Of a stretch of 60,600 nucleotides of DNA, positions 1 through 60,600 are shown one piece after another. Each line of letters opens with the position of its first letter. The stretch's first letter is position 1. Both the position numbers and the translations under genes were made by a program. The notes beneath the pieces were generated by a model. The model was given only the letters and a program-made list of their open reading frames with translations. It searched no databases and was not told where the DNA came from. Origin of the DNA: a virus. The stretch covers positions 1-60,600 of the IMG/VR virus record IMGVR_UViG_3300036791_000464; one strand, given 5' to 3'.

Positions 1-127
1 TCCGGGCTGCGGAGTCTCTTCGTCCATTTTGTCCCTCCTCTCATGAGTCGTACCTTCTATGACAAGGTCTACAAAGCTCGATGTAATCATCAGGGTCGTC
101 TAGGTAATCTCCTGAAATGTTCGCAAA
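1..127. repeat. Terminal direct repeat, left copy
   Basis: This stretch is identical to 60474-60600. A 127-bp exact end overlap is the usual sign of a circular or circularly permuted genome closed by an assembler. It is therefore more likely an assembly overlap than a biological terminal repeat. The HNH gene beginning at 370 runs leftward into it. Confidence 0.95.
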
Positions 128-370
128 GTCTGTGCCTGAGAAACCTGAGTTTGTCAAGCGAGGTTTTTCTCCGCATTGTTCGCAAACTCCTGTTCTTTCT
201 TTGATCTTACGAATCCGTTTGTGGACTGCCTGGTAGCTTGGATCATCAGTCCAATGTCCATTTTTCTCGCAGCTATTACTATCACCGATTTTGCGGCGAG
301 TTTCTTCAGTGTGTTTGAATCCCGGTCGCCTAGACACCGAGCACCCACATGTCTGATACATACACTTCAC
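41..370 (-). CDS. HNH homing endonuclease
   Basis: A 109-residue free-standing HNH nuclease. Residues 18-30 resemble the short NUMOD-type DNA-binding motif (FKHTEETRRKIGD). They are followed by a zinc pair CEQC and, near the C-terminus, the HNH half NISGDYLDDPDDYIELCRPCH with the second CxxC. Such enzymes cut DNA at a target site and spread by gene conversion. The start (GTG at 370, with an in-frame ATG at 361) overlaps the 3' end of the DNA polymerase gene by 41 bp, a common site for a mobile intruder. It is one of seven HNH genes in this genome, and its 3' end lies inside the terminal repeat. Confidence 0.88.
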   Translation of the reverse strand: MKCMYQTCGCSVSRRPGFKHTEETRRKIGDSNSCEKNGHWTDDPSYQAVHKRIRKIKERTGVCEQCGEKPRLTNSGFSGTDFANISGDYLDDPDDYIELCRPCHRRYDS

Positions 371-3300
371 GTGCCGCTCGCCAACCAGGTTTCACTCCGC
401 GAACGAGAACAATATCTTCATCAAGTGCGATCTTCCAGAGCAGCTTCTTGAATCGTTCGTATTTCCAGCGAGTGATCCGGATGCTGAGAAGATCGGTACC
501 GTCGTAGCCTGCCATCAACATCCACTCGTTTAGCTCCGGGTGCCTGACCTCAGATGGGTCTAGTTCCTCACCTGTTCGGGCGCGGTTCACTTCGAAGATG
601 TCTCGCAGGTTGCGGTGTACGACGACACCCAGCCAGACGATTTCGACATCGTCGCCGCGCTCCCAGGGAACCTCGACCGCAGTGTGTGTCGGCACCGGGA
701 GCTTCAATCTCGGCAGATCTGCCTTGACCGACGCGATCATGTTGTCCAGCTTCTCGATCCCGAACGGATCTTCGGCTGTCGCGAAGTCAACAAGCTTGGT
801 GATCGTCTTCGGCCCGATTCCCTTGACTGAGATCAAGGATGACCAGCTAACTCCATTCCAGTTCCTGACCCCATCGCGCCATGTGACGATCTTCTCAGCC
901 ATCTTCGGGCCGACACCTTCGATCTGATCGAAGCCAGGACGCAAACCCATCTCTCCCTCGCGCTTCCAAGTCAAGTCAGATTCGCGCAAATCGTATGGGA
1001 GGATTTCGAAGTCATGCTTGATCGCGTCACGCAGCATGATGACCTGACCGTCGAGCTTCGCTTTGGAAGTGACAGTCGCTTTCGCGTTCGATGATCCGCC
1101 GGCACCGCCACCGCCTGCCGACTTCTTATCGGCGCGATGGAGCATCGCTGCGTAAAACGCACCAGGGTGGTGTTGCTTGAACCACATCGTCCACCATGCT
1201 ATGTATCCGTAGGAGACTGAGTGGGCCGCGTTGAAGGCGTAGGATCCGCTGGTGGTGAGGTCTCCCCAGATGCTGCGCGCGAGGTCTTGGTCGATCTCGG
1301 GGTAGTCTGTTCGCTGGTGGATGGTGCGCGCTCCTTCCCAGAACCTTTCCCACTGGCGGTTGAACTCTTGGTCTCCGAGCTTGCGCGAGATGATCTTGCG
1401 GATGTAGGCTGCGTGCGTCCAATCGAAGTTTCCGATTTCACGAACGATTTGGAGGATTTGCTCTTGGTAGACGATTTGGAACTGAGTGAAGCCTGTGATA
1501 TGCTCAAGTGCAGGGTGACGGAGATGGGGCTGCTTTTCTCCCCGCTTGATGTCAACGTAGTCTGCAACTGCTCCATTGTGGAGCGGGCCTGGGCGGGCGA
1601 GAGCAGTGACATGACAAACTTCATTGAAGTCGTCTGGCCTGACCGATCCATTGACCATTCGCATAGCTCGCCCTTCAAACTGAAATATACCTGTGACATC
1701 GTTATCCTTGAACCCTTCTATTGTTGCTTCGTCTACAATCGGAATCTCGTAAAGGAACGAAGCCGGTTTGCCTTCCATGATACACATCTGGACGAGCGCG
1801 TCGAGCGCGGAGAGACCGAGCAGGTCAATCTTGAGTACGCCCAGATACTCAGCGTCATATTTATCGAGCGCGACTACCTGGATGGATCTCTTTTGAACTG
1901 TCCGTTCCAGGATCGCAGTGATGTCGGTGATCGGCTCGTTAGAGATCGCTACGCCAGCTGCGTGGACTCCGAAAGACTTGACATTGCCTTCAAGCAGAGT
2001 CGCATCCATGATCTTTGGGTAGCGCTCGACTACGCCAGCTGCTTGCTCAAACTGCTCGATGGTATCCTCGATAGTCGCGCTGGCACGGAGATCGCCGGAT
2101 GACCGTTCCAAGAGCACGTCTTTGATCTGCTCCACTTCGTACTTTGGGATACGGTGAACCCGAGCTACATCGTCTAGCGCGAGTCGAGATTTGAAGGTGC
2201 CGAAGGTACCGATCTGATTGACACATTCTCGACCGTACTTGATAACCAGATAGTCAACAACCTCTCCACGACGGGCAGAAACAAAGTCAAGGTCGATGTC
2301 TGGGAGGTCAAGACGGGTGATGTCAATGAACCTCTCGAAAACGAGGTGCGGGAAGAGCATAGGGTTGACTTCGGTGATACGGAGAAGCCAACAGACCAGG
2401 CTCGCCGCCGCTGATCCACGCGCCGGGCCAACTCCAATACCCTTGTCCTTGGCGAACCTGACAGCGTCAGAAACGATAAGGAAGTAGTCGGCAAAGTCTT
2501 TCTCCTCGATGATGGATGTCTCGTATTTGAGACGCTCCTGATATCGACGGCGCTCACGGTAACCAAGTTGGCCGCAGCCTCGGTACTCCCATCCTTCTTT
2601 GAGCCAGTCGCGGAATGTTTCTGTGCTTGTCTTTCCGTTTCGTGTCGGGTAGCGAACCATCTCCAGCTTAGGCAGCTCGACTGTACAATCCTGCGACAGT
2701 TCTTCTGTCATCAGGATCGCGTTGATGGCTTCCTGTCTAGTCAGGCCGGTCGCGACGAGACGGTTCAGGATCGAACGGTCTGTTGCTGGCGGACAAAGCT
2801 CTGCTGTATACCCCCAAGACTTCGACAGATCCTCCGGCGTAGACTTCCCTCCGCTCCGGAGCGAGTGTAGAACCTTTTGTAGCTCGTTATCCGTCGGCAA
2901 GGTGTAGTGACAATCTAGCGTCGCGACCAACGGCACACCCGTCTCCCTTGCCAACCGAGCCAGGAGTGGGTTGGCCCTGCGGGTAGTCTCAAGCTCCGGG
3001 AACGCTTGGACTTCGATACAATATGCGTTTCCAAAAGCGCGATGGAAGCGTTGAGCGACGGCCAAAGCTCGGCCATAACTAGCATCTTCAGGCGCGATAC
3101 CCTTACCTCCAACAAGCGAGCAGAAGAGTAGCGATCCCTGACATCCAGATAATACCACGATGCCCTTGCTGTGTTCGCGGAGCATTCTTCCTGAAACGGT
3201 GGGCTCATAATAGAATCCCTCCATATAGGAACGCGAGACGAGCTTCAAAATGTTCCGGTACCCTGCCTGATCTCTCGCGAGAATCGTGAGGTGATTCTTC

Positions 3301-3734
3301 AGCTGAGAGCGGCGCTCTTGGTCGATCTCTCCCGTGTACAACTCGATACCGAAGATCGGTTTGACCCCTGTTTCCTTCGCAGCCTGTTCGAACTTGACAT
3401 GCGACATTACGTTTCCGTGTTCGGTCAGAGCAAGCGCAGATCCATTGAGTTCAGAGATTCGACGGACGTGCGCCTCTGGAAGCTGAAACCCGTCGAGGAA
3501 CGAATACGTCGAATGATGATGGAGGCTGACAAACCTGAGCGGTCTCGTGAGACGAGGATTCCGATGAGTACGCTTGTCCTTCCGAACCATGGCAATGTTA
3601 TCGTCATGGTCGCACTCCTTTCCAAACGCTGGTAGTTTTGCATGATCGGGGGATTCGCCGCGCTCGATCTTCTTGCCGAACGCGGAGAGCTTTGCCTTGC
3701 CTGGACTTTCGCCTCTCTGGATAGGTTCAGCCAT
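330..3734 (-). CDS. dnaE: DNA polymerase III alpha subunit (DnaE-type)
   Basis: A 1134-residue family-C replicative polymerase. An N-terminal PHP domain is visible from about residue 68 (VSLHHHSTYSF, then ALTEHGNV). The palm carries GPARGSAAASLV and the catalytic acidic motif LDLPDIDLDF. A helix-hairpin-helix region (IEGVGPKMAEKI, VKGIGPKTITKL) lies near residue 930. The size matches bacterial DnaE closely. The first 45 residues hold two copies of an RGESPxxAKLxAFGK motif that are not part of the family. The start codon follows the stop of the upstream zinc-ribbon gene immediately, with only a weak AGGTG ribosome site, so the exact N-terminus is uncertain. The protein presumably copies the phage genome together with the primase-MCM protein at 6041-8797. 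I see no clamp gene. Confidence 0.95.
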   Translation of the reverse strand: MAEPIQRGESPGKAKLSAFGKKIERGESPDHAKLPAFGKECDHDDNIAMVRKDKRTHRNPRLTRPLRFVSLHHHSTYSFLDGFQLPEAHVRRISELNGSALALTEHGNVMSHVKFEQAAKETGVKPIFGIELYTGEIDQERRSQLKNHLTILARDQAGYRNILKLVSRSYMEGFYYEPTVSGRMLREHSKGIVVLSGCQGSLLFCSLVGGKGIAPEDASYGRALAVAQRFHRAFGNAYCIEVQAFPELETTRRANPLLARLARETGVPLVATLDCHYTLPTDNELQKVLHSLRSGGKSTPEDLSKSWGYTAELCPPATDRSILNRLVATGLTRQEAINAILMTEELSQDCTVELPKLEMVRYPTRNGKTSTETFRDWLKEGWEYRGCGQLGYRERRRYQERLKYETSIIEEKDFADYFLIVSDAVRFAKDKGIGVGPARGSAAASLVCWLLRITEVNPMLFPHLVFERFIDITRLDLPDIDLDFVSARRGEVVDYLVIKYGRECVNQIGTFGTFKSRLALDDVARVHRIPKYEVEQIKDVLLERSSGDLRASATIEDTIEQFEQAAGVVERYPKIMDATLLEGNVKSFGVHAAGVAISNEPITDITAILERTVQKRSIQVVALDKYDAEYLGVLKIDLLGLSALDALVQMCIMEGKPASFLYEIPIVDEATIEGFKDNDVTGIFQFEGRAMRMVNGSVRPDDFNEVCHVTALARPGPLHNGAVADYVDIKRGEKQPHLRHPALEHITGFTQFQIVYQEQILQIVREIGNFDWTHAAYIRKIISRKLGDQEFNRQWERFWEGARTIHQRTDYPEIDQDLARSIWGDLTTSGSYAFNAAHSVSYGYIAWWTMWFKQHHPGAFYAAMLHRADKKSAGGGGAGGSSNAKATVTSKAKLDGQVIMLRDAIKHDFEILPYDLRESDLTWKREGEMGLRPGFDQIEGVGPKMAEKIVTWRDGVRNWNGVSWSSLISVKGIGPKTITKLVDFATAEDPFGIEKLDNMIASVKADLPRLKLPVPTHTAVEVPWERGDDVEIVWLGVVVHRNLRDIFEVNRARTGEELDPSEVRHPELNEWMLMAGYDGTDLLSIRITRWKYERFKKLLWKIALDEDIVLVRGVKPGWRAAREVYVSDMWVLGV

Positions 3735-3875
3735 TTAGCACCTACACTTCCATATCGCTCGTAGACAACCTTTGCATCGAATAGTGTAACCATCTTCATC
3801 GTAGTTGCCGAGATACGTCGCCCATTTGCCGCATTTGCAGCGAGGCATTACGACAAGAGCAGGATGTTCAGCCAT
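3735..3875 (-). CDS. Small zinc-ribbon protein
   Basis: A 46-residue protein with two CxC/CxxC pairs (CKCGKW and CKGCLRAIWKCRC) that would bind one zinc ion. The start at 3875 is chosen for the GTTAGGAGTAAGG site just upstream. Its stop codon directly abuts the polymerase start codon, so the two are probably translationally coupled. Function unknown. Confidence 0.7.
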   Translation of the reverse strand: MAEHPALVVMPRCKCGKWATYLGNYDEDGYTIRCKGCLRAIWKCRC

Positions 3876-4032
3876 CCTTACTCCTAACGTCTCCGTGAAT
3901 GGCGAGCCAGATATCGAGCCACCCATCCACATCGTCTTCTGTTTTCGGTACCTTTGGAGGATCGCCATACTTCTCCACGAGGTACGCTTCAATCGCTTCG
4001 GATAGAAGCACTGTTTTACTAGGATCATCCAC
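3868..4032 (-). CDS. Small acidic hypothetical protein
   Basis: A 54-residue frame starting at GTG, reading VDDPSKTVLLSEAIEAYLVE and ending near HGDVRSKDG. The amphipathic helical sequence looks like a real protein. It overlaps its neighbours by 8 bp on each side, which suits this tightly packed operon. No ATG is available in this frame, so the call rests on the GTG start and protein-like composition. Confidence 0.55.
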   Translation of the reverse strand: MDDPSKTVLLSEAIEAYLVEKYGDPPKVPKTEDDVDGWLDIWLAIHGDVRSKDG

Positions 4033-4318
4033 GCATGCCTCTCTCGATCTGCTTGATCAGGAACGCCGCATAGTTGATGACGTCGAGCGCGTCTTCCACT
4101 ATCGCCATCATCCAGACACTATCGTCTTTCGCCCGTCCCTCTTCGTTGATTGTGTATGCGTTCTCGATACGGGTGACCCGCTCGCGTAGCTCGCGGATCT
4201 TGTCAGACGGCGGGAACTCCAACCACATCTGTCCGCGAACATGCGACTTGTCGATAAAGATCTGATTCGCTCTGTCGAGTATCTTCCGGTGCTCGGCTTC
4301 GAAGTTAGGCGATGGCAT
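4025..4318 (-). CDS. MazG/DUF1599-like small protein
   Basis: A 97-residue mostly helical protein. The C-terminal stretch SVWMMAIVEDALDVINYAAF resembles the conserved E-D-L-D-x-x-N/A-Y helix of DUF1599/MazG-like all-alpha proteins, which bind or hydrolyse nucleotides. That is family resemblance by eye, not a proven match. The start at 4318 avoids most of the overlap with the upstream phosphatase gene. Its position beside a HAD phosphatase and close to replication genes supports a nucleotide-metabolism role. Confidence 0.5.
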   Translation of the reverse strand: MPSPNFEAEHRKILDRANQIFIDKSHVRGQMWLEFPPSDKIRELRERVTRIENAYTINEEGRAKDDSVWMMAIVEDALDVINYAAFLIKQIERGMRG

Positions 4319-4955
4319 ACGACTCTTTCCATCCTTCAATCATGTCTCCGATCCTTGTGGTGATCGTCCACATCTCGCTACGCCTCCCGCGGACGGCCAC
4401 GTTCCAAGCCGTACCCATAAGGATGGAGACGTTCCGCCCGACGAGACGATCTGCCTCATCACACATCTCCGGGAGATCATCGATGATCGCGACGATCCTG
4501 TCCTCATCTACCCGGTCGAGCAACTTGGCGTACTTGTCTTCATCAAACAGCATGCCGTCGTACTCGGCCATTCCGTGACGGCGCAGCCATTCGACCGTAT
4601 CCGGGATGACGGTATCGAGCGACAGATACGGGCGCGTCGTCGTGAGCCAAAGCTCGGCGTCACAAGCGATGATCTCGTTGAGGAGATCAGCAGCGCCGTC
4701 GAATACCGGCATGCTGCGCTTCATCCCGCCCTGCCGGTACGCGAGCTTGATGGCGCGGTACTCGTCCGTCTCGATCCCGTTCGCCGTCTTGAACCAGAGC
4801 CGGAAGCTATGCCCTCCGGTGTAGTTGCGTTGTAGCTCGCGACCGACGTACTGCTCGGTAAAGTCAATGAAGTGACCGTGGTAGTCGCCAAGCGTCCCGT
4901 CGATATCTACGGCGACAACCGGACGAATGATCTCGCTACACTTGCTGCAAAGCAC
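4305..4955 (-). CDS. HAD-superfamily phosphatase / 5'-nucleotidase-like
   Basis: A 216-residue protein with the HAD motif I VVAVDIDGTLGD, where the two Asp residues are the nucleophile and acid/base. Motif II is near ELWLTTTRP and motif III/IV near DRIVAIIDDLPEMCD. Phage relatives dephosphorylate deoxynucleoside monophosphates, but the substrate cannot be read here. The GTG at 4955 is preferred because GAGGAGG lies six bases upstream. This start places it inside the 3' end of the flavoprotein gene (20-bp overlap). The N-terminus carries a CSKC pair that may bind metal. Confidence 0.8.
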   Translation of the reverse strand: MLCSKCSEIIRPVVAVDIDGTLGDYHGHFIDFTEQYVGRELQRNYTGGHSFRLWFKTANGIETDEYRAIKLAYRQGGMKRSMPVFDGAADLLNEIIACDAELWLTTTRPYLSLDTVIPDTVEWLRRHGMAEYDGMLFDEDKYAKLLDRVDEDRIVAIIDDLPEMCDEADRLVGRNVSILMGTAWNVAVRGRRSEMWTITTRIGDMIEGWKESYAIA

Positions 4956-5715
4956 TTCTGACCTCCTCGTATCCGTGGTGGGTGAAAGCGTGTCTGTCCC
5001 ATTTCCCGAAGCGACCGATGCGGACGACATTCGGGTGACAGGTACAGGTTGTTCGTAGCGGCTTGATGCCCTTGCTGACTCTGACCCCTTCCGCTAAGAC
5101 GCTTGTGCTGATATTCGTGGGTGCGTGATCCTCGGAGAACTCCCATGATTGGTACCCTCGGATTCGTGAGTAGCGATACCAAGCTGGCATCCCGACCAGA
5201 TCGACTCCGTTGTAAACCATAATGTTTTCTTCCACGGTGGTCGGCCCGTGTAGGACGACGATGTTGACGGCGTCGAACCGATGTTGCCAATCGAGGCAGA
5301 TCGAGCGCGCCGGGATCGCGCTGAAGACCATATCTGCCTTGATACCCTCGACGCTCTCAGGTGTTACCTGTACATCGACTATGAGTTTATTGTACTGTCG
5401 CCATAGCTTGGAGTAGGCCGACTTGAGATCCCATCCCGGCGTCGGCCCGATGGTGAACTTGTCCCAGCTGACTTCTGCGTTCGGATCCCCGTATACGCTT
5501 TCAGCATATCCCCAGCGTGTCCCGACCTTGTTGACGTCTATCATCATCTCGGGATTATCCGGGCTGATGTCCGGAATCGGTGCATGTAGATACATCGCGC
5601 CAAACGTGATGCTACGGCGCTTCCGAGAGTAGATGACGACATCATGTCCGACCGTCGCAGCCGAGTGTGCCGCGATTAGACCTGCAGGCCCACAACCAAG
5701 GATGGCTACCTTCAT
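4936..5715 (-). CDS. FAD/NAD(P)-binding oxidoreductase-like flavoprotein
   Basis: A 259-residue protein beginning with a classic Rossmann dinucleotide-binding fingerprint, MKVAILGCGPAGLIAAHSA, followed by an acidic/basic strand end near VVIYSRKR. A C-terminal CTCHP and a conserved-looking WDRHAFTHHGYEE tail follow. The enzyme would bind FAD or NAD(P), but the reaction is unknown. ATG at 5715 overlaps the preceding stop as ATGA. Flavin oxidoreductases are uncommon in phage genomes and sometimes take part in thymine hypermodification. No kinase or other partner of that pathway is visible here, so this role is only a possibility. Confidence 0.7.
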   Translation of the reverse strand: MKVAILGCGPAGLIAAHSAATVGHDVVIYSRKRRSITFGAMYLHAPIPDISPDNPEMMIDVNKVGTRWGYAESVYGDPNAEVSWDKFTIGPTPGWDLKSAYSKLWRQYNKLIVDVQVTPESVEGIKADMVFSAIPARSICLDWQHRFDAVNIVVLHGPTTVEENIMVYNGVDLVGMPAWYRYSRIRGYQSWEFSEDHAPTNISTSVLAEGVRVSKGIKPLRTTCTCHPNVVRIGRFGKWDRHAFTHHGYEEVRSALQQV

Positions 5716-6029
5716 TCGAACATTACCTTCAGTCTGTTGAGGATGTACATAACAACTTTCCTCTTCGCCTCGTCGGGATGCGCCTCCACCCACTCATCGG
5801 TAAGGCCGTTCATGCGCATCTTTTGATTCTCGCGATTTTGCCGAATCAACTCCTCGAAACTTTTATGAGTCTCGGGATCGTTCAGCATCGTCTCGACATA
5901 AATCCAACCCTCATACGCCGAGATCAACCTGTGAGCGAGAGTTTCATCTTTGTGCGGAACCGTAGCTCTCGCTCGTGCGGTATCCTTGGCGTACAACTCC
6001 TCGATCTCTTCTGGTGTCCATTCATCCAT
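5712..6029 (-). CDS. Hypothetical helical protein
   Basis: A 105-residue charged helical protein (MDEWTPEEIEELYAKD at the N-terminus). The start is set at 6029 by GGAGGGAGCAAA, which lies within the last codons of the primase-helicase gene. It overlaps the flavoprotein start by four bases. No family recognised. Confidence 0.75.
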   Translation of the reverse strand: MDEWTPEEIEELYAKDTARARATVPHKDETLAHRLISAYEGWIYVETMLNDPETHKSFEELIRQNRENQKMRMNGLTDEWVEAHPDEAKRKVVMYILNRLKVMFE

Positions 6030-6040
6030 TTTGCTCCCTC

Positions 6041-8797
6041 CTACCAACGTACCTCACGGAGTAACCCGTGGAGTGTTGGTTCGACCATGATGTCTGCTCC
6101 ACCCTCTTTACGCACCATGCGTGCGTTGTAGAGCGTATTGATGATCGCGTTCGCTCGATCTCGATCAACATTGAGTACCTCTTCAAGATCCTGACGACGG
6201 AAGCGGCCGGTTTGGCGCAGTAGCTTCGCCAGATTACGCTGACTCAGCAGATATTCTCGGATCGACTCGCGTTGCTCTTCTGCCTCCTGCTTGTCTAGGA
6301 TCCGCTCGCGCGACCGTTCCGCGTAACCGAGCGTCGGCATATTGTAGATGACGTCGATGAACTTGACTGCGTCCTGTACGTGGATCGGCGTAACGACAAT
6401 CTTCTCATAGGTGTCGTCGGTCGAGAATGTACGCGCGGCGAGTGCTATGGCTATGCGCGCAATCTTGATGCGTGCGTTCGCAGCCTGGAGTAGTGGCGGA
6501 TCCTCTACATAACGGTCGCCTACCTTCATCGCGAGCTTGAAGACTGTCTCTTCCGCGTTGCGCGCCCATACGATCTGATCTAGGTGTCTCGTCCACACCC
6601 ACATCAGGAGCGTATGACACGCTTCGCTCGTGTACTTGAGTTCACCGGTATCTAGCAGCTTATTGTATTCCTCAGGTTTGACATCATACTTCGACAGGGC
6701 CATCGCGATATCGAAGCGCGCTATGTCTTCGGGATTCCCGATCAAAGGTTTGATTGCATCGACACCGTACGTGAACTGCTCCATTCCTCCGTCGCGCGGA
6801 TTCCCGAGCCAGAGTAGCCGTGTCCGGGCGAACGTGACCTCTTGTTGGATCTTCGTTATTCGGGCCAAGCCAGAAGCCCGCACGTCGGACATCTTAGCAA
6901 TCTCTTCCGGGTGGAGTCCTGATAGCTCATCAATAACAACCAACCTTCTGTCGTTGATTGGTATGACACCCCAAGTAACGGCCCAATCTCTTCCACCAAT
7001 CTGCTGCAGGCCTCCAACCAAGCCGGCAATAGTAGCTGCTTCTCCTCCGACGATTTCTCCTGCTCCATAATGTCGTACAAGTCGTTCAGCAGCCTCAGAC
7101 TTCCCTGTGCGAGTATCTCCAACGATGAGAGATTCGATCCATCCTCTGTGGACAACTTGACCCCCAAACTTGAACGAGAGCGGCGAGTGGAATGTTAGAT
7201 CCATGACTGCGTGCATTTCCGGGCGTCCGACGATCTTTGTAACGTGGCTCGCTAGCTCGCGCTCGATCTCGCCCAGCTTCTTGTATGGCCTTTGTCTACC
7301 GCGAACCTGGAACCGCTTCATGAGATTGCGAGCGTCATCGCTCATTTCGAAACGATCTACGCTCGTCTCCTGCTGCTTGACGTCCCAAGCGAGAAAGTCG
7401 TTGTGTTGGTCTCGCGGGTTCGGATAGAGAGCACCGGTGACTAGGACAGTCGTGTTCTGCATCGTATTGTAGCGACCGACCGACGTGATCTTGATGTTCT
7501 TGTAGTTACTCGCTTGTGTTCCGTCGGCGTGGTCGATACTCGGTCGAGCGTACAACTCTTCGACCGACTGGTGATCTTCGATCTCGATGTCGAGCTTACC
7601 ACATTTCTGCGCGCCGTACTCTAGCCGGATCATTTCGAAGATCTGAGCTTGCGATGAATCGATCATGCCGAGAATCTTCGGGCTAGTCGGCGGGATCTCT
7701 AGCGATGCCTCTCCGCCGCTGGTCGCGTTCATCGGACATATCTTACACTTCGGCCCGGCATCCTGCGTGCAGTGGAGCTTTGCCTTCCATGGGATCGTAT
7801 AGCCGGGATCGCGCTTACCCTTGATCGTTACCTGTAGCTTGACCGGATCTCCGACCTTGTGAGCGTCGAACGAGTCGAGCACCGTGACGATACTCGGGTC
7901 GTTGTTACGCTTCTTCAAAGGCTGGGCTTCGGCTAGCAGGCTTTCGAAGTCGGAGTTGTCGTGCTCGCGCCAGAAGTCGCTCAGATCCTTCCCATGTTTG
8001 TCCTCAATGGGATATGGAAGGGTAACGATCCGGACATCGGCTGTTCGACCGAGAGAGCGCGCGACCTTGTTCGCTCCGATCTGTCCGTCACGGTCGCAAT
8101 CCTGAGCGATAAATACAAGCTTATCCTTGAAGTGCGGGTTCCAGCGAGGGTACCATGTCTTGGCCCCGGAGGTACGGGTGATGGCGGCGTAGCCATGTTG
8201 GATGGTCGCGAGCGTATCCCACTCACCTTCGCAGATAATGATCCGGTCGGCCTCTAGCTGGTTCATCGGGTATAGCTCGGTCGTACGCATCCCCGTAACG
8301 CTGCGTATCTTCGTGTGCGCATCCTCTCTAGTCGTATAGCGCCGGACGTTCCAGATCTCTTGCTTGGGGCCGCGAATCGGGATCGTGTATACTTGTCTGA
8401 CTCGATCCCATCCGATTTCGAAGTCTACCATCGTCTTTGTATGGATACCCCGCTCCACCAGATAGTCGCAGACGGTTGGATCGTCGAGCAGAGCTTCGTG
8501 CCATCCTCGGATATGGCCCTCGGTGATGATCTCGTTCCCGACGGCCGTTTGCCGGGAAGCGCCGTTGTAGTTGACGCTTCCCGGCTCCAGCCAGTTGCTT
8601 TTCTGCGCAACCAGATCCGTGACTCTCCCTCCACCGCATCCGGCGAAGCAGTACCACTCGCCGGTCAGCGTGTTGAGCGACGCCGACCGATTCTCGTCCT
8701 CATGTAGCGGACAGAGCATGTCCCACTCGCCGTTCGAGCGGACACGTCCGAGTAGATACGGCTTGAGAAGCCGTAGGTGGCGAGCCGAGAGAGCCAT
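6041..8797 (-). CDS. Primase fused to MCM-type helicase
   Basis: A 918-residue fusion. Residues 25-60 form a CHC2-like primase zinc finger (CPLHED, then CFAGCGGG). A Toprim domain follows (IIICEGEWDTLATIQHG, then FIAQDCDRDGQIGANK). A cysteine-rich OB-like region (CTQDAGPKCKICPM) around residue 345 resembles the MCM N-terminal half. The AAA+ core has Walker A GDTRTGKS, Walker B LVVIDELSGL, sensor-like LLWLGNP, and an ARFDIAM motif matching the MCM SRFD arginine-finger box. A winged-helix-like C-terminus (about residues 850-918) follows. This is the T7 gp4 layout with an MCM motor in place of the RecA-type helicase. It presumably unwinds and primes at the replication fork with the DnaE polymerase. 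Confidence 0.88.
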   Translation of the reverse strand: MALSARHLRLLKPYLLGRVRSNGEWDMLCPLHEDENRSASLNTLTGEWYCFAGCGGGRVTDLVAQKSNWLEPGSVNYNGASRQTAVGNEIITEGHIRGWHEALLDDPTVCDYLVERGIHTKTMVDFEIGWDRVRQVYTIPIRGPKQEIWNVRRYTTREDAHTKIRSVTGMRTTELYPMNQLEADRIIICEGEWDTLATIQHGYAAITRTSGAKTWYPRWNPHFKDKLVFIAQDCDRDGQIGANKVARSLGRTADVRIVTLPYPIEDKHGKDLSDFWREHDNSDFESLLAEAQPLKKRNNDPSIVTVLDSFDAHKVGDPVKLQVTIKGKRDPGYTIPWKAKLHCTQDAGPKCKICPMNATSGGEASLEIPPTSPKILGMIDSSQAQIFEMIRLEYGAQKCGKLDIEIEDHQSVEELYARPSIDHADGTQASNYKNIKITSVGRYNTMQNTTVLVTGALYPNPRDQHNDFLAWDVKQQETSVDRFEMSDDARNLMKRFQVRGRQRPYKKLGEIERELASHVTKIVGRPEMHAVMDLTFHSPLSFKFGGQVVHRGWIESLIVGDTRTGKSEAAERLVRHYGAGEIVGGEAATIAGLVGGLQQIGGRDWAVTWGVIPINDRRLVVIDELSGLHPEEIAKMSDVRASGLARITKIQQEVTFARTRLLWLGNPRDGGMEQFTYGVDAIKPLIGNPEDIARFDIAMALSKYDVKPEEYNKLLDTGELKYTSEACHTLLMWVWTRHLDQIVWARNAEETVFKLAMKVGDRYVEDPPLLQAANARIKIARIAIALAARTFSTDDTYEKIVVTPIHVQDAVKFIDVIYNMPTLGYAERSRERILDKQEAEEQRESIREYLLSQRNLAKLLRQTGRFRRQDLEEVLNVDRDRANAIINTLYNARMVRKEGGADIMVEPTLHGLLREVRW

Positions 8798-8807
8798 GGC
8801 TAGTGGC

Positions 8808-9815
8808 TCAGAACGGCTCTGCTACTTTGTCGTCTTCTCGCAGGGCCGCGACCAGCTTGTCCTTCGTCTTGCGGCCGGTGATCTTGATGTCGGCGTCCTG
8901 CTCGTTGCGAGTGGCGATCTCGTCGGTCAACTCCTCCAACGTCCACTCTTCGTAGTCGTCGCCCTCGCCCTCATCGTCGCCGCTGGTCTCTCCCGCACCA
9001 TCCTGGACGGCTGCGACCGACTCCGCGAGCGAGACGATGGCCTCGATGTACTTGGCCTTGGTCTTGCGGCCGGTGACGTTGCCCGTGATGCCGAGATCCT
9101 CGACATATGATTTGATGTCGTCGTCCGCCCAGTCTGCGTAGAACTTCGCATCTGCGCGGAGATCGGCCACCAGCTCAGGATCGAGGTAGCCCGCGCCGTT
9201 GGACGCGGCTTCGTCTCCCTCGCCTGGCTCATCGGCCATGCCCTGGTCTTCCATGATCGCGGCGATAGCCTTGTCCTTGCTGAAGCGCCCTGACAACTCG
9301 ATCCCGCGATCTTTGATCTCTTCTTTGAGATCGTCGTTCGACCACTCGGCCAGTTCCTCGGCCGTGAACGGCTCATCATCGCCGCCGCCCTCGGGCAGAC
9401 CCTCGCCATCCTCCTCGACCTTGCCAGGAGCATACAGGCTCTTGACCCGACCGCGATACTCACCTTCCAGGTTGGTGTCAGCGACGACCTTGACGTTGAC
9501 GTTCTTACCGACCTGCTTGGCGGTATCGAACTGGCCCTTGGCCGGTAGCTTCAGAGCATCGGTAAGCTCGCGCAGCTTCCAACCGTGAGCGGTCTCGTTG
9601 TAGTTCGGATCGTTCGGCGTCTTGACGTACGTCCAAAGACGCGCGTACTCCGAGCCGACATCGATGATGATCTCCAGATCGCCCACGACTTCGCCGTTTG
9701 CCTTCTTATCGCGCGGCGTGATCGAGGCAATCTTGCCTTGATAGAGGCCAGGCTGCGGTTGTTCCCCGCCGCCGCCTGATTCGACGTTGCTGACGTCGTA
9801 CTTGACTACTGCCAT
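8808..9815 (-). CDS. DNA-binding protein with three SAP/HeH-like repeats
   Basis: A 335-residue acidic protein. The N-terminal 130 residues (GLYQGKIASITPRDKKANGE, LWTYVKTPNDP) resemble the single-strand-binding-like proteins that phages encode next to Sak4 ATPases. Three helix-extended-loop-helix repeats follow, each ending in GR.(S/T)K.K: around ELSGRFSKDKAIAAI, VTGRKTKAKYIEAI and ITGRKTKDKLVAAL. They are separated by acidic low-complexity linkers. Such motifs bind DNA. Its stop lies 11 bp before the primase-MCM start, and its ATG overlaps the stop of the Sak4-like ATPase. It likely coats or organises replication intermediates. Confidence 0.72.
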   Translation of the reverse strand: MAVVKYDVSNVESGGGGEQPQPGLYQGKIASITPRDKKANGEVVGDLEIIIDVGSEYARLWTYVKTPNDPNYNETAHGWKLRELTDALKLPAKGQFDTAKQVGKNVNVKVVADTNLEGEYRGRVKSLYAPGKVEEDGEGLPEGGGDDEPFTAEELAEWSNDDLKEEIKDRGIELSGRFSKDKAIAAIMEDQGMADEPGEGDEAASNGAGYLDPELVADLRADAKFYADWADDDIKSYVEDLGITGNVTGRKTKAKYIEAIVSLAESVAAVQDGAGETSGDDEGEGDDYEEWTLEELTDEIATRNEQDADIKITGRKTKDKLVAALREDDKVAEPF

Positions 9816-10642
9816 TAGTTACGCTCCCTCCTTCTTGTTCTTCTTCTCGTTGTTCGTCCATTTGAAGGCCGACCAGCTTGAATCGCCTCCATCATCTCGG
9901 GAATGCTCGGGTTGATTATGTCGCCCGTCCCGAAGACTGAGCCACCGTCTGGCGTTTTTATTTGGCACTTAGCATACCAACTTTCGTTCGCGTTGGTGTG
10001 TAAGACTCTGACCTGTCGCTTCCGGCCACCGCGACCCTCGCGCTCCTCTATGGATCCATAGGCAACGATGTTCATCATACCCGCGATCTTCGCCGGCATC
10101 ATTTTCCCCTGGATCCAAGGCCACAGACATGACGGAGTTACACCATTATCGTATGGCTCCCACCAAAAAGCGTGAGCGGTGACACCAAGGTTTACAGTTC
10201 CTGCCCCGACGATATGTCGAACGTATTGACCGAGTCGCCAAAAGTTGACGCGGTACTCGCCGCGATCCGGGCCAAACTGTTCTCTGTCCTTCCGCGCGAG
10301 CGATCCTACTGGCCCCTTGCGGTCAAGTACGTTCTCATATACGTCATCAAGACCGATGTCTTGGAGCAGAGAGATGCTGTCAATCCACACCCAGTCCCAT
10401 TCGCCCTCGGGAAGATGTTGAACGTATTCAAGCGTCTCGAAAATCTCCTCCCAGTCTGAGACAATGATTTCCTGACAACCGGAGCCGATGATGGGGTCGA
10501 CATGATCGATGGGCGGTCGAACAATGAGCGTCTTGAACTCCTTGCCACCCGTTCCGATCAGGCTTGTTTTACCCCAGCCTATGTCTGCGTAGATCAGCAT
10601 AGAGAGCTTACTGCTTGCGCCTACGGGCTTGATATTCGGCAT
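9815..10642 (-). CDS. RecA-like ATPase, Sak4-type recombinase
   Basis: A 275-residue P-loop ATPase with Walker A YADIGWGKTSL, Walker B WDWVWIDSISLL and a basic tail (RTTRRRTRRRERN). Length and layout match the Sak4/AAA_24 single-strand annealing proteins of phages. These work with an SSB and a nuclease, both present as immediate neighbours. The ATG at 10642 is chosen because AGGAGA precedes it. The upstream in-frame codons would run into the HNH gene. Confidence 0.82.
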   Translation of the reverse strand: MPNIKPVGASSKLSMLIYADIGWGKTSLIGTGGKEFKTLIVRPPIDHVDPIIGSGCQEIIVSDWEEIFETLEYVQHLPEGEWDWVWIDSISLLQDIGLDDVYENVLDRKGPVGSLARKDREQFGPDRGEYRVNFWRLGQYVRHIVGAGTVNLGVTAHAFWWEPYDNGVTPSCLWPWIQGKMMPAKIAGMMNIVAYGSIEEREGRGGRKRQVRVLHTNANESWYAKCQIKTPDGGSVFGTGDIINPSIPEMMEAIQAGRPSNGRTTRRRTRRRERN

Positions 10643-10649
10643 CACTCTC

Positions 10650-10976
10650 CTATTTATCGTACGCTCTGTGGCATAGTTTACAAAGTTCCATGTAATCATC
10701 CAGGTCTCTACGGTATAGATGATCTACATTTGCCCACTCAGTGTACCCTTCTTGGCCGCAATGTTCACAGATCTCAGTTTTGGTCTTCTCTCTTCTCACC
10801 CAGTTGTGTAATCGCGAGTAAGAAATCTCGTCGCCTTTCCAACGAGGATTGACAGGCCCAGACAACTTCTTATTGCGACTGGCGTTATCATCTCTGATCG
10901 TACCACGCATATTGTGACCATGCTTGAATAATGTCAAAGTCTCTTCACCACAGCCGCATTTACATAGCCAGTTCAT
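10650..10976 (-). CDS. HNH homing endonuclease
   Basis: A 108-residue HNH protein. The N-terminal module LCKCGCGEETLTLFKHGHN is shared with the HNH gene at 58775-59116. The nuclease half contains CEHCGQ, then NVDHLYRRDLDDYMELCKLCH. The start overlaps the stop of the Cas4-like nuclease gene as ATGA, and the gene ends 7 bp before the ATPase start. It therefore sits between two genes that normally form one recombination cassette. Confidence 0.87.
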   Translation of the reverse strand: MNWLCKCGCGEETLTLFKHGHNMRGTIRDDNASRNKKLSGPVNPRWKGDEISYSRLHNWVRREKTKTEICEHCGQEGYTEWANVDHLYRRDLDDYMELCKLCHRAYDK

Positions 10977-12091
10977 TTGGTCTCGCCGGTGTAGATTTCG
11001 TGAGCCTCGTACGGCTGCCATCCCGTACTCCCTAGCTCGCGCATGGTCTGCCACTCCGCACCGATTCCGTGAAGTTCGCACATGTCGAAACACCAACATC
11101 CAGGGCAAGTAAACTGACCATTATTCTTGTAGGCGCTCTCGGGTGGCGCTCCATCCTCCTGTCTTCCCTCGGCGCGAACGCGCTCCATATCCGCGAACTC
11201 GGACAAGACCTGACGACGCGCAGCTTCGCGCTCTGCGAAATCGCGGTAAATCGTGGTGCGGGTGAAGTACGGCGCTGGCTGCTTTTTGGATACCGATCCA
11301 TCCTTGTTGAGCCGGAATCCGCCTTCATCGACCGGCCGCTCGTCCTTGAACGCCTTACGCAGATGGTTGTACAGCATACCGGCGGGGCGCTCGTTCTTCT
11401 TCAGCAATCCCCGTTCGTAGATGAAGTCGAGTCCCCAAGTCCAGTACGCGCTCGCTTGCGAGTCCAAACTAAGGTACATCACCTGGATCGAGGCGGCAGT
11501 TTTGTGGTCTACGATATGGAGCTTCTTAGTGACGCGGTTCCGCCAGATCCCGTCCATGATCCCGGTATACCAGAACCATGGTTCGTTGAATGAGGATCCC
11601 GCCGGGAATCCGGCGCTGGGCTTATAGACGAGTTGCTTGAACGGTACCTCGGTGACGAGCACTTCCCACTCATCGTCTTTACCGTAGTGCTCGATGTAGT
11701 GGTTGAGCATGGCCTCGCCGAGATCGCCCGCCTCTGCCCACTTCTCATCCGCCTCTAGGTCGTCAACCCGGAAGCCGAACTCACCCTGTCGTTTAGCTTC
11801 GGCCTCGTAGTGTTTGGCGAAGCTCTTAGCGGGATGCGGCCCGCGCCGGATCCCCTTGATGTAGTAGTCCGCGAGCGCGAGATGGATCAGTGAGCCGAAC
11901 CGAAGTGGCGGGATATCGGTCTTCGGCTTGAGAGTTTCCTCAAACTCCATCCACCACTTCCATCGACAGCGTTTGAACGTACCTCGCTCCGAAGTACGCA
12001 ACATGGGGAGACCGTCGCGCAGTTGACGGGCAACGACGGTCTCCCGATGATGCGCAAGATTCGCGCGGTGTCTAGTTCGAACGACTGTCAT
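10973..12091 (-). CDS. PD-(D/E)XK nuclease, Cas4/RecB-like
   Basis: A 372-residue exonuclease-type protein. The RecB-family motifs appear in order: RFGSLIHLAL (motif I His), TGIMDGI (Asp), HIVDHKTA (the D...x-HK catalytic core) and QASAY (motif QhxxY). One Cys near the N-terminus (FKRCRWKW) and a C-terminal cluster TCPGCWCFDMC could hold an iron-sulphur cluster as in Cas4/AddB. It probably resects DNA ends for the adjacent Sak4-like ATPase. Several in-frame upstream codons exist; ATG at 12091 overlaps the stop of the preceding gene. Confidence 0.85.
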   Translation of the reverse strand: MTVVRTRHRANLAHHRETVVARQLRDGLPMLRTSERGTFKRCRWKWWMEFEETLKPKTDIPPLRFGSLIHLALADYYIKGIRRGPHPAKSFAKHYEAEAKRQGEFGFRVDDLEADEKWAEAGDLGEAMLNHYIEHYGKDDEWEVLVTEVPFKQLVYKPSAGFPAGSSFNEPWFWYTGIMDGIWRNRVTKKLHIVDHKTAASIQVMYLSLDSQASAYWTWGLDFIYERGLLKKNERPAGMLYNHLRKAFKDERPVDEGGFRLNKDGSVSKKQPAPYFTRTTIYRDFAEREAARRQVLSEFADMERVRAEGRQEDGAPPESAYKNNGQFTCPGCWCFDMCELHGIGAEWQTMRELGSTGWQPYEAHEIYTGETK

Positions 12092-12252
12092 GGTGTCACT
12101 TTGTACCAGAGAACCGTGTTCTCTCCGGCCAGATACTTGCGGTATGTACCCGCTTTTCCTTCAAACTTACTAATCTGACTCGGCTTCAACTTGCCGAAAT
12201 GAACCTTCCCGCTCGCATCACACCAACGATCCTCTCCATCCTTTGAGGACAT
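12088..12252 (-). CDS. Small basic hypothetical protein
   Basis: A 54-residue protein (MSSKDGEDRWCDASGKVHFG at the start) rich in Lys and Gly. The start is fixed by AAGGAGAG seven bases upstream. It is the first gene after the promoter at 12350-12378, and its stop overlaps the nuclease ATG as ATGA, so it leads that operon. Function unknown. Confidence 0.7.
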   Translation of the reverse strand: MSSKDGEDRWCDASGKVHFGKLKPSQISKFEGKAGTYRKYLAGENTVLWYKVTP

Positions 12253-12294
12253 GTACTCTCCTTCCTGTTGGGTTCCGTCTAACCCCCGGCGCTG

Positions 12295-12334
12295 CCGGTG
12301 CCCCATGTTTCGGAAGGAGACGATGGGACACCGG
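12295..12334 (-). other. Leader stem-loop
   Basis: On the minus strand CCGGTG-U-CCCAU pairs with AUGGG-G-CACCGG (12 bp including one U-G) around a 16-base loop. It sits between the 12350 promoter and the first gene, so it would form in the 5' leader. Confidence 0.55.
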
Positions 12335-12349
12335 CGCGCCTCGGAGAGA

Positions 12350-12378
12350 AGCCTACCGGAAACCAAAGCCGCCGTCTA
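12350..12378 (-). promoter_or_regulatory. Candidate promoter (TAGACG-17-TAGGCT)
   Basis: Minus strand -35 TAGACG, 17-base spacer, -10 TAGGCT. The same -35 is used at 16576-16604 and, as TAGACT, at 27515. It lies just downstream of a minus-strand terminator and just upstream of the recombination/replication gene block, where a new start is expected. The -10 is poor. Confidence 0.45.
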
Positions 12379-12383
12379 GGGCG

Positions 12384-12406
12384 AAAAAACCCGGAAATAG
12401 CGGGTT
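12384..12406 (-). terminator. Intrinsic terminator
   Basis: Minus strand AACCCG-CTATTTC-CGGGTT followed by four more T. This is a compact rho-independent terminator ending transcription from the HNH/SNF2 side. The following 200 bases upstream (12407-12607) are GC-rich with GCGCGC runs; I see no gene in them. Confidence 0.7.
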
Positions 12407-12607
12407 GTTTCGCGCATGACTGCGCCTACAGACTGGTTTGAGTTGGAGTTCAAGCCCCTACGCGCGCGAGGTATATTCCCGGCCGCGCGCGTGGTGCCCT
12501 CTTGCGAACCCTCCGGGTACGCGCATGCACGCGCGGACTCGGGCGCGCGAGAGAGGGATGGCAGTCCGGGCGCGAAAGATATCTCGCGCGAGGATTTGAG
12601 CGGGTTT

Positions 12608-12829
12608 TCATACGCAATCACATTCATCTTTACAATCTCTATCATGTGCATAATGACACTGATTACACATTTCGAGATAGTCTTCTATGTTGTGCGTATA
12701 GACATGCATTCGAATGTTTGCCCAGACGGTTTTTCCCTGCTCTCCGCATATTTTACATGTTCCTGTTTTTGGATAGTTATCACGCAGAAACTTATGAATA
12801 GCCTTGACTTTAGGATCAGTGGTTGGCAT
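12608..12829 (-). CDS. Small HNH endonuclease
   Basis: A 73-residue HNH protein with CKICGEQG, then NIRMHVYTHNIEDYLEMCNQ and CH, preceded by a short helical segment. It is shorter than the other HNH genes because it lacks an N-terminal DNA-binding module. The start at 12829 follows GGAGGUUUAU. It is flanked on both sides by non-coding DNA, unlike its paralogues. Whether it is active cannot be told; the canonical first His is replaced in the aligned position (NIRMH rather than xVDH). Confidence 0.75.
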   Translation of the reverse strand: MPTTDPKVKAIHKFLRDNYPKTGTCKICGEQGKTVWANIRMHVYTHNIEDYLEMCNQCHYAHDRDCKDECDCV

Positions 12830-12842
12830 ATAAACCTCCATC

Positions 12843-12874
12843 GAGAGAGAGCGGTTTTCACACCGCTCTCTCTC
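12843..12874 (-). other. Perfect 13-bp stem-loop
   Basis: GAGAGAGAGCGGT pairs perfectly with ACCGCTCTCTCTC around a six-base loop. It lies between the stop of the 12890 gene and the start of the HNH gene. No T-run follows on either strand, so it is not a standard terminator. Confidence 0.7.
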
Positions 12875-12889
12875 ATTAGGTACCCCATT

Positions 12890-13117
12890 TTATTCGTTGA
12901 ACCACGTTCCCATCGCCTTGAGTTCGGCGGAGCTTAGCTCTTCAGGCGCGTCTTCAGATGCGTCAACACGCCTTTTCTTACCCTTGTTCTCCTTCTCTTC
13001 CAGTTTCTCACGTGCTTGTTTCGCGTCTACGACGATCTTGCCGACCGCAGCCATCAGGCCGATTCCGGCTCCGAACATAAACGCGAGCACTCCCATTACT
13101 TGGATCAGAGTGTTCAT
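12890..13117 (-). CDS. Single-pass membrane protein
   Basis: A 75-residue protein with one hydrophobic helix at residues 5-30 (QVMGVLAFMFGAGIGLMAAV) followed by a charged coiled-coil-like tail rich in Lys and Glu. Its ATG overlaps the stop of the SNF2 helicase gene as ATGA. It is probably anchored in the inner membrane with a cytoplasmic tail. No family recognised. Confidence 0.72.
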   Translation of the reverse strand: MNTLIQVMGVLAFMFGAGIGLMAAVGKIVVDAKQAREKLEEKENKGKKRRVDASEDAPEELSSAELKAMGTWFNE

Positions 13118-14934
13118 TTCGCTACTTTCTTGAGGATCTGGCGTCGCAGATCGAGCACGTTCTTGTTGATGTCGATCTTCTCGTCGTTGACGTCCTTGAT
13201 GTACTGTTCTATCGTGCCTTTGCTCCGATAGACGAGGGCCGTCACTTGATGATTTCTCGTCGTATCGACCGCACGATCAGTTACCTGAGTCTGGTCATCG
13301 GGGTTCCAAGTCTCATCGAGTATGTGAACATCAGTCGCTCGATTCAACGTGATCCCGACACCGGCCGCAGCAGTCACCAAGACCGCTACACGAACCTTAC
13401 CGGCCTGGAAATCAGCCATGATTCGGTTGCGATCCTTCATGTGAACTGCACCGGAGATGATCTCGCACGGGATCCCGTAGTTGTTCAGATGCCGGTAGAT
13501 CATCTCTGCGGTCTCGCGGAACTGGCTGGCGATAATCGCTTGCTCATCGCCATCCGGATCCTCCGGATCAATCCCGCGCTCTTCAAGGTTCTCAAGCAAA
13601 TACGGGATCTTGCCAGACTCTTCGGTAGCCTTGACCTTCATCTCGACATGGCCAGTTTCCTCATCTACATTCAGAACCTCGACCGAGCACATGTGGTTCG
13701 CGAACTGCTTGAGCCGTGTGTACTCAGCTAAGATCGAGGTAGCAGAGAGATGGTATTCATCGATGCGAACCTCAGCCGCAGCAGCGAACGTATCATATTG
13801 CTTCCGCTGTTTCGTCGTCATGTCGCACCAGACATCGATCCACTGCGTCTCAGGTAGTTGCGGCAGGACTTCTGAACGAAGCCGCCGAACCGCATGAGGT
13901 GCTAGAGCCTGGTAGAACGCATCTTCGCGACCGGGGATGATATTGCCGATGCTCTTGTACTGTCCCCAGGTGTTCTCGATTACCAGCCACTGATAAGCCC
14001 AACGCCACTTCGACGTGAACTTCTCAGGTTCTAGCCAATTGAGAGCGCCCCAGAGCTTGATCGGCTTACCACCCATCGGTGTACCGCTCAGAGCGTACTT
14101 CCGTTGAGCCTTGATCGAGCGAGCTACCTTTGGAAACTCATTCTTCGGCTCGGGCAATCCCGTCTTGTGGAACTCGTCGATAGTGAAAGAGTTCCACAAC
14201 TTGATCTTCGGGAAGTTGCCCAGTCTGATCATATGCGCAGTAGTGACGAACCAGAACGGCTTGCCATCCTTGAGACAGCGTTCCACGGTACGTTCCGCTT
14301 CTGCTTTCTCACGTTGCGTCAAGTCGCCTGAGAACGTCACTACTGTGTGATCAGTCCATCGCTCGATCTCCATCCGCCAGACGCTGTCAAGCGTAGACTT
14401 CGGCGCGACGACCAGGTGAGGGCCAATCTCCAAGTCAGACTCGTAGAGTGACCCGATCACCTCAGTCGTCTTGCCTAGTCTCGGCTCCAACAGATTCAGA
14501 CAGCTGGTTGTCGCCATGAACTTCACGTCGGCCCGCTGGTAGGGACGGAACCACTTAGCAAGCTTGGGGAGCTTCTTGTAGAGCTTCATCTCCTTCAGTG
14601 GCGAGTCGTCTGCCACCGCCAGAGTCTTCAACTCTGTCTCCTTCTTCACTTGCCTCCGACCCCACGCCTTGATTGCGTCTCCGAGTTGGAGTCCGTCTCC
14701 GAACTCTTCACGAAGTCGCCTCATGACGATGAGGTCGAGTGGTAGCGTCCAGAGCGGCCCGCCGTTCTGTGCATTGACGAACCTGGCTCCGAGAGGCTTT
14801 AGCCTGTTCATCGCCAGTACATGCTCTTCACTGTACCGGAAATGGACTCCGCAGCGCTCACCGTCTTCTGTGAGTTCCACGAATGCATCCATGATGTTAC
14901 CTGCGACGGTTGGTTGATCGCCGGGCGGTCTCAT
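13114..14934 (-). CDS. SNF2-family DNA helicase/translocase
   Basis: A 606-residue superfamily-2 protein. An N-terminal HARP-like or substrate-binding region comes first. The helicase core has a variant P-loop LEPRLGKTTEV, motif Ia VVAPKSTL, a DEAH-type box SFTIDEFHK, motif III LSGTPMGG, and C-terminal motifs VTAAAGVGITLNRA and QVTDRAVDTTRNHQV. It resembles the phage/plasmid Snf2 group that remodels replication or recombination DNA. ATG at 14934 is preferred; upstream in-frame codons overlap the preceding gene further. The overlap with that gene is 38 bp. Confidence 0.9.
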   Translation of the reverse strand: MRPPGDQPTVAGNIMDAFVELTEDGERCGVHFRYSEEHVLAMNRLKPLGARFVNAQNGGPLWTLPLDLIVMRRLREEFGDGLQLGDAIKAWGRRQVKKETELKTLAVADDSPLKEMKLYKKLPKLAKWFRPYQRADVKFMATTSCLNLLEPRLGKTTEVIGSLYESDLEIGPHLVVAPKSTLDSVWRMEIERWTDHTVVTFSGDLTQREKAEAERTVERCLKDGKPFWFVTTAHMIRLGNFPKIKLWNSFTIDEFHKTGLPEPKNEFPKVARSIKAQRKYALSGTPMGGKPIKLWGALNWLEPEKFTSKWRWAYQWLVIENTWGQYKSIGNIIPGREDAFYQALAPHAVRRLRSEVLPQLPETQWIDVWCDMTTKQRKQYDTFAAAAEVRIDEYHLSATSILAEYTRLKQFANHMCSVEVLNVDEETGHVEMKVKATEESGKIPYLLENLEERGIDPEDPDGDEQAIIASQFRETAEMIYRHLNNYGIPCEIISGAVHMKDRNRIMADFQAGKVRVAVLVTAAAGVGITLNRATDVHILDETWNPDDQTQVTDRAVDTTRNHQVTALVYRSKGTIEQYIKDVNDEKIDINKNVLDLRRQILKKVAK

Positions 14935-15214
14935 TACTTTTGCTTCTCTTTCTGCCTCTGTAGATTGCGTAGACCTCACATCCTCGCGAGACGAACTCCC
15001 AGTCATGTTCTGGTTCTGGGATGAGCACCTGGCGACGATGCAAGTTGGACTGGAGCTTATACGCCTGTGCTGGATTCTCACAAGTGTAGATCAGCGCCCA
15101 GTTACCAGGATTGCCAACGAGTGGCATGAGCTGGTTGGCCCATCGCCCCACCAATCCTTGTTTCGGTCTCGGTGGCTCGTTGACGAACTCTACTTTTTGT
15201 TCTGTGTCGTTCAT
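14897..15214 (-). CDS. Hypothetical protein
   Basis: A 105-residue protein with a basic tail (RGRKRSKSNETARRSTNRRR). The middle (NWALIYTCENPAQAYKLQSN, then WEFVSRGCEVYAIYRG) reads like a small alpha/beta fold. The start is set by AAGGAGGGTACTA just upstream. It leads into the SNF2 gene with an overlap, so the two are co-translated. Confidence 0.75.
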   Translation of the reverse strand: MNDTEQKVEFVNEPPRPKQGLVGRWANQLMPLVGNPGNWALIYTCENPAQAYKLQSNLHRRQVLIPEPEHDWEFVSRGCEVYAIYRGRKRSKSNETARRSTNRRR

Positions 15215-15241
15215 TAGTACCCTCCTTATCTTGACGGCCAA

Positions 15242-15281
15242 AAGCACGCTCGGAGTTGAACCGAGAATACCCATCGTGCTT
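15242..15281 (-). other. tRNA-like minihelix in an intergenic leader
   Basis: On the minus strand AAGCACG pairs with CGTGCTT (7 bp). This encloses a 5-bp stem CTCGG/CCGAG with the seven-base loop TTCAACT. That is exactly acceptor-stem and T-arm geometry, including a TTCRA loop. A nine-base ATGGGTATT replaces the D and anticodon arms. It is not a functional tRNA. It occupies the position of the second hairpin in the intergenic elements upstream of other GGTACC-type start sites. Confidence 0.5.
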
Positions 15282-15290
15282 GGAAGATTC

Positions 15291-15329
15291 GGGGGATCCG
15301 GGGAGGGTACCAGTCCACCCGGATCCCCC
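15291..15329 (-). other. Perfect 12-bp stem-loop
   Basis: GGGGGATCCGGG pairs with CCCGGATCCCCC around 15 bases. With the minihelix at 15242-15281 it forms a two-hairpin leader before the gene starting at 15214. The rest of the gap to 15410 holds a further short inverted repeat near 15370-15390 and a TATCGACTAACGG word that recurs at 26620. Confidence 0.7.
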
Positions 15330-15410
15330 ACGCCGGCAGCGCGTTATCGACTAACGGCGCGCGCCAGCGAGCTTTGTAGGAGCTTGCGTAATGGGATGCA
15401 AGCCTCTATC

Positions 15411-15671
15411 CTAGCCGATCTCCTTCCGCGCCGGTACTCGACCAGTGCGGAAGCAATAGGGACAGCTTCGTCCGACAATCACAATCGGTTTGATCTGCTG
15501 CTGCTTTTGAACTCTGAATGGTCTCATCCATTCTCTCTCTGCGACCAAAAACGGACGGTCACCTGTCGTTCCTGGACAGTCTTTGTAGCCGCATCGGACG
15601 ATCAAGAAGCCGGGAAAGTCTTGGCTCCTGGTCGCCTGGTACCGAGGCAGCTTGCTTACGAAGTCGTTCAA
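15411..15671 (-). CDS. Small zinc-binding protein
   Basis: An 86-residue protein with two cysteine pairs, VRCGYKDCPG and CPYC, spaced about 40 residues apart, enough for one zinc site. A TTG start at 15671 is inferred because AAGGAGGGTACC lies directly upstream and no ATG is available. The CxxxCPG pair resembles that of the protein at 52200-52451. Function unknown. Confidence 0.65.
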   Translation of the reverse strand: MNDFVSKLPRYQATRSQDFPGFLIVRCGYKDCPGTTGDRPFLVAEREWMRPFRVQKQQQIKPIVIVGRSCPYCFRTGRVPARKEIG

Positions 15672-15740
15672 GGTACCCTCCTTGGTTTGAAGCCCGGTAT
15701 GGACTCCGACCGCCCAGACGCTACTCTGGACGGCCGCAGT

Positions 15741-15992
15741 TCATCTGCCGGTACGTCTTGGATCGTTCAGACGGATGTCAGCGGCGGCCAACGTTCTGTA
15801 CCCGCCTGGGTCTGTGTACACCTGAACAAGAGACTTCTGACGACGCAGGATGTAACCGTTCTTGTCGAACGTACCTGCGGGTAGAAGTTGCTTGAAGGAG
15901 ACACATATGAATGGCCCGATCACAAATGGTTCGAGACCTTCCATCTTGACGACAACCCAGATCCGGCGACCAGGGCGCAGCATGTCTTCCAC
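15741..15992 (-). CDS. Hypothetical beta-rich protein
   Basis: An 83-residue frame from GTG at 15992 (VEDMLRPGRRIWVVVKMEGL). The frame stays open and protein-like up to a CTG at 16037 that overlaps the upstream TGA as CTGA. A CTG start giving 98 residues is therefore possible. Alternating hydrophobic strands (VIGPFICVSFKQLL) suggest an OB- or SH3-like fold. Unrecognised. Confidence 0.6.
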   Translation of the reverse strand: MEDMLRPGRRIWVVVKMEGLEPFVIGPFICVSFKQLLPAGTFDKNGYILRRQKSLVQVYTDPGGYRTLAAADIRLNDPRRTGR

Positions 15993-16033
15993 TGGCCCAT
16001 GGTCGCCGGTCTTGGCTGCCTCTACGACCGCCG

Positions 16034-16534
16034 TCAGGAAGGGTTGTTGCCCCTACCTGCCTGGCGCTGAGCGCGCGTGCGTGAACGACGGGGCGTGGCC
16101 GCTGCGGTTGCCCGCTTGCCAGTGGTCGTCTTCGATCCTGCCGGACGACCACGACCGCGCCGGGGCGTCTCCTCCTCATCGCCGTTGTCCTTCTTGCTGC
16201 GGACTCCGGAGATGACCGAGTTGGCTGCCGCCTCCTCACCGCCGAAGAGATCCTTGACGGTGGCGACGGACTCGCCAACGCGAGCCGCGATCAGTTCCCA
16301 GCGGTTGCCATCGACGTTGCGGAGCTTCTTCACGCTCGCCGCCGTTGCCGGCTGCTCGCTGTAGATTCCCGCATCGACCTGGGCACGCGCCCAGGGCATC
16401 GCGCCGATGTTGCCGACGGTGACGCCCAACTCGCGCGCCGCCTCGGACTGACCCATCCCAGACTTGGCCAACCTCACGAGCTTCTCGTGGGTGACCGGCT
16501 GGGTGTTCTCGGTGTTACGCCTGTTGCGAGGCAT
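16034..16534 (-). CDS. HTH plus AT-hook DNA-binding protein
   Basis: A 166-residue protein. Residues 15-45 form a helix-turn-helix of the GMGQSEAARELGVTVGNIGA type. A second helical segment (NRWELIAARVGESVATVKDL) could be another. An RGRGRPAGS AT-hook and a long basic tail follow. This architecture fits a nucleoid-type or transcription regulator acting on phage or host DNA. It is the first gene after the best leftward promoter (16576-16604), with AGGAGGGAGC before the ATG, so it may be made early and in quantity. Confidence 0.75.
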   Translation of the reverse strand: MPRNRRNTENTQPVTHEKLVRLAKSGMGQSEAARELGVTVGNIGAMPWARAQVDAGIYSEQPATAASVKKLRNVDGNRWELIAARVGESVATVKDLFGGEEAAANSVISGVRSKKDNGDEEETPRRGRGRPAGSKTTTGKRATAAATPRRSRTRAQRQAGRGNNPS

Positions 16535-16575
16535 AATGCTCCCTCCTATTACGGTTGATGGTACCCAGTACGCCG

Positions 16576-16604
16576 ATTATAGCGCATGGGGTGGTACCCG
16601 TCTA
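16576..16604 (-). promoter_or_regulatory. Sigma70-like promoter (TAGACG-17-TATAAT)
   Basis: Minus strand -35 TAGACG, exactly 17 bases, then a consensus -10 TATAAT. It fires toward the HTH/AT-hook gene 42 bp downstream. It shares the -35 with two other promoters in this genome. Confidence 0.75.
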
Positions 16605-16632
16605 GTCATGATTACCAGGGACTTTTGACGGT

Positions 16633-16676
16633 GGAGTCGTAATGACCTCCGTGCCCCCAGCCTTTTACCGCTGGGG
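16633..16676 (-). other. Two short intergenic hairpins
   Basis: CCCCAGC/GCTGGGG (7 bp, eight-base loop) and GGAGGTC/GACTCC (6 bp with a bulged base) follow the stop of the 16686 gene. They resemble a diverged copy of the two-hairpin elements found farther up this operon. There is no U-run. Confidence 0.45.
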
Positions 16677-16685
16677 ACGCGCGGG

Positions 16686-16976
16686 TCACCGCAACCTAAT
16701 GCACTTGAAGTTCGGCTTGATCTTCGCGTTCAAGTAGACGCCGCTCGATTCCGAATACGCGCATCTGACTGCGCGTTGCCGGCTGACACCGACGTAGACG
16801 TAACGAGCGCCGCCTTTGAACTCGATGAACATCAGCGGTTGGCCGCCCTTTTCTGGCCAGCCGATGAATCGAATATTCGAGCTATCAATCATCCGGATGA
16901 CGCAAGGAACTATTCCTTCAGGAGTGGGGATGTCCAGCAGCTGAGTTTTAGGCCATCCATCTTTATTGAGAGGCAT
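16686..16976 (-). CDS. KTSC-domain protein
   Basis: A 96-residue protein. The C-terminal 65 residues match the KTSC pattern: SSNIRFIGW, then LMFIEFKGGARYVYVGVSRQ, then SSGVYLNAKIKPNFKCIRL. KTSC domains are small beta folds found in phages and next to nucleases. Their molecular role is not settled. The start at 16976 overlaps the 3' end of the HNH gene by 14 bp. Confidence 0.75.
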   Translation of the reverse strand: MPLNKDGWPKTQLLDIPTPEGIVPCVIRMIDSSNIRFIGWPEKGGQPLMFIEFKGGARYVYVGVSRQRAVRCAYSESSGVYLNAKIKPNFKCIRLR

Positions 16977-17388
16977 CTCTCTGCTCTCTGTCGAGTTTAT
17001 CGTGACAAGGTTTGCAGACTTCGATCCAGTCAGTCGGATCTTCCCACCTGTACTCAAGAGAGAGATTGTGAAACTCAGTTCCTCGTCTCACTCTAGTTCT
17101 GAGATTGGGCAGACGAACTACTCTCGATGGTGGTGTCTTACCACAGCGTTCACAAGTTCCCGTATATGGCTTCAAATCTCTGAGACGTTTATGTTTCAGA
17201 TCATATCCGGGATCAGGATTCCATCGTGGACTCTTTTCGCCTTTCTTGTTCCACATTCCGTTTCCATCACCCTTGTTCGCTTTGCTAATGGCAGCGCGAG
17301 TTTCTGGCGATTGTTCTTTGCCCTTATGAGCCTCGCTCATTTTGCGACGATGCTCATCAGAGAACTTCTTTCCTTTGGGCCATGGCAT
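16963..17388 (-). CDS. HNH homing endonuclease with NUMOD3-like repeats
   Basis: A 141-residue protein. Two NUMOD3-type DNA-binding motifs come first (FSDEHRRKMSEAHKGK and SPETRAAISKANKG). The HNH nuclease follows (CERCGKTPP, then NLSLEYRWEDPTDWIEVCKP and CH). ATG at 17388 overlaps the preceding stop as TAATG. It is wedged between the DUF6011 and KTSC genes. Confidence 0.9.
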   Translation of the reverse strand: MPWPKGKKFSDEHRRKMSEAHKGKEQSPETRAAISKANKGDGNGMWNKKGEKSPRWNPDPGYDLKHKRLRDLKPYTGTCERCGKTPPSRVVRLPNLRTRVRRGTEFHNLSLEYRWEDPTDWIEVCKPCHDKLDREQRDASQ

Positions 17389-17930
17389 TACTGATCGCCT
17401 CTGCACACTGGCCCTATTCCTAGTTGGCGAGAAGTCTCGTCAGTCAAAGTCCTGCCGCAGACATAGCAGCGGCCGATCTCGCGCCCGAACCTGGGGCCAG
17501 CATCCGGATCCGCTTTGATCGCGTCCAGGACACGCTTGATCTCCGAGATGTTACCAATCGGGTAACGAGTATCGGATGCCCACACATCGACGAACACCTT
17601 GGAGTGTCCGTTCTTGACGCTGTAGAACATCAGCGTGCCGTCATCCTTCTCGACGGCATAGCGTCCGTCTTCAACGCCAGCGAGCGCGACATTCGTCTTC
17701 TTCTTCCACGGCAACGCCACCAGCGTCTCGATGACAGTGCTGGCGCGCATCTTCGGAATAGTTGCGAAGTCGGCGGTTTGGAGCCAGTTCTGCTGCTCCT
17801 CGGTGAGAGAGTCAAGATCCTTACCTTGAGCAAGAGCATCGAGGTAAGCGACCTGCTTCTCATTAGCCAACGGGCCGGTGGTGGGCCGGAACTGCTCCGG
17901 AACCTCCGACCTTTTGGTCGTTCTAGGCAT
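17388..17930 (-). CDS. DUF6011-type zinc protein
   Basis: A 180-residue protein whose C-terminus carries the DUF6011 signature GRCYVCGRTLTDETSRQLG followed by IGPVC. This is a zinc knuckle common in actinobacterial phages. The N-terminal half (NEKQVAYLDALAQGKDLDSL) is helical. The start follows AAGGAGGGTACC directly. Function unknown. Confidence 0.75.
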   Translation of the reverse strand: MPRTTKRSEVPEQFRPTTGPLANEKQVAYLDALAQGKDLDSLTEEQQNWLQTADFATIPKMRASTVIETLVALPWKKKTNVALAGVEDGRYAVEKDDGTLMFYSVKNGHSKVFVDVWASDTRYPIGNISEIKRVLDAIKADPDAGPRFGREIGRCYVCGRTLTDETSRQLGIGPVCRGDQ

Positions 17931-17946
17931 GGTACCCTCCTTGACT

Positions 17947-18000
17947 GTGCTCGGTTATCCGAACACGAGGCCACCCGTCATTACACGGGTGACTTCCTGC
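17947..18000 (-). ncRNA. Two-hairpin intergenic RNA element (member a)
   Basis: It begins right after the stop at 18001. P1 is GAAGUC-ACCCGU paired with ACGGGU-GGCCUC around GUAAUG, with one A-C opposition. P2 is GUGUUCGG-AUAA-CCGAGCAC, 8 bp. The Shine-Dalgarno AAGGAGGGUACC follows. There is no U-run, so it is not a plain terminator. Confidence 0.7.
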
Positions 18001-18225
18001 TCAGTTGACCGGATCGACCTCAAGAATCTCGCGGTCGTCAGACCAATCGACATCCGTACCGTCGAAGTCTTCGAACTCCGCAGCATCTTTGGCGTCGTCT
18101 TCGTCTTCGGCATAGATGTAGATCGTGACTATGCCAGTGACCTGCATCTTGACTTTGTACTCTTGCTCGTCAGGCACGTTAGTCCCTTCCGAAGCCAAGA
18201 GGCAGATCCGCGCCCTCAGCTTCAT
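18001..18225 (-). CDS. Small acidic hypothetical protein
   Basis: A 74-residue protein with a beta-strand core (YKVKMQVTGIVTIYIYAED) and a strongly acidic C-terminal half (EDEDDAKDAAEFEDFDGTD). ATG at 18225 is preceded by GAGAGAGC. It could be a DNA mimic on charge alone, but nothing else supports this. Confidence 0.65.
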   Translation of the reverse strand: MKLRARICLLASEGTNVPDEQEYKVKMQVTGIVTIYIYAEDEDDAKDAAEFEDFDGTDVDWSDDREILEVDPVN

Positions 18226-18276
18226 CGATTGCTCTCTCAGTGTCGCCCCCAAGGAGCCGTTGCTGCTACGCCGACA

Positions 18277-19242
18277 CTACTTGTTCAGCGACTTGCCACT
18301 GCTTCTTACACCCTTGCTCGGATTGACGCTGATGTTCGCTTTGGCGCCAGCCGAGCTTCCGGCCGTCCTGGCTCCCATGTCGATCTTCCGACTTGCGCGA
18401 ACAACCGTTCCGCCGCGAGTTGCTCCTGAGATCGGGAACTCTGCGTACATGAACTCGCGGTTGATCTTGACCTGATCACGCAGAGCGATCTCCAGACCGG
18501 AGCCAACCGACTTCACTGACTCGTTCCTCATAGCGTGCAACCGCTGTCCAACTTCGGCTGCGAATCCTGCCGAGAAGTTGCGCCTGAACGTCTTCCAGTG
18601 ATTGTAGTTCTGCGGGACACCGCGCACCTTGCACTCCTTGCGATAGTACCGCAGCATCGAGTCGCGAGCTTTCGTGCGCTCCATGTCTGTGTTGAACCCA
18701 GCGGCCTGCATCGCCTCGCCGGTCTCATCCCAGCCGATGCCAGCCTCGCGGAACAGCACGAGGTTATCGAACATCGACTTGAGTGGATCGGCTTTCGGAT
18801 GCGTAGACTCGACCAACTGAGTCATCAGCGACGAGAACAGCAGAGTCATGTAGCCGAGGTCAGCTTCGGTTCCAATAACCGGAACCTTACAGCTTTCCCA
18901 TGTTCTACGAGTATGACTGTAGTGCTGCTTGTGGATGACGATGACGCAGTTCGCGTGCCGAGCCACATCTAGGAACAGAGACCAAAGTGCGTCGCTGATC
19001 TCCGGGAATGGCCCGGACTCAAACGCGAAGCTGTAGTCGAAGTCGTGGATGATTGGCGTCCGCCCGTCAATACGACCGGCATCGTGCTGCGCCAACTCCC
19101 AAAGCTCGACATTGTACTTCATCATCAACTCGTCGGCCTTGGCCATGAAGACTGCGCGCTCACCTTCGAACTCGGTGCTCTCAGCCTTGGCCAAGAGTCC
19201 CTGGATCTTGGAGAGCAGGTCGTCTTTCTGGATCGTGCTCAT
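18277..19242 (-). CDS. DUF2786 protein
   Basis: A 321-residue protein. The N-terminal helices KIQGLLAKAESTEFEGERAV and AKADELMMKYNVE are the DUF2786 signature found in many actinobacterial and phage proteins. A middle alpha/beta region and a basic Ser/Lys tail follow. Molecular function is not established for the family. The start follows AAGGAGGGTACCAG. Downstream, AGUGUCG/CGACACU brackets the 50-bp gap to the next gene. Confidence 0.78.
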   Translation of the reverse strand: MSTIQKDDLLSKIQGLLAKAESTEFEGERAVFMAKADELMMKYNVELWELAQHDAGRIDGRTPIIHDFDYSFAFESGPFPEISDALWSLFLDVARHANCVIVIHKQHYSHTRRTWESCKVPVIGTEADLGYMTLLFSSLMTQLVESTHPKADPLKSMFDNLVLFREAGIGWDETGEAMQAAGFNTDMERTKARDSMLRYYRKECKVRGVPQNYNHWKTFRRNFSAGFAAEVGQRLHAMRNESVKSVGSGLEIALRDQVKINREFMYAEFPISGATRGGTVVRASRKIDMGARTAGSSAGAKANISVNPSKGVRSSGKSLNK

Positions 19243-19264
19243 CTGGTACCCTCCTTTTGGGGTA

Positions 19265-19316
19265 AGACACTATGTACCATACATAATGTCTGGGCCACCC
19301 GGTGGTGTTCCGGGTG
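19265..19316 (-). ncRNA. Diverged two-hairpin intergenic RNA element
   Basis: AGACAUUAUGUA-UGG-UACAUAGUGUCU is a 12-bp stem, fully paired on the minus strand with one G-U; the plus strand would have a C-A mismatch. CACCCGG/CCGGGUG is the second stem. It sits between the stop of the 19326 gene and the GGTACC start site of the DUF2786 gene. Confidence 0.6.
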
Positions 19317-19325
19317 ACCGAGGCA

Positions 19326-19556
19326 TTACACCTGGCCAAGCTCCCAGATCGTCACAGGATTGTGACAGGCAGGAGCATTGTGATACGACATCAGATCCAT
19401 GCCTTCCCAGATCAGTCCGTAGGCGATGCCGCCGTTGAACTGATTGTTATACTGGACGATCTTCACGCACCGCATCGAGTGCGGATTGCCCGGCTCATCC
19501 CAGCCGTCATCTGCAATAACTTGATCGACGACCTCGCGACTATTGACGGTAGTCAT
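19326..19556 (-). CDS. Hypothetical protein
   Basis: A 76-residue protein (MTTVNSREVVDQVIADDGWD at the start; MRCVKIVQYNNQFNGGIAYG in the middle). The start overlaps the preceding stop as TAATG, so the four genes 19326-20261 form a coupled chain. No family recognised. Confidence 0.7.
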   Translation of the reverse strand: MTTVNSREVVDQVIADDGWDEPGNPHSMRCVKIVQYNNQFNGGIAYGLIWEGMDLMSYHNAPACHNPVTIWELGQV

Positions 19557-19807
19557 TACGTCCTCTCGTTCAGGATACCATTTTCGATCAGAAATGTCTT
19601 GTAGATCGGGAAGACGTTATTGTATGTCTTCTTCCCAATCTCGACATTGTGTTTCTTCAGGATCACGACAGCCTGCTTCAGCGGTGACAACCGCCAGCGT
19701 GGGCCATCCGGGTGCTCGACTATCATCTTCATCTTGAAGTAGACCTGAAGATAGACGAACGCTCTGATCTCATGAGGCTGGTCGAGGATGAACCCTTCGC
19801 CACTCAT
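19556..19807 (-). CDS. Hypothetical basic protein
   Basis: An 83-residue Lys-rich protein (LKQAVVILKKHNVEIGKKTY near the middle), helical, possibly nucleic-acid binding by charge only. ATGA overlap with the preceding gene. Confidence 0.65.
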   Translation of the reverse strand: MSGEGFILDQPHEIRAFVYLQVYFKMKMIVEHPDGPRWRLSPLKQAVVILKKHNVEIGKKTYNNVFPIYKTFLIENGILNERT

Positions 19808-20046
19808 GACTCATACTCCTGTAGTTTGACGACGAGTGCATCGTGCTTCTCGGCTAGGTACAGCAGAGCCGAGCGTACATCTTGCAACGCTCCAAGGATG
19901 ATCTCAGCCTCGTCCCAGTTCAGACTTGAGCTAGGACTCTCGGCCATATCCGAGATCGAGCCGATCACGCCATCAAGGTTATTGATGTCGCTTACGACCG
20001 ACGCAGGAATGTTCCGGATGGTGAACTCTTCATCCTCTCCATTCAT
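19804..20046 (-). CDS. Hypothetical coiled-coil protein
   Basis: An 80-residue acidic protein with a C-terminal heptad-like helix (ALQDVRSALLYLAEKHDALV). It overlaps both neighbours by four bases. Function unknown. Confidence 0.68.
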   Translation of the reverse strand: MNGEDEEFTIRNIPASVVSDINNLDGVIGSISDMAESPSSSLNWDEAEIILGALQDVRSALLYLAEKHDALVVKLQEYES

Positions 20047-20261
20047 GTGCTCATCGCTCCGTGCTCGTCGATCCCACCGATGATAGGATTGCCAGTCGTG
20101 TACTTGATCTGTACGGACATATAACCTTCCGGCAGACCAAGACCGCCTCTCTGGACGATGATCTCCTCGACCGAATGACCCTCAGACAGATCGACAAGCT
20201 TACGCGCTTGCGCCATCGTAAGGTGGTCGAGTGCTTGTGGCGTCATTTTGATGACGACCAT
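20043..20261 (-). CDS. Hypothetical protein
   Basis: A 72-residue protein starting MVVIKMTPQALDHLTMAQAR. The ATG at 20261 sits directly after AAGGAGGGTACCGT, which rules out longer frames. Helical N-terminus, beta C-terminus (YMSVQIKYTTGNPIIGG). Unrecognised. Confidence 0.72.
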   Translation of the reverse strand: MVVIKMTPQALDHLTMAQARKLVDLSEGHSVEEIIVQRGGLGLPEGYMSVQIKYTTGNPIIGGIDEHGAMST

Positions 20262-20283
20262 ACGGTACCCTCCTTTTGGTTTA

Positions 20284-20330
20284 GAGCCTACACCACGCAG
20301 ACTCCGACCGTCTCTCCATGAGAGACGGCC
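20284..20330 (-). ncRNA. Diverged two-hairpin intergenic RNA element
   Basis: GCCGUCUCUC-AUG-GAGAGACGG is a 9-bp stem extended by a G-U pair. GAGUCU/AGGCUC is a 6-bp stem with a U-G pair. Both are better paired on the minus strand, consistent with an RNA read leftward. Confidence 0.6.
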
Positions 20331-20335
20331 GCAAC

Positions 20336-20464
20336 CTAGTTGGTGTCCTTCTTCCATGCTCGGTCGCTTGCGCGCTTCTGGGAACGCCTGGCGGCTTTCT
20401 CAGCCTTGCGCATAGACGACTTGAGGTTGCCTGAGCCATGCAGGATGAACTTACCGCGCTTCAT
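20336..20464 (-). CDS. Small highly basic protein
   Basis: A 42-residue protein, MKRGKFILHGSGNLKSSMRK then a run of Lys/Arg/Ala. Its ATG overlaps the stop of the next gene up as ATGA, and its stop is followed by the 20284-20330 hairpins. The charge suggests DNA or RNA binding. It is too short to classify. Confidence 0.65.
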   Translation of the reverse strand: MKRGKFILHGSGNLKSSMRKAEKAARRSQKRASDRAWKKDTN

Positions 20465-20886
20465 CGAAGCGGCTCGCATTCAGGGCAGAACTCACGATGG
20501 GCATCGTCGTGCAGCCCTTGCATGTGAGCATCCGCCATGTCTGCGATCTCGTCGTCCATGTTTCTTGCACTTGGGACGATCTCTGTTGAGCCGAAGTGGT
20601 GCTCATAGCTGCCGGCTTGGGCATGAATGAACACACCAGGCTTCCAGCCCATCCGCTCGCACTTTCGCTTCATTGCTGCGACACTGTCATCGAACTGCTC
20701 GACGGTGCCACCGACCATGACGAATCCGACGTACTTGTCGCCGTTTCCCCAAGTGTCTGTGATGCCGAACGTCGAGGCCATCGGCCTCTTGGCGATCCTC
20801 ATCTTCCAGGGTTTCCGAGCTTCGCTGCTGATGCAGGCGACAACCTCGGTATCCGGATTGGGATCGATTTGAACGCGGTTACTCAT
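20461..20886 (-). CDS. Hypothetical protein
   Basis: A 141-residue protein starting MSNRVQIDPNPDTEVVACIS at 20886, directly after AAGGAGGGTACCC. It ends in CPECEPLR, half of a possible metal site. A beta-rich centre (STFGITDTWGNGDKYVGFVM) is followed by helices. No family recognised. Confidence 0.75.
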   Translation of the reverse strand: MSNRVQIDPNPDTEVVACISSEARKPWKMRIAKRPMASTFGITDTWGNGDKYVGFVMVGGTVEQFDDSVAAMKRKCERMGWKPGVFIHAQAGSYEHHFGSTEIVPSARNMDDEIADMADAHMQGLHDDAHREFCPECEPLR

Positions 20887-20907
20887 TGGGTACCCTCCTT
20901 TCGTACA

Positions 20908-20958
20908 TGTTCGGATCACCCGAACACGAGGCCCCACCCAGTGGATGGGACTTCCTGC
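20908..20958 (-). ncRNA. Two-hairpin intergenic RNA element (member b)
   Basis: P1: GAAGUC-CCAUCC paired with GGGUGG-GGCCUC. P2: UGUUCGG/CCGAACA around GUGAU. It begins at the stop of the 20959 gene and ends at the GGUACC ribosome site of the 20886 gene. Confidence 0.7.
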
Positions 20959-21204
20959 TCAGCTGATGACCTTGCTGTTGTTGGAGAGAGCGATATTGAA
21001 GAGCGGAACGAACTTGTACTTTTCCACCGGGCTGGCGACGATCCAGACCATCTTCTTCTTGGTGCTGGTGCCGTCCTTATGGTGGATTTGGCTCATCTTC
21101 TCTTGCTTCTCAAGCTTGAGCTGGACGCCATCGATCTCGATGGTCTTCTTGCCGGCCAACCAGGCTGAGCGGATCAACTCAACTGAAGACTTATCAGTCG
21201 CCAT
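20959..21204 (-). CDS. Hypothetical protein
   Basis: An 81-residue Lys-rich protein (MATDKSSVELIRSAWLAGKK). The central strand EIDGVQLKLEKQEKM suggests a small beta domain. The start overlaps the preceding stop as TGATG. Unrecognised. Confidence 0.7.
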   Translation of the reverse strand: MATDKSSVELIRSAWLAGKKTIEIDGVQLKLEKQEKMSQIHHKDGTSTKKKMVWIVASPVEKYKFVPLFNIALSNNSKVIS

Positions 21205-21812
21205 CAGTCAACCTTCTTCGACCAATTGCTGTTGTCGTCGTTCTCGGGCTCATACTTGTGGAGCATCGCTTCGATCTCTGCGACTACTCCCTCATGGAAC
21301 GCGGTCTCATAGACATCGAGCAGATGCGGCTCGCCATCGTCGCCGTAGCGGTCGAGTTCTTCCATGCAGACTTGTTCCCAAGTGGGATCGTCTGCCCATT
21401 CGCCGCTGACTCGCGGCATCGGAAGCATGTCCATGATCTCAGGATCGATGTTCTCCATACCTTCCATGATTCTCTTGAGGAACTCGTACGGATTGTCCGT
21501 ATTCCCATCGACCATCCAGGTTGCGGCGTTTTTGCCGTCCTGCTCACCGCGCTCGGCGATGATCGCGTCGTCTTTGTCCTCGGACGTGTCTGCGATCCTG
21601 CCTGACAACTCTTCGTGATGCTGATGGTACGCAAAGAGGAGATGCTGGTGAAGAATCGAGATGTCCGAGATGCTGGCGAAGTGCAAGAAGTTCTGTACAG
21701 CAACGCCAACTTCCTTCGATGAGACAATAAAGCTGCCGGCATCGTGGTCGATTGCGTGAACAACTCGGCCATCATCCATGACTTCTTCGCTGTAGATTGC
21801 GAAGACCTTCAT
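21204..21812 (-). CDS. Hypothetical acidic protein
   Basis: A 202-residue acidic protein (MKVFAIYSEEVMDDGRVVHA at the start). The start is set by AAAGGAGGGTACCA. It ends in helices rich in Glu and Asp. No motif of a known enzyme is visible. It is coupled to the 20959 gene downstream. Confidence 0.75.
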   Translation of the reverse strand: MKVFAIYSEEVMDDGRVVHAIDHDAGSFIVSSKEVGVAVQNFLHFASISDISILHQHLLFAYHQHHEELSGRIADTSEDKDDAIIAERGEQDGKNAATWMVDGNTDNPYEFLKRIMEGMENIDPEIMDMLPMPRVSGEWADDPTWEQVCMEELDRYGDDGEPHLLDVYETAFHEGVVAEIEAMLHKYEPENDDNSNWSKKVD

Positions 21813-21834
21813 TGGTACCCTCCTTTGTTCGGCC

Positions 21835-21899
21835 GTGCTTGGCTTATCCGAGCACGAGGCCCAGCGCGCGATGCTTTGCGTGCTGGACTTCCTACTCAG
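21835..21899 (-). ncRNA. Two-hairpin intergenic RNA element (member c)
   Basis: P1: GAAGUC-CAGC with GCUG-GGCCUC, carrying an inner GCGC-type loop. P2: GUGCU-C-GG/CC-A-AGCAC around AUAAG. It lies between the stop at 21900 and the start site of the 21812 gene. Confidence 0.68.
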
Positions 21900-22538
21900 C
21901 TAGTCCGCGTCGAACTTAGTAATGTAGAGTTGCTTCTTGATTCCGAAGAACTCCATCATCTCTGCCGGAGCGCGCTTGGCGTACAGTTGGCGCTTCGTCC
22001 AGATTGTATAGCCGGTGCCGAAGCCGGACGGCATGAAGTTGTACGGCTGTCCGCTCAGCAACGTCTTGCTCACCTTTGTTCTTGTCTCTGGCGTTACCGA
22101 GAACGGAATGCCCGGAACAGAAGTTGAGACAGCGATGCGCTTCAGTGACTCTGGAATCCGCTCCGTGATGTAGCGGTGGATCGCTTCGTTGGCTTCGTCA
22201 CTTGGACTCACGTACGGCTTCGGTGTGAACTTCAACGGATTGCTGATGTAGAAGCTGTCATCGACGCCGTAGCGGTCGTATGAGCGACGGATCTTGTCCG
22301 GGGCCATGAAGCTAACATGACCATCGGCCAAGAAGTAGTCGTTGCGATCACCGGAGAAGTTGATCTCGATAATCGTCCAAGGAGCTTTCATCTGGGTGAG
22401 GTACAAGCTTTTGAACTTCTTCTTTGTCCAATCGTTGACCTCTTCCCTGACTTCACTTACAAAGCCCTTTGGAACCACGATTTCACGGATCAACGTATCC
22501 GGCTTCGGAACAACCGGCTTGATGTTCTTAGCCGTCAT
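21900..22538 (-). CDS. Hypothetical protein
   Basis: A 212-residue alpha/beta protein starting MTAKNIKPVVPKPDTLIREI at 22538, where ATG overlaps the preceding TGA. Aromatic-rich strands (TIIEINFSGDRNDYFLADGH) and a C-terminal basic region are visible. No family recognised. Confidence 0.72.
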   Translation of the reverse strand: MTAKNIKPVVPKPDTLIREIVVPKGFVSEVREEVNDWTKKKFKSLYLTQMKAPWTIIEINFSGDRNDYFLADGHVSFMAPDKIRRSYDRYGVDDSFYISNPLKFTPKPYVSPSDEANEAIHRYITERIPESLKRIAVSTSVPGIPFSVTPETRTKVSKTLLSGQPYNFMPSGFGTGYTIWTKRQLYAKRAPAEMMEFFGIKKQLYITKFDAD

Positions 22539-22768
22539 TCCGTCACCTGGTCGGCCGTGACCCAGAGTTGACCTTTGCCGACGCCGAGCGTTGTGTACTG
22601 CCGGTAGCCGCGCCAATGTCGCGCGCAGCCATTCGCCCACGGGCCCATACTCGTTTTGAAGTCGTACGGGCCAGGAACGAACTCGTCATCTTCCATCTGG
22701 CAGAAGTTGCAGTTGGGAATGCGATCGACAAGAATGACCTGATGGGGGATGAGCTTGAGCTTAGTCAT
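22535..22768 (-). CDS. Small zinc-binding-like protein
   Basis: A 77-residue protein with CNFCQMEDDEF and a later CARHW, a plausible CCCH/CHC metal site. It starts two bases after the preceding stop. A short treble-clef or zinc-ribbon fold is possible. Function unknown. Confidence 0.65.
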   Translation of the reverse strand: MTKLKLIPHQVILVDRIPNCNFCQMEDDEFVPGPYDFKTSMGPWANGCARHWRGYRQYTTLGVGKGQLWVTADQVTE

Positions 22769-22769
22769 G

Positions 22770-23060
22770 CTAGTCCACCACCCATCCGTCATCGAGAAGA
22801 GCATCGACGTTGTCGTACGTCTTCAGCTTGCCACCACCAGGCAGTTCGCCAAAGATCGTCGAGTTGCTCTGGATGGTCAACTCTGCGTTCTCATCGATCA
22901 TCTGCATCCCAGCCGCTAGCACTGCCGTCTCGATGCCTACGTCTTGCGACTTAGCGCGACGCTTGATCGGGAGCAGCAGATGCGGCCACCTGTATGGATC
23001 GAGGATCATCTCACGATGCTCCTCGCGTGTATGACCTGTCCAATCCTTTGGACTCGTCAT
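22770..23060 (-). CDS. Hypothetical protein
   Basis: A 96-residue protein starting MTSPKDWTGHTREEHREMIL at 23060, after AAGGAGGGTACCAAA. Helical N-terminal half; the second half contains LTIQSNSTIFGELPGGGKLK. Unrecognised. Confidence 0.72.
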   Translation of the reverse strand: MTSPKDWTGHTREEHREMILDPYRWPHLLLPIKRRAKSQDVGIETAVLAAGMQMIDENAELTIQSNSTIFGELPGGGKLKTYDNVDALLDDGWVVD

Positions 23061-23104
23061 TTTGGTACCCTCCTTTTGGTTTTGTACTAGGATCTCCTTT
23101 TGGA

Positions 23105-23152
23105 CTGATGTCCGGCATGGGACAGTGATGTTCTGTCCCTGCCGCGCATCAG
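23105..23152 (-). ncRNA. Nested stem-loop, diverged intergenic element
   Basis: CUGAUG/CAUCAG encloses GGCA/UGCC, which encloses GGACAG/CUGUCC, with small asymmetric internal loops. The outer stem includes the stop of the 23149 gene. A second AAAAGGAG site lies downstream before the true GGUACC start site. Confidence 0.6.
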
Positions 23153-23454
23153 TGTGACAAGAAGAACAAGATTGCGTCGATGACCTCGCGCGCTTCACCG
23201 ATGTTGTCGCTGTTGATGATCGCCATCCTGGGATTGCTTTTGCCATCCAAGATCGGCTTGTCCCAGTTGAAGACGTTGTGGTTCCGCTGGAAGTGGAACT
23301 CCATCGTCAGTTGAGATGTGTATGGCGTTGACTCTTGCTCGATGAAGTGGATAACGCCGCAGTTGCTGGCGCTCCATTCCGCGACCAACTCGTAATCCAA
23401 GCTGTTGGCGGATGACTCCAGATCCTCTATGAACTTCTGCTGGAATGTTTTCAT
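23149..23454 (-). CDS. Hypothetical protein
   Basis: A 101-residue alpha/beta protein (MKTFQQKFIEDLESSANSLD; later MEFHFQRNHNVFNWDKPILD). The start follows AAGGAGGGTACCCA. No motif recognised. Confidence 0.72.
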   Translation of the reverse strand: MKTFQQKFIEDLESSANSLDYELVAEWSASNCGVIHFIEQESTPYTSQLTMEFHFQRNHNVFNWDKPILDGKSNPRMAIINSDNIGEAREVIDAILFFLSH

Positions 23455-23483
23455 TGGGTACCCTCCTTGTTTTCATGCACCAT

Positions 23484-23551
23484 GTACCCAAGCTTATCTC
23501 GGGCACAAGGCCGCTCGCCGTGTTGCTTGTTGGTGAGCGACCTTCTGCTCG
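23484..23551 (-). ncRNA. Two-hairpin intergenic RNA element (member d)
   Basis: P1 is a perfect 10-bp AAGGUCGCUC/GAGCGGCCUU, where the A-C opposition of other members becomes a normal pair. P2 is a 9-bp stem GUGCCCGAG/CUUGGGUAC with wobbles around AUAAG. The base changes preserve pairing relative to members a-c, which is the clearest covariation in the set. Confidence 0.72.
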
Positions 23552-23644
23552 CTACGCCTGCTTGGCGGCTTGGAGCATCGCAACACCGAGCGAACCAAGG
23601 TTGCTCGTTGTGCGGATCTTGACCACGATCTTCTTCTTGGTCAT
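23552..23644 (-). CDS. Thirty-residue small protein
   Basis: MTKKKIVVKIRTTSNLGSLG followed by VAMLQAAKQA and a stop. The ATG is preceded by AAGGAGGGTACCGC, identical in form to its neighbours, and the frame is flanked by RNA elements d and e exactly as the larger genes are. The basic first strand and helical tail give no family. Confidence 0.65.
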   Translation of the reverse strand: MTKKKIVVKIRTTSNLGSLGVAMLQAAKQA

Positions 23645-23674
23645 TGCGGTACCCTCCTTGGGGTTTGTTCTATG

Positions 23675-23732
23675 CGTACTCGGTTGAGCACGAGACCGCA
23701 TCCCGTGTTGCTGGTGGGATGCGATTTCCTAC
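23675..23732 (-). ncRNA. Two-hairpin intergenic RNA element (member e)
   Basis: P1: GAAAUC-GCAUCCC with GGGAUGC-GGUCUC; the A-U pair here replaces G-C of other members. P2: CGUGCUC-AACC-GAGUACG, 7 bp. It lies between the stop at 23733 and the 30-residue gene. Confidence 0.72.
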
Positions 23733-24302
23733 TCAGTTGCCTGTTTGTTCCTTTGATTCGCGCAGAATGACGATTCCCTTCTGCCTTGCTGCGTGGCGCT
23801 CGTTGGCGAACTCGTCGTTGATGAACGCCAACTTCTCCCAGACGTTGACGACACTACCCTCTAGTGCCTTGAGGGCATTGGCGACGACGCAAGCGAGGTA
23901 CAACTTGTTCTCCAACTCGATGGCGATGCCGGCTGCGTCCGCGATGGCGTCGTCCAAAGTCTTGTTCTCTGGCTTGGGGTCGAAGCGCAGCGTCTCCTTG
24001 TTGTAGCCAAGTTGAGCATTCCATTCCTTGGCCACTTCGGGGTAGTCGCCATCCTCTTCGTAGATCCCATCGGACTCGCCGCCCCAATCCATTCCGAGGT
24101 CAGCAGCGACCCACATAGCCGCGACGAGTGGGATGTTCTTGTAGCCGTAGGCCGTTGGGAACCATCCCATCTCTTCGTTGAACCGCTCGGTCTCTTCCTT
24201 GGTTTTGACCTCGCGGCCATCGCCAATGAACTCGACCTTGGACAATGTGTCCAAGCAGCGGTTGACGAAGGACATCGCTTCGCTATTGAAGTCGTATCTC
24301 AT
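23733..24302 (-). CDS. Hypothetical helical protein
   Basis: A 189-residue protein starting MRYDFNSEAMSFVNRCLDTL at 24302, directly after AAGGAGGGTACCGAA. A longer reading exists but would cross RNA element f. It is mostly helical with Glu/Lys-rich segments. Residues 85-110 (GIYEEDGDYPEVAKEW) are acidic. No family recognised. Confidence 0.75.
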   Translation of the reverse strand: MRYDFNSEAMSFVNRCLDTLSKVEFIGDGREVKTKEETERFNEEMGWFPTAYGYKNIPLVAAMWVAADLGMDWGGESDGIYEEDGDYPEVAKEWNAQLGYNKETLRFDPKPENKTLDDAIADAAGIAIELENKLYLACVVANALKALEGSVVNVWEKLAFINDEFANERHAARQKGIVILRESKEQTGN

Positions 24303-24336
24303 TTCGGTACCCTCCTTTGGGTTTTGCTTTTGTTTC

Positions 24337-24395
24337 CGTACCGATTGGCACGAGGCCATCGAGCGTAATGCTTTTTGCTCGATGACTTCCTACCA
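24337..24395 (-). ncRNA. Two-hairpin intergenic RNA element (member f)
   Basis: P1: GAAGUC-AUCGAGC with GCUCGAU-GGCCUC. P2: CGUGCC-AAUC-GGUACG, 6 bp. It lies between the stop at 24396 and the start site of the 24302 gene. Confidence 0.7.
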
Positions 24396-24572
24396 TCAGC
24401 GGCGGATTGTGAATCCGATGATCGTCGCGAACACAATCGGGATTGTGGAAACAATCGCGATTGCTGACTGATTGACTGTTGCGCTCGCTGCTGCGTTGAG
24501 CATGATGAGCGCGAGTCCGATGAGCGCGAGTCCGATGAGGACGAGCCCGATGCTTCTCGTTTGGGCGGTCAT
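24396..24572 (-). CDS. Small membrane protein with repeated LIGLA
   Basis: A 58-residue protein. Residues 8-26 contain a tandem IGLVLIGLALIGLALIML helix and residues 38-54 a second hydrophobic stretch (IAIVSTIPIVFATIIGF), giving two likely membrane helices. ATG overlaps the stop of the next gene up as ATGA. It could be a holin-like or membrane-remodelling peptide. Its place among early genes argues against lysis. Confidence 0.68.
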   Translation of the reverse strand: MTAQTRSIGLVLIGLALIGLALIMLNAAASATVNQSAIAIVSTIPIVFATIIGFTIRR

Positions 24573-24862
24573 CGCTTGGCCGTTCTTCTCGCCTTGAGAT
24601 CGGCGTAGAACTTCGCATCGGATTCTGTCTTGATGCGCTTGATCTCCTTGCGCGCTTCCTTGATCTTTCGCAGCGTTTGGCGGTAGTTCGTGATGACTTC
24701 GTTGGCCATGTTCTCATGGAGCCAGCCAAGGCCGTTGCCGTCGTTGGCCTCTTCCTTGGCCTTGATGAACTCCTCGATGCGGTTCTTGATGACCGTCTCG
24801 ATTTGGATCAGATCCAAAGCGTCGAGGACAAGTTCGGTTTCGATGTACTCTGATTGTGCCAC
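24569..24862 (-). CDS. Coiled-coil protein
   Basis: A 97-residue, strongly helical, charged protein (IKAKEEANDGNGLGWLHENM; KIKEARKEIKRIKTESDAK). The start follows AAGGAGGGTACCAACCC. It is translationally coupled to the membrane peptide that follows, so the pair may act together. Confidence 0.7.
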   Translation of the reverse strand: MAQSEYIETELVLDALDLIQIETVIKNRIEEFIKAKEEANDGNGLGWLHENMANEVITNYRQTLRKIKEARKEIKRIKTESDAKFYADLKARRTAKR

Positions 24863-24886
24863 GGGTTGGTACCCTCCTTGTGGTTT

Positions 24887-24933
24887 GGTCGGGGTATCCG
24901 ACCGGCGCGGGATGCGCTACTCGCTCACATCCC
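24887..24933 (-). ncRNA. Diverged two-hairpin intergenic element
   Basis: GGUCGG/CCGACC (6 bp, loop AUACC) and GGGAUG/CAUCCC. The latter overlaps the stop of the 24917 gene. Same position relative to the GGUACC start site as members a-f. Confidence 0.5.
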
Positions 24934-25231
24934 CGCCGCTCGAAAGCCGTCCATGTTCCGAACACTTCTTGCCGGTTATCGCCGTTCTCGGACATCTGTT
25001 GCCTCCCTTGATAATCGTTACAAGGTAGGACGTGTTGTCCTTCCGCTTCTTGCGGAATGTGATCTTCTTGCCGTTCGAGATGTGGTCGCATTGGCGAAGC
25101 GGGAAGGTGTTTGGTGATTTTGCCTTCCGCCCAAGTCCGCGCGTCTCAAACTCGGATAGTCCCGAGTTGCGGAAATGGTTTCTTGCCATTTCCTTGTTTC
25201 GACGACGTTGTTCTCTCGTCTTATGATCCAT
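24917..25231 (-). CDS. Basic hypothetical protein
   Basis: A 104-residue very basic protein (MDHKTREQRRRNKEMARNHF) with three cysteines (RQCDH, NRCPRT, KKCSEH) that could bind metal together with His. Its ribosome site is AAGGGAAGGGAAAC rather than the GGTACC type. It is the first gene downstream of the structured leader at 25270-25322. Probably nucleic-acid binding (inference from charge). Confidence 0.68.
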   Translation of the reverse strand: MDHKTREQRRRNKEMARNHFRNSGLSEFETRGLGRKAKSPNTFPLRQCDHISNGKKITFRKKRKDNTSYLVTIIKGGNRCPRTAITGKKCSEHGRLSSGGDVSE

Positions 25232-25269
25232 TGCTGTTTCCCTTCCCTTTGGGCGGGCGGGGTTATCCT

Positions 25270-25322
25270 CGCCTCATCTAGCGTCGTCGCGGTTGGAACG
25301 TTGGACGGCGCTCGATGAGGCG
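25270..25322 (-). other. Long stem-loop in the leftward leader
   Basis: A stem of 18 pairs with one mismatch: CGCCTCATC, mismatch, AGCG, TCGTC on the plus strand pair with the mirror strand at 25304-25322. It leaves a 15-base loop. It lies between a possible promoter (25368) and the first leftward gene, so it would fold in the mRNA 5' leader. There is no U-run. Confidence 0.65.
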
Positions 25323-25367
25323 ACGGGGTTTGTCTTCCCCGCCGCCCCGCCGTAAGGAGGGGGTACC

Positions 25368-25396
25368 ATTATATAGTTATCAAGCTACGATGGGGA
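25368..25396 (-). promoter_or_regulatory. Possible leftward promoter
   Basis: A consensus -10 TATAAT (25368-25373) on the minus strand, 137 bp before the 25231 start codon. The -35 at 17 bases (TCCCCA) is poor, so the call rests on the -10 and the position. Confidence 0.4.
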
Positions 25397-25452
25397 TTTG
25401 CGATTGCCCCGTTCTCATTCCTACCGTTGCCCCGGAGAGCTTGCCGATTTCT

Positions 25453-25707
25453 CTACTCGGTACCGTCCGCCGACGCTAGTTCGGGGGATCGGTCTCTACG
25501 GGCGTGGACGCGACGGGCGAACCATTGAGGATACTCTCCCGGACTCTTGTCTATATCCTTGAGGATTTCTCTATTAGGATCGCCCAAATGCCGCCGTCCC
25601 TCAAGTTGTTGCCTCGCAGCCATACCGGTTACCATCTCCTCGATTCGCTCGTCCGTATCGCGCGCCCGCCGGATCGCTCTCGCGACCCGGCCTCCGCTTT
25701 GTCCCAT
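25453..25707 (-). CDS. Arg-rich hypothetical protein
   Basis: An 84-residue protein (MGQSGGRVARAIRRARDTDE) dominated by Arg, Glu and Ala helices. The start follows AAGGAGCTAG. It is the outermost leftward gene at the putative origin. DNA binding is suggested by charge only. Confidence 0.55.
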   Translation of the reverse strand: MGQSGGRVARAIRRARDTDERIEEMVTGMAARQQLEGRRHLGDPNREILKDIDKSPGEYPQWFARRVHARRDRSPELASADGTE

Positions 25708-25746
25708 TGTCCGTTCTAGCTCCTTGAACGTTGGGCCGGACTCGGA

Positions 25747-25785
25747 TGAGAAAACGAGCGCGACTCATCCTAGCTCGCGCTCGTT
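25747..25785 (-). terminator. Intrinsic terminator
   Basis: Minus strand AACGAGCGCGA pairs perfectly with TCGCGCTCGTT (11 bp) and runs into TTTTC. It lies upstream of the first leftward gene, so it would block or attenuate transcripts entering from the origin region. Confidence 0.7.
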
Positions 25786-25958
25786 CAAATCCCGGATTTT
25801 CAAAGTTCGCCCGCTCCGTCGTCGGCCGCCGGAGCGGGGGACGGGAGCGGCTATCGAGGTACCCCTCTATTCTACCGGAGCGCGGTTGGTGCCGTAGGGT
25901 CGGTTAGGGTGGGAAATAGTTGGGTATTTAGTTGGGGATCTCCTTTTGTTAGTATTTG

Positions 25959-25998
25959 GTTAGAGTTTTATGTAGTATTTTGTTAGAGTTTTATGTAG
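25959..25998 (+). repeat. Tandem 17-bp repeat
   Basis: GTTAGAGTTTTATGTAG occurs at 25959-25975 and again at 25982-25998, a 23-bp period. Confidence 0.85.
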
Positions 25999-26096
25999 GC
26001 TCTCTTGATTTTTGAAATGGTGTTTCGTTTTTGGTGCTTTTTTGTGTTGTTTTTATGTGCGTGGTTTGGATTTGTGTTTGGAGATGCGGCTCGGGC

Positions 26097-26455
26097 TTGA
26101 GTTGGAGAAAATGGGCGGAACCGGCAAAATTGAGATGGACTTTTGTTTTGAACCTCCTTAGGGACATTCATCGGGTTGTTTTTGCTCAAAAACGTGCTGA
26201 TTTGAGTTGTTAGAACACGTGAAAGTACGCTTGTCTTGAGTTGTGAAACGCTTACAAGATGTTTTGTGTTGAAAAGTAGTTTTTAGGAGATCCTCAACTC
26301 ATGACATCTACAACATGCACCATGTTTTCAGGCTTAGCTTTGAATTGACTTGGGCATGCACCAACACACATGCAACATGCACCAACTTTTTGAGCTTTGT
26401 ATTGAGTTGAGTTGGGTTGAGTTGAATTGTTTTGAGTTGGAACTGTCTTGAGTTG
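26097..26455 (+). repeat. TTGAGTTG iterons
   Basis: Eight exact copies begin at 26097, 26202, 26236, 26402, 26407, 26417, 26432 and 26448. The last five are clustered within 54 bp. Confidence 0.85.
26314..26384 (+). repeat. CATGCACCA repeats
   Basis: Three exact copies at 26314, 26355 and 26376. Confidence 0.85.
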
Positions 26456-26487
26456 GAATGGTTTGAGCGCCGAACAATACAAGCGCG

Positions 26488-26522
26488 CAAGACAATTCCA
26501 AGACAAAACAAGTTCAAGACAA
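26488..26522 (+). repeat. CAAGACAA repeats, inverted relative to the left half
   Basis: Three exact copies at 26488, 26499 and 26515. The reverse complement TTGTCTTG occurs in the left half at 26231. Confidence 0.8.
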
Positions 26523-26673
26523 AACAATTTCAAGTTCAAACAATTCGACCTCAAATCAATCCTAAACTCCCTAACTAAACTCTAAGGCGGCCCTAAGGTT
26601 CGGCGCGCTACGATAGTCGTATCGACTAACGGAAAGGGCGCCCGGCGGATCCGGCGCGCCCGGAAAGGTACTA

Positions 26674-27171
26674 ATCGCTACCTACGACCTCCCTAAGCTA
26701 AAGGCTCTCGCCGCCGCCGAGTACGACCGCGACGCGGCCGACGCCGGTACGACGTTCCCGTACTCTCCTTCGCGCGCGGTCTCCGCTATCGCGAAGAAAA
26801 CGAACCTCCGGAAGCCGTACCTTCGAGGTATCGTCGATCCGATCTACTTCCGGGCGAACGGTCTCGCCGCTCCGCTCGATGTCTCCTCTCGCGCGGCGGA
26901 CGCTGCGCCTACCGTCGCGTCGATCCGCGCGGCCGTCGCGAAGCGTCGCGACGCGGGCGGAACCCTCGGACGGTGGGATACGCTCTCCGCGTCTCTCTCC
27001 GCCGCGCTCGGCCGTCGCGTCTCCGAAGCCGCGACGAAGGGGTACTACGACGCGGCGCGCGGCGAGGGAGCCGCGACGGAGGGAGCGTCGTATACCGGAC
27101 GCGGAACCCGGATCGGCGCGCCGCTCTCGCGCGAAAGCGCGACGGCCGAGGTCGATTCGACGCTCGGCTAG
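26674..27171 (+). CDS. HTH-like protein in a CpA/TpG-free frame, possible ATC start
   Basis: The frame is open from an in-frame stop at 26614 to TAG at 27169. It contains no ATG, GTG or TTG before the conserved-looking part. ATC at 26674 is preceded by GGAAAGGTACTA, close to the AAGGAGGGTACTA before the ATG at 15214, and would give 165 residues (ATYDLPKLKALAAAEYDRD near the start). Two helix-turn-helix-like stretches are visible: SAIAKKTNLRKPYLRGIVDP and RWDTLSASLSAALGRRVSEA. There is no His, Gln, Cys or internal Met, because CpA and TpG are almost absent from the DNA. It could be a regulator binding the adjacent origin, or a non-coding block that merely stays open. Confidence 0.45.
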   Translation: MATYDLPKLKALAAAEYDRDAADAGTTFPYSPSRAVSAIAKKTNLRKPYLRGIVDPIYFRANGLAAPLDVSSRAADAAPTVASIRAAVAKRRDAGGTLGRWDTLSASLSAALGRRVSEAATKGYYDAARGEGAATEGASYTGRGTRIGAPLSRESATAEVDSTLG

Positions 27172-27514
27172 CCGCCCGCCGGAGCGCCCGCCGGAATCCT
27201 CCGGCGGGACTCCGGCGTTGCGGTGCTGGGGTTTTGCACGGCAATCAACTTTCATCCATATCGCACAAACTGCGGCGCCCACAAAAAACCATCGTACCGG
27301 GTCGGGCGCGCCCCTACGCGCGCGAACCTATCGCCAACTACTATATCGCCGCCGCGACCCTCCCCAACCCCTCGCGCGTACGAGTCCGCGCATGCGCCTA
27401 CGGAAACCGTTTCACCGGGTCGGGCGCGCGCGTAAGGGTAGACGCATGCGCGAGCGCGACACCGGAGCAACTATCGGTTGTCGCGGGCGGGCGCGCTATA
27501 GTAGTTCGCGCCTA
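27172..27514. other. GC-rich intergenic stretch
   Basis: About 340 bp with runs of GCGCGC and CCCCAACCCC-like C-rich tracts. A second TATAGT -10-like word lies at 27497 without a matching -35. I see no gene with a ribosome site. Confidence 0.5.
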
Positions 27515-27543
27515 TAGACTTTCAAACCGAAATCGGCTATACT
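27515..27543 (+). promoter_or_regulatory. Rightward promoter (TAGACT-17-TATACT)
   Basis: -35 TAGACT, 17-base spacer, -10 TATACT. It starts the rightward arm. The -35 matches those at 16576 and 12350 in the first five bases. Confidence 0.72.
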
Positions 27544-27551
27544 CGACCGAC

Positions 27552-27569
27552 CATCCCCGTAAGGGGATG
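27552..27569 (+). other. 5'-end hairpin with GNRA loop
   Basis: CATCCCC-GTAA-GGGGATG, 7 bp with a GNRA tetraloop. It lies about nine bases after the -10 of the 27515 promoter, so it would cap the mRNA 5' end, a known stabilising arrangement. Confidence 0.65.
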
Positions 27570-27605
27570 ATTTCTCCGCAAACAAACAAGCTAAAGGAGA
27601 GCACA

Positions 27606-28010
27606 ATGCCAAGGACACGCAGAACAACCCCCACCCAGACCACCGCAGCCAAGCAGCCCAGCCAAGAGAACTTACATTACTTGGCAGGAGTCTTTGAGGC
27701 AACAAGGACTCTAGCGGGTGTAAATGTAAACTCTGCTGTCGCCATCTCGCGTTCATCAGACTGGGCCAAGTTCATGGAGCAGACTTTTGGGCAACAGGGT
27801 TCCGCTTCAAGCTTTGTCGGTGGGAAGAGTGGAAGGACTTGGTGGGGTTGGTTCCCAAGTCTTCAAAGACGGCTCGATCTCATCATCATGCTGCAGAAGG
27901 CAGATGTAGCTCGCGCAACAACATCAGATGAGTTCGAGAAGTTCAAGAACCAGATTCAAAAAGCCATCAACAACCAGCAGGTTGATGAGAATCTCCCGGA
28001 TAACGGATGA
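27606..28010 (+). CDS. Hypothetical protein, first rightward gene
   Basis: A 134-residue protein (MPRTRRTTPTQTTAAKQPSQ then a helical core with SSDWAKFMEQTFGQQGSASS). ATG at 27606 follows AAAGGAGAGCAC. The frame stays open far upstream, but only through the non-coding leader and promoter. An intrinsic-type hairpin follows the stop, so it may be expressed as a single-gene transcript. Unrecognised. Confidence 0.75.
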   Translation: MPRTRRTTPTQTTAAKQPSQENLHYLAGVFEATRTLAGVNVNSAVAISRSSDWAKFMEQTFGQQGSASSFVGGKSGRTWWGWFPSLQRRLDLIIMLQKADVARATTSDEFEKFKNQIQKAINNQQVDENLPDNG

Positions 28011-28011
28011 A

Positions 28012-28034
28012 CCCGCTAATAGCGGGATTTCATT
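28012..28034 (+). terminator. Possible weak terminator
   Basis: CCCGCT-AAT-AGCGGG followed by ATTTCATT. The stem is short and the U-tract interrupted, so read-through is likely. Confidence 0.45.
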
Positions 28035-28072
28035 ACTAGCGCCCAGCGCCGGTCTCTAGTAGAATCGAGCTA

Positions 28073-28155
28073 CGCTCCGGGCCTGGGGCCAGCGGATGTT
28101 TGTTAGCCGCACCCATCCGCTGGCGGCACGTGGGGTGCCGTCCAGGCCCGGAGCG
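28073..28155 (+). ncRNA. Three-way-junction structured RNA
   Basis: P1 is 14 perfect pairs (28073-28086 with 28142-28155). P2 is 10 perfect pairs (28089-28098 with 28114-28123) closing a 15-base loop. P3 is 6 perfect pairs (28124-28129 with 28135-28140) closing GTGGG. P2 and P3 stack without a linker. GG joins P1 to P2 and a single U joins P3 to P1. It ends 33 bases before the ATG at 28188. I do not recognise the class; a riboswitch-like leader, a processed small RNA or a packaging RNA are all possible. Confidence 0.7.
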
Positions 28156-28187
28156 CCAACAGCCAAACACCAAAAGGACAAACAACC

Positions 28188-28526
28188 ATGGGAGAGATTG
28201 CCAAGTCCCTCTTGATGAAGATGTGCGCAGAGGCCAGCGTGGAAGCTGTCAACGACCTTCTTCATACCAGCCAGCTGCTGGGTGGGCTTGCCAAGGCCAT
28301 CATGACCGAGCCAGACGCGGAAGGAATCGTCAACCCGGAGCAGCTGATTGAAGCCGCAGCCCGCTGCATAGATGCCATCGAGGTAATCGTGGAGGCGTGC
28401 CGGCCGCGAGATCATGACCTCAGCGAATGGGAGCAGACCGACCTGCACAACGACATGATGGATGTCAGAGGCAAACTGGACGACCTTCGCAGCCAACTGT
28501 TCAAGATTCCAAAGGAGGACAGCTAG
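28188..28526 (+). CDS. Hypothetical helical protein
   Basis: A 112-residue protein (MGEIAKSLLMKMCAEASVEA; later EQLIEAAARCIDAIEVIVEA), almost entirely helical. ATG follows AAAAGGACAAAC. It is the first gene after the three-way-junction RNA, so that element is its leader. No family recognised. Confidence 0.78.
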   Translation: MGEIAKSLLMKMCAEASVEAVNDLLHTSQLLGGLAKAIMTEPDAEGIVNPEQLIEAAARCIDAIEVIVEACRPRDHDLSEWEQTDLHNDMMDVRGKLDDLRSQLFKIPKEDS

Positions 28527-28530
28527 CAAA

Positions 28531-28758
28531 ATGGACGTAGACTTCTTCCACCGCACAAACACAGGCGCTGCCAGCGAGCAAGCAGAGACAGCCTTGAGTG
28601 TTGTCCGGGTCGAGACCACAACAATGTCCGACGACGGGCAACAGTTCCGCTTGATGATGCTTGACGCGGACGACAGCTTTGACTTCGTTGTCCAGTGGCC
28701 GGACGGCGAGCGCGAGATCGTCTGGAGCTTGGCCAGAGAGCGCGAGGGGCAGTCATGA
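28531..28758 (+). CDS. Small acidic protein
   Basis: A 75-residue protein (MDVDFFHRTNTGAASEQAET; later FRLMMLDADDSFDFVVQWPD). The C-terminal part is beta-rich. AAAGGAGG lies at 28511-28518 and the ATG follows the preceding stop by four bases. Unknown function. Confidence 0.72.
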   Translation: MDVDFFHRTNTGAASEQAETALSVVRVETTTMSDDGQQFRLMMLDADDSFDFVVQWPDGEREIVWSLAREREGQS

Positions 28759-28835
28759 CGCAAGATTTAGTCATCGGCATCCTCTTGGCCGTTTTGGTCG
28801 TGGCAATCTGGCTGGGCCTGCGAAGGAATCCATGA
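28755..28835 (+). CDS. Single-helix membrane peptide
   Basis: A 26-residue peptide, MTQDLVIGILLAVLVVAIWL then GLRRNP. It is one hydrophobic helix with a positive C-terminus, giving N-out/C-in topology. ATGA overlaps on both sides show it belongs to the operon. It is too short to classify. Confidence 0.62.
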   Translation: MTQDLVIGILLAVLVVAIWLGLRRNP

Positions 28836-28963
28836 TACCTGTACTATGTTCACGGTGCTGGCGTCGAGCGAAGTTCAACGTGGCGATGCTCGTCTGGTAC
28901 TGCCCGATCTGCAACATGTCCATTACAGCTGAGGAAGTCTATGAAGGAATGAACAAGCGATGA
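28832..28963 (+). CDS. Small zinc-ribbon protein
   Basis: A 43-residue protein with CSRC near the N-terminus and CPIC 20 residues later, a minimal zinc ribbon. It overlaps both neighbours by four bases. It may assist the RuvC-like enzyme that follows (inference from position). Confidence 0.68.
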   Translation: MIPVLCSRCWRRAKFNVAMLVWYCPICNMSITAEEVYEGMNKR

Positions 28964-29493
28964 GGGGGATCTTCGCAGTTGACCCTGGCGAGAGTACCGG
29001 CGTCGCCTGGGGCATCTTGAACGAGAAGCACCGGGGTACCGCGCTGGAGGCCGTGGCCCAGCGCATGTACTCAAGCAGCCTCACCTTGACGGGAACCGAG
29101 CCAGAACAAATCAGAGATTTGTACGCATTCTGGACGGGCTTCAAGAAGTCCTGTGTTCAGGCGCACCAGATGCTCCCAGAGACCATCGACCTCGTGATCG
29201 AAGACTTTGTCTTGTTCCCCGGAGAGAAGCCGGGCAGGTCAACCACGACACCTGAGCGAATCGCCTGGGGCTTTGAGGGCTACAGGATGGCGATGTTTGA
29301 TCACTGGCGCGCTCGTTGGCCTAAGCACTACACGCCAATCTCATGGCAGAAGTCCGGCGGCGCAAAGAGGTTCTCCACGCAAGCAATCTTGAAGGCCGCA
29401 GACGCCTGGGTTGTAGGCAAGGAGCACGAGCGCAGCGCATTTGCACATATGGTCTTGCGCACGAACATCCTCATGAACAACCAGATCCCGTAA
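28960..29493 (+). CDS. RuvC-like Holliday junction resolvase
   Basis: A 177-residue RNase H-fold nuclease. IFAVDPGESTGVAWG gives the first catalytic Asp, LVIEDFVLF the Glu, and the C-terminal KEHERSAFAHMVL resembles the H/D-x-x-D/S-A helix of phage RuvC proteins. It would cut branched DNA before packaging, matching its place directly ahead of the terminase genes. Whether the last acidic residue is complete is unclear. Confidence 0.78.
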   Translation: MRGIFAVDPGESTGVAWGILNEKHRGTALEAVAQRMYSSSLTLTGTEPEQIRDLYAFWTGFKKSCVQAHQMLPETIDLVIEDFVLFPGEKPGRSTTTPERIAWGFEGYRMAMFDHWRARWPKHYTPISWQKSGGAKRFSTQAILKAADAWVVGKEHERSAFAHMVLRTNILMNNQIP

Positions 29494-29566
29494 CGCTGGT
29501 CAGCGTTACGCTGGGTAGCGTTCCGCCCGTAACGCGCCTAAGCGTTACGCGCGCGTATACGCGCGT
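29490..29566. repeat. Inverted-repeat cluster upstream of packaging genes
   Basis: GTAACGCT-GGTC-AGCGTTAC (29490-29509), GTAACGC/GCGTTAC (29529-29548) and the palindrome CGCGCGTATACGCGCG (about 29549-29566), with an extra AGCGTT half-site between. It looks like an operator or protein-binding array in the only sizeable gap before the terminase genes. A packaging-site role is also possible. Confidence 0.6.
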
Positions 29567-29619
29567 CCGCGCGGAGGATGTGCCGGAAAGCTTGTCTACA
29601 ACCTCGAATCGATCTGCCC

Positions 29620-29648
29620 TTTACGCGAGCGGGAGAATGCGCTAGACT
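29620..29648 (+). promoter_or_regulatory. Promoter for a leaderless transcript (TTTACG-17-TAGACT)
   Basis: -35 TTTACG, 17 bases, -10 TAGACT, then seven bases to the GTG at 29656. Transcription would start at or next to the start codon, and no Shine-Dalgarno precedes it. The promoter at 38987 has the same layout. Confidence 0.55.
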
Positions 29649-29655
29649 CCCGCCC

Positions 29656-29859
29656 GTGGATCCCAACGACCCGACGCTACGCATCTTGCCCGTGGAGGGG
29701 CTGCTGTACCGAGACCCTGAATGGGAGGTCTTGCAGCGAGGAGCGGCGGACATGGGTGAGGGCAGACAGTTCTGGTGGGATCCCATTCACGGATGGGTTG
29801 CACATCAGGGCCCAATCGTGACGGTCTCGATTCCTCCAGATCACACGCACCCATACTGA
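29656..29859 (+). CDS. Hypothetical protein, leaderless start
   Basis: A 67-residue protein from GTG (VDPNDPTLRILPVEGLLYRD; later FWWDPIHGWVAHQGPIVTVS). No ribosome site precedes the GTG, but the -10 at 29643 would start the message there. A longer in-frame reading exists but crosses the promoter. Unrecognised. Confidence 0.65.
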   Translation: MDPNDPTLRILPVEGLLYRDPEWEVLQRGAADMGEGRQFWWDPIHGWVAHQGPIVTVSIPPDHTHPY

Positions 29860-29860
29860 G

Positions 29861-30520
29861 ATGCCGCCCAAGTACCGCAGCATCAAGAAGCAGACGGTAC
29901 GAAACCAACAGAGGAAAGACCAACGCAAGATGTCGATCTGCGGCGCTCTCACTAACGCAGGCGGCGAGTGCAAGCAACCGGCCGGAGCGGGTACCAATCA
30001 TCTGGGTGTCGGCCGTTGTAGCCACCACACAGGCAACGCACCCAACACGCGCAAGAACGCGATCATGCAAGAGGCCGTTGTCTTCATGGGCGCGCCAAAG
30101 GACATCAATCCTCTGGACGCAATTCTCTGGTGCATTCGGATCACGGCTGGCGAGGTCGAATGGCTGAGCACCGAGATCGCGAAGGTGCCGATGGAGCTTT
30201 GGATCGAGCAGACGTACGTGGGCAAGCAGATGAACGTGTTACAGCGATCCCGAGCCGACGCGCAGGATCGCCTGGTGCGGTACAGTCGAGATGCGGTACA
30301 ACTTGGACTGGCGGAGCGCGCGGTACGGCTGGCCGAAAACTTTGGCGCTTTGATTGCGCGTCTGCTGGAGAACATCGCAGCAGAGTTGGAGCTAAGCCGC
30401 AAGCAGAAGGAGATGTGGCCAAACATTATTCGTCGGCAGCTGATCTTGCTGGAGGGCGGTACACCGCCGCACGAGATCATCGAGGGAGAGGCAGTCGATG
30501 CCGACGAAGCGGCAGCGTAA
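29861..30520 (+). CDS. Terminase small subunit
   Basis: A 219-residue protein. A Cys/His zinc motif typical of actinophage small terminases lies near residue 27 (CGALTNAGGECKQPAGAG then GRCSHH). Helices that would form the DNA-binding and oligomerisation core follow. It recognises the packaging site and feeds DNA to the large subunit, whose start lies 23 bp inside its 3' end. The assignment rests on motif style and position. Confidence 0.78.
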   Translation: MPPKYRSIKKQTVRNQQRKDQRKMSICGALTNAGGECKQPAGAGTNHLGVGRCSHHTGNAPNTRKNAIMQEAVVFMGAPKDINPLDAILWCIRITAGEVEWLSTEIAKVPMELWIEQTYVGKQMNVLQRSRADAQDRLVRYSRDAVQLGLAERAVRLAENFGALIARLLENIAAELELSRKQKEMWPNIIRRQLILLEGGTPPHEIIEGEAVDADEAAA

Positions 30521-32003
30521 CATTCACAAACCGCCCAACTTCGTCTATGACGCGAAGCTGCCGGCGGGCACGATTGACGCAGCGATGCGCTACCTCTTCC
30601 CTGAACCAGCGCCGTACCTGGACACGGCTGGCGCTTGGGTGCGCGAGGTTCTGAAGGAGGACATCTGGTCGAAGCAGGAGGAGATCTGCCAGTCCGTCGT
30701 GGACAATCGCTACACAGCGGTCAAAGCGTGCCACGGGCCAGGGAAATCTTTCATTGCTGCGAGGATCGGCTGCTGGTGGATCAATGTGCATGAACTCGGA
30801 GATGCATTCCTTGTCACGACAGCGCCGTCCTGGCCACAGGTACAGGCGATCTTGTGGCGGGAGATTCGGCGGGCCTGGCGCAAGGGACGGTTACCGGGCC
30901 GCATTACCCTCGAATGCCAATGGTATATGGGCGAGGGGAGGAGCGACGAAGAACTGATTGCCATGGGCCGGAAGCCCGCCGATTACAACGAGCAGGCATT
31001 CCAGGGTCTTCACGCGCGCTACATTCTGATCGTGATCGACGAGGCCTGCGGAGTTCCGGAGACTCTTTGGACAGCGGTGATGACGCTGATGACGAACGAG
31101 AACGCTCGCGTGCTCGCGATTGGGAACCCAGACGATCCAGGTTCGCACTTCGCGCAAGTTTGTAAGCCTGGCAGCGGCTGGAACGTGATCTCGATCAATG
31201 CGTTCGACACGCCCAACTTCACCGGCGAAGAGGTCAGCCCAGCGCTTCAAGAGAACCTGGTGACGCCGATGTGGGTTGAAGATCGACGGCGTGATTGGGG
31301 TGAAGGATCCCCACTCTGGCAGGCGAAGGTACTTGCTGAGTTCCCTGACATCAGCGACGAGTACCTGATCACGCCGTCGATGATCCAGCAGGCCATCGAC
31401 TGCGACCTGCCCGGAATCGAGAAGGGACGCTATGGCGCAGATGTGTCGAGGATGGGAGTGGATAAGACGGTTGTGTACCGTAACAGGGGCGGCGTGATTC
31501 GGTACGTGGATAGTTGGGGCATGACCGACACGATGAAGACGACCGGGAAGTTCAAGCTCATCCTCGACCAGCACCACCGCACGAATCGGCCCAACATGGT
31601 CATCGATATCATCGGGCTGGGATCTGGCGTCTTCGACCGGCTGCGCGAGATGGGCTACCCATGTACACCCTTTACGGGCGCGGAGAGAGCTTACAGACCG
31701 GACAAGTTCAAGAACCGGCGCGCCGAGGTCTACTGGACTTTTCGCAGCAACCTGGAGGATGGGAACATCGACCTGGATCCGCTCGACCTGGAGCTACAGG
31801 AGCAGCTTCAGAATATCAAGTGGTGGGTTGATTCCTCCGGCCGCATTCAGATCGAGTCCAAAGAAGACATGCGCGACCGTGGCGTCAAGTCACCAGACCG
31901 CGCAGACGCCTGCGTCTACTCAACCATTCATTCCGGGCCTCTGGTCGTTCAACCGATCAGCCAAGGGAGCATCGCTTCCGACCTACTCACAATGGAGATG
32001 TAA
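30498..32003 (+). CDS. terL: Terminase large subunit
   Basis: A 501-residue packaging motor. The ATPase half has a P-loop ACHGPGKSF and Walker B ILIVIDEACG. The nuclease half has RYGADVSRMGVDKTVV, MVIDIIGLGSGVFDRL and SPDRADAC, the three acidic positions of the RNase H-like fold. Length is normal for the family. It pumps DNA into the prohead and cuts the concatemer. Confidence 0.96.
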   Translation: MPTKRQRNIHKPPNFVYDAKLPAGTIDAAMRYLFPEPAPYLDTAGAWVREVLKEDIWSKQEEICQSVVDNRYTAVKACHGPGKSFIAARIGCWWINVHELGDAFLVTTAPSWPQVQAILWREIRRAWRKGRLPGRITLECQWYMGEGRSDEELIAMGRKPADYNEQAFQGLHARYILIVIDEACGVPETLWTAVMTLMTNENARVLAIGNPDDPGSHFAQVCKPGSGWNVISINAFDTPNFTGEEVSPALQENLVTPMWVEDRRRDWGEGSPLWQAKVLAEFPDISDEYLITPSMIQQAIDCDLPGIEKGRYGADVSRMGVDKTVVYRNRGGVIRYVDSWGMTDTMKTTGKFKLILDQHHRTNRPNMVIDIIGLGSGVFDRLREMGYPCTPFTGAERAYRPDKFKNRRAEVYWTFRSNLEDGNIDLDPLDLELQEQLQNIKWWVDSSGRIQIESKEDMRDRGVKSPDRADACVYSTIHSGPLVVQPISQGSIASDLLTMEM

Positions 32004-32245
32004 TGACGACACAGGAACAGGTCGATCAGATCAAGTCGGATGTCCAAGCTCTCCAAGCCGCGAGCGCGGCGGCAGCTGACCAGATCGCGGTGCTAACCCA
32101 GAACATCCTCGATCTCCAAGCGGGCACGATCACAGACGATCAAATCTCGAATCTGCACAACGCGCTACAGGGCGTGACGTCCGAGTTGGTCACAGCTGTC
32201 GAGCAGTCGCAAGAGGCGCTCAATCCATCTGAGCGAGGCGAATGA
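32003..32245 (+). CDS. Coiled-coil protein between terminase and endolysin
   Basis: An 80-residue Ala/Gln-rich coiled coil (MTTQEQVDQIKSDVQALQAA). It overlaps the terL stop by one base and the endolysin ATG by four. No signal or membrane segment. Function unknown. Confidence 0.75.
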   Translation: MTTQEQVDQIKSDVQALQAASAAAADQIAVLTQNILDLQAGTITDDQISNLHNALQGVTSELVTAVEQSQEALNPSERGE

Positions 32246-33159
32246 CCAACTGGTGGGAAGCTCCGTACAAGGGCGGGCCGATGGTGGCCGTGAGGGGTTT
32301 CCCACGTCCACTCTACCCACCTGACTCGGCACCCGGACACAAAGCCTCAATTGACGGCCCAGATGTCGAGGCGTACAAGCGCACTGTATCGCGCGCTGGA
32401 CGTTGGAAATGGCAAGCGTTTGATCAGCAGTTCAGTAACGCTTTCAGCCACGGAAAGTCCGGCGATGTCATCGACACCGGCATCGCCGGTATCCAGCGGC
32501 AGCAGAACATGGAACCTGATACCGGCTGGGTAGGAGAGAAGACGTTCAACACGCTGCGGTCAATCAAGGTACCCATTGGACTGCCCCACGCGGGTGAGAT
32601 GGCGATGGATGCTCGCGCCGTCGAACTAGTGAACGCGGCATGGGATAAGTTCAAGGGGAAAGAGCCTGCGCCGTCGCCACCCCCAACCCCTGGTAGTGCG
32701 GCGCAGGCTCGACTTACCAAAGCCATCGCCGAGATCGGCACCAAGGAGTCTCCTCCCAACTCAAACCAGTGTAAGTACACCGAGTGGTACAACATGATCG
32801 GCCCTTGGTGTGCAATGTTCTGTACATGGTCTGATCAACTCAGCGGCGTTCCGACCAATAGCTTCAAGAAGGGATCCAAGTACGCCTACGTTCCGTACAT
32901 CGTCAGCGACGCGCGCATGGGGTACAACGGACTCTCGGTCACGAGCGATCCGAAGCCTGGCGATCTTGTCTGCTTCGACTGGGACTGGGATGGCGAGTAT
33001 GATCACATCGGTCTGTTCGAGAAGTGGACAAGCGGCGTATCTTTCCAGGCCATTGAAGGGAACACGTCTAGCTCTAACAACTCTAACGGCGGCGAGGTAA
33101 TGCGTCGTACGCGGAACAAGACTTACCAGGGAACAGTGTTCGTCCGAGTAAAGGAGTGA
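32242..33159 (+). CDS. CHAP endolysin
   Basis: A 305-residue lysin. The N-terminal 130 residues look like a peptidoglycan-binding-type domain (DVEAYKRTVSRAGRWKWQAF, GIAGIQRQQNMEPDTGWVG). A Pro-rich linker (EPAPSPPPTPG) follows, then a C-terminal CHAP amidase/endopeptidase with catalytic Cys in GPWCAMFCTW and His in EYDHIGLFE. It cleaves host peptidoglycan at lysis. Its position between terminase and portal is unusual. The next gene is a one-helix membrane peptide, a possible holin partner. Confidence 0.88.
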   Translation: MTNWWEAPYKGGPMVAVRGFPRPLYPPDSAPGHKASIDGPDVEAYKRTVSRAGRWKWQAFDQQFSNAFSHGKSGDVIDTGIAGIQRQQNMEPDTGWVGEKTFNTLRSIKVPIGLPHAGEMAMDARAVELVNAAWDKFKGKEPAPSPPPTPGSAAQARLTKAIAEIGTKESPPNSNQCKYTEWYNMIGPWCAMFCTWSDQLSGVPTNSFKKGSKYAYVPYIVSDARMGYNGLSVTSDPKPGDLVCFDWDWDGEYDHIGLFEKWTSGVSFQAIEGNTSSSNNSNGGEVMRRTRNKTYQGTVFVRVKE

Positions 33160-33161
33160 AC

Positions 33162-33245
33162 ATGCAAAGATCCTGGACAGCTACAGAACTCTTCGTGCTA
33201 GCAATAGCGGTCATCCTTCTGATCGAGTTGATCCATACCTGGTAA
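33162..33245 (+). CDS. Membrane peptide, holin candidate
   Basis: A 27-residue peptide, MQRSWTATELFVLAIAVILL then IELIHTW. It is one transmembrane helix with a charged N-terminus. AAAGGAGTGAAC precedes the ATG, and its stop overlaps the portal ATG as TAATG. Its place beside the endolysin makes a pinholin-like or accessory lysis role reasonable, but it is unproven and very short. Confidence 0.6.
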   Translation: MQRSWTATELFVLAIAVILLIELIHTW

Positions 33246-34711
33246 TGGCGCGCCCGAAGACAAAGACGAGTACCGGTTCTGCGCCGCCAATCTCTGAGCT
33301 TGGTTCAGTTCTCAACGGCAACTTTTCTCCGGCCGGGATGGCTCCGTGGATCACCTGGGTCGATGTCGAAGAAATGGTACCGCAGTTGCGCTGGCCAATG
33401 TCCGTTCGGACGTACAACACGATGAGGACAGACTCGCAGATCGCTGCTCTCTACGACGCGACCCTGCTGGCGATTCAGAAGATGGAATGGTTGATCGATC
33501 CGAACGGCGCTGACCAGGCAATTGTCACGAAACTTTCGACCGACTACAACATCCCGATCCTCGGACAGAAGACGGATAACATCAAGCGCGGACGGCTCAA
33601 GAATCGGTTCAGCTTTCGCAACCATCTGCGGCTCGCGTTCAAGGCCGGGATCTACGGTCACTACTACTTCGAGCAAGTTGGCTACATAGGTGACGGCCGT
33701 AACGGACGGCCTGATGACGGTTTGTGGCATTTGCGCAAGCTCGCGGAGCGTCCACCCACCACTATTCAGGAGTTCCGCGTAGCCGACGATGGCGGGCTGG
33801 TCTCGATTGTACAAAACGTTGTTCAACCGAACGCAGCTTCTTTCCAGACTCCCATTCCGGAGATCCCTGTTGATCGTCTTGTCGCGTACGTTTGGGACAA
33901 GGAAGGTGCGAACTGGGCCGGTCGTTCTTGGTTCCGCGAGTGCTACAAGAACTGGTTGATCAAAGATCGTCTCCTCCGCATCGACGCGATCAACCACGAG
34001 CGCGCCGGTGGTGTCCCCTATATCGTCGCGCACCCAGGCGCAACAAACGATGAAATCGACGAGCTAAACAAGATGGCGCAAGCGTTTCGTGTGGGAGACA
34101 CCGCTGGTGGCGCAGTTCCTGCTGGGGCCAAGTTCGATGTCGCGCGAGGTCTACAGAGTTCTGTCATTCAATCCGTTCAATACCACGACGAAGCGATGGC
34201 CCGTAAGTTCATGCTGATGGTCATGCAGTTGGGTCAGACTCGCACCGGCTCGCGCGCGCTCGGGACGACATTTGTAGACTTCTGGGCTGCGGGAATGGAA
34301 TCAATTGCCTGGTGGTTTGCTGACATCTTCAACGAGCACGTTGTCGAGGATGACATCGACTGGAACTATGGAGAGAATGTAGATCAGGTACCGCTGCTTG
34401 TGTTCGACTTCGATCCAGAGTTGGTAATCGCGGATCTCGTTCAGATGATTCAAACGGGAGGGATCATCGTAGACGACGAACTGGAAGCGGCGATTCGCAA
34501 AGAAATGCATCTGCCACCTGCGCAGCATCCTCGGCCGACTCCCGCGCCTCTGCCTCCTTCAGCTGGAGTGCAGGAGATGCCGCCGCCACCCCTTGATCCA
34601 AATCCACCAGCACCAGTACCGGCCGCTCTGCCTCCGGGCAAGCCTGCGCCGTCAAAACCACCGCCCAAGCCTGCGTCCAAAAGCAGTTCAAAAGGGACAG
34701 GGACGCAGTGA
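33245..34711 (+). CDS. Portal protein (DUF935/Mu gp29-like)
   Basis: A 488-residue portal. Helical repeats and the central AVEHERAG-like segment (IDAINHERAGGVPYIV) with a preceding RLVAYVWDKEGANWAGRSWF resemble DUF935 portals. The last 60 residues are a Pro/Lys-rich low-complexity tail (PPPPLDPNPPAPVPAALPPG). It forms the dodecameric DNA gate at one capsid vertex. Gene order terminase-portal-protease-capsid supports it. Confidence 0.88.
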   Translation: MARPKTKTSTGSAPPISELGSVLNGNFSPAGMAPWITWVDVEEMVPQLRWPMSVRTYNTMRTDSQIAALYDATLLAIQKMEWLIDPNGADQAIVTKLSTDYNIPILGQKTDNIKRGRLKNRFSFRNHLRLAFKAGIYGHYYFEQVGYIGDGRNGRPDDGLWHLRKLAERPPTTIQEFRVADDGGLVSIVQNVVQPNAASFQTPIPEIPVDRLVAYVWDKEGANWAGRSWFRECYKNWLIKDRLLRIDAINHERAGGVPYIVAHPGATNDEIDELNKMAQAFRVGDTAGGAVPAGAKFDVARGLQSSVIQSVQYHDEAMARKFMLMVMQLGQTRTGSRALGTTFVDFWAAGMESIAWWFADIFNEHVVEDDIDWNYGENVDQVPLLVFDFDPELVIADLVQMIQTGGIIVDDELEAAIRKEMHLPPAQHPRPTPAPLPPSAGVQEMPPPPLDPNPPAPVPAALPPGKPAPSKPPPKPASKSSSKGTGTQ

Positions 34712-34712
34712 C

Positions 34713-34762
34713 GGCGGCGGCCACCCGCCAGAGGTTGCTCCCTCCCGGTAATGGCCGCCGCC
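34713..34762 (+). other. GC-rich intergenic stem-loop
   Basis: GGCGGCGGCCA pairs with TGGCCGCCGCC (11 bp, with slippage through a GCC run), between the portal stop and the next ribosome site. There is no U-run. Confidence 0.6.
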
Positions 34763-34786
34763 GCCGTCCAACAAAGGAGGTAATGT

Positions 34787-35179
34787 ATGGCTAGGAAGGG
34801 AGCAGGCCCAAAGCCCAAGGCCGCGAAGTCGCGGGCCAAGGGCAAGACGAACAACCCGAAGTTCGGTAAGTCGCCACCTGCTGGTCAGGTCGGCAATCCC
34901 ATAGGGCCGTTCGGATCAGGGATGAACGTCGGCGGTCTCACCGACCGCCAGGTACGGACGAATCAGTTTGCCCAGGGGTCGATGCTTCACAAGCAGCTGC
35001 TGGCGGACAAGAGCACCGGTATCAAGACGCCGGGAATGAAGGCGGCACCCAGCGTCAACAAGAAGTCGCAGGGCAAGCTGGCGAAGCCGGTCTCGATGAC
35101 GGCGACACCTGCCGGCAGCAAGAAGACGGTCATCAGTCCGTCCACGGCTGCGTCGGTGAGAAACAGAGTATCGAGGTAG
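34787..35179 (+). CDS. Basic virion-region protein
   Basis: A 130-residue Lys/Gly/Pro-rich, probably disordered protein (MARKGAGPKPKAAKSRAKGK). AAAGGAGG precedes the ATG. It may be packaged with DNA or bind the prohead interior; charge and location are the only clues. Confidence 0.72.
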   Translation: MARKGAGPKPKAAKSRAKGKTNNPKFGKSPPAGQVGNPIGPFGSGMNVGGLTDRQVRTNQFAQGSMLHKQLLADKSTGIKTPGMKAAPSVNKKSQGKLAKPVSMTATPAGSKKTVISPSTAASVRNRVSR

Positions 35180-35181
35180 TC

Positions 35182-35370
35182 ATGGCTGCCAAGTCAAAAA
35201 AGGGGATGGGATTCAAGGCTGCGCAGTCGCAGATCGCCAAGAAGCAGGGGATCTCCAAAGATCGCGCTGGAGCGATTCTCGCAGCCAGCACCCGCAAGGC
35301 GAGTCCGGCTGCGAAGAAAGCGAATCCCAACCTCAAGAACGTCAAGATGCCCAAGAAGGGCAAGAAGTGA
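35182..35370 (+). CDS. Small basic protein
   Basis: A 62-residue protein. FKAAQSQIAKKQGISKDRAG forms a helical motif like those in small phage head-region proteins, followed by a Lys-rich tail. It overlaps the protease start by four bases. Function unknown. Confidence 0.72.
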   Translation: MAAKSKKGMGFKAAQSQIAKKQGISKDRAGAILAASTRKASPAAKKANPNLKNVKMPKKGKK

Positions 35371-36812
35371 AGTTCCGGCGCGCGATCCGCGCATCTTCGG
35401 GAATCGGTACCCCTATCAAGGGTGACGATGGTCTCTGGCGTCTGAATGACGTACCGATTTGCACAACAGGGATCGAGTACAAGCTCAGCACCGGCCCTCA
35501 TACGTTCACGGAGTCCGAGCTAGCGGCTGCTGTTCTTGCCGCCGATGGTCAGGACATTGCGATCAACGCGCCTCGGATCAAGCTCGGACACCACTCTCAA
35601 GCGAACGATTTGTTCCTGGGAGAAGATGAGCCTGCGTTCGGTCGCGTCGAGGGCATGAAGCTCAGCGACAACAAGCAGACCGTGATTGGCAACTACGTCG
35701 GAACACCGGAATGGTTGGCCAAGGTTCTGCCGGTCGCTTACCCGGCTCGCTCTGTAGACGCGCAGTTGGGCGTCGAGACGGCGACCGGCAAGAGATACGA
35801 AATGGTCATCACCGATGTGTCTCTGCTCGGGATCGTTTGGCCAGGTTGTTCGACCCTGGAAGATCTGCCGCTCTGGTATGGGTCTGAGCAGCCGGAGGGC
35901 GTTGTGATCAACGCGGCGCTCGATGTCAAGAAGATCCGTCAGAAGTTTTACAACGAAGGGCCAGGCAAGGAAAAAACATCCTGGTGGATCCGTGGCGAGA
36001 AGTTCGACACGGCATCCGGGTTCACCCTCATCGTTGACGAGGGAACCGGTGACATCTGCCGGATCCCCGTCATAGTCGAAAATGATGAGGTATCGTTCGG
36101 TGATCCTGTTCAGGTGATCGAACAGTTCACGGACAAGGCGGTTGCGGCGCAGGCCGCGCTCGCTGGGATGAAGGTGGCGGATCCCGCTATCAACATCTAT
36201 GCTTCACGTTCAGACACTACAGAAGGAGAGGCAATGGACGAGGATCTTCGCCTGAGTCTCGCCAAGCGCCTCGGACTGGCGGACGATGCCACCGAGGAAC
36301 AGATCAAAGTCGAACTGGCCAAGCCGGTCGGTGAGACACCGCCGCCTCCACCCGATGGCGGCGACGGCGACGATGACGGAGACGAAGGTGACGAGGGCGG
36401 CGAGGGTGGCGAGACTCCACCCCCGACCGGCACCGTCACGCTCGACCAGGCGGCATATGAGGAGTTGAAGGCCGGTGCCGCTCTGGCCCGCAAGCACGAG
36501 AGCGAGCAGACAACCGCTCGTGTCAGAGAGACGGTCGAAGCAGCAGTCATGGACGGTCGAATCCCGCCCGCGCGCCGCGAGCACTGGACAAAGGCGCTCA
36601 CGGCTGACTTCGACGGATCCAAGACCGTGATCGACGGTCTGGAGCGCGGTCTTGTGCCGCTGGCTGCTCGTGGTTCGGGCGGGCCTGGTGGCGAAGACGG
36701 CGAGACAACGGGATCGGGCGAGGGTCTGCCCGAGGATTGGTTCCCCGAGATCAAGACCATTCGCGCGCAGGCCGAGACGAATCCGCGCGTATTCAACAGC
36801 AAGGAGGGGTAG
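35367..36812 (+). CDS. Prohead protease fused to scaffold (Mu gpI-like)
   Basis: A 481-residue protein. The first 230 residues resemble the Mu gpI-type protease (IKLGHHSQANDLFLGEDEPA holds a likely catalytic His; AYPARSVDAQL and MVITDVSLLGIVWPG hold the Ser region). The C-terminal half is acidic and helical like a scaffold, with a Pro/Asp/Gly linker. A start with strong ribosome site inside the frame at 36234 would make the scaffold alone, as in Mu and lambda. The protease trims scaffold and capsid during prohead maturation. Confidence 0.82.
   Translation: MKFRRAIRASSGIGTPIKGDDGLWRLNDVPICTTGIEYKLSTGPHTFTESELAAAVLAADGQDIAINAPRIKLGHHSQANDLFLGEDEPAFGRVEGMKLSDNKQTVIGNYVGTPEWLAKVLPVAYPARSVDAQLGVETATGKRYEMVITDVSLLGIVWPGCSTLEDLPLWYGSEQPEGVVINAALDVKKIRQKFYNEGPGKEKTSWWIRGEKFDTASGFTLIVDEGTGDICRIPVIVENDEVSFGDPVQVIEQFTDKAVAAQAALAGMKVADPAINIYASRSDTTEGEAMDEDLRLSLAKRLGLADDATEEQIKVELAKPVGETPPPPPDGGDGDDDGDEGDEGGEGGETPPPTGTVTLDQAAYEELKAGAALARKHESEQTTARVRETVEAAVMDGRIPPARREHWTKALTADFDGSKTVIDGLERGLVPLAARGSGGPGGEDGETTGSGEGLPEDWFPEIKTIRAQAETNPRVFNSKEG
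36234..36812 (+). CDS. Nested in-frame scaffold protein
   Basis: ATG at 36234 is preceded by AGAAGGAGAGGC and gives a 192-residue protein identical to the C-terminus of the protease polypeptide (MDEDLRLSLAKRLGLADDAT at its start). Nested scaffold genes sharing the protease 3' end are established for lambda C/Nu3 and Mu I/Z. The strong internal ribosome site supports the same design here. Confidence 0.7.
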   Translation: MDEDLRLSLAKRLGLADDATEEQIKVELAKPVGETPPPPPDGGDGDDDGDEGDEGGEGGETPPPTGTVTLDQAAYEELKAGAALARKHESEQTTARVRETVEAAVMDGRIPPARREHWTKALTADFDGSKTVIDGLERGLVPLAARGSGGPGGEDGETTGSGEGLPEDWFPEIKTIRAQAETNPRVFNSKEG

Positions 36813-36815
36813 ACC

Positions 36816-37274
36816 GTGGCCAACGATCTCGTCCCCTACAAGGAAGATGGCGACGACATCACCGGATACGCCGTGGCAGCGATCACGGGGAAGCGTGGCG
36901 TGCAGATTGCCGCTGCGAAGCCGGTTGGTGAAAAGGCCGAGGGCAACCCCGGCTTGATCGCCTCTGGAACGCCGACAGGTGGCGGCGGTACATACCGAGT
37001 AGCCCTTCCCTCAGGAGCGGGCGCAAACGGTGGTGCCGGCAAGATGATCTTCGGCGTCTCCAAGTACGACCAGACAGTGATCGGGAAGCTCGTGGGCATC
37101 ATTCGCGGGGGAATCGTCCCGATCACAGCTTCAGCCGCTATCACGGCGGGGCAAGGTGTCCAAATCGCAGCGGATGGCACGGTGGTTCCGTTTACCACCG
37201 GCGTCATGATCGGGATCGCGTGCGATGACTGTGCGAACGGGGCTGACTGCGAAGTCGCCCTGATCATTGCGTAG
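36816..37274 (+). CDS. Head decoration protein (DUF2190-like)
   Basis: A 152-residue Gly/Ala-rich beta protein. AAITAGQGVQIAADGTVVPF and GVMIGIACDDCANGADCEV match the repeating layout of DUF2190 and other small capsid-stabilising proteins. GTG start with AAGGAGGGGT upstream. It lies directly before the major capsid gene, the usual place. Confidence 0.78.
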   Translation: MANDLVPYKEDGDDITGYAVAAITGKRGVQIAAAKPVGEKAEGNPGLIASGTPTGGGGTYRVALPSGAGANGGAGKMIFGVSKYDQTVIGKLVGIIRGGIVPITASAAITAGQGVQIAADGTVVPFTTGVMIGIACDDCANGADCEVALIIA

Positions 37275-37286
37275 AGGGGAGGGGAG

Positions 37287-38276
37287 ATGAAGAACAGAGT
37301 CACGTTGGCCGAGGAGATCGTCTGGGTTCCGGGGCAGCCTGGAATCACTCGCGCTCGTGAGGCCATCGAGGCATCAACGTTCCCCAACCCCGTCCAGCAC
37401 CCGCTGGGCCCGCCGACGGTGGTGGGAACGACAATCACGATGGACATTGCCCTCAACGCTCCGACGCGCATTACTCGGACGTTGATGGATCTGACACTTC
37501 AGCGGTTCTTCGCTGACAAGGTGTTCACATCCTCGGGCGGCGTCACCGGCGGCGCGGTCGTTTACGACCAGCTGTTGGCGAACGATCTGTACTCAGACCG
37601 CGACATTCAGCGTGTTGCTCCGGGCGACGAGTTCCCGCTCGTTACAAGCTCGCGGCGTGTGCCGTATGTCGCAGAGGTCGAGAAGTGGGGCGGTAAGTTC
37701 TTCGTGACGGTCGAAGCTCGTGACCGCAACGATGTCGCAGTCTTCACTCGTAACGTCCGGATGCTGGCGAACACAATCGTCCGGAAGATCAACCAGAGGG
37801 CCGTCGAGGTCTTGGAGGCAGCTGTTCAGGCGTCTCCGAACCGGCTCGTTACCGGCGTCAACTGGGCAACGGTCGTCACGGCCGGTGCCTCGGCTTCGAA
37901 CTCCAACCTGTGGCCTGGCTACGACTTCAGCAGGGCGCAGGCGCAGGCCGAGACCGAGGAACTGGGCATCGTGTACGACCTGTGGATTCTGAATCCGCAG
38001 GAGTATCTCCAGCTGGCCCGGATCTACGGGCCGGATCTCAACAACCTGCTTGGCTCGCTCAGCCTGGCGATCTTCGTTACCAACCGGGTGCCGGCTGGTA
38101 ACGCATACGTCGTCCAGACGGGGCAGGTCGGTCAGATGCGCACCGAGCAGCCGCTCAACACAACACAGTGGTACGAGCAAGAGACGGAGCGTTTCTGGAC
38201 GCAGAGCAGCGTTCGGCCGCTGATGTTTGCGGACAACCGCTTCGCCGTCCTCAAGTTCACGAACCTGGCCGGGTAA
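37287..38276 (+). CDS. Major capsid protein (HK97 fold)
   Basis: A 329-residue protein. An E-loop-like N-terminal region is followed by the spine and A-domain sequences expected of HK97-type capsids (RRVPYVAEVEKWGGKFFVTV; VRMLANTIVRKINQRAVEVL; later YDLWILNPQEYLQLARIYGP). The N-terminus may be trimmed by the protease. GAGGGGAG precedes the ATG. Gene order and size fit. Confidence 0.88.
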   Translation: MKNRVTLAEEIVWVPGQPGITRAREAIEASTFPNPVQHPLGPPTVVGTTITMDIALNAPTRITRTLMDLTLQRFFADKVFTSSGGVTGGAVVYDQLLANDLYSDRDIQRVAPGDEFPLVTSSRRVPYVAEVEKWGGKFFVTVEARDRNDVAVFTRNVRMLANTIVRKINQRAVEVLEAAVQASPNRLVTGVNWATVVTAGASASNSNLWPGYDFSRAQAQAETEELGIVYDLWILNPQEYLQLARIYGPDLNNLLGSLSLAIFVTNRVPAGNAYVVQTGQVGQMRTEQPLNTTQWYEQETERFWTQSSVRPLMFADNRFAVLKFTNLAG

Positions 38277-38285
38277 GGAGGGGTG

Positions 38286-38816
38286 ATGACAGAACTTCAT
38301 GGAATCGACCCCACCGCCACCGAGTCGGCGGGGTACAACGTGCCGGACGAATACTCCGGTCAGGGCGATGATCGTGTCGTCCGAAACTTGCGGTTTCTTT
38401 ACACAGTTCAGACGGAGGATCCAACCGGCATGAACGTGATCGAGCCGCGTGAAGCACTCGCGGGTGAGACAGTCACCCTCGATCAGATCGGTCTCATCGC
38501 CCAGATGAAGGGCGAATCCTCGCACGCGTTCTACACGGACGACGAGCGTGAGAGATTGGAGGCCGGAGGAAACCCTGATAAGCCGCTCTCGCCAAGTTCA
38601 GGCGGCGATGTCAACTCGATGGGCGAGTACGAGTTGGCCGAGTACATCAAGGGATCAAACCCCGACGGCAAGGAGTTGACGGTGAGCGAGACCGTCGCGC
38701 TCGCCGGGACGGACAAGGATCTCGCCCATCGGATCCTTCAGGCCGAGAACATCGCAACAGACGGCGAGCCACGCAAGGGCGTCGAAGCAGGTCTAACCTC
38801 AATCATCGAGGGGTAG
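38286..38816 (+). CDS. Virion-region hypothetical protein
   Basis: A 176-residue protein (MTELHGIDPTATESAGYNVP) with a compact N-terminal part and an acidic helical C-terminus (ETVALAGTDKDLAHRILQAE). It closes the head operon: an intrinsic terminator begins 15 bp downstream. It could be a head-tail adaptor or head fibre base. Unrecognised. Confidence 0.72.
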   Translation: MTELHGIDPTATESAGYNVPDEYSGQGDDRVVRNLRFLYTVQTEDPTGMNVIEPREALAGETVTLDQIGLIAQMKGESSHAFYTDDERERLEAGGNPDKPLSPSSGGDVNSMGEYELAEYIKGSNPDGKELTVSETVALAGTDKDLAHRILQAENIATDGEPRKGVEAGLTSIIEG

Positions 38817-38830
38817 ATCATGACAAGGGA

Positions 38831-38878
38831 TGGGGGACTGCTCTATGCCGCAGAGCGATCCCCCATACTTTTCTCTCT
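38831..38878 (+). terminator. Intrinsic terminator after head genes
   Basis: TGGGGGA, a two-base internal loop, GCTCT, seven-base loop, then AGAGC and TCCCCCA, followed by TACTTTTCT. It is a strong rho-independent structure ending the head operon. Confidence 0.82.
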
Positions 38879-38986
38879 AGGTCTTGATTTCAACGATCAA
38901 ATCGGTCGTTCTTGTAGGTGTGAAAAGACGCCAATCGAACAAGTATCGTTGTCTTGACAGGGTCTAAAACTCATACGTTTCGACCC

Positions 38987-39015
38987 TTTACTTCAAAGAC
39001 GGAGGGGGATAGAAT
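38987..39015 (+). promoter_or_regulatory. Promoter for tail operon, leaderless type (TTTACT-17-TAGAAT)
   Basis: -35 TTTACT, 17 bases, -10 TAGAAT, then six bases to the ATG at 39022. The only GGAGG lies inside the spacer, so the message would be leaderless if this promoter is used. A perfect TTGACA at 38954 lacks a -10 at usual spacing. Confidence 0.6.
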
Positions 39016-39021
39016 AGCGAT

Positions 39022-39777
39022 ATGACCGTCGTTACGTTCACAGACTACACCCCAGTGCCTCGGTTCGACGGCATCCCTTGGACGACGGTAATGATCGAGG
39101 AGTCCGACTCCGAGGGTGGCCCCTGGACTCTGATCGATACCCAGAACCTGACTCCTGTAGACTCGGATCCAACCAACCCGATGTCTCGCAATATCACCAC
39201 GGATAATGCGACTCTTGCTGTGGGGGTCGGTTGGTACATTGTCTCGTTCGGTGATGTCAACAACAATGTTCAGGATACGCCGCCGACGTTCAACGGGATC
39301 CCAATCGAGTGGACTCCGACGCTTCAAGATGTCGGGCACGTCGTGCTCTCGCGCACTCGCGATTCAAATGGTACAGTACTGGGAACATTCACCAGTGACA
39401 CGCAGCCGACTGACGAAGAAGTGCGCGTCTTGATTCAGAAGGCAATCGACGACGTGATGCCGCTGATCGGAACTGACATCCCCGAGGAGTTGATCAGTGA
39501 GGCGCAGAACGTCGCTTCGATTCGAACTGCGATGTACATCGAGTTGACGTTCTACGCGAACGAGGTCGCGATGAACCGCTCGGTGTATCCGGAACTAAAG
39601 GCTCTGTTTGACGAGAAGGTCGCTACACTCGCCAAGGCTGTCGCGGCTATCGAGTCGGGTGAAAGCCCAACTGACGCTCTCGCGGGCGCGGGCGGGGATC
39701 CGTTCTATGCCTATCCTCCCCAACAAGGATTCATGTACGGTTGGGGATATTTCGATCCCTGGTTGAGGCCGTTCTGA
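39022..39777 (+). CDS. Head-tail connector protein
   Basis: A 251-residue protein. The N-terminal 90 residues look like an Ig/fibronectin-type beta domain (YTPVPRFDGIPWTTVMIEES). The C-terminal half is a helical connector-like domain (EEVRVLIQKAIDDVMPLIGT; IRTAMYIELTFYANEVAMNR). Adaptor proteins of this kind sit below the portal. Family not certain. Confidence 0.65.
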   Translation: MTVVTFTDYTPVPRFDGIPWTTVMIEESDSEGGPWTLIDTQNLTPVDSDPTNPMSRNITTDNATLAVGVGWYIVSFGDVNNNVQDTPPTFNGIPIEWTPTLQDVGHVVLSRTRDSNGTVLGTFTSDTQPTDEEVRVLIQKAIDDVMPLIGTDIPEELISEAQNVASIRTAMYIELTFYANEVAMNRSVYPELKALFDEKVATLAKAVAAIESGESPTDALAGAGGDPFYAYPPQQGFMYGWGYFDPWLRPF

Positions 39778-40262
39778 TGCCATCACCTGGCAACTTCATT
39801 CATATCGAAGCGATGGGTATTCAGGCTACCAAGGATATGCTCATCAGAGGAATGACCGCGACGAGTCGAATGAAACCAGCCCTGGAGCTTGTGTCGATGG
39901 ATATGATGAAAGATGTCGAGATCAACTTCACTAGCCAAGGTCGGCGCGGCGGCGGTAGTTGGAAGCCGCTAGCAGACAGCACCTTGGAACGCAGAGCGAG
40001 AGCAGGCGTGACCTCTGACTTGATTCTGATCGTGACCAGCGCCTTGAAAGATTCGATGACAGTGCGTGGAGATCCGGAACAGGATTTGAGGATATCTCAA
40101 AGTGAGATCAGGCTCAAGTCGAATCTTCCATACGCTCGTGTTCAAAACGAAGGTGGCGGTCATATTCCAGCTAGGCCATTCGCTACATTTGTTGAAGGTG
40201 ACGTACGTCGTTGGGTAAAGATCTGCGAGAGATATCTTAGTGACGCGATGAAGAAACGATGA
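39777..40262 (+). CDS. Tail completion/virion morphogenesis protein (Mu gpG/HK97 gp10-like)
   Basis: A 161-residue protein with the telltale NFTSQGRRGGGSWKPLADST segment followed by a C-terminal PARPF-like motif (GGGHIPARPFATFVE). These proteins cap or join head and tail. It overlaps its neighbours by a few bases in a tight operon. Confidence 0.78.
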   Translation: MPSPGNFIHIEAMGIQATKDMLIRGMTATSRMKPALELVSMDMMKDVEINFTSQGRRGGGSWKPLADSTLERRARAGVTSDLILIVTSALKDSMTVRGDPEQDLRISQSEIRLKSNLPYARVQNEGGGHIPARPFATFVEGDVRRWVKICERYLSDAMKKR

Positions 40263-40888
40263 GCAGCATGGTGACAGACGATGTCTTTGGCCCGATCTTT
40301 GATGGCAGCGTTCTAACTCGCGCCGTCTTAGCAACTTTGAAGATGTGGTTCCCGACCTACATCAGAGAGATCGAGTTTCAAAGAGGGTACACCGTCGGAG
40401 ACATTCAAGCTCCGAAGACATACGCAGAGCGATGGCGCTTCGATTCTTATCCGGACGATAAGATGCCGGCAGTGATTGTCGTCTCTCCGGGGATGGCTTC
40501 TCCTCCGGTCAAGGATGGAGATGGAACCGTCAATGGCTGGTGGGCTCTTGGGATCGGGATCATCGCCGCCGCCAGTACCGAGGAGAACTCGGAGCGATTG
40601 GCTAAGGTGTACGGAGCAGCCGCCAGACTCATCATGTCGCAAAAGGGGTGGCTGGACGAGACTTGGGAGTTCAATGGAACTCAGATCATCGACGAGACGT
40701 ACATCGACGTACCGGATATGGAACAGTCCAGAACTATGCGGTCGGCGCAGATCATCGCTGAGGTTCAAGTTCTCAACATGTGGAACCTTTTGGACGGCCC
40801 ATCTGCTCCGACCGATCCGCCAGGTTCACAATGGCTTGAGGTCGAAGAAGTGTTCATCGATGACATCAAGAGAATCGAGGAGGAGTAA
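40259..40888 (+). CDS. Tail terminator-like protein
   Basis: A 209-residue alpha/beta protein (LKMWFPTYIREIEFQRGYTV; later LGIGIIAAASTEENSERLAK). Position directly before the sheath genes and a DUF-type tail-terminator layout suggest it caps the tail end nearest the head. No decisive motif. Confidence 0.62.
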   Translation: MSSMVTDDVFGPIFDGSVLTRAVLATLKMWFPTYIREIEFQRGYTVGDIQAPKTYAERWRFDSYPDDKMPAVIVVSPGMASPPVKDGDGTVNGWWALGIGIIAAASTEENSERLAKVYGAAARLIMSQKGWLDETWEFNGTQIIDETYIDVPDMEQSRTMRSAQIIAEVQVLNMWNLLDGPSAPTDPPGSQWLEVEEVFIDDIKRIEEE

Positions 40889-41106
40889 TGTCGTCAAAGT
40901 CAAAGTCATCCTCCGCACGGTATCGCTTCATCGGCTCTCATGCCGAGGTACTGGAGGGTGGCGCTCCGCTAGCGCCTGGAGACTACATCACGTTGGATCC
41001 GGGACAGGCAACAGGAACAACTCAGACTCTGCTCGACGATGGCCTCTTGATCGATGCCAGCGGAGTGGAGTCAACCGAGGCGAAGACAGAGGAGAGTGAA
41101 GCATGA
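40888..41106 (+). CDS. Small tail-region protein
   Basis: A 72-residue Ser/Lys-rich N-terminus followed by a beta strand pair (ARYRFIGSHAEVLEGGAPLA). It lies between the terminator-like gene and the sheath, overlapping each by up to four bases. Function unknown. Confidence 0.7.
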   Translation: MSSKSKSSSARYRFIGSHAEVLEGGAPLAPGDYITLDPGQATGTTQTLLDDGLLIDASGVESTEAKTEESEA

Positions 41107-42554
41107 GTACCGTTCTGATTCGTCCTGGCGTCAACGTCACTCTGCGAACCACTCCGCCGTCGGTTGGTGCTCCAACCGATACCGGTGTTTGGTTCGTAAC
41201 CGGGTTGACCGACGCAGGGCCAACGGTTCCGACACAGATCGCAAGCATGGCCGATTACATGAACATCTTCGGTCAGCGCGTCTCGTACAGCGTATTGTAC
41301 GATGCGCTCGATGTCTTCTTCCGCGAGGGCGGCGCGCACGCTGTTATTTCTCGCGTTTGCGGGCCAGCCGCTGTTACTTCTACCCTCAACCTGAACGACG
41401 CCGCTGCCGCCGTCTCGCTGGTAGCGTCGGCGCTCGGGCCTGGAGCGAGTGGGAATACCATCAAGGTCGGTGTTCGTGCCGGTCAAGGATCGGGGACATT
41501 CGTGATCTTCGTGCAGGACGTGACCAACACGGAGGTCGAGACGAGCCCAGACTTGGCCGATCCTCCGACCGCGATCCTCTGGGCTCAGTACTCAAGTCAC
41601 ATTCGTCTCACTGCCGGCCCGTCGGCAAACGATCCTGTCGTCATCGCGGCTACCGCGCTCGGTGGCGGTAACGACGACAGGACGAACATCACCGATGCTC
41701 AGTGGCAGACGGCGCTCGACGCGATCACGTCCGACTTCGGGCCTGGTCAAGTTTCGGCACCTGGTCGAACGAGCGACATCGGTCACCAGCAGCTAGTCAA
41801 CCATGTCGGAGCGCATTCCAGGGTTGCGATCCTCGATGCTCCCGACACGGGAACGGTCGCGACACTCACGTCGAGCGCAATCAACGCTCGGGTCGGGACA
41901 TATTCGAAGTTCGGCGCGATGTTCTGGCCGTGGTTGACGGTTCCAGGTGTCGTCAGCGGATCGAACCGCAACGTGCCTCCATCCGGTCTGATCGCTGGTT
42001 TGCTCGGTCGTAACGACTCGCAAGGGATGGGCCCTGATCAGGCGGCTGCCGGCGACAACGGGATCTCGCTCTTCACCATCGGTCTGTCGCAGAAGGCAGT
42101 CACCGATTCCGTTCGTCAGAGTCTCAACGGATCTGGAGTCGATGTGATCCGCGCTCTGTACGGGTCTTTCCGCAACTACGGTTGGCGTTCGCTGTCCGAT
42201 CCGGTGGCTGAGATCGACTGGGTCAACTTCGGTTGCGGTCGTCTCTACATGGCCATCGCCGCCGACGCGCATTCGATTGCCGATGGGTTCATCTTCGACA
42301 AGCTCGATGGCGCAGGTCACACCATTGCTAGCTTCAACGGCGTTCTGACGGGGATGCTCCAGGGCTACTACAACAGCGGCGATCTCTACGGAGCTTCGCC
42401 GGCAGATGCATTCTTCGTGGACACAGGCCCGAGCGTCAATACTCCAACGACCATCGCCAACCACGAACTGCACGCGGTCTTGAACGTCCGGATGAGCGAG
42501 TTCGCCGAGATGGTACAGATCGAGGTTTATAAAAAACCCATTACGGCTCCGTAG
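41103..42554 (+). CDS. Contractile tail sheath protein
   Basis: A 483-residue sheath. The N-terminal RPGVNVTLRTTPPSVGAPTD with TGVWFVTGLTDAGPT, the middle GYYNSGDLYGA and the C-terminal NVRMSEFAEMVQIEVYKKPI match the myovirus sheath pattern. It polymerises around the tail tube and contracts to drive it through the envelope. This gene shows that the phage is a myovirus. Confidence 0.92.
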   Translation: MSTVLIRPGVNVTLRTTPPSVGAPTDTGVWFVTGLTDAGPTVPTQIASMADYMNIFGQRVSYSVLYDALDVFFREGGAHAVISRVCGPAAVTSTLNLNDAAAAVSLVASALGPGASGNTIKVGVRAGQGSGTFVIFVQDVTNTEVETSPDLADPPTAILWAQYSSHIRLTAGPSANDPVVIAATALGGGNDDRTNITDAQWQTALDAITSDFGPGQVSAPGRTSDIGHQQLVNHVGAHSRVAILDAPDTGTVATLTSSAINARVGTYSKFGAMFWPWLTVPGVVSGSNRNVPPSGLIAGLLGRNDSQGMGPDQAAAGDNGISLFTIGLSQKAVTDSVRQSLNGSGVDVIRALYGSFRNYGWRSLSDPVAEIDWVNFGCGRLYMAIAADAHSIADGFIFDKLDGAGHTIASFNGVLTGMLQGYYNSGDLYGASPADAFFVDTGPSVNTPTTIANHELHAVLNVRMSEFAEMVQIEVYKKPITAP

Positions 42555-42562
42555 GAGGATAG

Positions 42563-43033
42563 ATGAGCACTCAGATGAGAGGAACGCGCCAGGACACATT
42601 CCTGGTGAACTTGCAAGTAGAAGACCCCCACAAGCCGGGAACGTGGTGGGACTTCGGGATCTGGGACACCAAGACCGGAGGCGATCTCGACTCGGAGGAG
42701 CGGTTGTACTATCCGGGCGGTATGCTGCCTCCGTATTCACTCGGCGGTCGTATCCTGCCGCAACAGGTAACGTTGACCAGAAACTACCGGATCGCGCGAG
42801 ATCACTATCACCTTCAGAACCTCTTGGATTCGGTCGGGATCTCAAACATCCAGATCCAGCAGTTCCCGATGGACAAGTACAAGGTGCAGCACGGGCCTGC
42901 GATCTCCTACAAGGGAACTCTGAAGACAGTGACGCCTCCGGAGCACAACTCGGAGTCGTCCAGCGATCCGGCGATGATCACTGTCGTCTGCACCATCGAC
43001 TCGGCTCCAGCAGCAGTTGGTGCCAACACGTAA
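42563..43033 (+). CDS. Tail tube protein
   Basis: A 156-residue beta-rich protein (RGTRQDTFLVNLQVEDPHKP; later VTLTRNYRIARDHYHLQNLL) directly after the sheath, as in all myoviruses. It forms the inner tube through which DNA passes. GGAGGATAG precedes the ATG. Confidence 0.85.
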   Translation: MSTQMRGTRQDTFLVNLQVEDPHKPGTWWDFGIWDTKTGGDLDSEERLYYPGGMLPPYSLGGRILPQQVTLTRNYRIARDHYHLQNLLDSVGISNIQIQQFPMDKYKVQHGPAISYKGTLKTVTPPEHNSESSSDPAMITVVCTIDSAPAAVGANT

Positions 43034-43224
43034 TGGCCGCTCGCAAGCCAACGACTAAGGCCGGCAAACAGGCCAAGGTCAAGAAGGTGATGCACGAGTG
43101 GAAGGGCGGCAAGCTCCACTCGGGATCGAAGAAAGGCCCAATCGTGACTAGTCAGAAACAGGCGGTCGCGATTGCTCTCAGTCAATCCGGACAAGGAAGG
43201 AAATCAAAGAGAGGCAGAAAATGA
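43033..43224 (+). CDS. DUF6496-type small basic protein
   Basis: A 63-residue Lys-rich protein. VMHEWKGGKLHSGSKKGPIV followed by KQAVAIALSQ is the DUF6496 signature. These proteins occur in many phages and bacteria with unknown function. The ATG overlaps the tube stop as TAATG. Confidence 0.82.
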   Translation: MAARKPTTKAGKQAKVKKVMHEWKGGKLHSGSKKGPIVTSQKQAVAIALSQSGQGRKSKRGRK

Positions 43225-43781
43225 CAGAGATCGAAGACGAAACACCTACCCTCATCACCGATATTACGAGTGACGAAGCAAAAGGGCCGCAAAGCCTAGC
43301 CGAGCAGCTTCGTCTGCGTCGAACCGAGATCGCCGATACTCATGATGTCTATCTGCCATTGACTGGGTATGAGGAGTTCGGCGTTCAAGTGAAGCATCGG
43401 CTCATGGATCGTCACGAGGTCGAGAGGATCGGTCGCAGGATCATGGCTGAGACGAAGGATCGCGGAGAGCGGAATATGCGTATCCTGATGGACATGATTC
43501 TTAGCTCAACCCAAGGCTTCTACCTGAAGGATGACGAGTCCGATAAACTACAAGAGGTTCTTGACGACACAAATGGCGGAAGCCACGTCATGAACTGGAG
43601 CATGTTTGCGACCTACCTCGGCTGGAAGCCGGCAGACGGTGTGGGCGATTCACGGACAGCGCTGTACTGGTGCTTCGGAGCGAACGAGTTCATGATCGGC
43701 CAATACGGGATTCTCCTCAATCGCTGGATGAACAATACCGGCGTCAAAGTCGATGAGGAGTTCTTGGGGGAAGTGCTTTAG
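43221..43781 (+). CDS. Tail assembly chaperone, short form (gpG-like)
   Basis: A 186-residue protein ending shortly after a GGGGGA run. Its N-terminal domain (YLPLTGYEEFGVQVKHRLMD) and position between tube and tape measure are those of lambda gpG-like chaperones, which hold the tape measure during tail assembly. A second product arises by frameshift (see 43221-43981). Confidence 0.85.
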   Translation: MTEIEDETPTLITDITSDEAKGPQSLAEQLRLRRTEIADTHDVYLPLTGYEEFGVQVKHRLMDRHEVERIGRRIMAETKDRGERNMRILMDMILSSTQGFYLKDDESDKLQEVLDDTNGGSHVMNWSMFATYLGWKPADGVGDSRTALYWCFGANEFMIGQYGILLNRWMNNTGVKVDEEFLGEVL

Positions 43782-43981
43782 AAATACCAGATGAGATCAA
43801 AGCCGCAGCCCAGGTCGCTCTTTCCGGACAGGATCCTTGGACGTTCCTGGAGACAACCGATCCCGATAAACGGGCGCAGATGTCAGCCATCGCGACCGAA
43901 GTTCAGAAGCTGTTGCTTCTTCTCAACGACGACCTGTCAAGCAAGATCATCAATAAGCTCTCGGAGTCAATGAAGAAATAA
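43221..43981 (+). CDS. Tail assembly chaperone, -1 frameshift product (gpGT-like)
   Basis: The zero frame stops at 43779. A -1 shift on the G-run at 43766-43770 (codons TTG GGG GAA) continues with GSALEIPDEIKAAAQVALSG and ends KLSESMKK at 43979. The extension is protein-like and its stop overlaps the tape-measure ATG as TAATG. It has no start of its own. Programmed -1 frameshifting here is conserved across tailed phages. Confidence 0.82.
43766..43771 (+). promoter_or_regulatory. Slippery site for -1 frameshift
   Basis: GGGGGA; the P-site GGG can re-pair with GGG one base back. It is followed ten bases later by the zero-frame TAG. Confidence 0.75.
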
Positions 43982-46185
43982 TGGCACTCGGTGGATCACT
44001 CGCAGAGATTCGTCTCATCCTGACCGGACAGCGTAGCGTCATCGCCGGTCTGGCTGCGACGAGCGCCGCGATGACGAGGATGGAAGAGCGTGTTGTCGCG
44101 CTCGGTATTGCCGAGAAGGAAACGACTGACCGTAGCTGGTTGATGAATCAGGCGTTGTTCACGATGCGCCGATACGCCTACATGGGGACTCTCGCAGTCA
44201 CAGGTCTCGTCGCGGTTGGACTCAAGATGGGGTATACGTTCAACCAGACCATGCAGAGTTCTGCTACCGCTCTGCTGCCAGTCATGCATAACATGAATGC
44301 GGTACGGAACGAGCTAGACGATCTCTTCCAAATCGCCAAGTACAGTCCGTTCAGATTCAAGGATCTGACGACGGGATTCCGGACAATGTTCTTAGCAATG
44401 CAACCGCTCGGGATTTCGGCTCATACGGTTACTCAGACGATCCAATCTCTGGTCGATGCCCTGGCTGCCTCCGGCCGTACGAGCGAGGGGCAATTGAACC
44501 GTGTCTCGACCGCGCTCCAGCATATGGCGTACATGGGTAGGCTGACCGGGTTCACAGTCAACCAGCTGGCCCGCGACGGCATCCCGATCTTCGGAGCGTT
44601 GAACAAAGAGTTGGGGATCTCAGGAGCGCAACTTCATACGATCTCGCAACTTGGGATCCCGACCCAGACGGTTCTGGCGGCGATCAACAAGTTCATCGAG
44701 ACCTCGCCTGCTTACATGAATGCAGCGAAGCGACAGGCCCAGACTCTCGGCGGAGAGATTACCACTCTCAAGGATAACATTCAGCAGACGATGGGCGCGC
44801 TGACGCTTGGGAGCTTCAACCGCGTTCAGGGCGGACTGCTTCCGTCTATCAACGACATGTTCGATAAGGTCTCAGCGCTGATCAAGAAACAGAAGAACAA
44901 AATCAGCTTGGGGCAGGTCTTGGGGATCGTCGGGACGACATACCCATTCCTACAGCCATTGATCTCGGCGATTGAGGACTTTGCCAAAGTTCTAAACATC
45001 CTCGTTGCTTTCCTCAAGAATGCTGTAATCCCGACTCTGGTGATCTTGGGATTTGTCTTCGAGACGTTTGTTCAACCATACATCGTTCTGGCGTTGAATG
45101 CGGTCAAGTTCTTCACTCGCTTCTCGTGGCTCTTGGTGCCAGTGCTGCTGTTCATCATCGGTCTCTTCGTCGCCTACAAAACTGCGGTGATCCTTTGGGC
45201 AATCGTGATGGGGACAGCCAGAGCGATCCTCGCTCTCTTCACCATGGCGACGAAGCTCCTGGAGTGGACGGTTGAAGGTCTGACGCTCCTCATGAACCTG
45301 AACAGGGTAGCGATCTATCTCTGGACGATTGCGAAGACTGGAGACATCGCAGCCACCGAGGGGGAGACGGCAGCGCAGATCGGTCTTGGTATCGCGATAA
45401 TGGAGACGCGCGCAGCGATCATCAAACAAATAGCTGCGGTTAGAGCATTGGGTGTGGCTTTCTTAGGTTTGCTCGCGGACATTCCGATAATCGGCTGGAT
45501 TGCTCTAGCTGTGATTGCGTTGACTGTTCTATACTTCAAATGGAAGTGGTTCCACAACCTTGTCAATGATGTGTTCAAATGGATGTGGAAGAACTGGATG
45601 CTCATCGTCGGGATCATACTCTACCTCAATCCTCTCTTCGGATTGCTCGTTTTGGTCGCCATCCTCCTCGCAAAGCACTGGAAGGCAGTTTGGAAGGAGA
45701 TCAAGCCTGTCTATGACATAGTTGTAGCGTTCTTCAAGTTCGTCGTGCAAAACTGGAGATTGCTCGGCCCGCTGTTCCTGCTTCCGTTCGGCCCGTTCGC
45801 GGTCATTCTGGGCGAGATTGCCACTCACTGGCAAACAATCATCGGCTGGATCAAATCAGCTATCGATTGGGTCAAGAAGTTCGCCAACGCTTGGAAGGAT
45901 ATCCCTGCGCTACCGTGGGTGGTGAAGCAACTGGGAGCGTTGGGCAAGACCGCTGGGCTCTCAGATGTCAATCTGCCGTTGGCTATGGCGACAGGTGGCG
46001 GACAAATCGCTAGTATCAACTCGCAAGTCAGCCAGATCGAGAAGTCTAACTGGTTGTCTTCGAAGGAGAAAGCGAAGCTTGTTACCGAGATCCACAATTA
46101 CATCCACATCGATGGGAAGCAAGTAGCCAGCAGCGTCGCTAAGCACCGTCAGAAGCAGATAGCTCGCGGAGCGAAACAGCCATGA
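43981..46185 (+). CDS. Tape measure protein
   Basis: A 734-residue helical protein with an N-terminal domain typical of tape measures (SSATALLPVMHNMNAVRNEL; NRVSTALQHMAYMGRLTGFT). Residues 330-560 contain a series of hydrophobic helices (LVPVLLFIIGLFVAYKTAVI, others). It sets tail length; at about 0.15 nm per residue this suggests a tail near 110 nm. The hydrophobic segment may form the membrane channel for DNA. Confidence 0.9.
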   Translation: MALGGSLAEIRLILTGQRSVIAGLAATSAAMTRMEERVVALGIAEKETTDRSWLMNQALFTMRRYAYMGTLAVTGLVAVGLKMGYTFNQTMQSSATALLPVMHNMNAVRNELDDLFQIAKYSPFRFKDLTTGFRTMFLAMQPLGISAHTVTQTIQSLVDALAASGRTSEGQLNRVSTALQHMAYMGRLTGFTVNQLARDGIPIFGALNKELGISGAQLHTISQLGIPTQTVLAAINKFIETSPAYMNAAKRQAQTLGGEITTLKDNIQQTMGALTLGSFNRVQGGLLPSINDMFDKVSALIKKQKNKISLGQVLGIVGTTYPFLQPLISAIEDFAKVLNILVAFLKNAVIPTLVILGFVFETFVQPYIVLALNAVKFFTRFSWLLVPVLLFIIGLFVAYKTAVILWAIVMGTARAILALFTMATKLLEWTVEGLTLLMNLNRVAIYLWTIAKTGDIAATEGETAAQIGLGIAIMETRAAIIKQIAAVRALGVAFLGLLADIPIIGWIALAVIALTVLYFKWKWFHNLVNDVFKWMWKNWMLIVGIILYLNPLFGLLVLVAILLAKHWKAVWKEIKPVYDIVVAFFKFVVQNWRLLGPLFLLPFGPFAVILGEIATHWQTIIGWIKSAIDWVKKFANAWKDIPALPWVVKQLGALGKTAGLSDVNLPLAMATGGGQIASINSQVSQIEKSNWLSSKEKAKLVTEIHNYIHIDGKQVASSVAKHRQKQIARGAKQP

Positions 46186-46817
46186 GGCCGCCAGACAAAT
46201 ATTTCTACTACTTCCGGTCGAGCGCTGGTCCAGTTGTGAAGGTTCTGAGAGGAGACAACCCTGCGCAGATCGTTGGCGGTGAGGGCGGTTGGAACATGAT
46301 CTCGCGTCCGCGCCGGACGAGTTTGACGCAATGGGGAGGTCGCGAGCCGTATCAGATGGATGTTCCCGTTCTCTTCGATGGTTGGAGACTTCAAGAGAGC
46401 GTCGAGATACAGATACGCAGACTTCAGAGTATGTCGGTCGGATCCGACTTCAATCCTCCGCCCACAATCAAGATCGATGGGGCGTTACCTATTGGCGGAG
46501 CGACCTGGGTCATCTCTAGCATCGATTGGGGGACAGAAGTCTTTTGGGCTCAGAATCCGCGCGGTCAGTTTTACAGGATGCGTCAGGACGCGGTTGTTCA
46601 TCTTCTCCAGTACGAAGCCGAGCAGAGATTGAAGATCACCATTACCAACTCGCTTCCGAACCAGTACATTGTTCAGAAAGGACAGACGATCTCTCTCAAG
46701 ACCATAGCTCAGGCGATGTATGGAAACCCGAGCCGCTGGAAGGATATCCAGGCAGCCAATCCTTCTATCCGTGATCCGAACAAGGTCATCGGTCTGAAGA
46801 CAATAAGGATCCCCTGA
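46182..46817 (+). CDS. LysM baseplate/tail protein (gp53/XkdP-like)
   Basis: A 211-residue protein. A beta N-terminal domain precedes a C-terminal LysM-like module (NQYIVQKGQTISLKTIAQAM, WKDIQAANPSIRDPNKV). Such proteins join the tube to the baseplate hub in myoviruses. It follows the tape measure with a four-base overlap. Confidence 0.82.
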   Translation: MRPPDKYFYYFRSSAGPVVKVLRGDNPAQIVGGEGGWNMISRPRRTSLTQWGGREPYQMDVPVLFDGWRLQESVEIQIRRLQSMSVGSDFNPPPTIKIDGALPIGGATWVISSIDWGTEVFWAQNPRGQFYRMRQDAVVHLLQYEAEQRLKITITNSLPNQYIVQKGQTISLKTIAQAMYGNPSRWKDIQAANPSIRDPNKVIGLKTIRIP

Positions 46818-49048
46818 TGCCTAAGAAGACAGCACTCACCGCAGTCAAGAAGCTGGAGCTTTCGAAGATCGACTCATCTCAGATCCAGCGCGAGCTGATG
46901 GGGGACGATCTCGATCTTGAGAAACTCGTTGTCTATTTGAAGAGTCAGATTCTCTTCGACACTACGGACAGGGTGATCGACGTTCAAGTAAATCGTACCA
47001 TCGACGGCGCGAGTACGATTGATGTATCTTTGAACGACTACGACCGTGCGATTCTTCGCTCCTGGGCTCTCAATGCGAAGCTCGATGTCGAGATCGACGG
47101 TATGTGGTTTCGTCTCGTCTCTTGTTCAAAGAGCGCAACCGACGATATCCTTCAGCTGACGTTCGAGCAGCGCGAGATTGCTCTGCTGCGCTCGTACCCG
47201 AAGCCGGATACAACAGCATACACGATTGAGAACGCGAAGAAATGGGTCAAGTGGGCGAACCGAGACAAAACGACGCGCGCTCAGTTTGTTCTCAACCTTG
47301 TCCGTGAGGTCAAAGAAATAGACATCCCCGTTGTGATCCCTTATCTTCAACAGGTTCAGCTAGTTGCTAAGAGTACCGACCTAACAGGGCCAGTCACAGG
47401 AGAATCCGTCGCGTCTTCGAATGGGATCCCCGCCGACTACAATCAGTATAAATCAACTCAGGCTCCGGTCGGCCCTGGCAAGGGAGCGAAGGCAAACACA
47501 GTTACAGTCACCAGACCTCAGGCACTTACTTCTAAACATGTCAGAGCGACGAGGGATCAAATCCAGAATGCCAACACCATTCTGACTATGGGGCAGCAGA
47601 TGGGAGCGCGGCGCAAGGTACTCGTCTGCGGGATCATGACAGCGATCCAGGAGAGTAACCTCACCAACCTTTCTGGCGGCGACGGTACCAGCGTCGGTCT
47701 CTTCCAGCAGATCGACACCGGCTGGGGAAGCTACGCCGAACGTCACGATCCTGCTACTGCGTCCAGAATGTTCTTTGAACATTGTATCAGAGATGATGCG
47801 AGTCAGTCTGGTCTTAGCTTCAACGATCTCTGTCAAACTGTACAAGGATCCGGGCACCCTGATCTCTACGGACAGTGGCGCTGGGAAGCAGAACGGTTCG
47901 CGAACGCATTCGGTGTTCCACCTGGCGGCGAAGGAAACGCAGTCACGGGTGGTGCTTCTGGTACGGACTCAACAGCAGAAGGGAACTCAGCTACTGCGAA
48001 CTTGATGGGTCAGGCTTGGACAAATAGCGGAGCAGACAACGCTTACTTCTACTATCGCGGCATACCGCCAACACGCAATCGTGGCTGGTGGAAGCGCGAG
48101 GACAACTGGACTTGCATTCAGAGGTTGGCGAGCGAGGTCGGCTGGCGAGCGTTCTTCATTGGTGGCGTCTTCTACTTCTTGGATGACAATGACTTGTTCA
48201 AGACGCAGCCAATCGCGACCGTCGCAGAGGATACTCCGGGTGTGATGGGGATTGGGTTTGACTACGATGTCGGGCGCAAAGGGGCCACAGTCGATCTCCC
48301 CTGTGAGGTTGGTCTCTGGCTCGCACCGCCCGGATCTGTGATTGTTCTTGAGTCATTGGGCCCGCTGGATGGTCGTTGGCTCGTCAACTCTTTCTCACGT
48401 AGCCTCTTCGACTCCAATGCTGACATCGCTTTGACGAAGCCGCAGCCGAAGCTACCAGAGCCTGCAAAGTCAACCGTCAAGATGCCGACCTGGGGAGCGG
48501 TCGGAGCTATGTCAGGTAGCTCGCTTGGCGTAATCACTCCGGCCGAAGGAGCGCCTGGAACTGCTGCGGCCTTTGGTGGCACTCCTGGGATGAATGACGG
48601 ATCTCGAAAGGCAGTTGTCGCTGTAGCAGAAAAGGCTGTTCAAGTAAACAAAACGTGGCACTACCACTATCCTCATGAAGAGGGCGGTGCAGGCCCAGGA
48701 GCAGCGAGGCCGATCCCGAACACTCTTTGGAGCGCGCAGGCACATTCCGCGCTCGACTGTTCAGCATTTGCTACTCTTTGCTACAAGGAGGCTGGTTGCG
48801 CCGATCCGAATAACGCCAACTATGACGGGAGCGGGAACACAGGTACACTTGTAGCGAATGGTGTTCCTGTCAACGTGCCGAAGCCAGGTGATCTGATCTT
48901 CTATCATGGCACTCTCGGGTTCCCAGGACACGTAACTGTCTACATCGGCGGAGGAATGGTCGCATCTTGCGGTAGCGAGCAAGGTGTCATCACATATCCG
49001 ATCAACGGCGACGGCCCGTTGGTGGCGATGAGGAGCTACTTGCCGTGA
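46817..49048 (+). CDS. Baseplate hub with SLT-like and NlpC/P60 lysin domains
   Basis: A 743-residue protein. The first 180 residues resemble hub/late-control gpD-like proteins ([20 protein letters not shown]). Residues 270-300 contain a transglycosylase-like [13 protein letters not shown] with [10 protein letters not shown] second hub-like segment follows. The C-terminus is an NlpC/P60 endopeptidase with catalytic Cys in [16 protein letters not shown] and His in [10 protein letters not shown]. It probably digests the cell wall during DNA injection. Confidence 0.85.
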
Positions 49049-49995
49049 GTGATATCTATCAGGATACACTGCCACCGGAAGTTTCGCTCGGGCAACTGTA
49101 CAAGGCTATTGTTCACAAGTATCCGGCGAATCCGGACGACTCAATGGATGTGATTATTCCCGACATCAATCCGGATATCGTCTTCCATAACGTCCGCTGG
49201 AACGCAGTAGACAACAGTGTCGTTCCGTCTGAGACCGACGCCGTGTTGGTTGTCTTCGATAATCAGAACGAGCCGTGGGTGATTACCGAAGGTCAGAGTA
49301 GCGGCGGTGGTAGTGGTGTCCTGATGACCGGCACATGGGTCTGGACGACTGCTGTCAATGCCGCGACCGAAGGTGATGTCAAGGTCAACGCCGCTACCTG
49401 GGCAGCAGCGACGCAGGTGATGATAAACAAGACTGACATCAATAGTCACGATATCACCAATGTCTTGAAAACGATTCAACCTGATGATCAGTTCTATCTT
49501 CAAGATTCGGCTGATTCGACTAAGTGGGGTCACTTCAAGGTAACGAACGCTTTCAACGATCAGGGGACTTGGGGATCTTTTACGGTCGCTTATGTCGATT
49601 CGTCAGGAACTCCTCCAGCCAATAACGAGGATACGCTGGTCACCGTACGGGCATCTGGTACTCCTGGCCCTCCGGGGCCAACAGGTCCACCCGGCCCGAC
49701 AGGGCCAGCGGGCCCAACCGGCCCGACTGGTGCAACCGGGCCGCAAGGCCCGATAGGGAACACAGGGCCGGCAGGCCCGATTGGGCCTCAAGGCTCACAA
49801 GGGCCGCAAGGTAATACTGGCGCGACCGGCCCGCAAGGGCCAATTGGCAATACCGGCCCGACTGGCGCAACTGGCCCTCAAGGGACACGTGGCTCGCTTT
49901 GGACGTCAGCCAGTGGAGCGCCAGTCTCGACCGGCAACAATCCTGGAGACCAGTATATGGATACAGCAACTGGCGACGTATATCAATGGAGCTAA
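49045..49995 (+). CDS. Collagen-like tail/fibre protein
   Basis: A 316-residue protein. An N-terminal beta region is followed by 28 or so Gly-X-Y triplets rich in GPTGPxG and GPQG (roughly residues 210-290), then a short cap. Collagen-like repeats form trimeric stalks in phage fibres. The GTG start overlaps the preceding TGA. The triplet stretch is also highly repetitive at DNA level. Confidence 0.82.
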
Positions 49996-52191
49996 ATGTC
50001 ACCCTGGACTAAGACAGGTAACATTCGTGGCCCTCAAGGGCCAGTAGGTGCAACTGGGCCCGGAACGTATCCGCCCACAACCGGATTCCTGGGTGATGTA
50101 CTAACGGTCACGACCGACGGAGCCGCGCCGACTTGGGCACCAACCGCTCCCATCAGCGACTCCAAAAAGGTAGACAAAGACTCGGTTGTCGTCGCAGCGA
50201 CGAGGATCGTCCAGAATATGCTCGCAGTCGGAGATGCGCAGCCTGCTTTTTGGATCGGAGGTGATGGGAAGCATCAGTGGGGCGCTGGTGGTGCGAGCGC
50301 ACCTGACGTAACTCTTTATCGATCAGCGGCGGCGACACTTACAACTCCTGGTGCGCTCACGACAGGCGCAGCGACGGGTTCTAGTGGTTCTACATCCACC
50401 GGAGCCGGAACATACCAGGGCCCAGGCGGTAGCTTCGCTTCAGTTAGGTCATCGTATGGATACGCGCTTCTAGCTTCACTTCTGGGTGATGCTGGAACGT
50501 GGCGCTTTGCCATCGACTCGAATGGCAAGCAAACCTGGGCCGACGGCGTCGTGTCTACGTCTGACACGAACCTCTACCGCGCTGCGGCGAACATGCTCAA
50601 GACGGACGGGTCGATGCTCGCCACAGCCGGGTTCAACGCCGCAGGGATGGCGGCGGCGGGTACTCCGGCGCTCCAAGCGTCCGTGTCGGGCGACTCGCAG
50701 GTGCGGTTCGTCCTCGCAGCGAACGGTCAGATGCAGTGGGGGCCAGGCGGCACAACCGCTGTCGACACCTACCTCGTCCGAGCCGGAGCGAACGTGTTGC
50801 AGACGAGCGGCACGCTGATCGCCGGAAGTGGATTCAACGCCAACGGGATGACCGGCGTCGGTAGCTGGGCATACCAGGCGAGCGTCAGCGGCGACACTCA
50901 GCCGCGGTTCTACATACGGGCGGACGGCGTCCACGCGTGGGGGCCGGGGAACGCCGCGACCGACACGAGCCTGCAACGGTGGTACGCGGGCGCGATCTAC
51001 ACGCCGAACGTCCTCGGGATCGGGCTGAACATTCGCGTCTACCACGGATCGGTCACGACGGCGCTCACGACAGAGGTCGGCGGCGACACGCAGTCCCGGT
51101 TCCTCTTCGACACGAACGGGCATCTACAGTGGGGGCCGGGAGGCTCGACCGCGCCCGACACGAACCTCTACCGCTCGGGGGCGGGCATCCTCAAGACGGA
51201 CGGGCATCTGCTTGTCGGTCAGTCGATCCAGATGGACAGGAGCGGAGCCGGGAACGCGATCTATTTCGGCAGCGCGAATGACACCTACCTGGTTCGCGCC
51301 GGGGCCAACGTCTTGCAGGCATCCGGTTCGCTCAACGTCTCGCAGTACGTCTTCGCCGGAGCCAACACCGGCAGCGGCAACTGGTCATTCCTCGCTCGTG
51401 TCAGCGGCGACACGAACAACCGCTGGGACGTGATGAACCAGGGGCTCATGCACTGGGGCGACGGAGTGAACTCGCCCGACACGAACCTGTATCGTTCGGC
51501 GGCGGGGGTGCTCAAGACAGATGGAAAAATTGAAGCTGCTGGTGGTTTTACCGTTGGTGGTGCCGCTGTTGGTGGAGTACCATCAGGTTCGATAATCCCT
51601 TACGCTGGAAGTGCTGCACCTTCGGGATGGGTACTCGCGGATGGGACAGCTTATCCTCGTACAGGCGGCACATACGATGCTCTCTTCGCTGCAATTGGAA
51701 CAACCTTTGGCGCGGGAGATGGATCAACAACTTTCAATGTTCCCGATATGCGCGGTCGTATGCCTGTCAGCGTCGGCACTCATGCTGATGTTTCAACTAG
51801 AGGTAATAATGAAGGATCGGCTGTTGCAAGTCGTAGACCAAAACATCCACACTCAAGCGCACTCACATTTGCTGGATCAGGTGGAGCAACGGCTATTGAG
51901 AACGCAGTTCACTCCCACAACGTTAGCGATCCCGGCCACAACCATAACGCATATGCGGGAACGACTGGAGGTTCAAACTATACGATCCAATCTTTCTCAA
52001 ACAATGATGCTGGGGCTGTGTCGTCAACAACCATTGCGGTCGCTGGAACAGGAATCAGTCTCAGCACCGAAACAGCCAATCATCAACACGCTTTCACCCC
52101 AGCCGGATCAATAGGTGGTACGATTGGAGCAGCCGGAGTAGCCAATGATGCACCTGCGTATTTGACCCTCAACTTTATCGTGAAACTCTAA
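49996..52191 (+). CDS. Receptor-binding tail fibre with collar domain
   Basis: A 731-residue fibre. A short Gly-X-Y start (GPQGPVGATGPGTYPPTTG) links it to the preceding collagen protein. Residues 60-510 hold degenerate beta repeats of the form VSGDxQxRFxxxxxGxxxWGxGG...DTxLYRSxAxxL. The C-terminus is a phage tail-collar domain (GSIIPYAGSAAPSGWVLADG, GTTFGAGDGSTTFNVPDMRG). It likely determines host range. The repeat region is clearly more GC-rich than its flanks. Confidence 0.87.
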   Translation: MSPWTKTGNIRGPQGPVGATGPGTYPPTTGFLGDVLTVTTDGAAPTWAPTAPISDSKKVDKDSVVVAATRIVQNMLAVGDAQPAFWIGGDGKHQWGAGGASAPDVTLYRSAAATLTTPGALTTGAATGSSGSTSTGAGTYQGPGGSFASVRSSYGYALLASLLGDAGTWRFAIDSNGKQTWADGVVSTSDTNLYRAAANMLKTDGSMLATAGFNAAGMAAAGTPALQASVSGDSQVRFVLAANGQMQWGPGGTTAVDTYLVRAGANVLQTSGTLIAGSGFNANGMTGVGSWAYQASVSGDTQPRFYIRADGVHAWGPGNAATDTSLQRWYAGAIYTPNVLGIGLNIRVYHGSVTTALTTEVGGDTQSRFLFDTNGHLQWGPGGSTAPDTNLYRSGAGILKTDGHLLVGQSIQMDRSGAGNAIYFGSANDTYLVRAGANVLQASGSLNVSQYVFAGANTGSGNWSFLARVSGDTNNRWDVMNQGLMHWGDGVNSPDTNLYRSAAGVLKTDGKIEAAGGFTVGGAAVGGVPSGSIIPYAGSAAPSGWVLADGTAYPRTGGTYDALFAAIGTTFGAGDGSTTFNVPDMRGRMPVSVGTHADVSTRGNNEGSAVASRRPKHPHSSALTFAGSGGATAIENAVHSHNVSDPGHNHNAYAGTTGGSNYTIQSFSNNDAGAVSSTTIAVAGTGISLSTETANHQHAFTPAGSIGGTIGAAGVANDAPAYLTLNFIVKL

Positions 52192-52199
52192 GGAGAGAG

Positions 52200-52451
52200 A
52201 TGCCTGTTGATGAAGTATCAGTACTCAAGATAAGCTGCGACAACCCGAAGTGTCCGGGGCACCCCGATCTTGATCCTAAGGATCGGAAGGGATGGTTGTT
52301 CGTCAGCGGTGAAGTCTACGGTGAGCCGACCTCATCGCATGTGTTTGGAAATGCGGACTGTCTCAGCCAGGCGAGCGGAGACGCAGATATCGCAGTGCAG
52401 TTTGGCCTTGCCAGGAAAACTTCCGAGATGACGCCAGAGGAGACAACATGA
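52200..52451 (+). CDS. Small zinc-binding protein
   Basis: An 83-residue protein with CDNPKCPGH near the N-terminus and another Cys at NADCL. The CxxxCPG pair also occurs in the early protein at 15411-15671. AAGGAGAG precedes the ATG. Placed between fibre and baseplate genes; function unknown. Confidence 0.72.
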   Translation: MPVDEVSVLKISCDNPKCPGHPDLDPKDRKGWLFVSGEVYGEPTSSHVFGNADCLSQASGDADIAVQFGLARKTSEMTPEETT

Positions 52452-52672
52452 TCGAGCCATTCAAGTATCTGATTCAGCCGGTCGCGGTCGAGCGGGGCGA
52501 AGACGGCCGCATCGTCAGAGAGATCATCGGCGAGACCGTCTCCGTCTATAACATCGACAAAGCGGTCGAACTGATCCGGGAGTTCGAAGAGCAGATCAAC
52601 AATCTCGAACAGGAGCCGAGTAACGGAAGCGGAAGGTTGACCGATGGGCAGCATAGACACGCCGCACTTTGA
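52448..52672 (+). CDS. Hypothetical protein
   Basis: A 74-residue protein (MIEPFKYLIQPVAVERGEDG then a helix DKAVELIREFEEQINNLEQE). It overlaps the gp25-like gene by 29 bp. Unrecognised. Confidence 0.7.
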   Translation: MIEPFKYLIQPVAVERGEDGRIVREIIGETVSVYNIDKAVELIREFEEQINNLEQEPSNGSGRLTDGQHRHAAL

Positions 52673-52976
52673 TCTTCCGTTCCAGCTAGGGCCGAACGGG
52701 GCCAACGTGGTTGAACAAGACACAATCGAAGATGTAGCCAACTGCGTGATAGCGATCTCGATTACGCACGTTGGCTGGCGGGCCGAAGCTCCGACCTTCG
52801 GTGTTCCCGATCTCGCGATGCGGAGGATACCGATTGGCGCTAATGATATCAACGATTGGATCTCCAACCAAGAGCCTCGCGCTATTCTTACCGTCGAAGA
52901 GCATCCGGATCAGGCTGATGCCTTGGTTGATCATATCAACATCGGAGTCTCGATTGTATCGAAGGGAGGTAGCTAA
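52644..52976 (+). CDS. Baseplate wedge protein (gp25/GPW-like)
   Basis: A 110-residue protein matching the small gp25/GPW family: DTIEDVANCVIAISITHVGW then APTFGVPDLA, the conserved E-P-x-F-G-like turn. It nucleates sheath assembly at the baseplate. It is followed immediately by the J-like gene, the canonical order. Confidence 0.85.
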   Translation: MGSIDTPHFDLPFQLGPNGANVVEQDTIEDVANCVIAISITHVGWRAEAPTFGVPDLAMRRIPIGANDINDWISNQEPRAILTVEEHPDQADALVDHINIGVSIVSKGGS

Positions 52977-54169
52977 TGAGTAGCGGATACATTGAGTATC
53001 CAATCAGCTCAGACCCGAACGACTTGCTGACGGAGGCATATTCGACAATCAAGGACAGGGTTCCGAACTGGGTCGAGAACGACGGCAACCTTGACACCTG
53101 GATCCTTCAGATCACTGCGTCGGAGGCTTCTGGCCTCTACAACTTGGCGCAGGACGTACCAGATACGATCTTCCAGTGGTACGGAGCGACCTTGATCGGA
53201 TTGCCTCCGTTGGGTGCGACTTCGGCTATCGTCGGATCGACCTGGACAATGCAAGACAACGTAGGCTATCTGATCCCCGCTGGTACCCAGGTCTCGATCC
53301 GAGACAGCGTCGGAGTTGATCACGCATTTGAAACGACGAATGATGTAGTCATCCCCGCAGGTCAAACTGCGACAGTGGCTGGTGGGATTACGCTCTCGTC
53401 CATCGAAACCGGCGCATCGTTGTCCGGGATCGGTAGCAATGGCTATGGCGCATCTCTAATCGACACTCTTTCCTACGTCACTTCGGTCGTCCTCACCGGA
53501 GCTACGGCTGGCGGACAGGATGCCGAGCTATCGAGCGACTACAACTATCGTCTCGCACTCAAGCTTCAACGTCTCTCGCAGCGCCCAGTCATACCGACAG
53601 ATTTCTCGCTCGCGGCGCTCGACGTTGCTGGCGTCTTTCGTTCTGTTTCCATCGATGGGTACAATCCTTCGGATAGTTCGATGAACAACCAGCGGATGAT
53701 CGCAATCGCAGCCGTTGATCAGAATGGTACTCCGATCTCAGCTACAATCAAGACAAATCTCGGTACATACCTTCAATCTCTGCGCGAGGTAAACTTCATA
53801 GTCAACGTATTTGATCCGACAGTTACCGTGATTGACGTCACCTATAACGTCAAGTGTCTTGTCGGATACTCATCAGCAGTTGTTCAAGCGAACGCTACTG
53901 CTGCCCTACAAAGCTACCTCAGTCCTACCAACTGGGGCAAAGATCCCTCGATCACGGACGCATCCGCAGCTACACAAACATGGGTAGAGACACCCATTGT
54001 TTATTACAACAAGATCCTGAATGTTCTTGATCAGGCGCAGGGAGTGGATCGCGTTATGAGCATGTCTATGGCTATTCATAGTAGCGCGCTCGGAACTGTG
54101 GACATCAATCTTCCTGGTCACGCTTGTCTAACAAACGTAGGAACAATCAATGCGACGGCGACGCCATGA
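52976..54169 (+). CDS. Baseplate wedge protein (gpJ-like)
   Basis: A 397-residue protein of the baseplate J/gp47 family. The N-terminal segment DPNDLLTEAYSTIKDRVPNW, the central GTQVSIRDSVGVDHAFETTN and the later TLSYVTSVVLTGATAGGQDA fit. It builds the baseplate wedges that trigger sheath contraction. The ATG overlaps the preceding stop as TAATG. Confidence 0.88.
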   Translation: MSSGYIEYPISSDPNDLLTEAYSTIKDRVPNWVENDGNLDTWILQITASEASGLYNLAQDVPDTIFQWYGATLIGLPPLGATSAIVGSTWTMQDNVGYLIPAGTQVSIRDSVGVDHAFETTNDVVIPAGQTATVAGGITLSSIETGASLSGIGSNGYGASLIDTLSYVTSVVLTGATAGGQDAELSSDYNYRLALKLQRLSQRPVIPTDFSLAALDVAGVFRSVSIDGYNPSDSSMNNQRMIAIAAVDQNGTPISATIKTNLGTYLQSLREVNFIVNVFDPTVTVIDVTYNVKCLVGYSSAVVQANATAALQSYLSPTNWGKDPSITDASAATQTWVETPIVYYNKILNVLDQAQGVDRVMSMSMAIHSSALGTVDINLPGHACLTNVGTINATATP

Positions 54170-54801
54170 GTAGCTACGGCTGGTCTGTTGAAGACGTCAC
54201 GCAGCGTCTCTACGACAATCTCTATCCGTTGACCGGGGCTGAGGCGCGGATGGGTTGGCCGCTGCTTGCCTTTGTCGACGCAATTGGTCAAATGTTCCAG
54301 GATGGCGCGGATCTCGTTGAGGATGGGCCGAACGGCGAGCCTGGCTGGTCAATCGTTCTCGATATCAACCGGGCGAAGGATGAGGGACTTCCCTGGCTTG
54401 CTCAGTTGATCGGACTTCACTTCTACAGCGGACTGACAGCCGATCAGCAAAGACAGCTAATCAGAGCGCATGCTGGTTGGCAGAGAGGGACGGCCGCTGC
54501 TATTATTGCCGCAATCCGTCTCTTTCTTACGGGTACGCAAACAGTCCAGATCAACGAGCGCGACACGAGCGCGTATCATTTCGCAGTTATCATTTGGGCG
54601 GCAGAAGCTCCGGCCGATACTAGCGCGACCTCGCCGCTCGTGAGATATGTGAACCAGTACGCGAAGCCAGCTGGTCTTCAATGGTCTTTGACTGTCAACC
54701 CTGGATCTCCTCCCGCTCTGACGTACCAGCAGATCTACAACAATACTTGGACATACCAAGACATTTACACGAAGTTCCAGACGTACGCTGACATTCACTA
54801 A
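54166..54801 (+). CDS. Tail protein I-like baseplate protein
   Basis: A 211-residue protein in the position of P2 gpI. WLAQLIGLHFYSGLTADQQR and GWQRGTAAAIIAAIRLFLTG fit that family. The last 27 residues repeat a TYQxIYxxx(W/F) unit three times (TYQQIYNNTW, TYQDIYTKFQ, TYADIH). ATGA overlap with the J-like gene sets the start. Confidence 0.8.
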   Translation: MSSYGWSVEDVTQRLYDNLYPLTGAEARMGWPLLAFVDAIGQMFQDGADLVEDGPNGEPGWSIVLDINRAKDEGLPWLAQLIGLHFYSGLTADQQRQLIRAHAGWQRGTAAAIIAAIRLFLTGTQTVQINERDTSAYHFAVIIWAAEAPADTSATSPLVRYVNQYAKPAGLQWSLTVNPGSPPALTYQQIYNNTWTYQDIYTKFQTYADIH

Positions 54802-54809
54802 GGAGGGCT

Positions 54810-55961
54810 ATGCAAACTACACCGAGACGCGGGATTTCGTATCCTGATGCGGCTCGCGACGACCGCGCCGACATTGCCCTTCATCTTGGCAACTTGGCGG
54901 TTCCGCTCGACGCTGACGCACTCTACAACAACGGTACCGATGCGGCTAGACAAGTAGCCGCGCACCAGACTGGCGGTGGTAGGTTCTGGTGGACAACCGA
55001 TACTCATATCCTCTGGTATGACGACGGTACGAACTGGACAAACGTCGGCCCGTACCCAGGCATTCCGGCCGGCAGCACCGTCCCGACCGGAGCGGTTATG
55101 GACTTCGCAGGAGCAGCCGCTCCAACTGGATACTTGATCTGTGACGGTTCGGCTGTCTCGCGCTCGACGTTCTCCGGGTTGTTCGGAGTAATCGGCTCGA
55201 CATACGGCGCAGGAGATGGCTCGACTACGTTCAACGTTCCTGACTTCCGAGGTCGGATGGCGGTCGGTCTAGCATCTGGTGGTCACCCAGATGTGAATGC
55301 GCTCGGAAACAACGACGGGACGACTCTCGTCAACCGCAGGCCGAAGCATAGTCACGCGAACGGATTGACGATCTCTGGGGCTCCTTCGGTTGGTAGCTTG
55401 ATAGTAACAGGGAATCCTGCAATTGGTTCCTTGTCTGTGGTTGGAACCCCAGCGCTGGGAACTCTGACCGTCTCCGGTTCTCCAGGATTGGGGACGCTTG
55501 GAGTCACAGGTTCGCCTGGTGTCGGTTCACTATCTCTGCCAAACCACGGACACGGAATTGGCGACCCTGGGCACCAACATGGTATCCCGGCAGTCAATGG
55601 CGCCAATACCTTCGGTGGTGGTGGAAATGCGGGTTGGCAAGACGGTGGCATCGGTTACTACGATACTGTGTCAGGGACGGGAATCACCGTCGGCAATCCG
55701 ACGAGTCTGCCTGGAATCTCTGGTGTTCCCTCGGCCGGTTCTCTCGCGGTCAACGGAGCGCCATCAAATGGATCGCTCGGAGTTGCTGGCGCTCCTGCGC
55801 TCGGTAGTCTCGCGGTCAACGGTGCTCCTGCGGTCGGATCGCTCGGTGTTGGCGGAGCGCCCGCCGCCGGATCTCTCGGGGTCGCCGGTACGATTGGACA
55901 GGCTGGAGGATCGGCTGACTCGCCGAGTTATATCGTGACGAACAAGATCATCAAGACATGA
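54810..55961 (+). CDS. Tail fibre/collar protein with GxPxxGSLxV repeats
   Basis: A 383-residue protein. A tail-collar domain lies at residues 90-180 (GAVMDFAGAAAPTGYLICDG, GSTYGAGDGSTTFNVPDFRG). Around it run about a dozen decapeptide repeats GxPxxGSLxV in two blocks, split by a His-rich GHGIGDPGHQHG. Such repeats probably form a beta-helical or spiral trimer. GGAGGGC precedes the ATG. Confidence 0.85.
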   Translation: MQTTPRRGISYPDAARDDRADIALHLGNLAVPLDADALYNNGTDAARQVAAHQTGGGRFWWTTDTHILWYDDGTNWTNVGPYPGIPAGSTVPTGAVMDFAGAAAPTGYLICDGSAVSRSTFSGLFGVIGSTYGAGDGSTTFNVPDFRGRMAVGLASGGHPDVNALGNNDGTTLVNRRPKHSHANGLTISGAPSVGSLIVTGNPAIGSLSVVGTPALGTLTVSGSPGLGTLGVTGSPGVGSLSLPNHGHGIGDPGHQHGIPAVNGANTFGGGGNAGWQDGGIGYYDTVSGTGITVGNPTSLPGISGVPSAGSLAVNGAPSNGSLGVAGAPALGSLAVNGAPAVGSLGVGGAPAAGSLGVAGTIGQAGGSADSPSYIVTNKIIKT

Positions 55962-56071
55962 ACGATTTCATCGCCAAGTTCTTCGCGAAGATCGATGAGC
56001 TAATATCCGTCCTGGTACGCATCGCTGAGGCAATTGAGAAGGGGGTCGAACAGGAGAGTGAAGAAGCATAA
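55958..56071 (+). CDS. Small amphipathic helical peptide
   Basis: A 37-residue peptide (MNDFIAKFFAKIDELISVLV then RIAEAIEKGVEQESEEA), one long amphipathic helix with an acidic tail. It overlaps both neighbours. It could be a membrane-active lysis accessory. Unproven. Confidence 0.62.
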   Translation: MNDFIAKFFAKIDELISVLVRIAEAIEKGVEQESEEA

Positions 56072-56399
56072 GCTTGGGGCGGGTGATTGGGTGGCCGTAG
56101 TTCTGGCCTTGGGTGTAGCGATCTCTATGGTCATCCTGATCACGGGAGTCGTCTGGGGAGCAATCAAGCACGGCTCGACCGCTGCGACGCTGACTGAGAA
56201 CGAGACGCAGGTTTTGATCTCAGCATTTGGAGGCATCTTCGGAATCCTCGGCGCATACCTCGGGTTCCGCGCAGGCAACGGCAATCATTCTCCAGCGCCG
56301 AAGTTCTACTTGTCGAAGGAGGATGACACTGCGATCATTCCTGTTCCAGAAGGTTGGCCAGATCCGGAGAAGCCAGGAGATCAGTCACGCAAAGCGTAG
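56058..56399 (+). CDS. Two-helix membrane protein, holin candidate
   Basis: A 113-residue protein from GTG (VKKHKLGAGDWVAVVLALGV), with CAGGAGA just upstream; an earlier TTG is possible. Hydrophobic helices lie at about residues 10-32 and 48-65, and the C-terminus is acidic and Pro-rich. It is the last gene of the late operon, a common holin location, though the endolysin is far away at 32242. Its end overlaps the convergent gene by 19 bp. Confidence 0.6.
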   Translation: MKKHKLGAGDWVAVVLALGVAISMVILITGVVWGAIKHGSTAATLTENETQVLISAFGGIFGILGAYLGFRAGNGNHSPAPKFYLSKEDDTAIIPVPEGWPDPEKPGDQSRKA

Positions 56400-56920
56400 C
56401 GGAGCCAGCGCATCTCGTTCTCCAGGTTGACGACCGCAGAGCGGCCCCAGCGAGCTTCGTCGTTTTGGATGGACCAGGTCGAGACGATGCGTAGCTCTGA
56501 GTTGAGTTGGGTCATGTGCTCTGGGTAGAACTGCTCCCACTCTAGTTGAGCACCGTCTCGCTCGGTCTCGGGAGTCAGCTTGATCTTCGGCTGCTTCTTG
56601 CTCCAGCCGCTCAGAGATTGGTTCAGAGCGTGAATCACCCGTCTCGATCTCTTCTTGTCCAAAGCCAGTTCTTCGTCTGTTGCGTTACCTCCAAGGCGGC
56701 GGGGGATCGACTCGACAACGATGATCACTGCGAGAGCGCTCGTCAAACGCTCGATCTCGCCGGAGACGAGAGAAGCTTTTGAAACGCTGTTCGAGAGCCG
56801 TAAACCTGGGTCAAAATACCTTTCAACGAATCCGGATGTGCCTAAGACGTTTGTATACACGTCTCTAAGCTCCTTCAAGTCTCTAACCTGGTCTCCGGTC
56901 GATTCGAAGGATTCGTCCAT
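56381..56920 (-). CDS. Hypothetical helical protein at the convergence point
   Basis: A 179-residue helical protein (MDESFESTGDQVRDLKELRD; later GLRLSNSVSKASLVSGEIER, ALAVIIVVESIPRR). A hydrophobic stretch near residue 62 could be a membrane helix but is short. It is the last gene of the leftward arm, tail-to-tail with the rightward operon, with no intrinsic terminator visible between them. Confidence 0.72.
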   Translation of the reverse strand: MDESFESTGDQVRDLKELRDVYTNVLGTSGFVERYFDPGLRLSNSVSKASLVSGEIERLTSALAVIIVVESIPRRLGGNATDEELALDKKRSRRVIHALNQSLSGWSKKQPKIKLTPETERDGAQLEWEQFYPEHMTQLNSELRIVSTWSIQNDEARWGRSAVVNLENEMRWLRYALRD

Positions 56921-56932
56921 GTATACACGCTC

Positions 56933-57313
56933 CTAGCTTTGTACCGAGGATTTCCGTTCGAGGGTTTTACTACGCTGGCTCCGGATTCTTCGTTGATTGT
57001 GCTCTTTTCTGTGACAACTGCCGTGCATCGGGCAAAGGTTGATTAGACGATTGTCTTCTCGATCTTCATTGACATGATGAATGTGAAGACTATTTCTTCC
57101 GACTCCGGTATCCCAAATCTGTTGCCCACACTTCTCACAATGCCATGGAGGATCGGGGAAGAATGACATGAATAAAGCTCGTCCGAGATTATCTCCAGTT
57201 GAAGGCCAGAGTCGAGGTTTTCCAACCAACTGACGCATTTCTTCGGTCGGGAATGGATACCCATCCAAAACATCATTTGGTATGTCACCAGGAGCGTAAC
57301 CTCTCTTTCCCAT
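56933..57313 (-). CDS. HNH endonuclease
   Basis: A 126-residue HNH protein: PPWHCEKCGQQIWDTG, then LHIHHVNEDREDNRLINLCP and GSCHRKEHN, the full His-Asn-His set. It is a close paralogue of the HNH at 59604-59939. TAATG overlap with the preceding stop. Confidence 0.9.
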   Translation of the reverse strand: MGKRGYAPGDIPNDVLDGYPFPTEEMRQLVGKPRLWPSTGDNLGRALFMSFFPDPPWHCEKCGQQIWDTGVGRNSLHIHHVNEDREDNRLINLCPMHGSCHRKEHNQRRIRSQRSKTLERKSSVQS

Positions 57314-57522
57314 TATTCCCCTTCCGGGGCTATTTCTACTCTCGCCGGATCCGGCGGTTGTCCAAACATCTGCGTGTCAGCGCGACGGAGGAGAATACCC
57401 GGTTGGTGACAAACCGGGCATTCCTCCGTTTGGATAAAAGTCATGACTCCACAAACGGAAGTCTCGCAAGCGAAGAGATCATACGGCTTCGCTTTCTGAT
57501 GCAATTGTTGAGGTTCGTCCAT
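57313..57522 (-). CDS. Small zinc-binding protein
   Basis: A 69-residue protein with FACETSVCG and ECPVCHQPG, two cysteine pair motifs consistent with one zinc. TGATG overlap with the upstream gene. Function unknown. Confidence 0.7.
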   Translation of the reverse strand: MDEPQQLHQKAKPYDLFACETSVCGVMTFIQTEECPVCHQPGILLRRADTQMFGQPPDPARVEIAPEGE

Positions 57523-57848
57523 CAGTATCCCGCCATCCTCTCTATGCTTTCGTAGATCCTTTGCTGATCACGAGCAGCTTTCTTACGAGCCTTGAGATGA
57601 CGCTCGTGGATTACGTGCGCCTTTCGATCCTCGTCGCGCTTGTGTTCCAGAGCGATCAGGATCTTGCGAGCGGTCGCCTGCTGCACTGTACAGTTCACAT
57701 TGTTGATGACCCGGTAGAGAGTGTTTGGAGAGACGAGCGCATACGCGCCCGCCTCTCCAGCACTACCACAGCGGTCGATTAGCTCCACGACATGAGGGAG
57801 AATCTTGGAGCAGTCAATCGTCGATCTGTGGTACTTTTGGAATGTCAG
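57522..57848 (-). CDS. HTH-like protein, possible CTG start
   Basis: A 108-residue frame. GEAGAYALVSPNTLYRVINN and QQATARKILIALEHKRDED look like a helix-turn-helix. No ATG/GTG/TTG has a ribosome site; CGGAGGATAAG lies just before a CTG at 57848, overlapping the end of ThyX. Longer in-frame starts exist within ThyX (to 57974) but without a ribosome site. A second CTG candidate exists at 16037. Confidence 0.6.
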   Translation of the reverse strand: MTFQKYHRSTIDCSKILPHVVELIDRCGSAGEAGAYALVSPNTLYRVINNVNCTVQQATARKILIALEHKRDEDRKAHVIHERHLKARKKAARDQQRIYESIERMAGY

Positions 57849-57849
57849 C

Positions 57850-58782
57850 TTATCCTCCGATCCGGTGATGTTCTGAACGGAATGTTCGGTTGCTCTCGCG
57901 AGCCCAGGGGAACGGGCATTGCCCCTCGACCGACTCCCATCCTTGGAACGTACAAGTATGAGCGGTAGACTCATGCTGGTGAATGGAATGATCCATATCT
58001 AGAGCACCGTGCGTTTTCTCGCAGCTGATCTTGATGTACGGCTCCAGGAATGGGTAGCGATCCACCAGAAGCTCGCGAGCCATTCTCATGACCGTAACGA
58101 TCTCCCACTGGAACATCGAGCAGCCCCGGTAGGCGTACACATTGATGAACTCCCGGAGCGGGTACTCCATCATGATGTAGTTCGTCGTGCCTTCCGGGAG
58201 AATGTAGCGAGCGTCTTGGTACGACACATCCGCATTGCAAGCTGCGACGTACGCTCTGCGGCAAGCCTCGATAGCCTGCGTCCAGAGACCACGTACATCG
58301 TCGCCCTGAGCCCAGACCGACTCCGGCATCCGCTGCTCAGGCCCGGAGCCGTAGTAGCTCGCCCGCATCGACTGCTGGTGGAACGCAGCTTTGCGGGTTC
58401 GGACGATCTGATGAGTACATGCTCTTGAAACTCCCGACACCTCAAAAACTACAACCTGACTTTCAAGAGCAGTTTGCAATCCTCCTCTCAACATCTCTTC
58501 CCAATCGCGGCTATCATCATCGGGGCCAATAAGCTCGATGCCGATAGTCGCTCGCGTTGCCTTCGACAACACCTTTTCGAACTCAGGGTTCAGGCCTTGG
58601 ACGAGTTTGACGGTGATTCCGTCGTCGCCTATCTGGACGATGTCGTTGTCGTAAGGCGATACGTGATGGCCGTCATTTATGCTGTGACGGTTGAACGCCA
58701 CATCACGGAGCAGCTCAGTTTCGCGCTGATCCACCCAGTCACGTGATCCGACATACTGCTTGGGTACGCGAGGCTTATACAC
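57850..58782 (-). CDS. thyX: Flavin-dependent thymidylate synthase (ThyX)
   Basis: A 310-residue protein with the ThyX signature R-x-R-x7-S in IVRTRKAAFHQQSMRASYYG and the DARYILPEGTTNY substrate segment. It methylates dUMP to dTMP using methylene-tetrahydrofolate, NADPH and FAD. A GTG start at 58782 follows GGAGGGAGCCTA. The C-terminus is longer than the typical 220-250 residues, ending in a His/Cys-rich tail. A variant substrate such as hydroxymethylation cannot be excluded. Confidence 0.88.
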   Translation of the reverse strand: MYKPRVPKQYVGSRDWVDQRETELLRDVAFNRHSINDGHHVSPYDNDIVQIGDDGITVKLVQGLNPEFEKVLSKATRATIGIELIGPDDDSRDWEEMLRGGLQTALESQVVVFEVSGVSRACTHQIVRTRKAAFHQQSMRASYYGSGPEQRMPESVWAQGDDVRGLWTQAIEACRRAYVAACNADVSYQDARYILPEGTTNYIMMEYPLREFINVYAYRGCSMFQWEIVTVMRMARELLVDRYPFLEPYIKISCEKTHGALDMDHSIHQHESTAHTCTFQGWESVEGQCPFPWARESNRTFRSEHHRIGG

Positions 58783-59116
58783 TAGGCTCCCTCCTGTACA
58801 ACTCTTGCATCCTGATCTTCATGTGATGACTAGCATGACACCCTCTGTGCGCAGATCGCAGGTTTTTCGGATCGTCATTCATCTTATCCTCGTCCAGATG
58901 ATGGACTACAACTAGTCTACGAGGGACGAACCGCCCGCAAAACGTACACACAAAGGGTGCCTCATTATGTTCGAAGAAAGCTGTCCTGCTTACACGACCT
59001 TTGTGGCCGGAATCGACACTCTTGATTCCAGTACGCGCATTGTGTCCGTGTATGTACAGAGACAGCGCTGGCTGACCGCATCCACATCTGCATAGATATG
59101 TCCGCCTCTTCAGCAT
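58775..59116 (-). CDS. HNH homing endonuclease
   Basis: A 113-residue HNH protein. N-terminal module CRCGCGQPALSLYIHGHNAR is shared with the HNH at 10650-10976; nuclease part FVCTFCGRFVPRRLVVVHHL, DDPKNLRSAHRGCHASH. It sits between the HU-like and thyX genes and overlaps thyX by 8 bp. Confidence 0.88.
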   Translation of the reverse strand: MLKRRTYLCRCGCGQPALSLYIHGHNARTGIKSVDSGHKGRVSRTAFFEHNEAPFVCTFCGRFVPRRLVVVHHLDEDKMNDDPKNLRSAHRGCHASHHMKIRMQELYRREPSV

Positions 59117-59117
59117 G

Positions 59118-59498
59118 TTACGCTCTCGCCATCCGAGCTTTCTTGGCAGCGACTTTCTCTCCAAGAAGTTCCTTGCCGACCTTCGACGTGACTCCAGGCA
59201 CGCTGTTCTTCAGGCCCGAGAGAGTGGATGCCTTGACGCTGATACTCGCTGGGCGACCTTCTGATGGCACCTTCTCTCCGAGACCCGGATTCATTACCAT
59301 CGTGCCCTTCTTCACTGGCTCTCTGACCAGGAAGTAGAACTTGAGGTATGGACTCACCTTGACTGTGTTGCCCTCCGCTAGTTCTTCAGCGATGATGTCA
59401 AAGAAGAGTGTGATGACGTCTTTGACATCTCTCTGCGTCACCTTCAACTCCTCAGAGACTTCACGCACCAGGTAGGGCAGTCTCACTTCCTCAGGCAT
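59118..59498 (-). CDS. HU-family-like DNA-binding protein
   Basis: A 126-residue protein. The N-terminal helices (LVREVSEELKVTQRDVKDVI, FFDIIAEELAEGNTVKVSPY) followed by a beta arm and LKNSVPG match the HU/IHF layout. A Lys/Ala-rich tail extends it beyond the 90-residue HU norm. It would bend or compact phage DNA. GGAGGGAGC precedes the ATG. Confidence 0.75.
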   Translation of the reverse strand: MPEEVRLPYLVREVSEELKVTQRDVKDVITLFFDIIAEELAEGNTVKVSPYLKFYFLVREPVKKGTMVMNPGLGEKVPSEGRPASISVKASTLSGLKNSVPGVTSKVGKELLGEKVAAKKARMARA

Positions 59499-59510
59499 TT
59501 CTGCTCCCTC

Positions 59511-59603
59511 CTATCCGAGTAATCCGCAAATGCGGGCTGTGGTAGGCCAAGCCCCCCAACCTTGCACTCTCTGACCATTCCTTCCGGCTTGTATCTGTGC
59601 CCA
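59511..59603 (-). pseudogene. Duplicated C-terminal remnant of the Rpf-like gene
   Basis: The frame reads AQIQAGRNGQRVQGWGAWPT then TARICGLLG and a stop. It is nearly identical to AQLQAGRRGYQVQGWNAWPT then TARMCGLL at the end of the gene at 59950-60285. It directly follows the stop of the HNH gene and has no start. It is a 31-codon partial duplication flanking the HNH insertion. Confidence 0.85.
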
Positions 59604-59939
59604 TCATTTCACTCGCTTGCTATATTGATTGCCCAACCAGTTTGTTCCCGATCTCTTCTGGTTTGATTCTGCTACGGCTTTGCCAACATTCTTCTTCCAC
59701 TTATCAGACCTAATCGGTATCACCCCTGTCTGATGATAGCGGCGATGACAAATACCGTGCATGGGCAGGAGGTTCTCACGAGCATTGTTTCTTACATTCT
59801 TATCGACATGGTGGACGTGAAGCGCATCTCCGGAGCATCCTCCTCTTACGAGGATAGGTTGCTCACAATATGCGCATTCCCACGGAGGGTCATCGCCGTG
59901 ATATCGGTGGAATGCTGCTCGCGCCTGTTGCCAGGGCAT
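59604..59939 (-). CDS. HNH endonuclease inserted within the Rpf-like locus
   Basis: A 111-residue HNH protein: PPWECAYCEQPILVRG, then LHVHHVDKNVRNNARENLLP and ICHRRYHQ. It lies between the intact Rpf-like gene and a remnant of that gene's 3' end, the footprint of a mobile insertion. Paralogue of 56933-57313. TAGGAGGTAAGTA precedes the ATG. Confidence 0.9.
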   Translation of the reverse strand: MPWQQARAAFHRYHGDDPPWECAYCEQPILVRGGCSGDALHVHHVDKNVRNNARENLLPMHGICHRRYHQTGVIPIRSDKWKKNVGKAVAESNQKRSGTNWLGNQYSKRVK

Positions 59940-59949
59940 TACTTACCTC

Positions 59950-60285
59950 CTATAGCAATCCGCACATACGAGCCGTCGTAGGCCAGGCATTCCAACCTTG
60001 TACCTGGTATCCTCTTCGACCCGCCTGTAGTTGAGCGTAGATAGGCCAGTGATCTGCTGTACCCCATCGTCTCAGGAAAGCTGCTCCGTAGGCCTGCATG
60101 AAGTTCCAGTCCATTTGGAGCCCTCCGTAGTACGGCGCGCCAGGATCGTTCCAAGCGCCCTCGTACTGATGTATGCACAGCAACCCGCTCGTGACGTAGT
60201 CTGTATGACCGACCGACGCTTTCGAGCTTGCTGCCATGGTGAATGCCACGCAGAGCGCGGCTAGGATGACAAGTACCTTCTGCAC
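59950..60285 (-). CDS. Secreted Rpf/transglycosylase-like lysozyme
   Basis: A 111-residue protein. GTG start after AGGAGGGTT gives a signal peptide (VQKVLVILAALCVAFTMAAS). The mature part SGLLCIHQYEGAWNDPGAPY with YYGGLQMDWNFMQAYGAAF and the C-terminal WPTTARMCGLL match the resuscitation-promoting-factor/transglycosylase fold, with the likely catalytic Glu in YEGAW. It would cleave peptidoglycan outside the membrane. Its presence supports a Gram-positive, probably actinobacterial, host. Confidence 0.82.
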   Translation of the reverse strand: MQKVLVILAALCVAFTMAASSKASVGHTDYVTSGLLCIHQYEGAWNDPGAPYYGGLQMDWNFMQAYGAAFLRRWGTADHWPIYAQLQAGRRGYQVQGWNAWPTTARMCGLL

Positions 60286-60350
60286 AACCCTCCTGTGATA
60301 GATGACAGAACAGGATGAGCGCCCTTCCCTTCTCATCCAACGCGCGCCTC

Positions 60351-60500
60351 TCAGTTACGGTGTTTGCCGCGCACCCAACTTGTCTCGGACTCGTCGCTGT
60401 CCTCGTCGCCGTCTTCCTTGTCCTCTTCCGGCAATGTGTCGCCAGGAGCAGGTGCCTCCGGACTGCCGACCTCTCCGGGCTGCGGAGTCTCTTCGTCCAT
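60351..60500 (-). CDS. Small acidic Pro/Glu/Asp-rich protein
   Basis: A 49-residue, probably disordered protein (MDEETPQPGEVGSPEAPAPG then an acidic run and a basic tip SWVRGKHRN). ATG at 60500 follows GGAGGGACAAA. In the circular genome it lies 13 bp after the HNH stop at 41. A 7-bp hairpin (GGATGAG/CTCATCC) follows its stop. Confidence 0.7.
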   Translation of the reverse strand: MDEETPQPGEVGSPEAPAPGDTLPEEDKEDGDEDSDESETSWVRGKHRN

Positions 60501-60600
60501 TTTGTCCCTCCTCTCATGAGTCGTACCTTCTATGACAAGGTCTACAAAGCTCGATGTAATCATCAGGGTCGTCTAGGTAATCTCCTGAAATGTTCGCAAA
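60474..60600. repeat. Terminal direct repeat, right copy
   Basis: Identical to 1-127; see that entry. The acidic-protein start and the HNH 3' end are duplicated here only because of the overlap. Confidence 0.95.

Follow-up and report, generated by a model that had tools for sequence, protein, structure and literature searches.

A repeated Shine-Dalgarno tag, a complementary hairpin loop and two-state gene junctions: a candidate RNA control system in a phage early gene block

Within the 60,600-nucleotide stretch of viral DNA analyzed here (the window), the sequences establish a set of start-associated sequences (SAS; each a lineage-specific extended Shine-Dalgarno (SD) sequence before a gene), junction elements in which three segments pair in alternative ways, and a hairpin loop complementary to the SAS, which covaries with it. 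We lean modestly toward interpreting these features as an RNA control system of the early gene block, in which the SAS would be the tag, the anti-SAS RNA the regulator and the junction element a switch. The strongest functional clue is the single loop complementary to AAGGAGGGUACC, a word that the preliminary description had recognized as conserved while overlooking this one loop elsewhere in the genome.

Start-associated sequences and gene junctions

The exact SAS, AAGGAGGGTACC, occurs 11 times in the window, on the minus strand only and before leftward genes, and its copies are limited to the leftward block at approximately 15 to 25 kb.

15672..15683, minus strand, SAS AAGGAGGGTACC before a leftward gene with a TTG start at approximately 15671
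17931..17942, minus strand, SAS AAGGAGGGTACC
19245..19256, minus strand, SAS
20264..20275, minus strand, SAS
20889..20900, minus strand, SAS
21814..21825, minus strand, SAS
23064..23075, minus strand, SAS
23457..23468, minus strand, SAS
23648..23659, minus strand, SAS
24306..24317, minus strand, SAS
24868..24879, minus strand, SAS

With up to 2 mismatches allowed, the SAS has 21 matches (2.8 ± 1.7 expected from shuffled sequence), and a near-SAS, AAGGAGGGTACT, is present in the window as a single copy at 15216. The SAS doubles as the SD in every case, the extended SD shared by the regulon genes being AAGGAGGGUACC, and nearly all 11 SAS genes stand behind a two-hairpin element linked to a stop codon. 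Each element comprises segment A (the stop codon and approximately 5 nt), segment B and segment C.

15684..15743, minus strand, element of the GCGGCC..GGTCGGAG type, between the stop codon TGA (15741-15743) and the SAS
17943..18003, minus strand, type I; A, UGAGCA at 17998-18003, includes the stop codon; hairpin 1 at 17970-17993, B at 17960-17965, hairpin 2 (B:C) at 17947-17966
19257..19328, minus strand, UAAUG:CAUUA type
20276..20338, minus strand, GCGGCC..GGUCGGAG type
20901..20961, minus strand, type I
21826..21902, minus strand, type I, stop codon UAG immediately before A
23076..23151, minus strand, UGAUG:CAUCA type
23469..23554, minus strand, type I variant (AAGGUC/GGCCUU)
23660..23735, minus strand, type I
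24318..24398, minus strand, type I (GGUA:UGCC)
24880..24950, minus strand, diverged; hairpin 1 shares sequence with the end of the upstream gene, whose stop codon UAG is at 24917-24919

All six gaps for which a common minus-strand plan had been described do contain it, the diverged copies reported at 19265, 20284, 23105 and 24887 are real, and one further copy was found at 15672-15743. In members c and d, the upstream stop codon is a TAG that lies a few nucleotides before the box. The box GAG(C/U)AGGAAGUC is a property of type I members only; the others carry unrelated boxes within the same architecture. Pairing and covariation counts support the view that the elements are covarying, leftward, structured RNAs. 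They are not terminators, as had been noted: no minus-strand terminator-like site was found among the junctions, which, unlike intrinsic terminators, do not combine a GC hairpin with a U-run. Of the roles suggested earlier, mRNA processing is a live candidate on our analysis, given that the relative L138 has hammerhead-like ribozyme cores at the junction position, and decay protection between cistrons may also apply, whereas nothing was found in favor of a binding site for a phage protein.

Two exclusive folds at the junctions

The two hairpins described previously are real, but a competing, longer hairpin that includes the stop codon had been overlooked. Pairing of A with B produces one long hairpin of approximately 15 or more pairs, and pairing of B with C produces hairpin 2; the two folds are mutually exclusive and nearly equal in energy. 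Covariation was assessed on 20 aligned elements, drawn from the window and its relatives, by pair counting with shuffled controls. For the long hairpin, 98.7% of cells were paired (78.9% when shuffled) and 54 had changed on both sides (14.5 when shuffled); the corresponding values for the two-hairpin fold were 94.6% and 63. Across 55 elements, the mean A:B gain was −8.7 kcal/mol, compared with −4.4 ± 0.35 kcal/mol when A was permuted, a result repeated in S2, S3, S4 and S4b (five lineages in all). Furthermore, of 367 A-paired bases in B, 293 can also pair with C, and at least 2 bases of the stop codon are paired in 42 of 54 elements. At the level of sequence, the three-segment pairing is thereby established for both folds.

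A ribosome at the stop codon would have to open A:B, upon which B:C could form, so that the junction would report the translation of the upstream gene. Sequestration of the SD as the output was rejected, the exposure of the SD being nearly equal in the two states (0.57 versus 0.60); because it hardly differs, the junction is likely to act instead on the processing or decay of mRNA. Both the flipping of the switch by ribosomes and its output are inferences: the elements would be ribosome-gated switches, probably controlling mRNA processing. The choice of an upstream ribosome between exclusive hairpins recalls ribosome-controlled attenuation and translational coupling by RNA unfolding (PMC12548453). 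Unlike those systems, the window elements have the stop codon within A, lack a terminator and leave the SD accessible in both states.

The near-equal exposure, together with the pairing of B in either fold, would also suit insulators that keep the SD free with or without a ribosome at the stop codon and regulate nothing. We regard this as unlikely, since an insulator needs neither near-equal energies nor a paired stop codon and leaves the anti-SAS loop unexplained. Rather doubtful, if less so, is the reading of the junctions as processing sites, at which, without translation of the upstream gene, a nuclease such as RNase III would cut A:B and separate or destroy the cistrons; that the anti-SAS RNA would then be secondary is equally doubtful. 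The length of the A:B fold is compatible with an RNase III site, and hammerheads at phage gene junctions occupy the same position; in prophages, they are proposed to divide transcripts into mRNAs of gene length (PMC3088659). The relative L138 has 11 hammerhead-like cores at this place, with the stop codon in the ribozyme-closing stem I; permuted hammerhead-like cores precede the shared SD of Streptomyces phage Wentworth. However, these matches score below the Rfam gathering thresholds, and the window elements lack a catalytic core: the pattern CUGANGA..GAAA..NUH is absent from them, a scan of the window gave fewer than 2 core matches, no core is visible in the elements and Rfam returned no match to them.

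A hairpin loop complementary to the tag

The hairpin presenting the complement of the SAS and two nearby features are as follows.

15291..15329, minus strand, anti-SAS hairpin with a 12-bp stem and the loop UGGACUGGUACCCUC(C)
15242..15281, minus strand, truncated tRNA-like minihelix with a 7-bp acceptor-like stem, a 5-bp T-arm and a UUCAACU loop, without a D or an anticodon arm
15408..15413, minus strand, upstream of the anti-SAS RNA, TAGGAT, a weak candidate −10 box

The loop word at 15302-15311, GGUACCCUCC, is exactly complementary to GGAGGGUACC. S1 consists of the window plus 9 loci of relatives. Its SAS is GGAGGGTACC, and GGTACCCTCC appears exactly once on the coding strand, without exception within a hairpin loop. 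Over the 12 bp of the stem in 8 loci, 96 of 96 pairs are kept with 24 double changes, and the loop word is invariant. The predicted energy of the anti-SAS:SAS duplex is −19.5 kcal/mol and that of the 16S tail:SAS duplex −11.2 kcal/mol. With the same extended SD AAGGAGGGUACC on each early gene as a regulon tag, one hairpin RNA presenting the exact SAS complement in its loop would be the regulator. This RNA would be expressed and act by pairing, most likely mainly in trans, with the SAS of early mRNAs, repressing rather than activating: it would outcompete the 16S rRNA tail and block initiation, turning down the early gene set jointly, for example, at the onset of expression of the downstream replication genes.

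No sigma-70 consensus promoter was found before the anti-SAS RNA, nor any consensus promoter or terminator bounding a small RNA in S1. The minihelix is a possible RNase P/Z processing signal, suggestive only; ARAGORN reported no tRNA in the window or its relatives, including L051, so that a complete tRNA at 15.2 kb could be dismissed. Rfam gave no gathering-score match in the window and none at E≤5 within 15150-15500.

Relatives in IMG/VR carry the same kinds of elements. The SAS differs from lineage to lineage, and most lineages contain exactly one reverse complement of theirs, which a strong hairpin presents in its loop. The loop tracks the SAS through at least 6 changes, and the stem covaries freely.

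SAS GGAGGGTACA, loop TGTACCCTCC: L077, L078
SAS GGAGGGTCA, loop TGACCCTCC: L056
SAS CCAGGGAGG, loop CCTCCCTGG: L057, L063, L064, L068, L090
SAS CAGGGAGGT, loop ACCTCCCTG: L059, L062
SAS CAGGGAGGA, loop TCCTCCCTG: L117, L119
SAS ACAGGGAG, loop CTCCCTGT: L120, L121
SAS AAAGGAGCC, loop GGCTCCTTT: L071
SAS AGGAGCTAC, loop GTAGCTCCT: L100

L071 and L100 were checked later, as was L115; all fit, with stems of 12-13 bp. Per locus, such a reverse-complement word is expected by chance with a probability of 0.006-0.14, and hairpin loops whose stems score 11 or more could hold only 0.07-0.6% of positions; the lineages being related, these tests are not fully independent. In S4a and S4t, the final loop base matches the SAS imperfectly. 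A clear SAS without an anti-SAS hairpin was found on searching L072 and L073 and, across its entire record, L122; no anti-SAS was detected within the DNA searched for L138, L091 and L074. The cultured distant relatives Wentworth, Mopey, Cruella, Pleakley and Gibbin gave no convincing SAS/anti-SAS pair, a 9-mer of Pleakley in a weaker, 9-bp hairpin being judged due to chance. No relatives were retrieved by blastn from the phage collection, the strict element pattern was absent from sequenced bacterial and archaeal genomes, and a search with the protein encoded at 18277-19242 gave no match.

Two other explanations bear on the loop. Pairing in cis only, with the SD of the next gene, seems improbable to us. 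Such a role is possible in S2 (L077, L078) and S3 (L056), where the gene right behind the hairpin carries the full SAS, and the next gene in S1 often has GGAGGGTACT, with 9 of 10 bases. However, the SD of the next gene in S1 deviates (GGTACT, GGTACA, GGGGTAG, GAGTGGGGT, GAGGAGGT) while the loop stays GGTACCCTCC, which fits the distant genes and not the next one, and in S4 the next gene lacks the SAS. Even less probable is that the SAS are operators or stoperators of a DNA-binding repressor, with the hairpin copy as one site in the opposite orientation. GGTACC is palindromic and also adjoins TATAAT-like boxes at approximately 16560-16593, 25362 and 25858, and the sites are asymmetric and in one orientation, like Cluster A stoperators (PMC3203893). 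Yet the site is the SD every time, with conservation spanning the SD core; the SAS CCAGGGAGG and AAAGGAGCC of other lineages are non-palindromic; and the sole inverted copy is found every time within a hairpin loop closed by a covarying stem, for which DNA binding has no need.

Relation to known phage systems and implications

The proposed system would work like c4 of P1/P7, but directed at a regulon, and resembles the SAS of Cluster K mycobacteriophages, and is a member of neither. The phage antisense RNA c4 holds its complementary stretch in an RNA loop and targets a ribosome-binding region (PMC12197685), and RNase P acts on its precursor (PMC11143913). Likewise, the window loop is complementary to the ribosome-binding sites of the same phage, and a truncated tRNA-like helix follows the anti-SAS hairpin, although an RNase P role is suggestive only. 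By contrast, c4 acts on one operon, whereas the window loop matches approximately 10 genes through their shared SD, and there is no match to the Rfam C4 family.

In Cluster K, the extended SD GGGATAGGAGCCC (SAS, with the associated ESAS) precedes 11-19 nonstructural genes (PMC3203893, Pope et al. 2011), in one orientation and often with an inverted repeat upstream (PMC3203893). The window shares with it a one-orientation extended SD confined to nonstructural genes, but the word is AAGGAGGGTACC and not the 13-nt GGGATAGGAGCCC near start codons, and the 17-bp imperfect ESAS repeats are without RNA pairing (PMC3203893), whereas the window elements covary as RNA. K1 phages have one unexplained SAS copy in the opposite orientation (PMC3203893). 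We found this copy, CTCCTATCC, in a hairpin loop within a conserved intergenic stretch of Anaya, CrimD, Yunkel11, Validus and LilPharaoh. In Anaya, the stretch spans approximately 59.74-59.92 kb and the loop reads CUCCUAUCC. An anti-SAS is not a general feature of Cluster K, since the loop is absent from the other phages tested (K2, K3, K5, K6 and several others), which do have the SAS.

That the switch and the antisense RNA are linked is an inference only. More tentatively than for the window itself, we suggest a phage-wide RNA system, recurrent in many phages, in which a lineage-specific SD tag, a co-evolving RNA silencing in trans and stop-gated junctions would be combined. The SAS/anti-SAS code differs by lineage, and the pairs should therefore be orthogonal, which is directly testable with reporters. 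If the proposal is true, it predicts a regulator for start-associated sequences, the function of which has been open since 2011, and the junction switch would make the fate of the mRNA depend on whether each gene is translated. The stop-codon-gated bistable junction would then be a new class of element that reports the translation of each cistron, and phages would have a general, RNA-only means of marking a group of genes for joint control.

Gene layout and junction elements of the window

The window, a whole 60.6-kb IMG/VR virus record, carries leftward genes from 0.3 to 25 kb, and its terminase, primase, helicase and polymerase share at most ~47% identity with proteins of cultured phages, mostly phages of actinobacteria.

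Features of the window (SAS, start-associated sequence, a lineage-specific extended Shine-Dalgarno [SD] sequence; anti-SAS, a hairpin loop with its reverse complement)
0.3 to 25 kb, leftward: DnaE-type polymerase, primase/helicase, Sak4-like protein, exonuclease and helicase genes
30 to 56 kb, rightward: terminase, portal, capsid and tail genes
15291-15329, minus strand: anti-SAS hairpin with a 12-bp stem and GGTACCCTCC in the loop, with the early block on one side and the replication genes on the other

The six gaps between small leftward genes (17947-24395) that the preliminary description interpreted as covarying two-hairpin RNA elements are present with the plan it proposed. The minus strand carries 11 exact copies of the SAS of the window, AAGGAGGGTACC, from 15.67 to 24.88 kb, each just 5' of a start codon; the plus strand has none. 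Related IMG/VR loci, retrieved by pattern and by helicase, carry similar elements; the whole element had no match in ~85,000 bacterial and archaeal species (one genome each), and blastn found none in cultured phages.

GAATTC, GAGCTC and CCTAGG are absent from the whole window (11-18 expected) and GGATCC and GGTACC reach ~2 times expectation, possibly reflecting restriction avoidance. GGTACC adjoins TATAAT-like boxes at 16560-16593, 25362 (TATAATGGTACCCCCTCCTTA, minus strand) and 25858, where it may be an operator or promoter motif. Another motif, CCCTGGTAA, lies at ~16613 (minus strand) upstream of a promoter-like region; the window shares it with loci of the S4 group, lineages with other SAS words, in distantly related phages (L059, L117, L120).

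A proposed three-segment switch between stop codon and SD

The stretch from stop codon to SD in each element folds into one of two structures of almost equal energy. In state 1, the first ~6 bases including the stop codon (segment A, UGAGCA) pair with segment B (UGUUCA), producing one long hairpin that encloses hairpin 1, and in state 2, B pairs with segment C to form hairpin 2. Across 55 elements from nine phages of S1 (the window and loci of relatives with its SAS), the mean A:B gain is -8.7 kcal/mol versus -4.4 +/- 0.35 when A is permuted among elements (100 permutations, minimum -5.3), the mean B:C gain is -9.7, and the states differ by about -6 to +8; 293/367 A-paired B bases pair with C too. 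The permutation test is also positive in lineages S2, S3, S4 and S4b, and while box sequences are wholly unlike between element types, the design is constant.

When 20 type I elements (the class of the six gaps) are aligned, 98.7% of cells are paired in state 1 (78.9% after shuffling), with 54 double-changed cells versus 14.5 shuffled; the corresponding values for state 2 are 94.6% paired and 63 versus 18.7 double-changed. Sliding the partners abolishes both signals. Columns of B covary with A and C alike, a G to A change in B, for example, being met by U in A and U in C. The SD is equally exposed in the two states (0.57 and 0.60), so the switch does not act by hiding it.

In a relative, L138 (IMGVR_UViG_3300015371_000033), 11 hammerhead-ribozyme-like cores (904-5700; Rfam matches below gathering score, E 0.002-7) occupy successive gene junctions, the same place as the elements. 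Most start on or close to a stop codon belonging to stem I, and several are followed by a shared SD, CCAGAAAGGA. Streptomyces phage Wentworth (MH019216) has at least 5 type II (permuted) hammerhead-like sequences (8081-14305), also scoring below Rfam gathering, directly 5' of CCCCAAGGAGG, its shared extended SD (~13 copies), or similar SDs. These two cases are the best hint, a comparative one, to the switch output, which we think is probably junction processing or decay.

The anti-SAS hairpin and its counterparts

The minus strand of the window contains exactly one copy of GGTACCCTCC, the reverse complement of GGAGGGTACC. All S1 loci share the loop on stems of differing sequence: the eight gap-free stems have 96/96 cells paired with 24 double changes, the stem of L053 is imperfect, and the G-U pairs are consistent with a leftward RNA. 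Pairing and covariation are shown for the anti-SAS as for the switch segments. The predicted anti-SAS:SAS pairing (-19.5 kcal/mol) is much stronger than SD:16S pairing (-11.2 kcal/mol). The SD of the gene directly behind the S1 hairpin deviates from the SAS, and the loop is not tuned to it. More distant relatives have other SAS words, with the loop altered to match.

SAS words and matching hairpin loops
More distant relatives: SAS GGAGGGTACA, loop TGTACCCTCC
More distant relatives: SAS GGAGGGTCA, loop TGACCCTCC
More distant relatives: SAS CCAGGGAGG, loop CCTCCCTGG
More distant relatives: SAS CAGGGAGGT, loop ACCTCCCTG
More distant relatives: SAS CAGGGAGGA, loop TCCTCCCTG
More distant relatives: SAS ACAGGGAG, loop CTCCCTGT
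L071, examined after the hypothesis was formed, fits: SAS AAAGGAGCC, loop GGCTCCTTT
L100, examined after the hypothesis was formed, fits: SAS AGGAGCTAC, loop GTAGCTCCT

The table of swapped SAS and loop words is diagonal, except for a common core within the S4 group. L115, likewise examined after the hypothesis was formed, fits too; since L071, L100 and L115 were chosen for having the reverse complement, only its hairpin-loop position is an independent test. Searches found no anti-SAS in L122 and L072/L073, nor in the DNA examined of L138, L091 and L074. Chance alone would give 0.006-0.14 occurrences of a given word per locus, and no more than a few in a thousand positions could sit in such a loop. 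An RNA-RNA interaction predicts such a pattern, one complementary copy that lies only in the loop of a covarying hairpin; a DNA-binding protein would have no need of the hairpin.

In six S1 phages, the hairpin is followed by a conserved minihelix resembling a tRNA acceptor stem and T-arm without the other arms. Minihelices of this kind serve as model substrates of RNase P (PMC11143913), so a reasonable guess is that this enzyme releases the anti-SAS RNA. The one promoter hint for this RNA in the window is a TAGGAT box. In S2 (L077, L078) and S3, the hairpin is itself part of a junction element, directly 5' of the SAS-bearing gene, and hence could act in cis. S3 phages also have a long structured RNA, CACGAGGCGGG..CCCGCCTCGTG, just upstream of the helicase gene (L056, ~9800-9980; also L072), which is not obviously an anti-SAS.

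Known systems and a model for early-gene control

Among described features, the SAS/ESAS of Cluster K mycobacteriophages comes closest; its function is still unverified (PMC3203893, PMC12699233). K1 phages have a single SAS in the opposite orientation (Pope et al., PMC3203893), and we find it in a hairpin loop of a conserved intergenic stretch (Mycobacterium phage Anaya, L106:29740-29920) with matches in 174 mycobacteriophage records. This stretch, mostly unannotated and with a small ORF in some records, comprises a TTTTAGACT box and a strong GC hairpin, with the anti-SAS loop in K1 phages. Because the loop is not conserved in the other Cluster K subclusters tested, the K1 hairpin is a lead, not proof.

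The switch recalls both attenuation and RNA-unfolding translational coupling (PMC12548453), but its sensor is a stop codon and it has no terminator. Each junction would sense translation of the preceding gene: a ribosome translating that gene would open A:B and let B:C form, and the long A:B hairpin would persist when the gene is untranslated.

For the early genes, we favor a regulon-wide antisense RNA; its expression, the direction of regulation and the output of the switch are inferred. The anti-SAS loop would pair with the SAS of early mRNAs and block 30S binding, turning the early set down. The window system has no match to the c4 family, and membership was rejected; in function, it would be like the c4 RNA of P1/P7 (PMC12197685), widening one target to a regulon.

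Follow-up and report, generated by a model that had tools for sequence, protein, structure and literature searches.

A phage gene cassette almost free of CA and TG steps lies beside a TG-repeat array in nine soil phages

Several described systems bear on the locus reported here. In phage restriction-site avoidance, selection removes the words that an enzyme would attack, and in phage T5 the first-step-transfer (pre-early) DNA is a first-acting segment lacking sites that are tolerated in the remaining genome. Iteron modules (e.g. those of F RepE, P1 RepA, R6K pi, and V. cholerae RctB) combine a direct-repeat array and inverted copies with an adjacent gene for a two-domain DNA-binding protein. 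TRAP-type RNA arrays are built of NAG repeats with 2-nt spacers, so that triplets recur every 5 nt on one strand. Translation table 11 allows near-cognate start codons (AUU of infC; AUC and AUA), which are rare.

The locus described here contains a gene cassette from which CA and TG are almost completely missing. As in restriction-site avoidance, words appear to have been removed by selection, but the word is only 2 bp long, the loss is nearly absolute and restricted to a single cassette, and there is no known enzyme; in T5 the avoided site has six bases. The locus shares with iteron modules the direct array with inverted copies beside a gene with two predicted HTH-like units, TG as the repeat core, and a skew switch nearby, but differs in having no Rep fold or sequence match, a 5-bp TG pitch, and a dinucleotide void in the gene. 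Unlike TRAP arrays the repeat is WTG and not (G/U)AG, there is no TRAP-like protein, and avoidance in the gene affects both strands. We know of nothing that explains a local two-letter ban of this kind, and literature searches found no comparable dinucleotide avoidance in phages.

The window, the whole stretch of DNA analysed, is a complete virus record of 60,600 bp (IMG/VR IMGVR_UViG_3300036791_000464) and is regarded as a circular assembly because of its 127-bp exact terminal repeat. Genes of the left arm point leftwards and include a DNA polymerase III alpha subunit, an MCM-like helicase with a Toprim-like stretch, an SNF2 helicase, and a nuclease; those of the right arm point rightwards and include TerL, portal, and virion genes. 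The CA/TG-free block sits in the ~2.5-kb gap between these divergent arms. The cumulative GC skew has its minimum at 25830, although this is also expected from the divergent gene orientation alone. The product of the first right-arm gene (27606–28010) is small and conserved, carries a degenerate LAGLIDADG-like YLAG motif, and has no Pfam match above the cut-off; homologues are present in the relatives L008 (6758–7123), L014 (6272–6637), and L030 (7109–7459). The features of the gap are:

25330–25810, minus strand: conserved structured RNA candidate (covariation), partly CA/TG-depleted, left of the array
26231–26465, plus strand: array of 12 partly overlapping (D)TG-NN-(D)TG-NN-(D)TG sites, consensus WTGNNWTGANWTG (motif search)
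26475–26557, unstranded: CA-rich arm with inverted triplet-motif copies (motif search), abutting the void
26558–27218, unstranded: CA/TG-free cassette (the void; 3 TG, 0 CA) with leader or upstream hairpin, probable promoter, ribosome binding site, gene, and terminator-like hairpin
26609–26614, plus strand: candidate -10 box TACGAT of a putative promoter
26662–26668, plus strand: Shine-Dalgarno-like GGAAAGG, 5 nt before ATC (sequence)
26674–27171, plus strand: gene for a 165-aa protein, ATC start, no His, Gln, Cys, or Met; conserved in nine phages, with two predicted three-helix HTH-like units and a disordered tail
27187–27208, plus strand: terminator-like hairpin CCCGCCGGAATCCTCCGGCGGG (sequence) at the right edge of the void
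27206–27214, plus strand: GGGACTCCG motif, with the only GGGACTCC in the window
27236–27300, plus strand: C/A-rich flank right of the void (sequence), lacking the 5-bp periodicity seen in the left array

An initial annotation of this DNA had reported a CA-free, almost TG-free and CpG-rich block, an observation that is correct and too modest. There is no CA in the 680 bp from 26558 to 27237, the next longest such run in the window being 324 bp and close by, and the only TG before 27219 are at 26880, 26904, and 26974. The rest of the window has 42.6±8.9 CA per 680 bp (minimum 10) and 83 CA plus TG per 660 bp (minimum 37), against 3 in the void, and the cassette composition is sharply unlike that of the remainder of the phage; CpG and TpA are both enriched (odds 1.67 and 1.73). 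The block is not specific to the open reading frame and spans leader to terminator, from a left edge ~80–125 bp upstream of the start codon to a right edge formed by the terminator and the GGGACTCC motif; in L014 and L030, with ~150 nt 3′ regions, it still extends to the terminator. The CA/TG fraction is 0–0.07 from -100 to +500, compared with 0.4–0.9 in most windows from -700 to -200, and the ratio of CA plus TG to all YR steps per 300 bp is 0–0.01 in complete blocks and at least 0.19 in control loci. Partial depletion continues into neighbouring non-coding DNA, including the structured-RNA zone and the right flank. As a phenomenon the void is secure; its mechanism we infer.

Nine distinct soil phages carry the locus: the window phage, L008/L010 (99.9% identical over 13.8 kb and counted as one), L013, L014, L015, L025, L029, L030, and L040, in which it is cut by the contig end. 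A TerL search of IMG/VR identified L008/L010, L013, L014, and L015, a protein profile added L025, L029, and L030, and a conserved DNA word added L040. The eight IMG/VR relatives have a homologue of the gene at the same position with the same void, and gene, void, and array occur together in 9/9 of the phages covering the locus, with gene products 31–67% identical in amino acid sequence to that of L025. Chance is excluded by this recurrence in eight independent relatives, none of which carries the gene at normal CA/TG content. No protein homologue was found in GenBank phages, and no relative was confirmed in bacterial or archaeal genomes at the sensitivity used. GenBank TerL relatives (47, 38, and 41% identity) show neither void nor array over the stretches read, and other phages with long TTGAGTTG runs contain simple repeats or are unrelated, and lack the void.

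The 165-codon frame without ATG, GTG, or TTG that had been noted at 26674–27171 is a real gene with nine homologues, and its conservation indicates that it is protein-coding with a predicted non-NTG start. Its start region reads GGAAAGG-TACTA-ATC, and the ATC aligns with the ATG or GTG of relatives, with the frame conserved and the Shine-Dalgarno sequence at the proper distance. The suggestion that even the start codon had lost its TG also held: the start is ATC in the window phage, ATA in L008, GTG in L014, and ATG in six, each preceded by a Shine-Dalgarno-like sequence. ATC and ATA are apparently used because no NTG codon is free of the banned step. In this they differ from other near-cognate starts, and they offer a natural example of start codons driven by selection and overlooked by gene finders.

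The nine proteins align along their length and share conserved motifs (e.g. YYRENGTRAPL and SYTGRGTRAGA). An AF2 model built from the nine sequences (pLDDT 85, and above 90 over most of the length of the HTH-like units) is all-helical, with helices predicted at 3–22, 32–42, and 46–64 and at 76–89, 96–107, and 113–122, followed by the disordered tail. The HTH-like segments that had been proposed are thus predicted with high confidence as two three-helix units, but they do not have the Rep-type winged-helix form; profile HMM searches of the translated frame gave no known family (Pfam, PHROGs), and there was no family or fold match with PDB sequences or Foldseek using two AF2 models.

The nine cassettes with their untranslated regions (5,889 bp) retain 26 CA/TG, corresponding to eight Trp codons, seven start codons, one start junction, and 10 unforced exceptions. 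The unforced exceptions are strand-symmetric (5 CA and 5 TG), which fits a double-stranded DNA step. Five of the 10 lie in GCWGC (GCAGC/GCTGC; window 26904, L014 5396, L030 6242, and two sites in L040), and some of these are common to related phages. Codons ending in Y show a C:T ratio of 0:38 before A in the cassettes and 737:253 in other window genes, and of 399:3 before G compared with 1108:575, counts to which L030, read out of frame, contributes only few codons, leaving the conclusion unaffected. When amino acids are kept and codons drawn from the other genes, 161 CA and 187 TG are expected and 2 and 17 observed. This null and the codon-junction rule indicate a constraint on nucleic acid, and because the void spans leader, probable promoter, and terminator as well as the gene, the ban is best understood as acting on DNA, in agreement with the initial proposal that DNA and not protein is the target. 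The depletion exceeds that attributable to composition and coding constraint and is local to the cassette, not genome-wide, and word avoidance in a broad sense remains the best description.

Codon usage suggests how the steps were lost. His, Gln, and Cys are absent, and GCA, CCA, ACA, TCA, CTG, and TTG are practically unused. CA was apparently removed by C-to-T changes before a fixed A or by A-to-G changes in the GCA/CCA/ACA/TCA families, and TG by T-to-C or G-to-C changes (CTG to CTC, GTG to GTC). No one substitution dominates, and both kinds of transition as well as transversions appear to have been used, whichever was synonymous. Because these repairs are mixed, synonymous, and include transversions, they point to selection against the step and not to a mutator.

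TACGNT/TACCCT is present in 6/9 leaders, a number reached by none of 300 dinucleotide shuffles. Since this -10-like box lies downstream of the left edge of the void, non-transcribed DNA is probably included in the void. At the right edge, GGGACTCC is found in 8/8 genomes covering it and is possibly a binding, cos, or end site.

TG is concentrated immediately to the left. Pairs of TG 5 bp apart occur at 3.6 times expectation in the left flank and those 10 bp apart at 2.2 times, compared with 0.8 times for 5 bp in other DNA. The array unit is WTG-NN-WTG-AN-WTG, of which TG every 5 bp is the strongest shared content; there are 78 same-strand copies in nine 650-bp flanks and 4 in 143 kb of other DNA, and as the search pattern fixes the TGs, the informative parts are the W and A preferences and the enrichment. 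All nine genomes have 6–12 direct copies of the triplet motif upstream of the gene, and in 8/9 the interval from the direct array to the void contains inverted copies of 2–3 triplets; in L014 they are further off.

If one step is banned almost absolutely from one gene, and the ban is conserved, the cell must contain something that reads it, and being read must cost enough to have cleared the gene of three amino acids and, in two phages, of its NTG start codon. We tentatively propose, at somewhat less than an even chance, that the array is the nucleation point of a factor that reads TG steps, perhaps encoded by the gene itself, and that the cassette has to be shielded from this factor. A single DNA-binding factor of this type would account for the dense array and the void alike: it would nucleate on the array and spread or load cooperatively along DNA offering TG/CA contacts, and each CA/TG within the cassette would give it a foothold from which to invade, silence, or open the gene. 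Foremost among the candidates would be the cassette's own small protein with its two predicted HTH-like units; given the resemblance of the layout to iteron modules, this protein may serve as a replication initiator of the iteron-binding type and as an autoregulator, at the point where transcription diverges and GC skew switches. Three points are thereby inferred: array and void have one reader in common, this reader is encoded by the gene, and the site serves as an origin or control centre. In wider terms this could represent a virus-coded regulatory or immunity principle, conceivable though somewhat doubtful, in which a factor reads CA/TG, using the 5-bp-pitch arrays for nucleation, and a master gene is made invisible by losing every such step from both strands, start codon included. 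Such a ban on each single CA/TG is stricter than most DNA-binding proteins need, although small costs per site would suffice if the effective population is large. The putative reader is without a recognisable family or fold match, and its action neither predicts the GCWGC context of half of the unforced exceptions nor obviously explains why the structured-RNA zone and right flank are partly depleted. Once identified, the reader would bring to light a way of binding DNA at two-base resolution or, alternatively, a defence or modification system whose target is extremely frequent.

The latter is the main rival, and we consider it rather unlikely: the cassette would evade an enzyme that cuts or modifies CA/TG, be it a nuclease of host defence or a frequent cutter or modifier that the phage encodes and whose mark blocks transcription, such that the gene is expressible when other DNA cannot be, and it could encode a protective or take-over factor. 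The void covers a complete expression unit, as suits a gene that must work alone, and the strand symmetry of the exceptions fits a double-strand target. Restriction-site loss is known in phages, e.g. T7-like phages nearly without EcoRI/EcoRV sites (PMC8594841), but known site avoidance concerns words of 4–6 bp and is genome-wide. Here the rest of the genome, including the adjoining TG-dense array, is normal or high in CA/TG, and although a modification or cleavage system had been suggested at the outset, the window genes that were scanned with Pfam and PHROGs include no recognisable modification enzyme or frequent cutter. Less likely again, and improbable in our judgement, is avoidance at the RNA level, with a transcript that must lack CA/UG because of RNase cleavage or pairing with the flanks, which are rich in UG and CA. 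In several genomes, including L014 and L030 with their extended 3′ regions, the void ends on the right at the terminator, and the cassette transcript of the window phage is unusually structured (z = -3.4). However, CA and TG would be unrelated sites in one RNA strand, yet their exceptions are symmetric; the likely -10 box is within the void; and the neighbouring structured RNA keeps CA/UG mainly unpaired (f 0.36 unpaired, 0.16 paired), a distribution that argues against RNase cleavage as a general explanation.

A local mutational process that destroys CA/TG, such as deamination linked to replication or transcription, is highly improbable. It would suit the near-total loss across 660 bp including the leader and the enrichment of both TA and CG, but the substitution route is always the synonymous one, Trp and most start codons keep TG, and the edges are sharp beside CA/TG-dense DNA. 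Horizontal import from a genome with such a bias, or an assembly artefact, is scarcely credible; the sharp contrast in composition with the rest of the phage is in its favour, but the same gene, order, and void are found at the same locus with the same neighbours and normal surroundings in nine diverged phages from many independent metagenomes, which refutes an artefact, and searches of GenBank phages and of the genome collection gave no match at the sensitivity used. The mutational and import explanations raised in the initial annotation are therefore unsupported. Other candidates were rejected. Six-frame avoidance of start codons gives the antisense half no plausible cost, and forced NTG is tolerated at Trp codons; DNA free of primase sites or RNAP pauses is too weak an explanation or involves the wrong dinucleotides; gyrase T|G sites and Chi-like flank orientation fit loosely and predict no absolute ban; and for injected-first DNA as in T5 there is no evidence of genome ends here, the contig breaks near the locus differing among phages.

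The region at 25330–25810 upstream of the left arm is probably a new structured non-coding RNA of ~480 nt, as judged from covariation, and has no Rfam match. The predicted structure has 75 pairs, 34 with compensatory change, and 86% of cells are paired compared with 40–52% when slid by 1–3 columns, a comparison biased towards the unslid state, since the five sequences compared also served to derive the structure. Homologues are present in L013 (4745–5410), L015 (3405–3960), L025 (3745–4175), and L040 (1080–1580). In L014 the CA-free state also extends over 320 bp of this zone (3570–3889), and a near-invariant CCGTAAGGAGGGGGTACC word marks the left end of the structured region in the window (~25340–25390) and its homologues.
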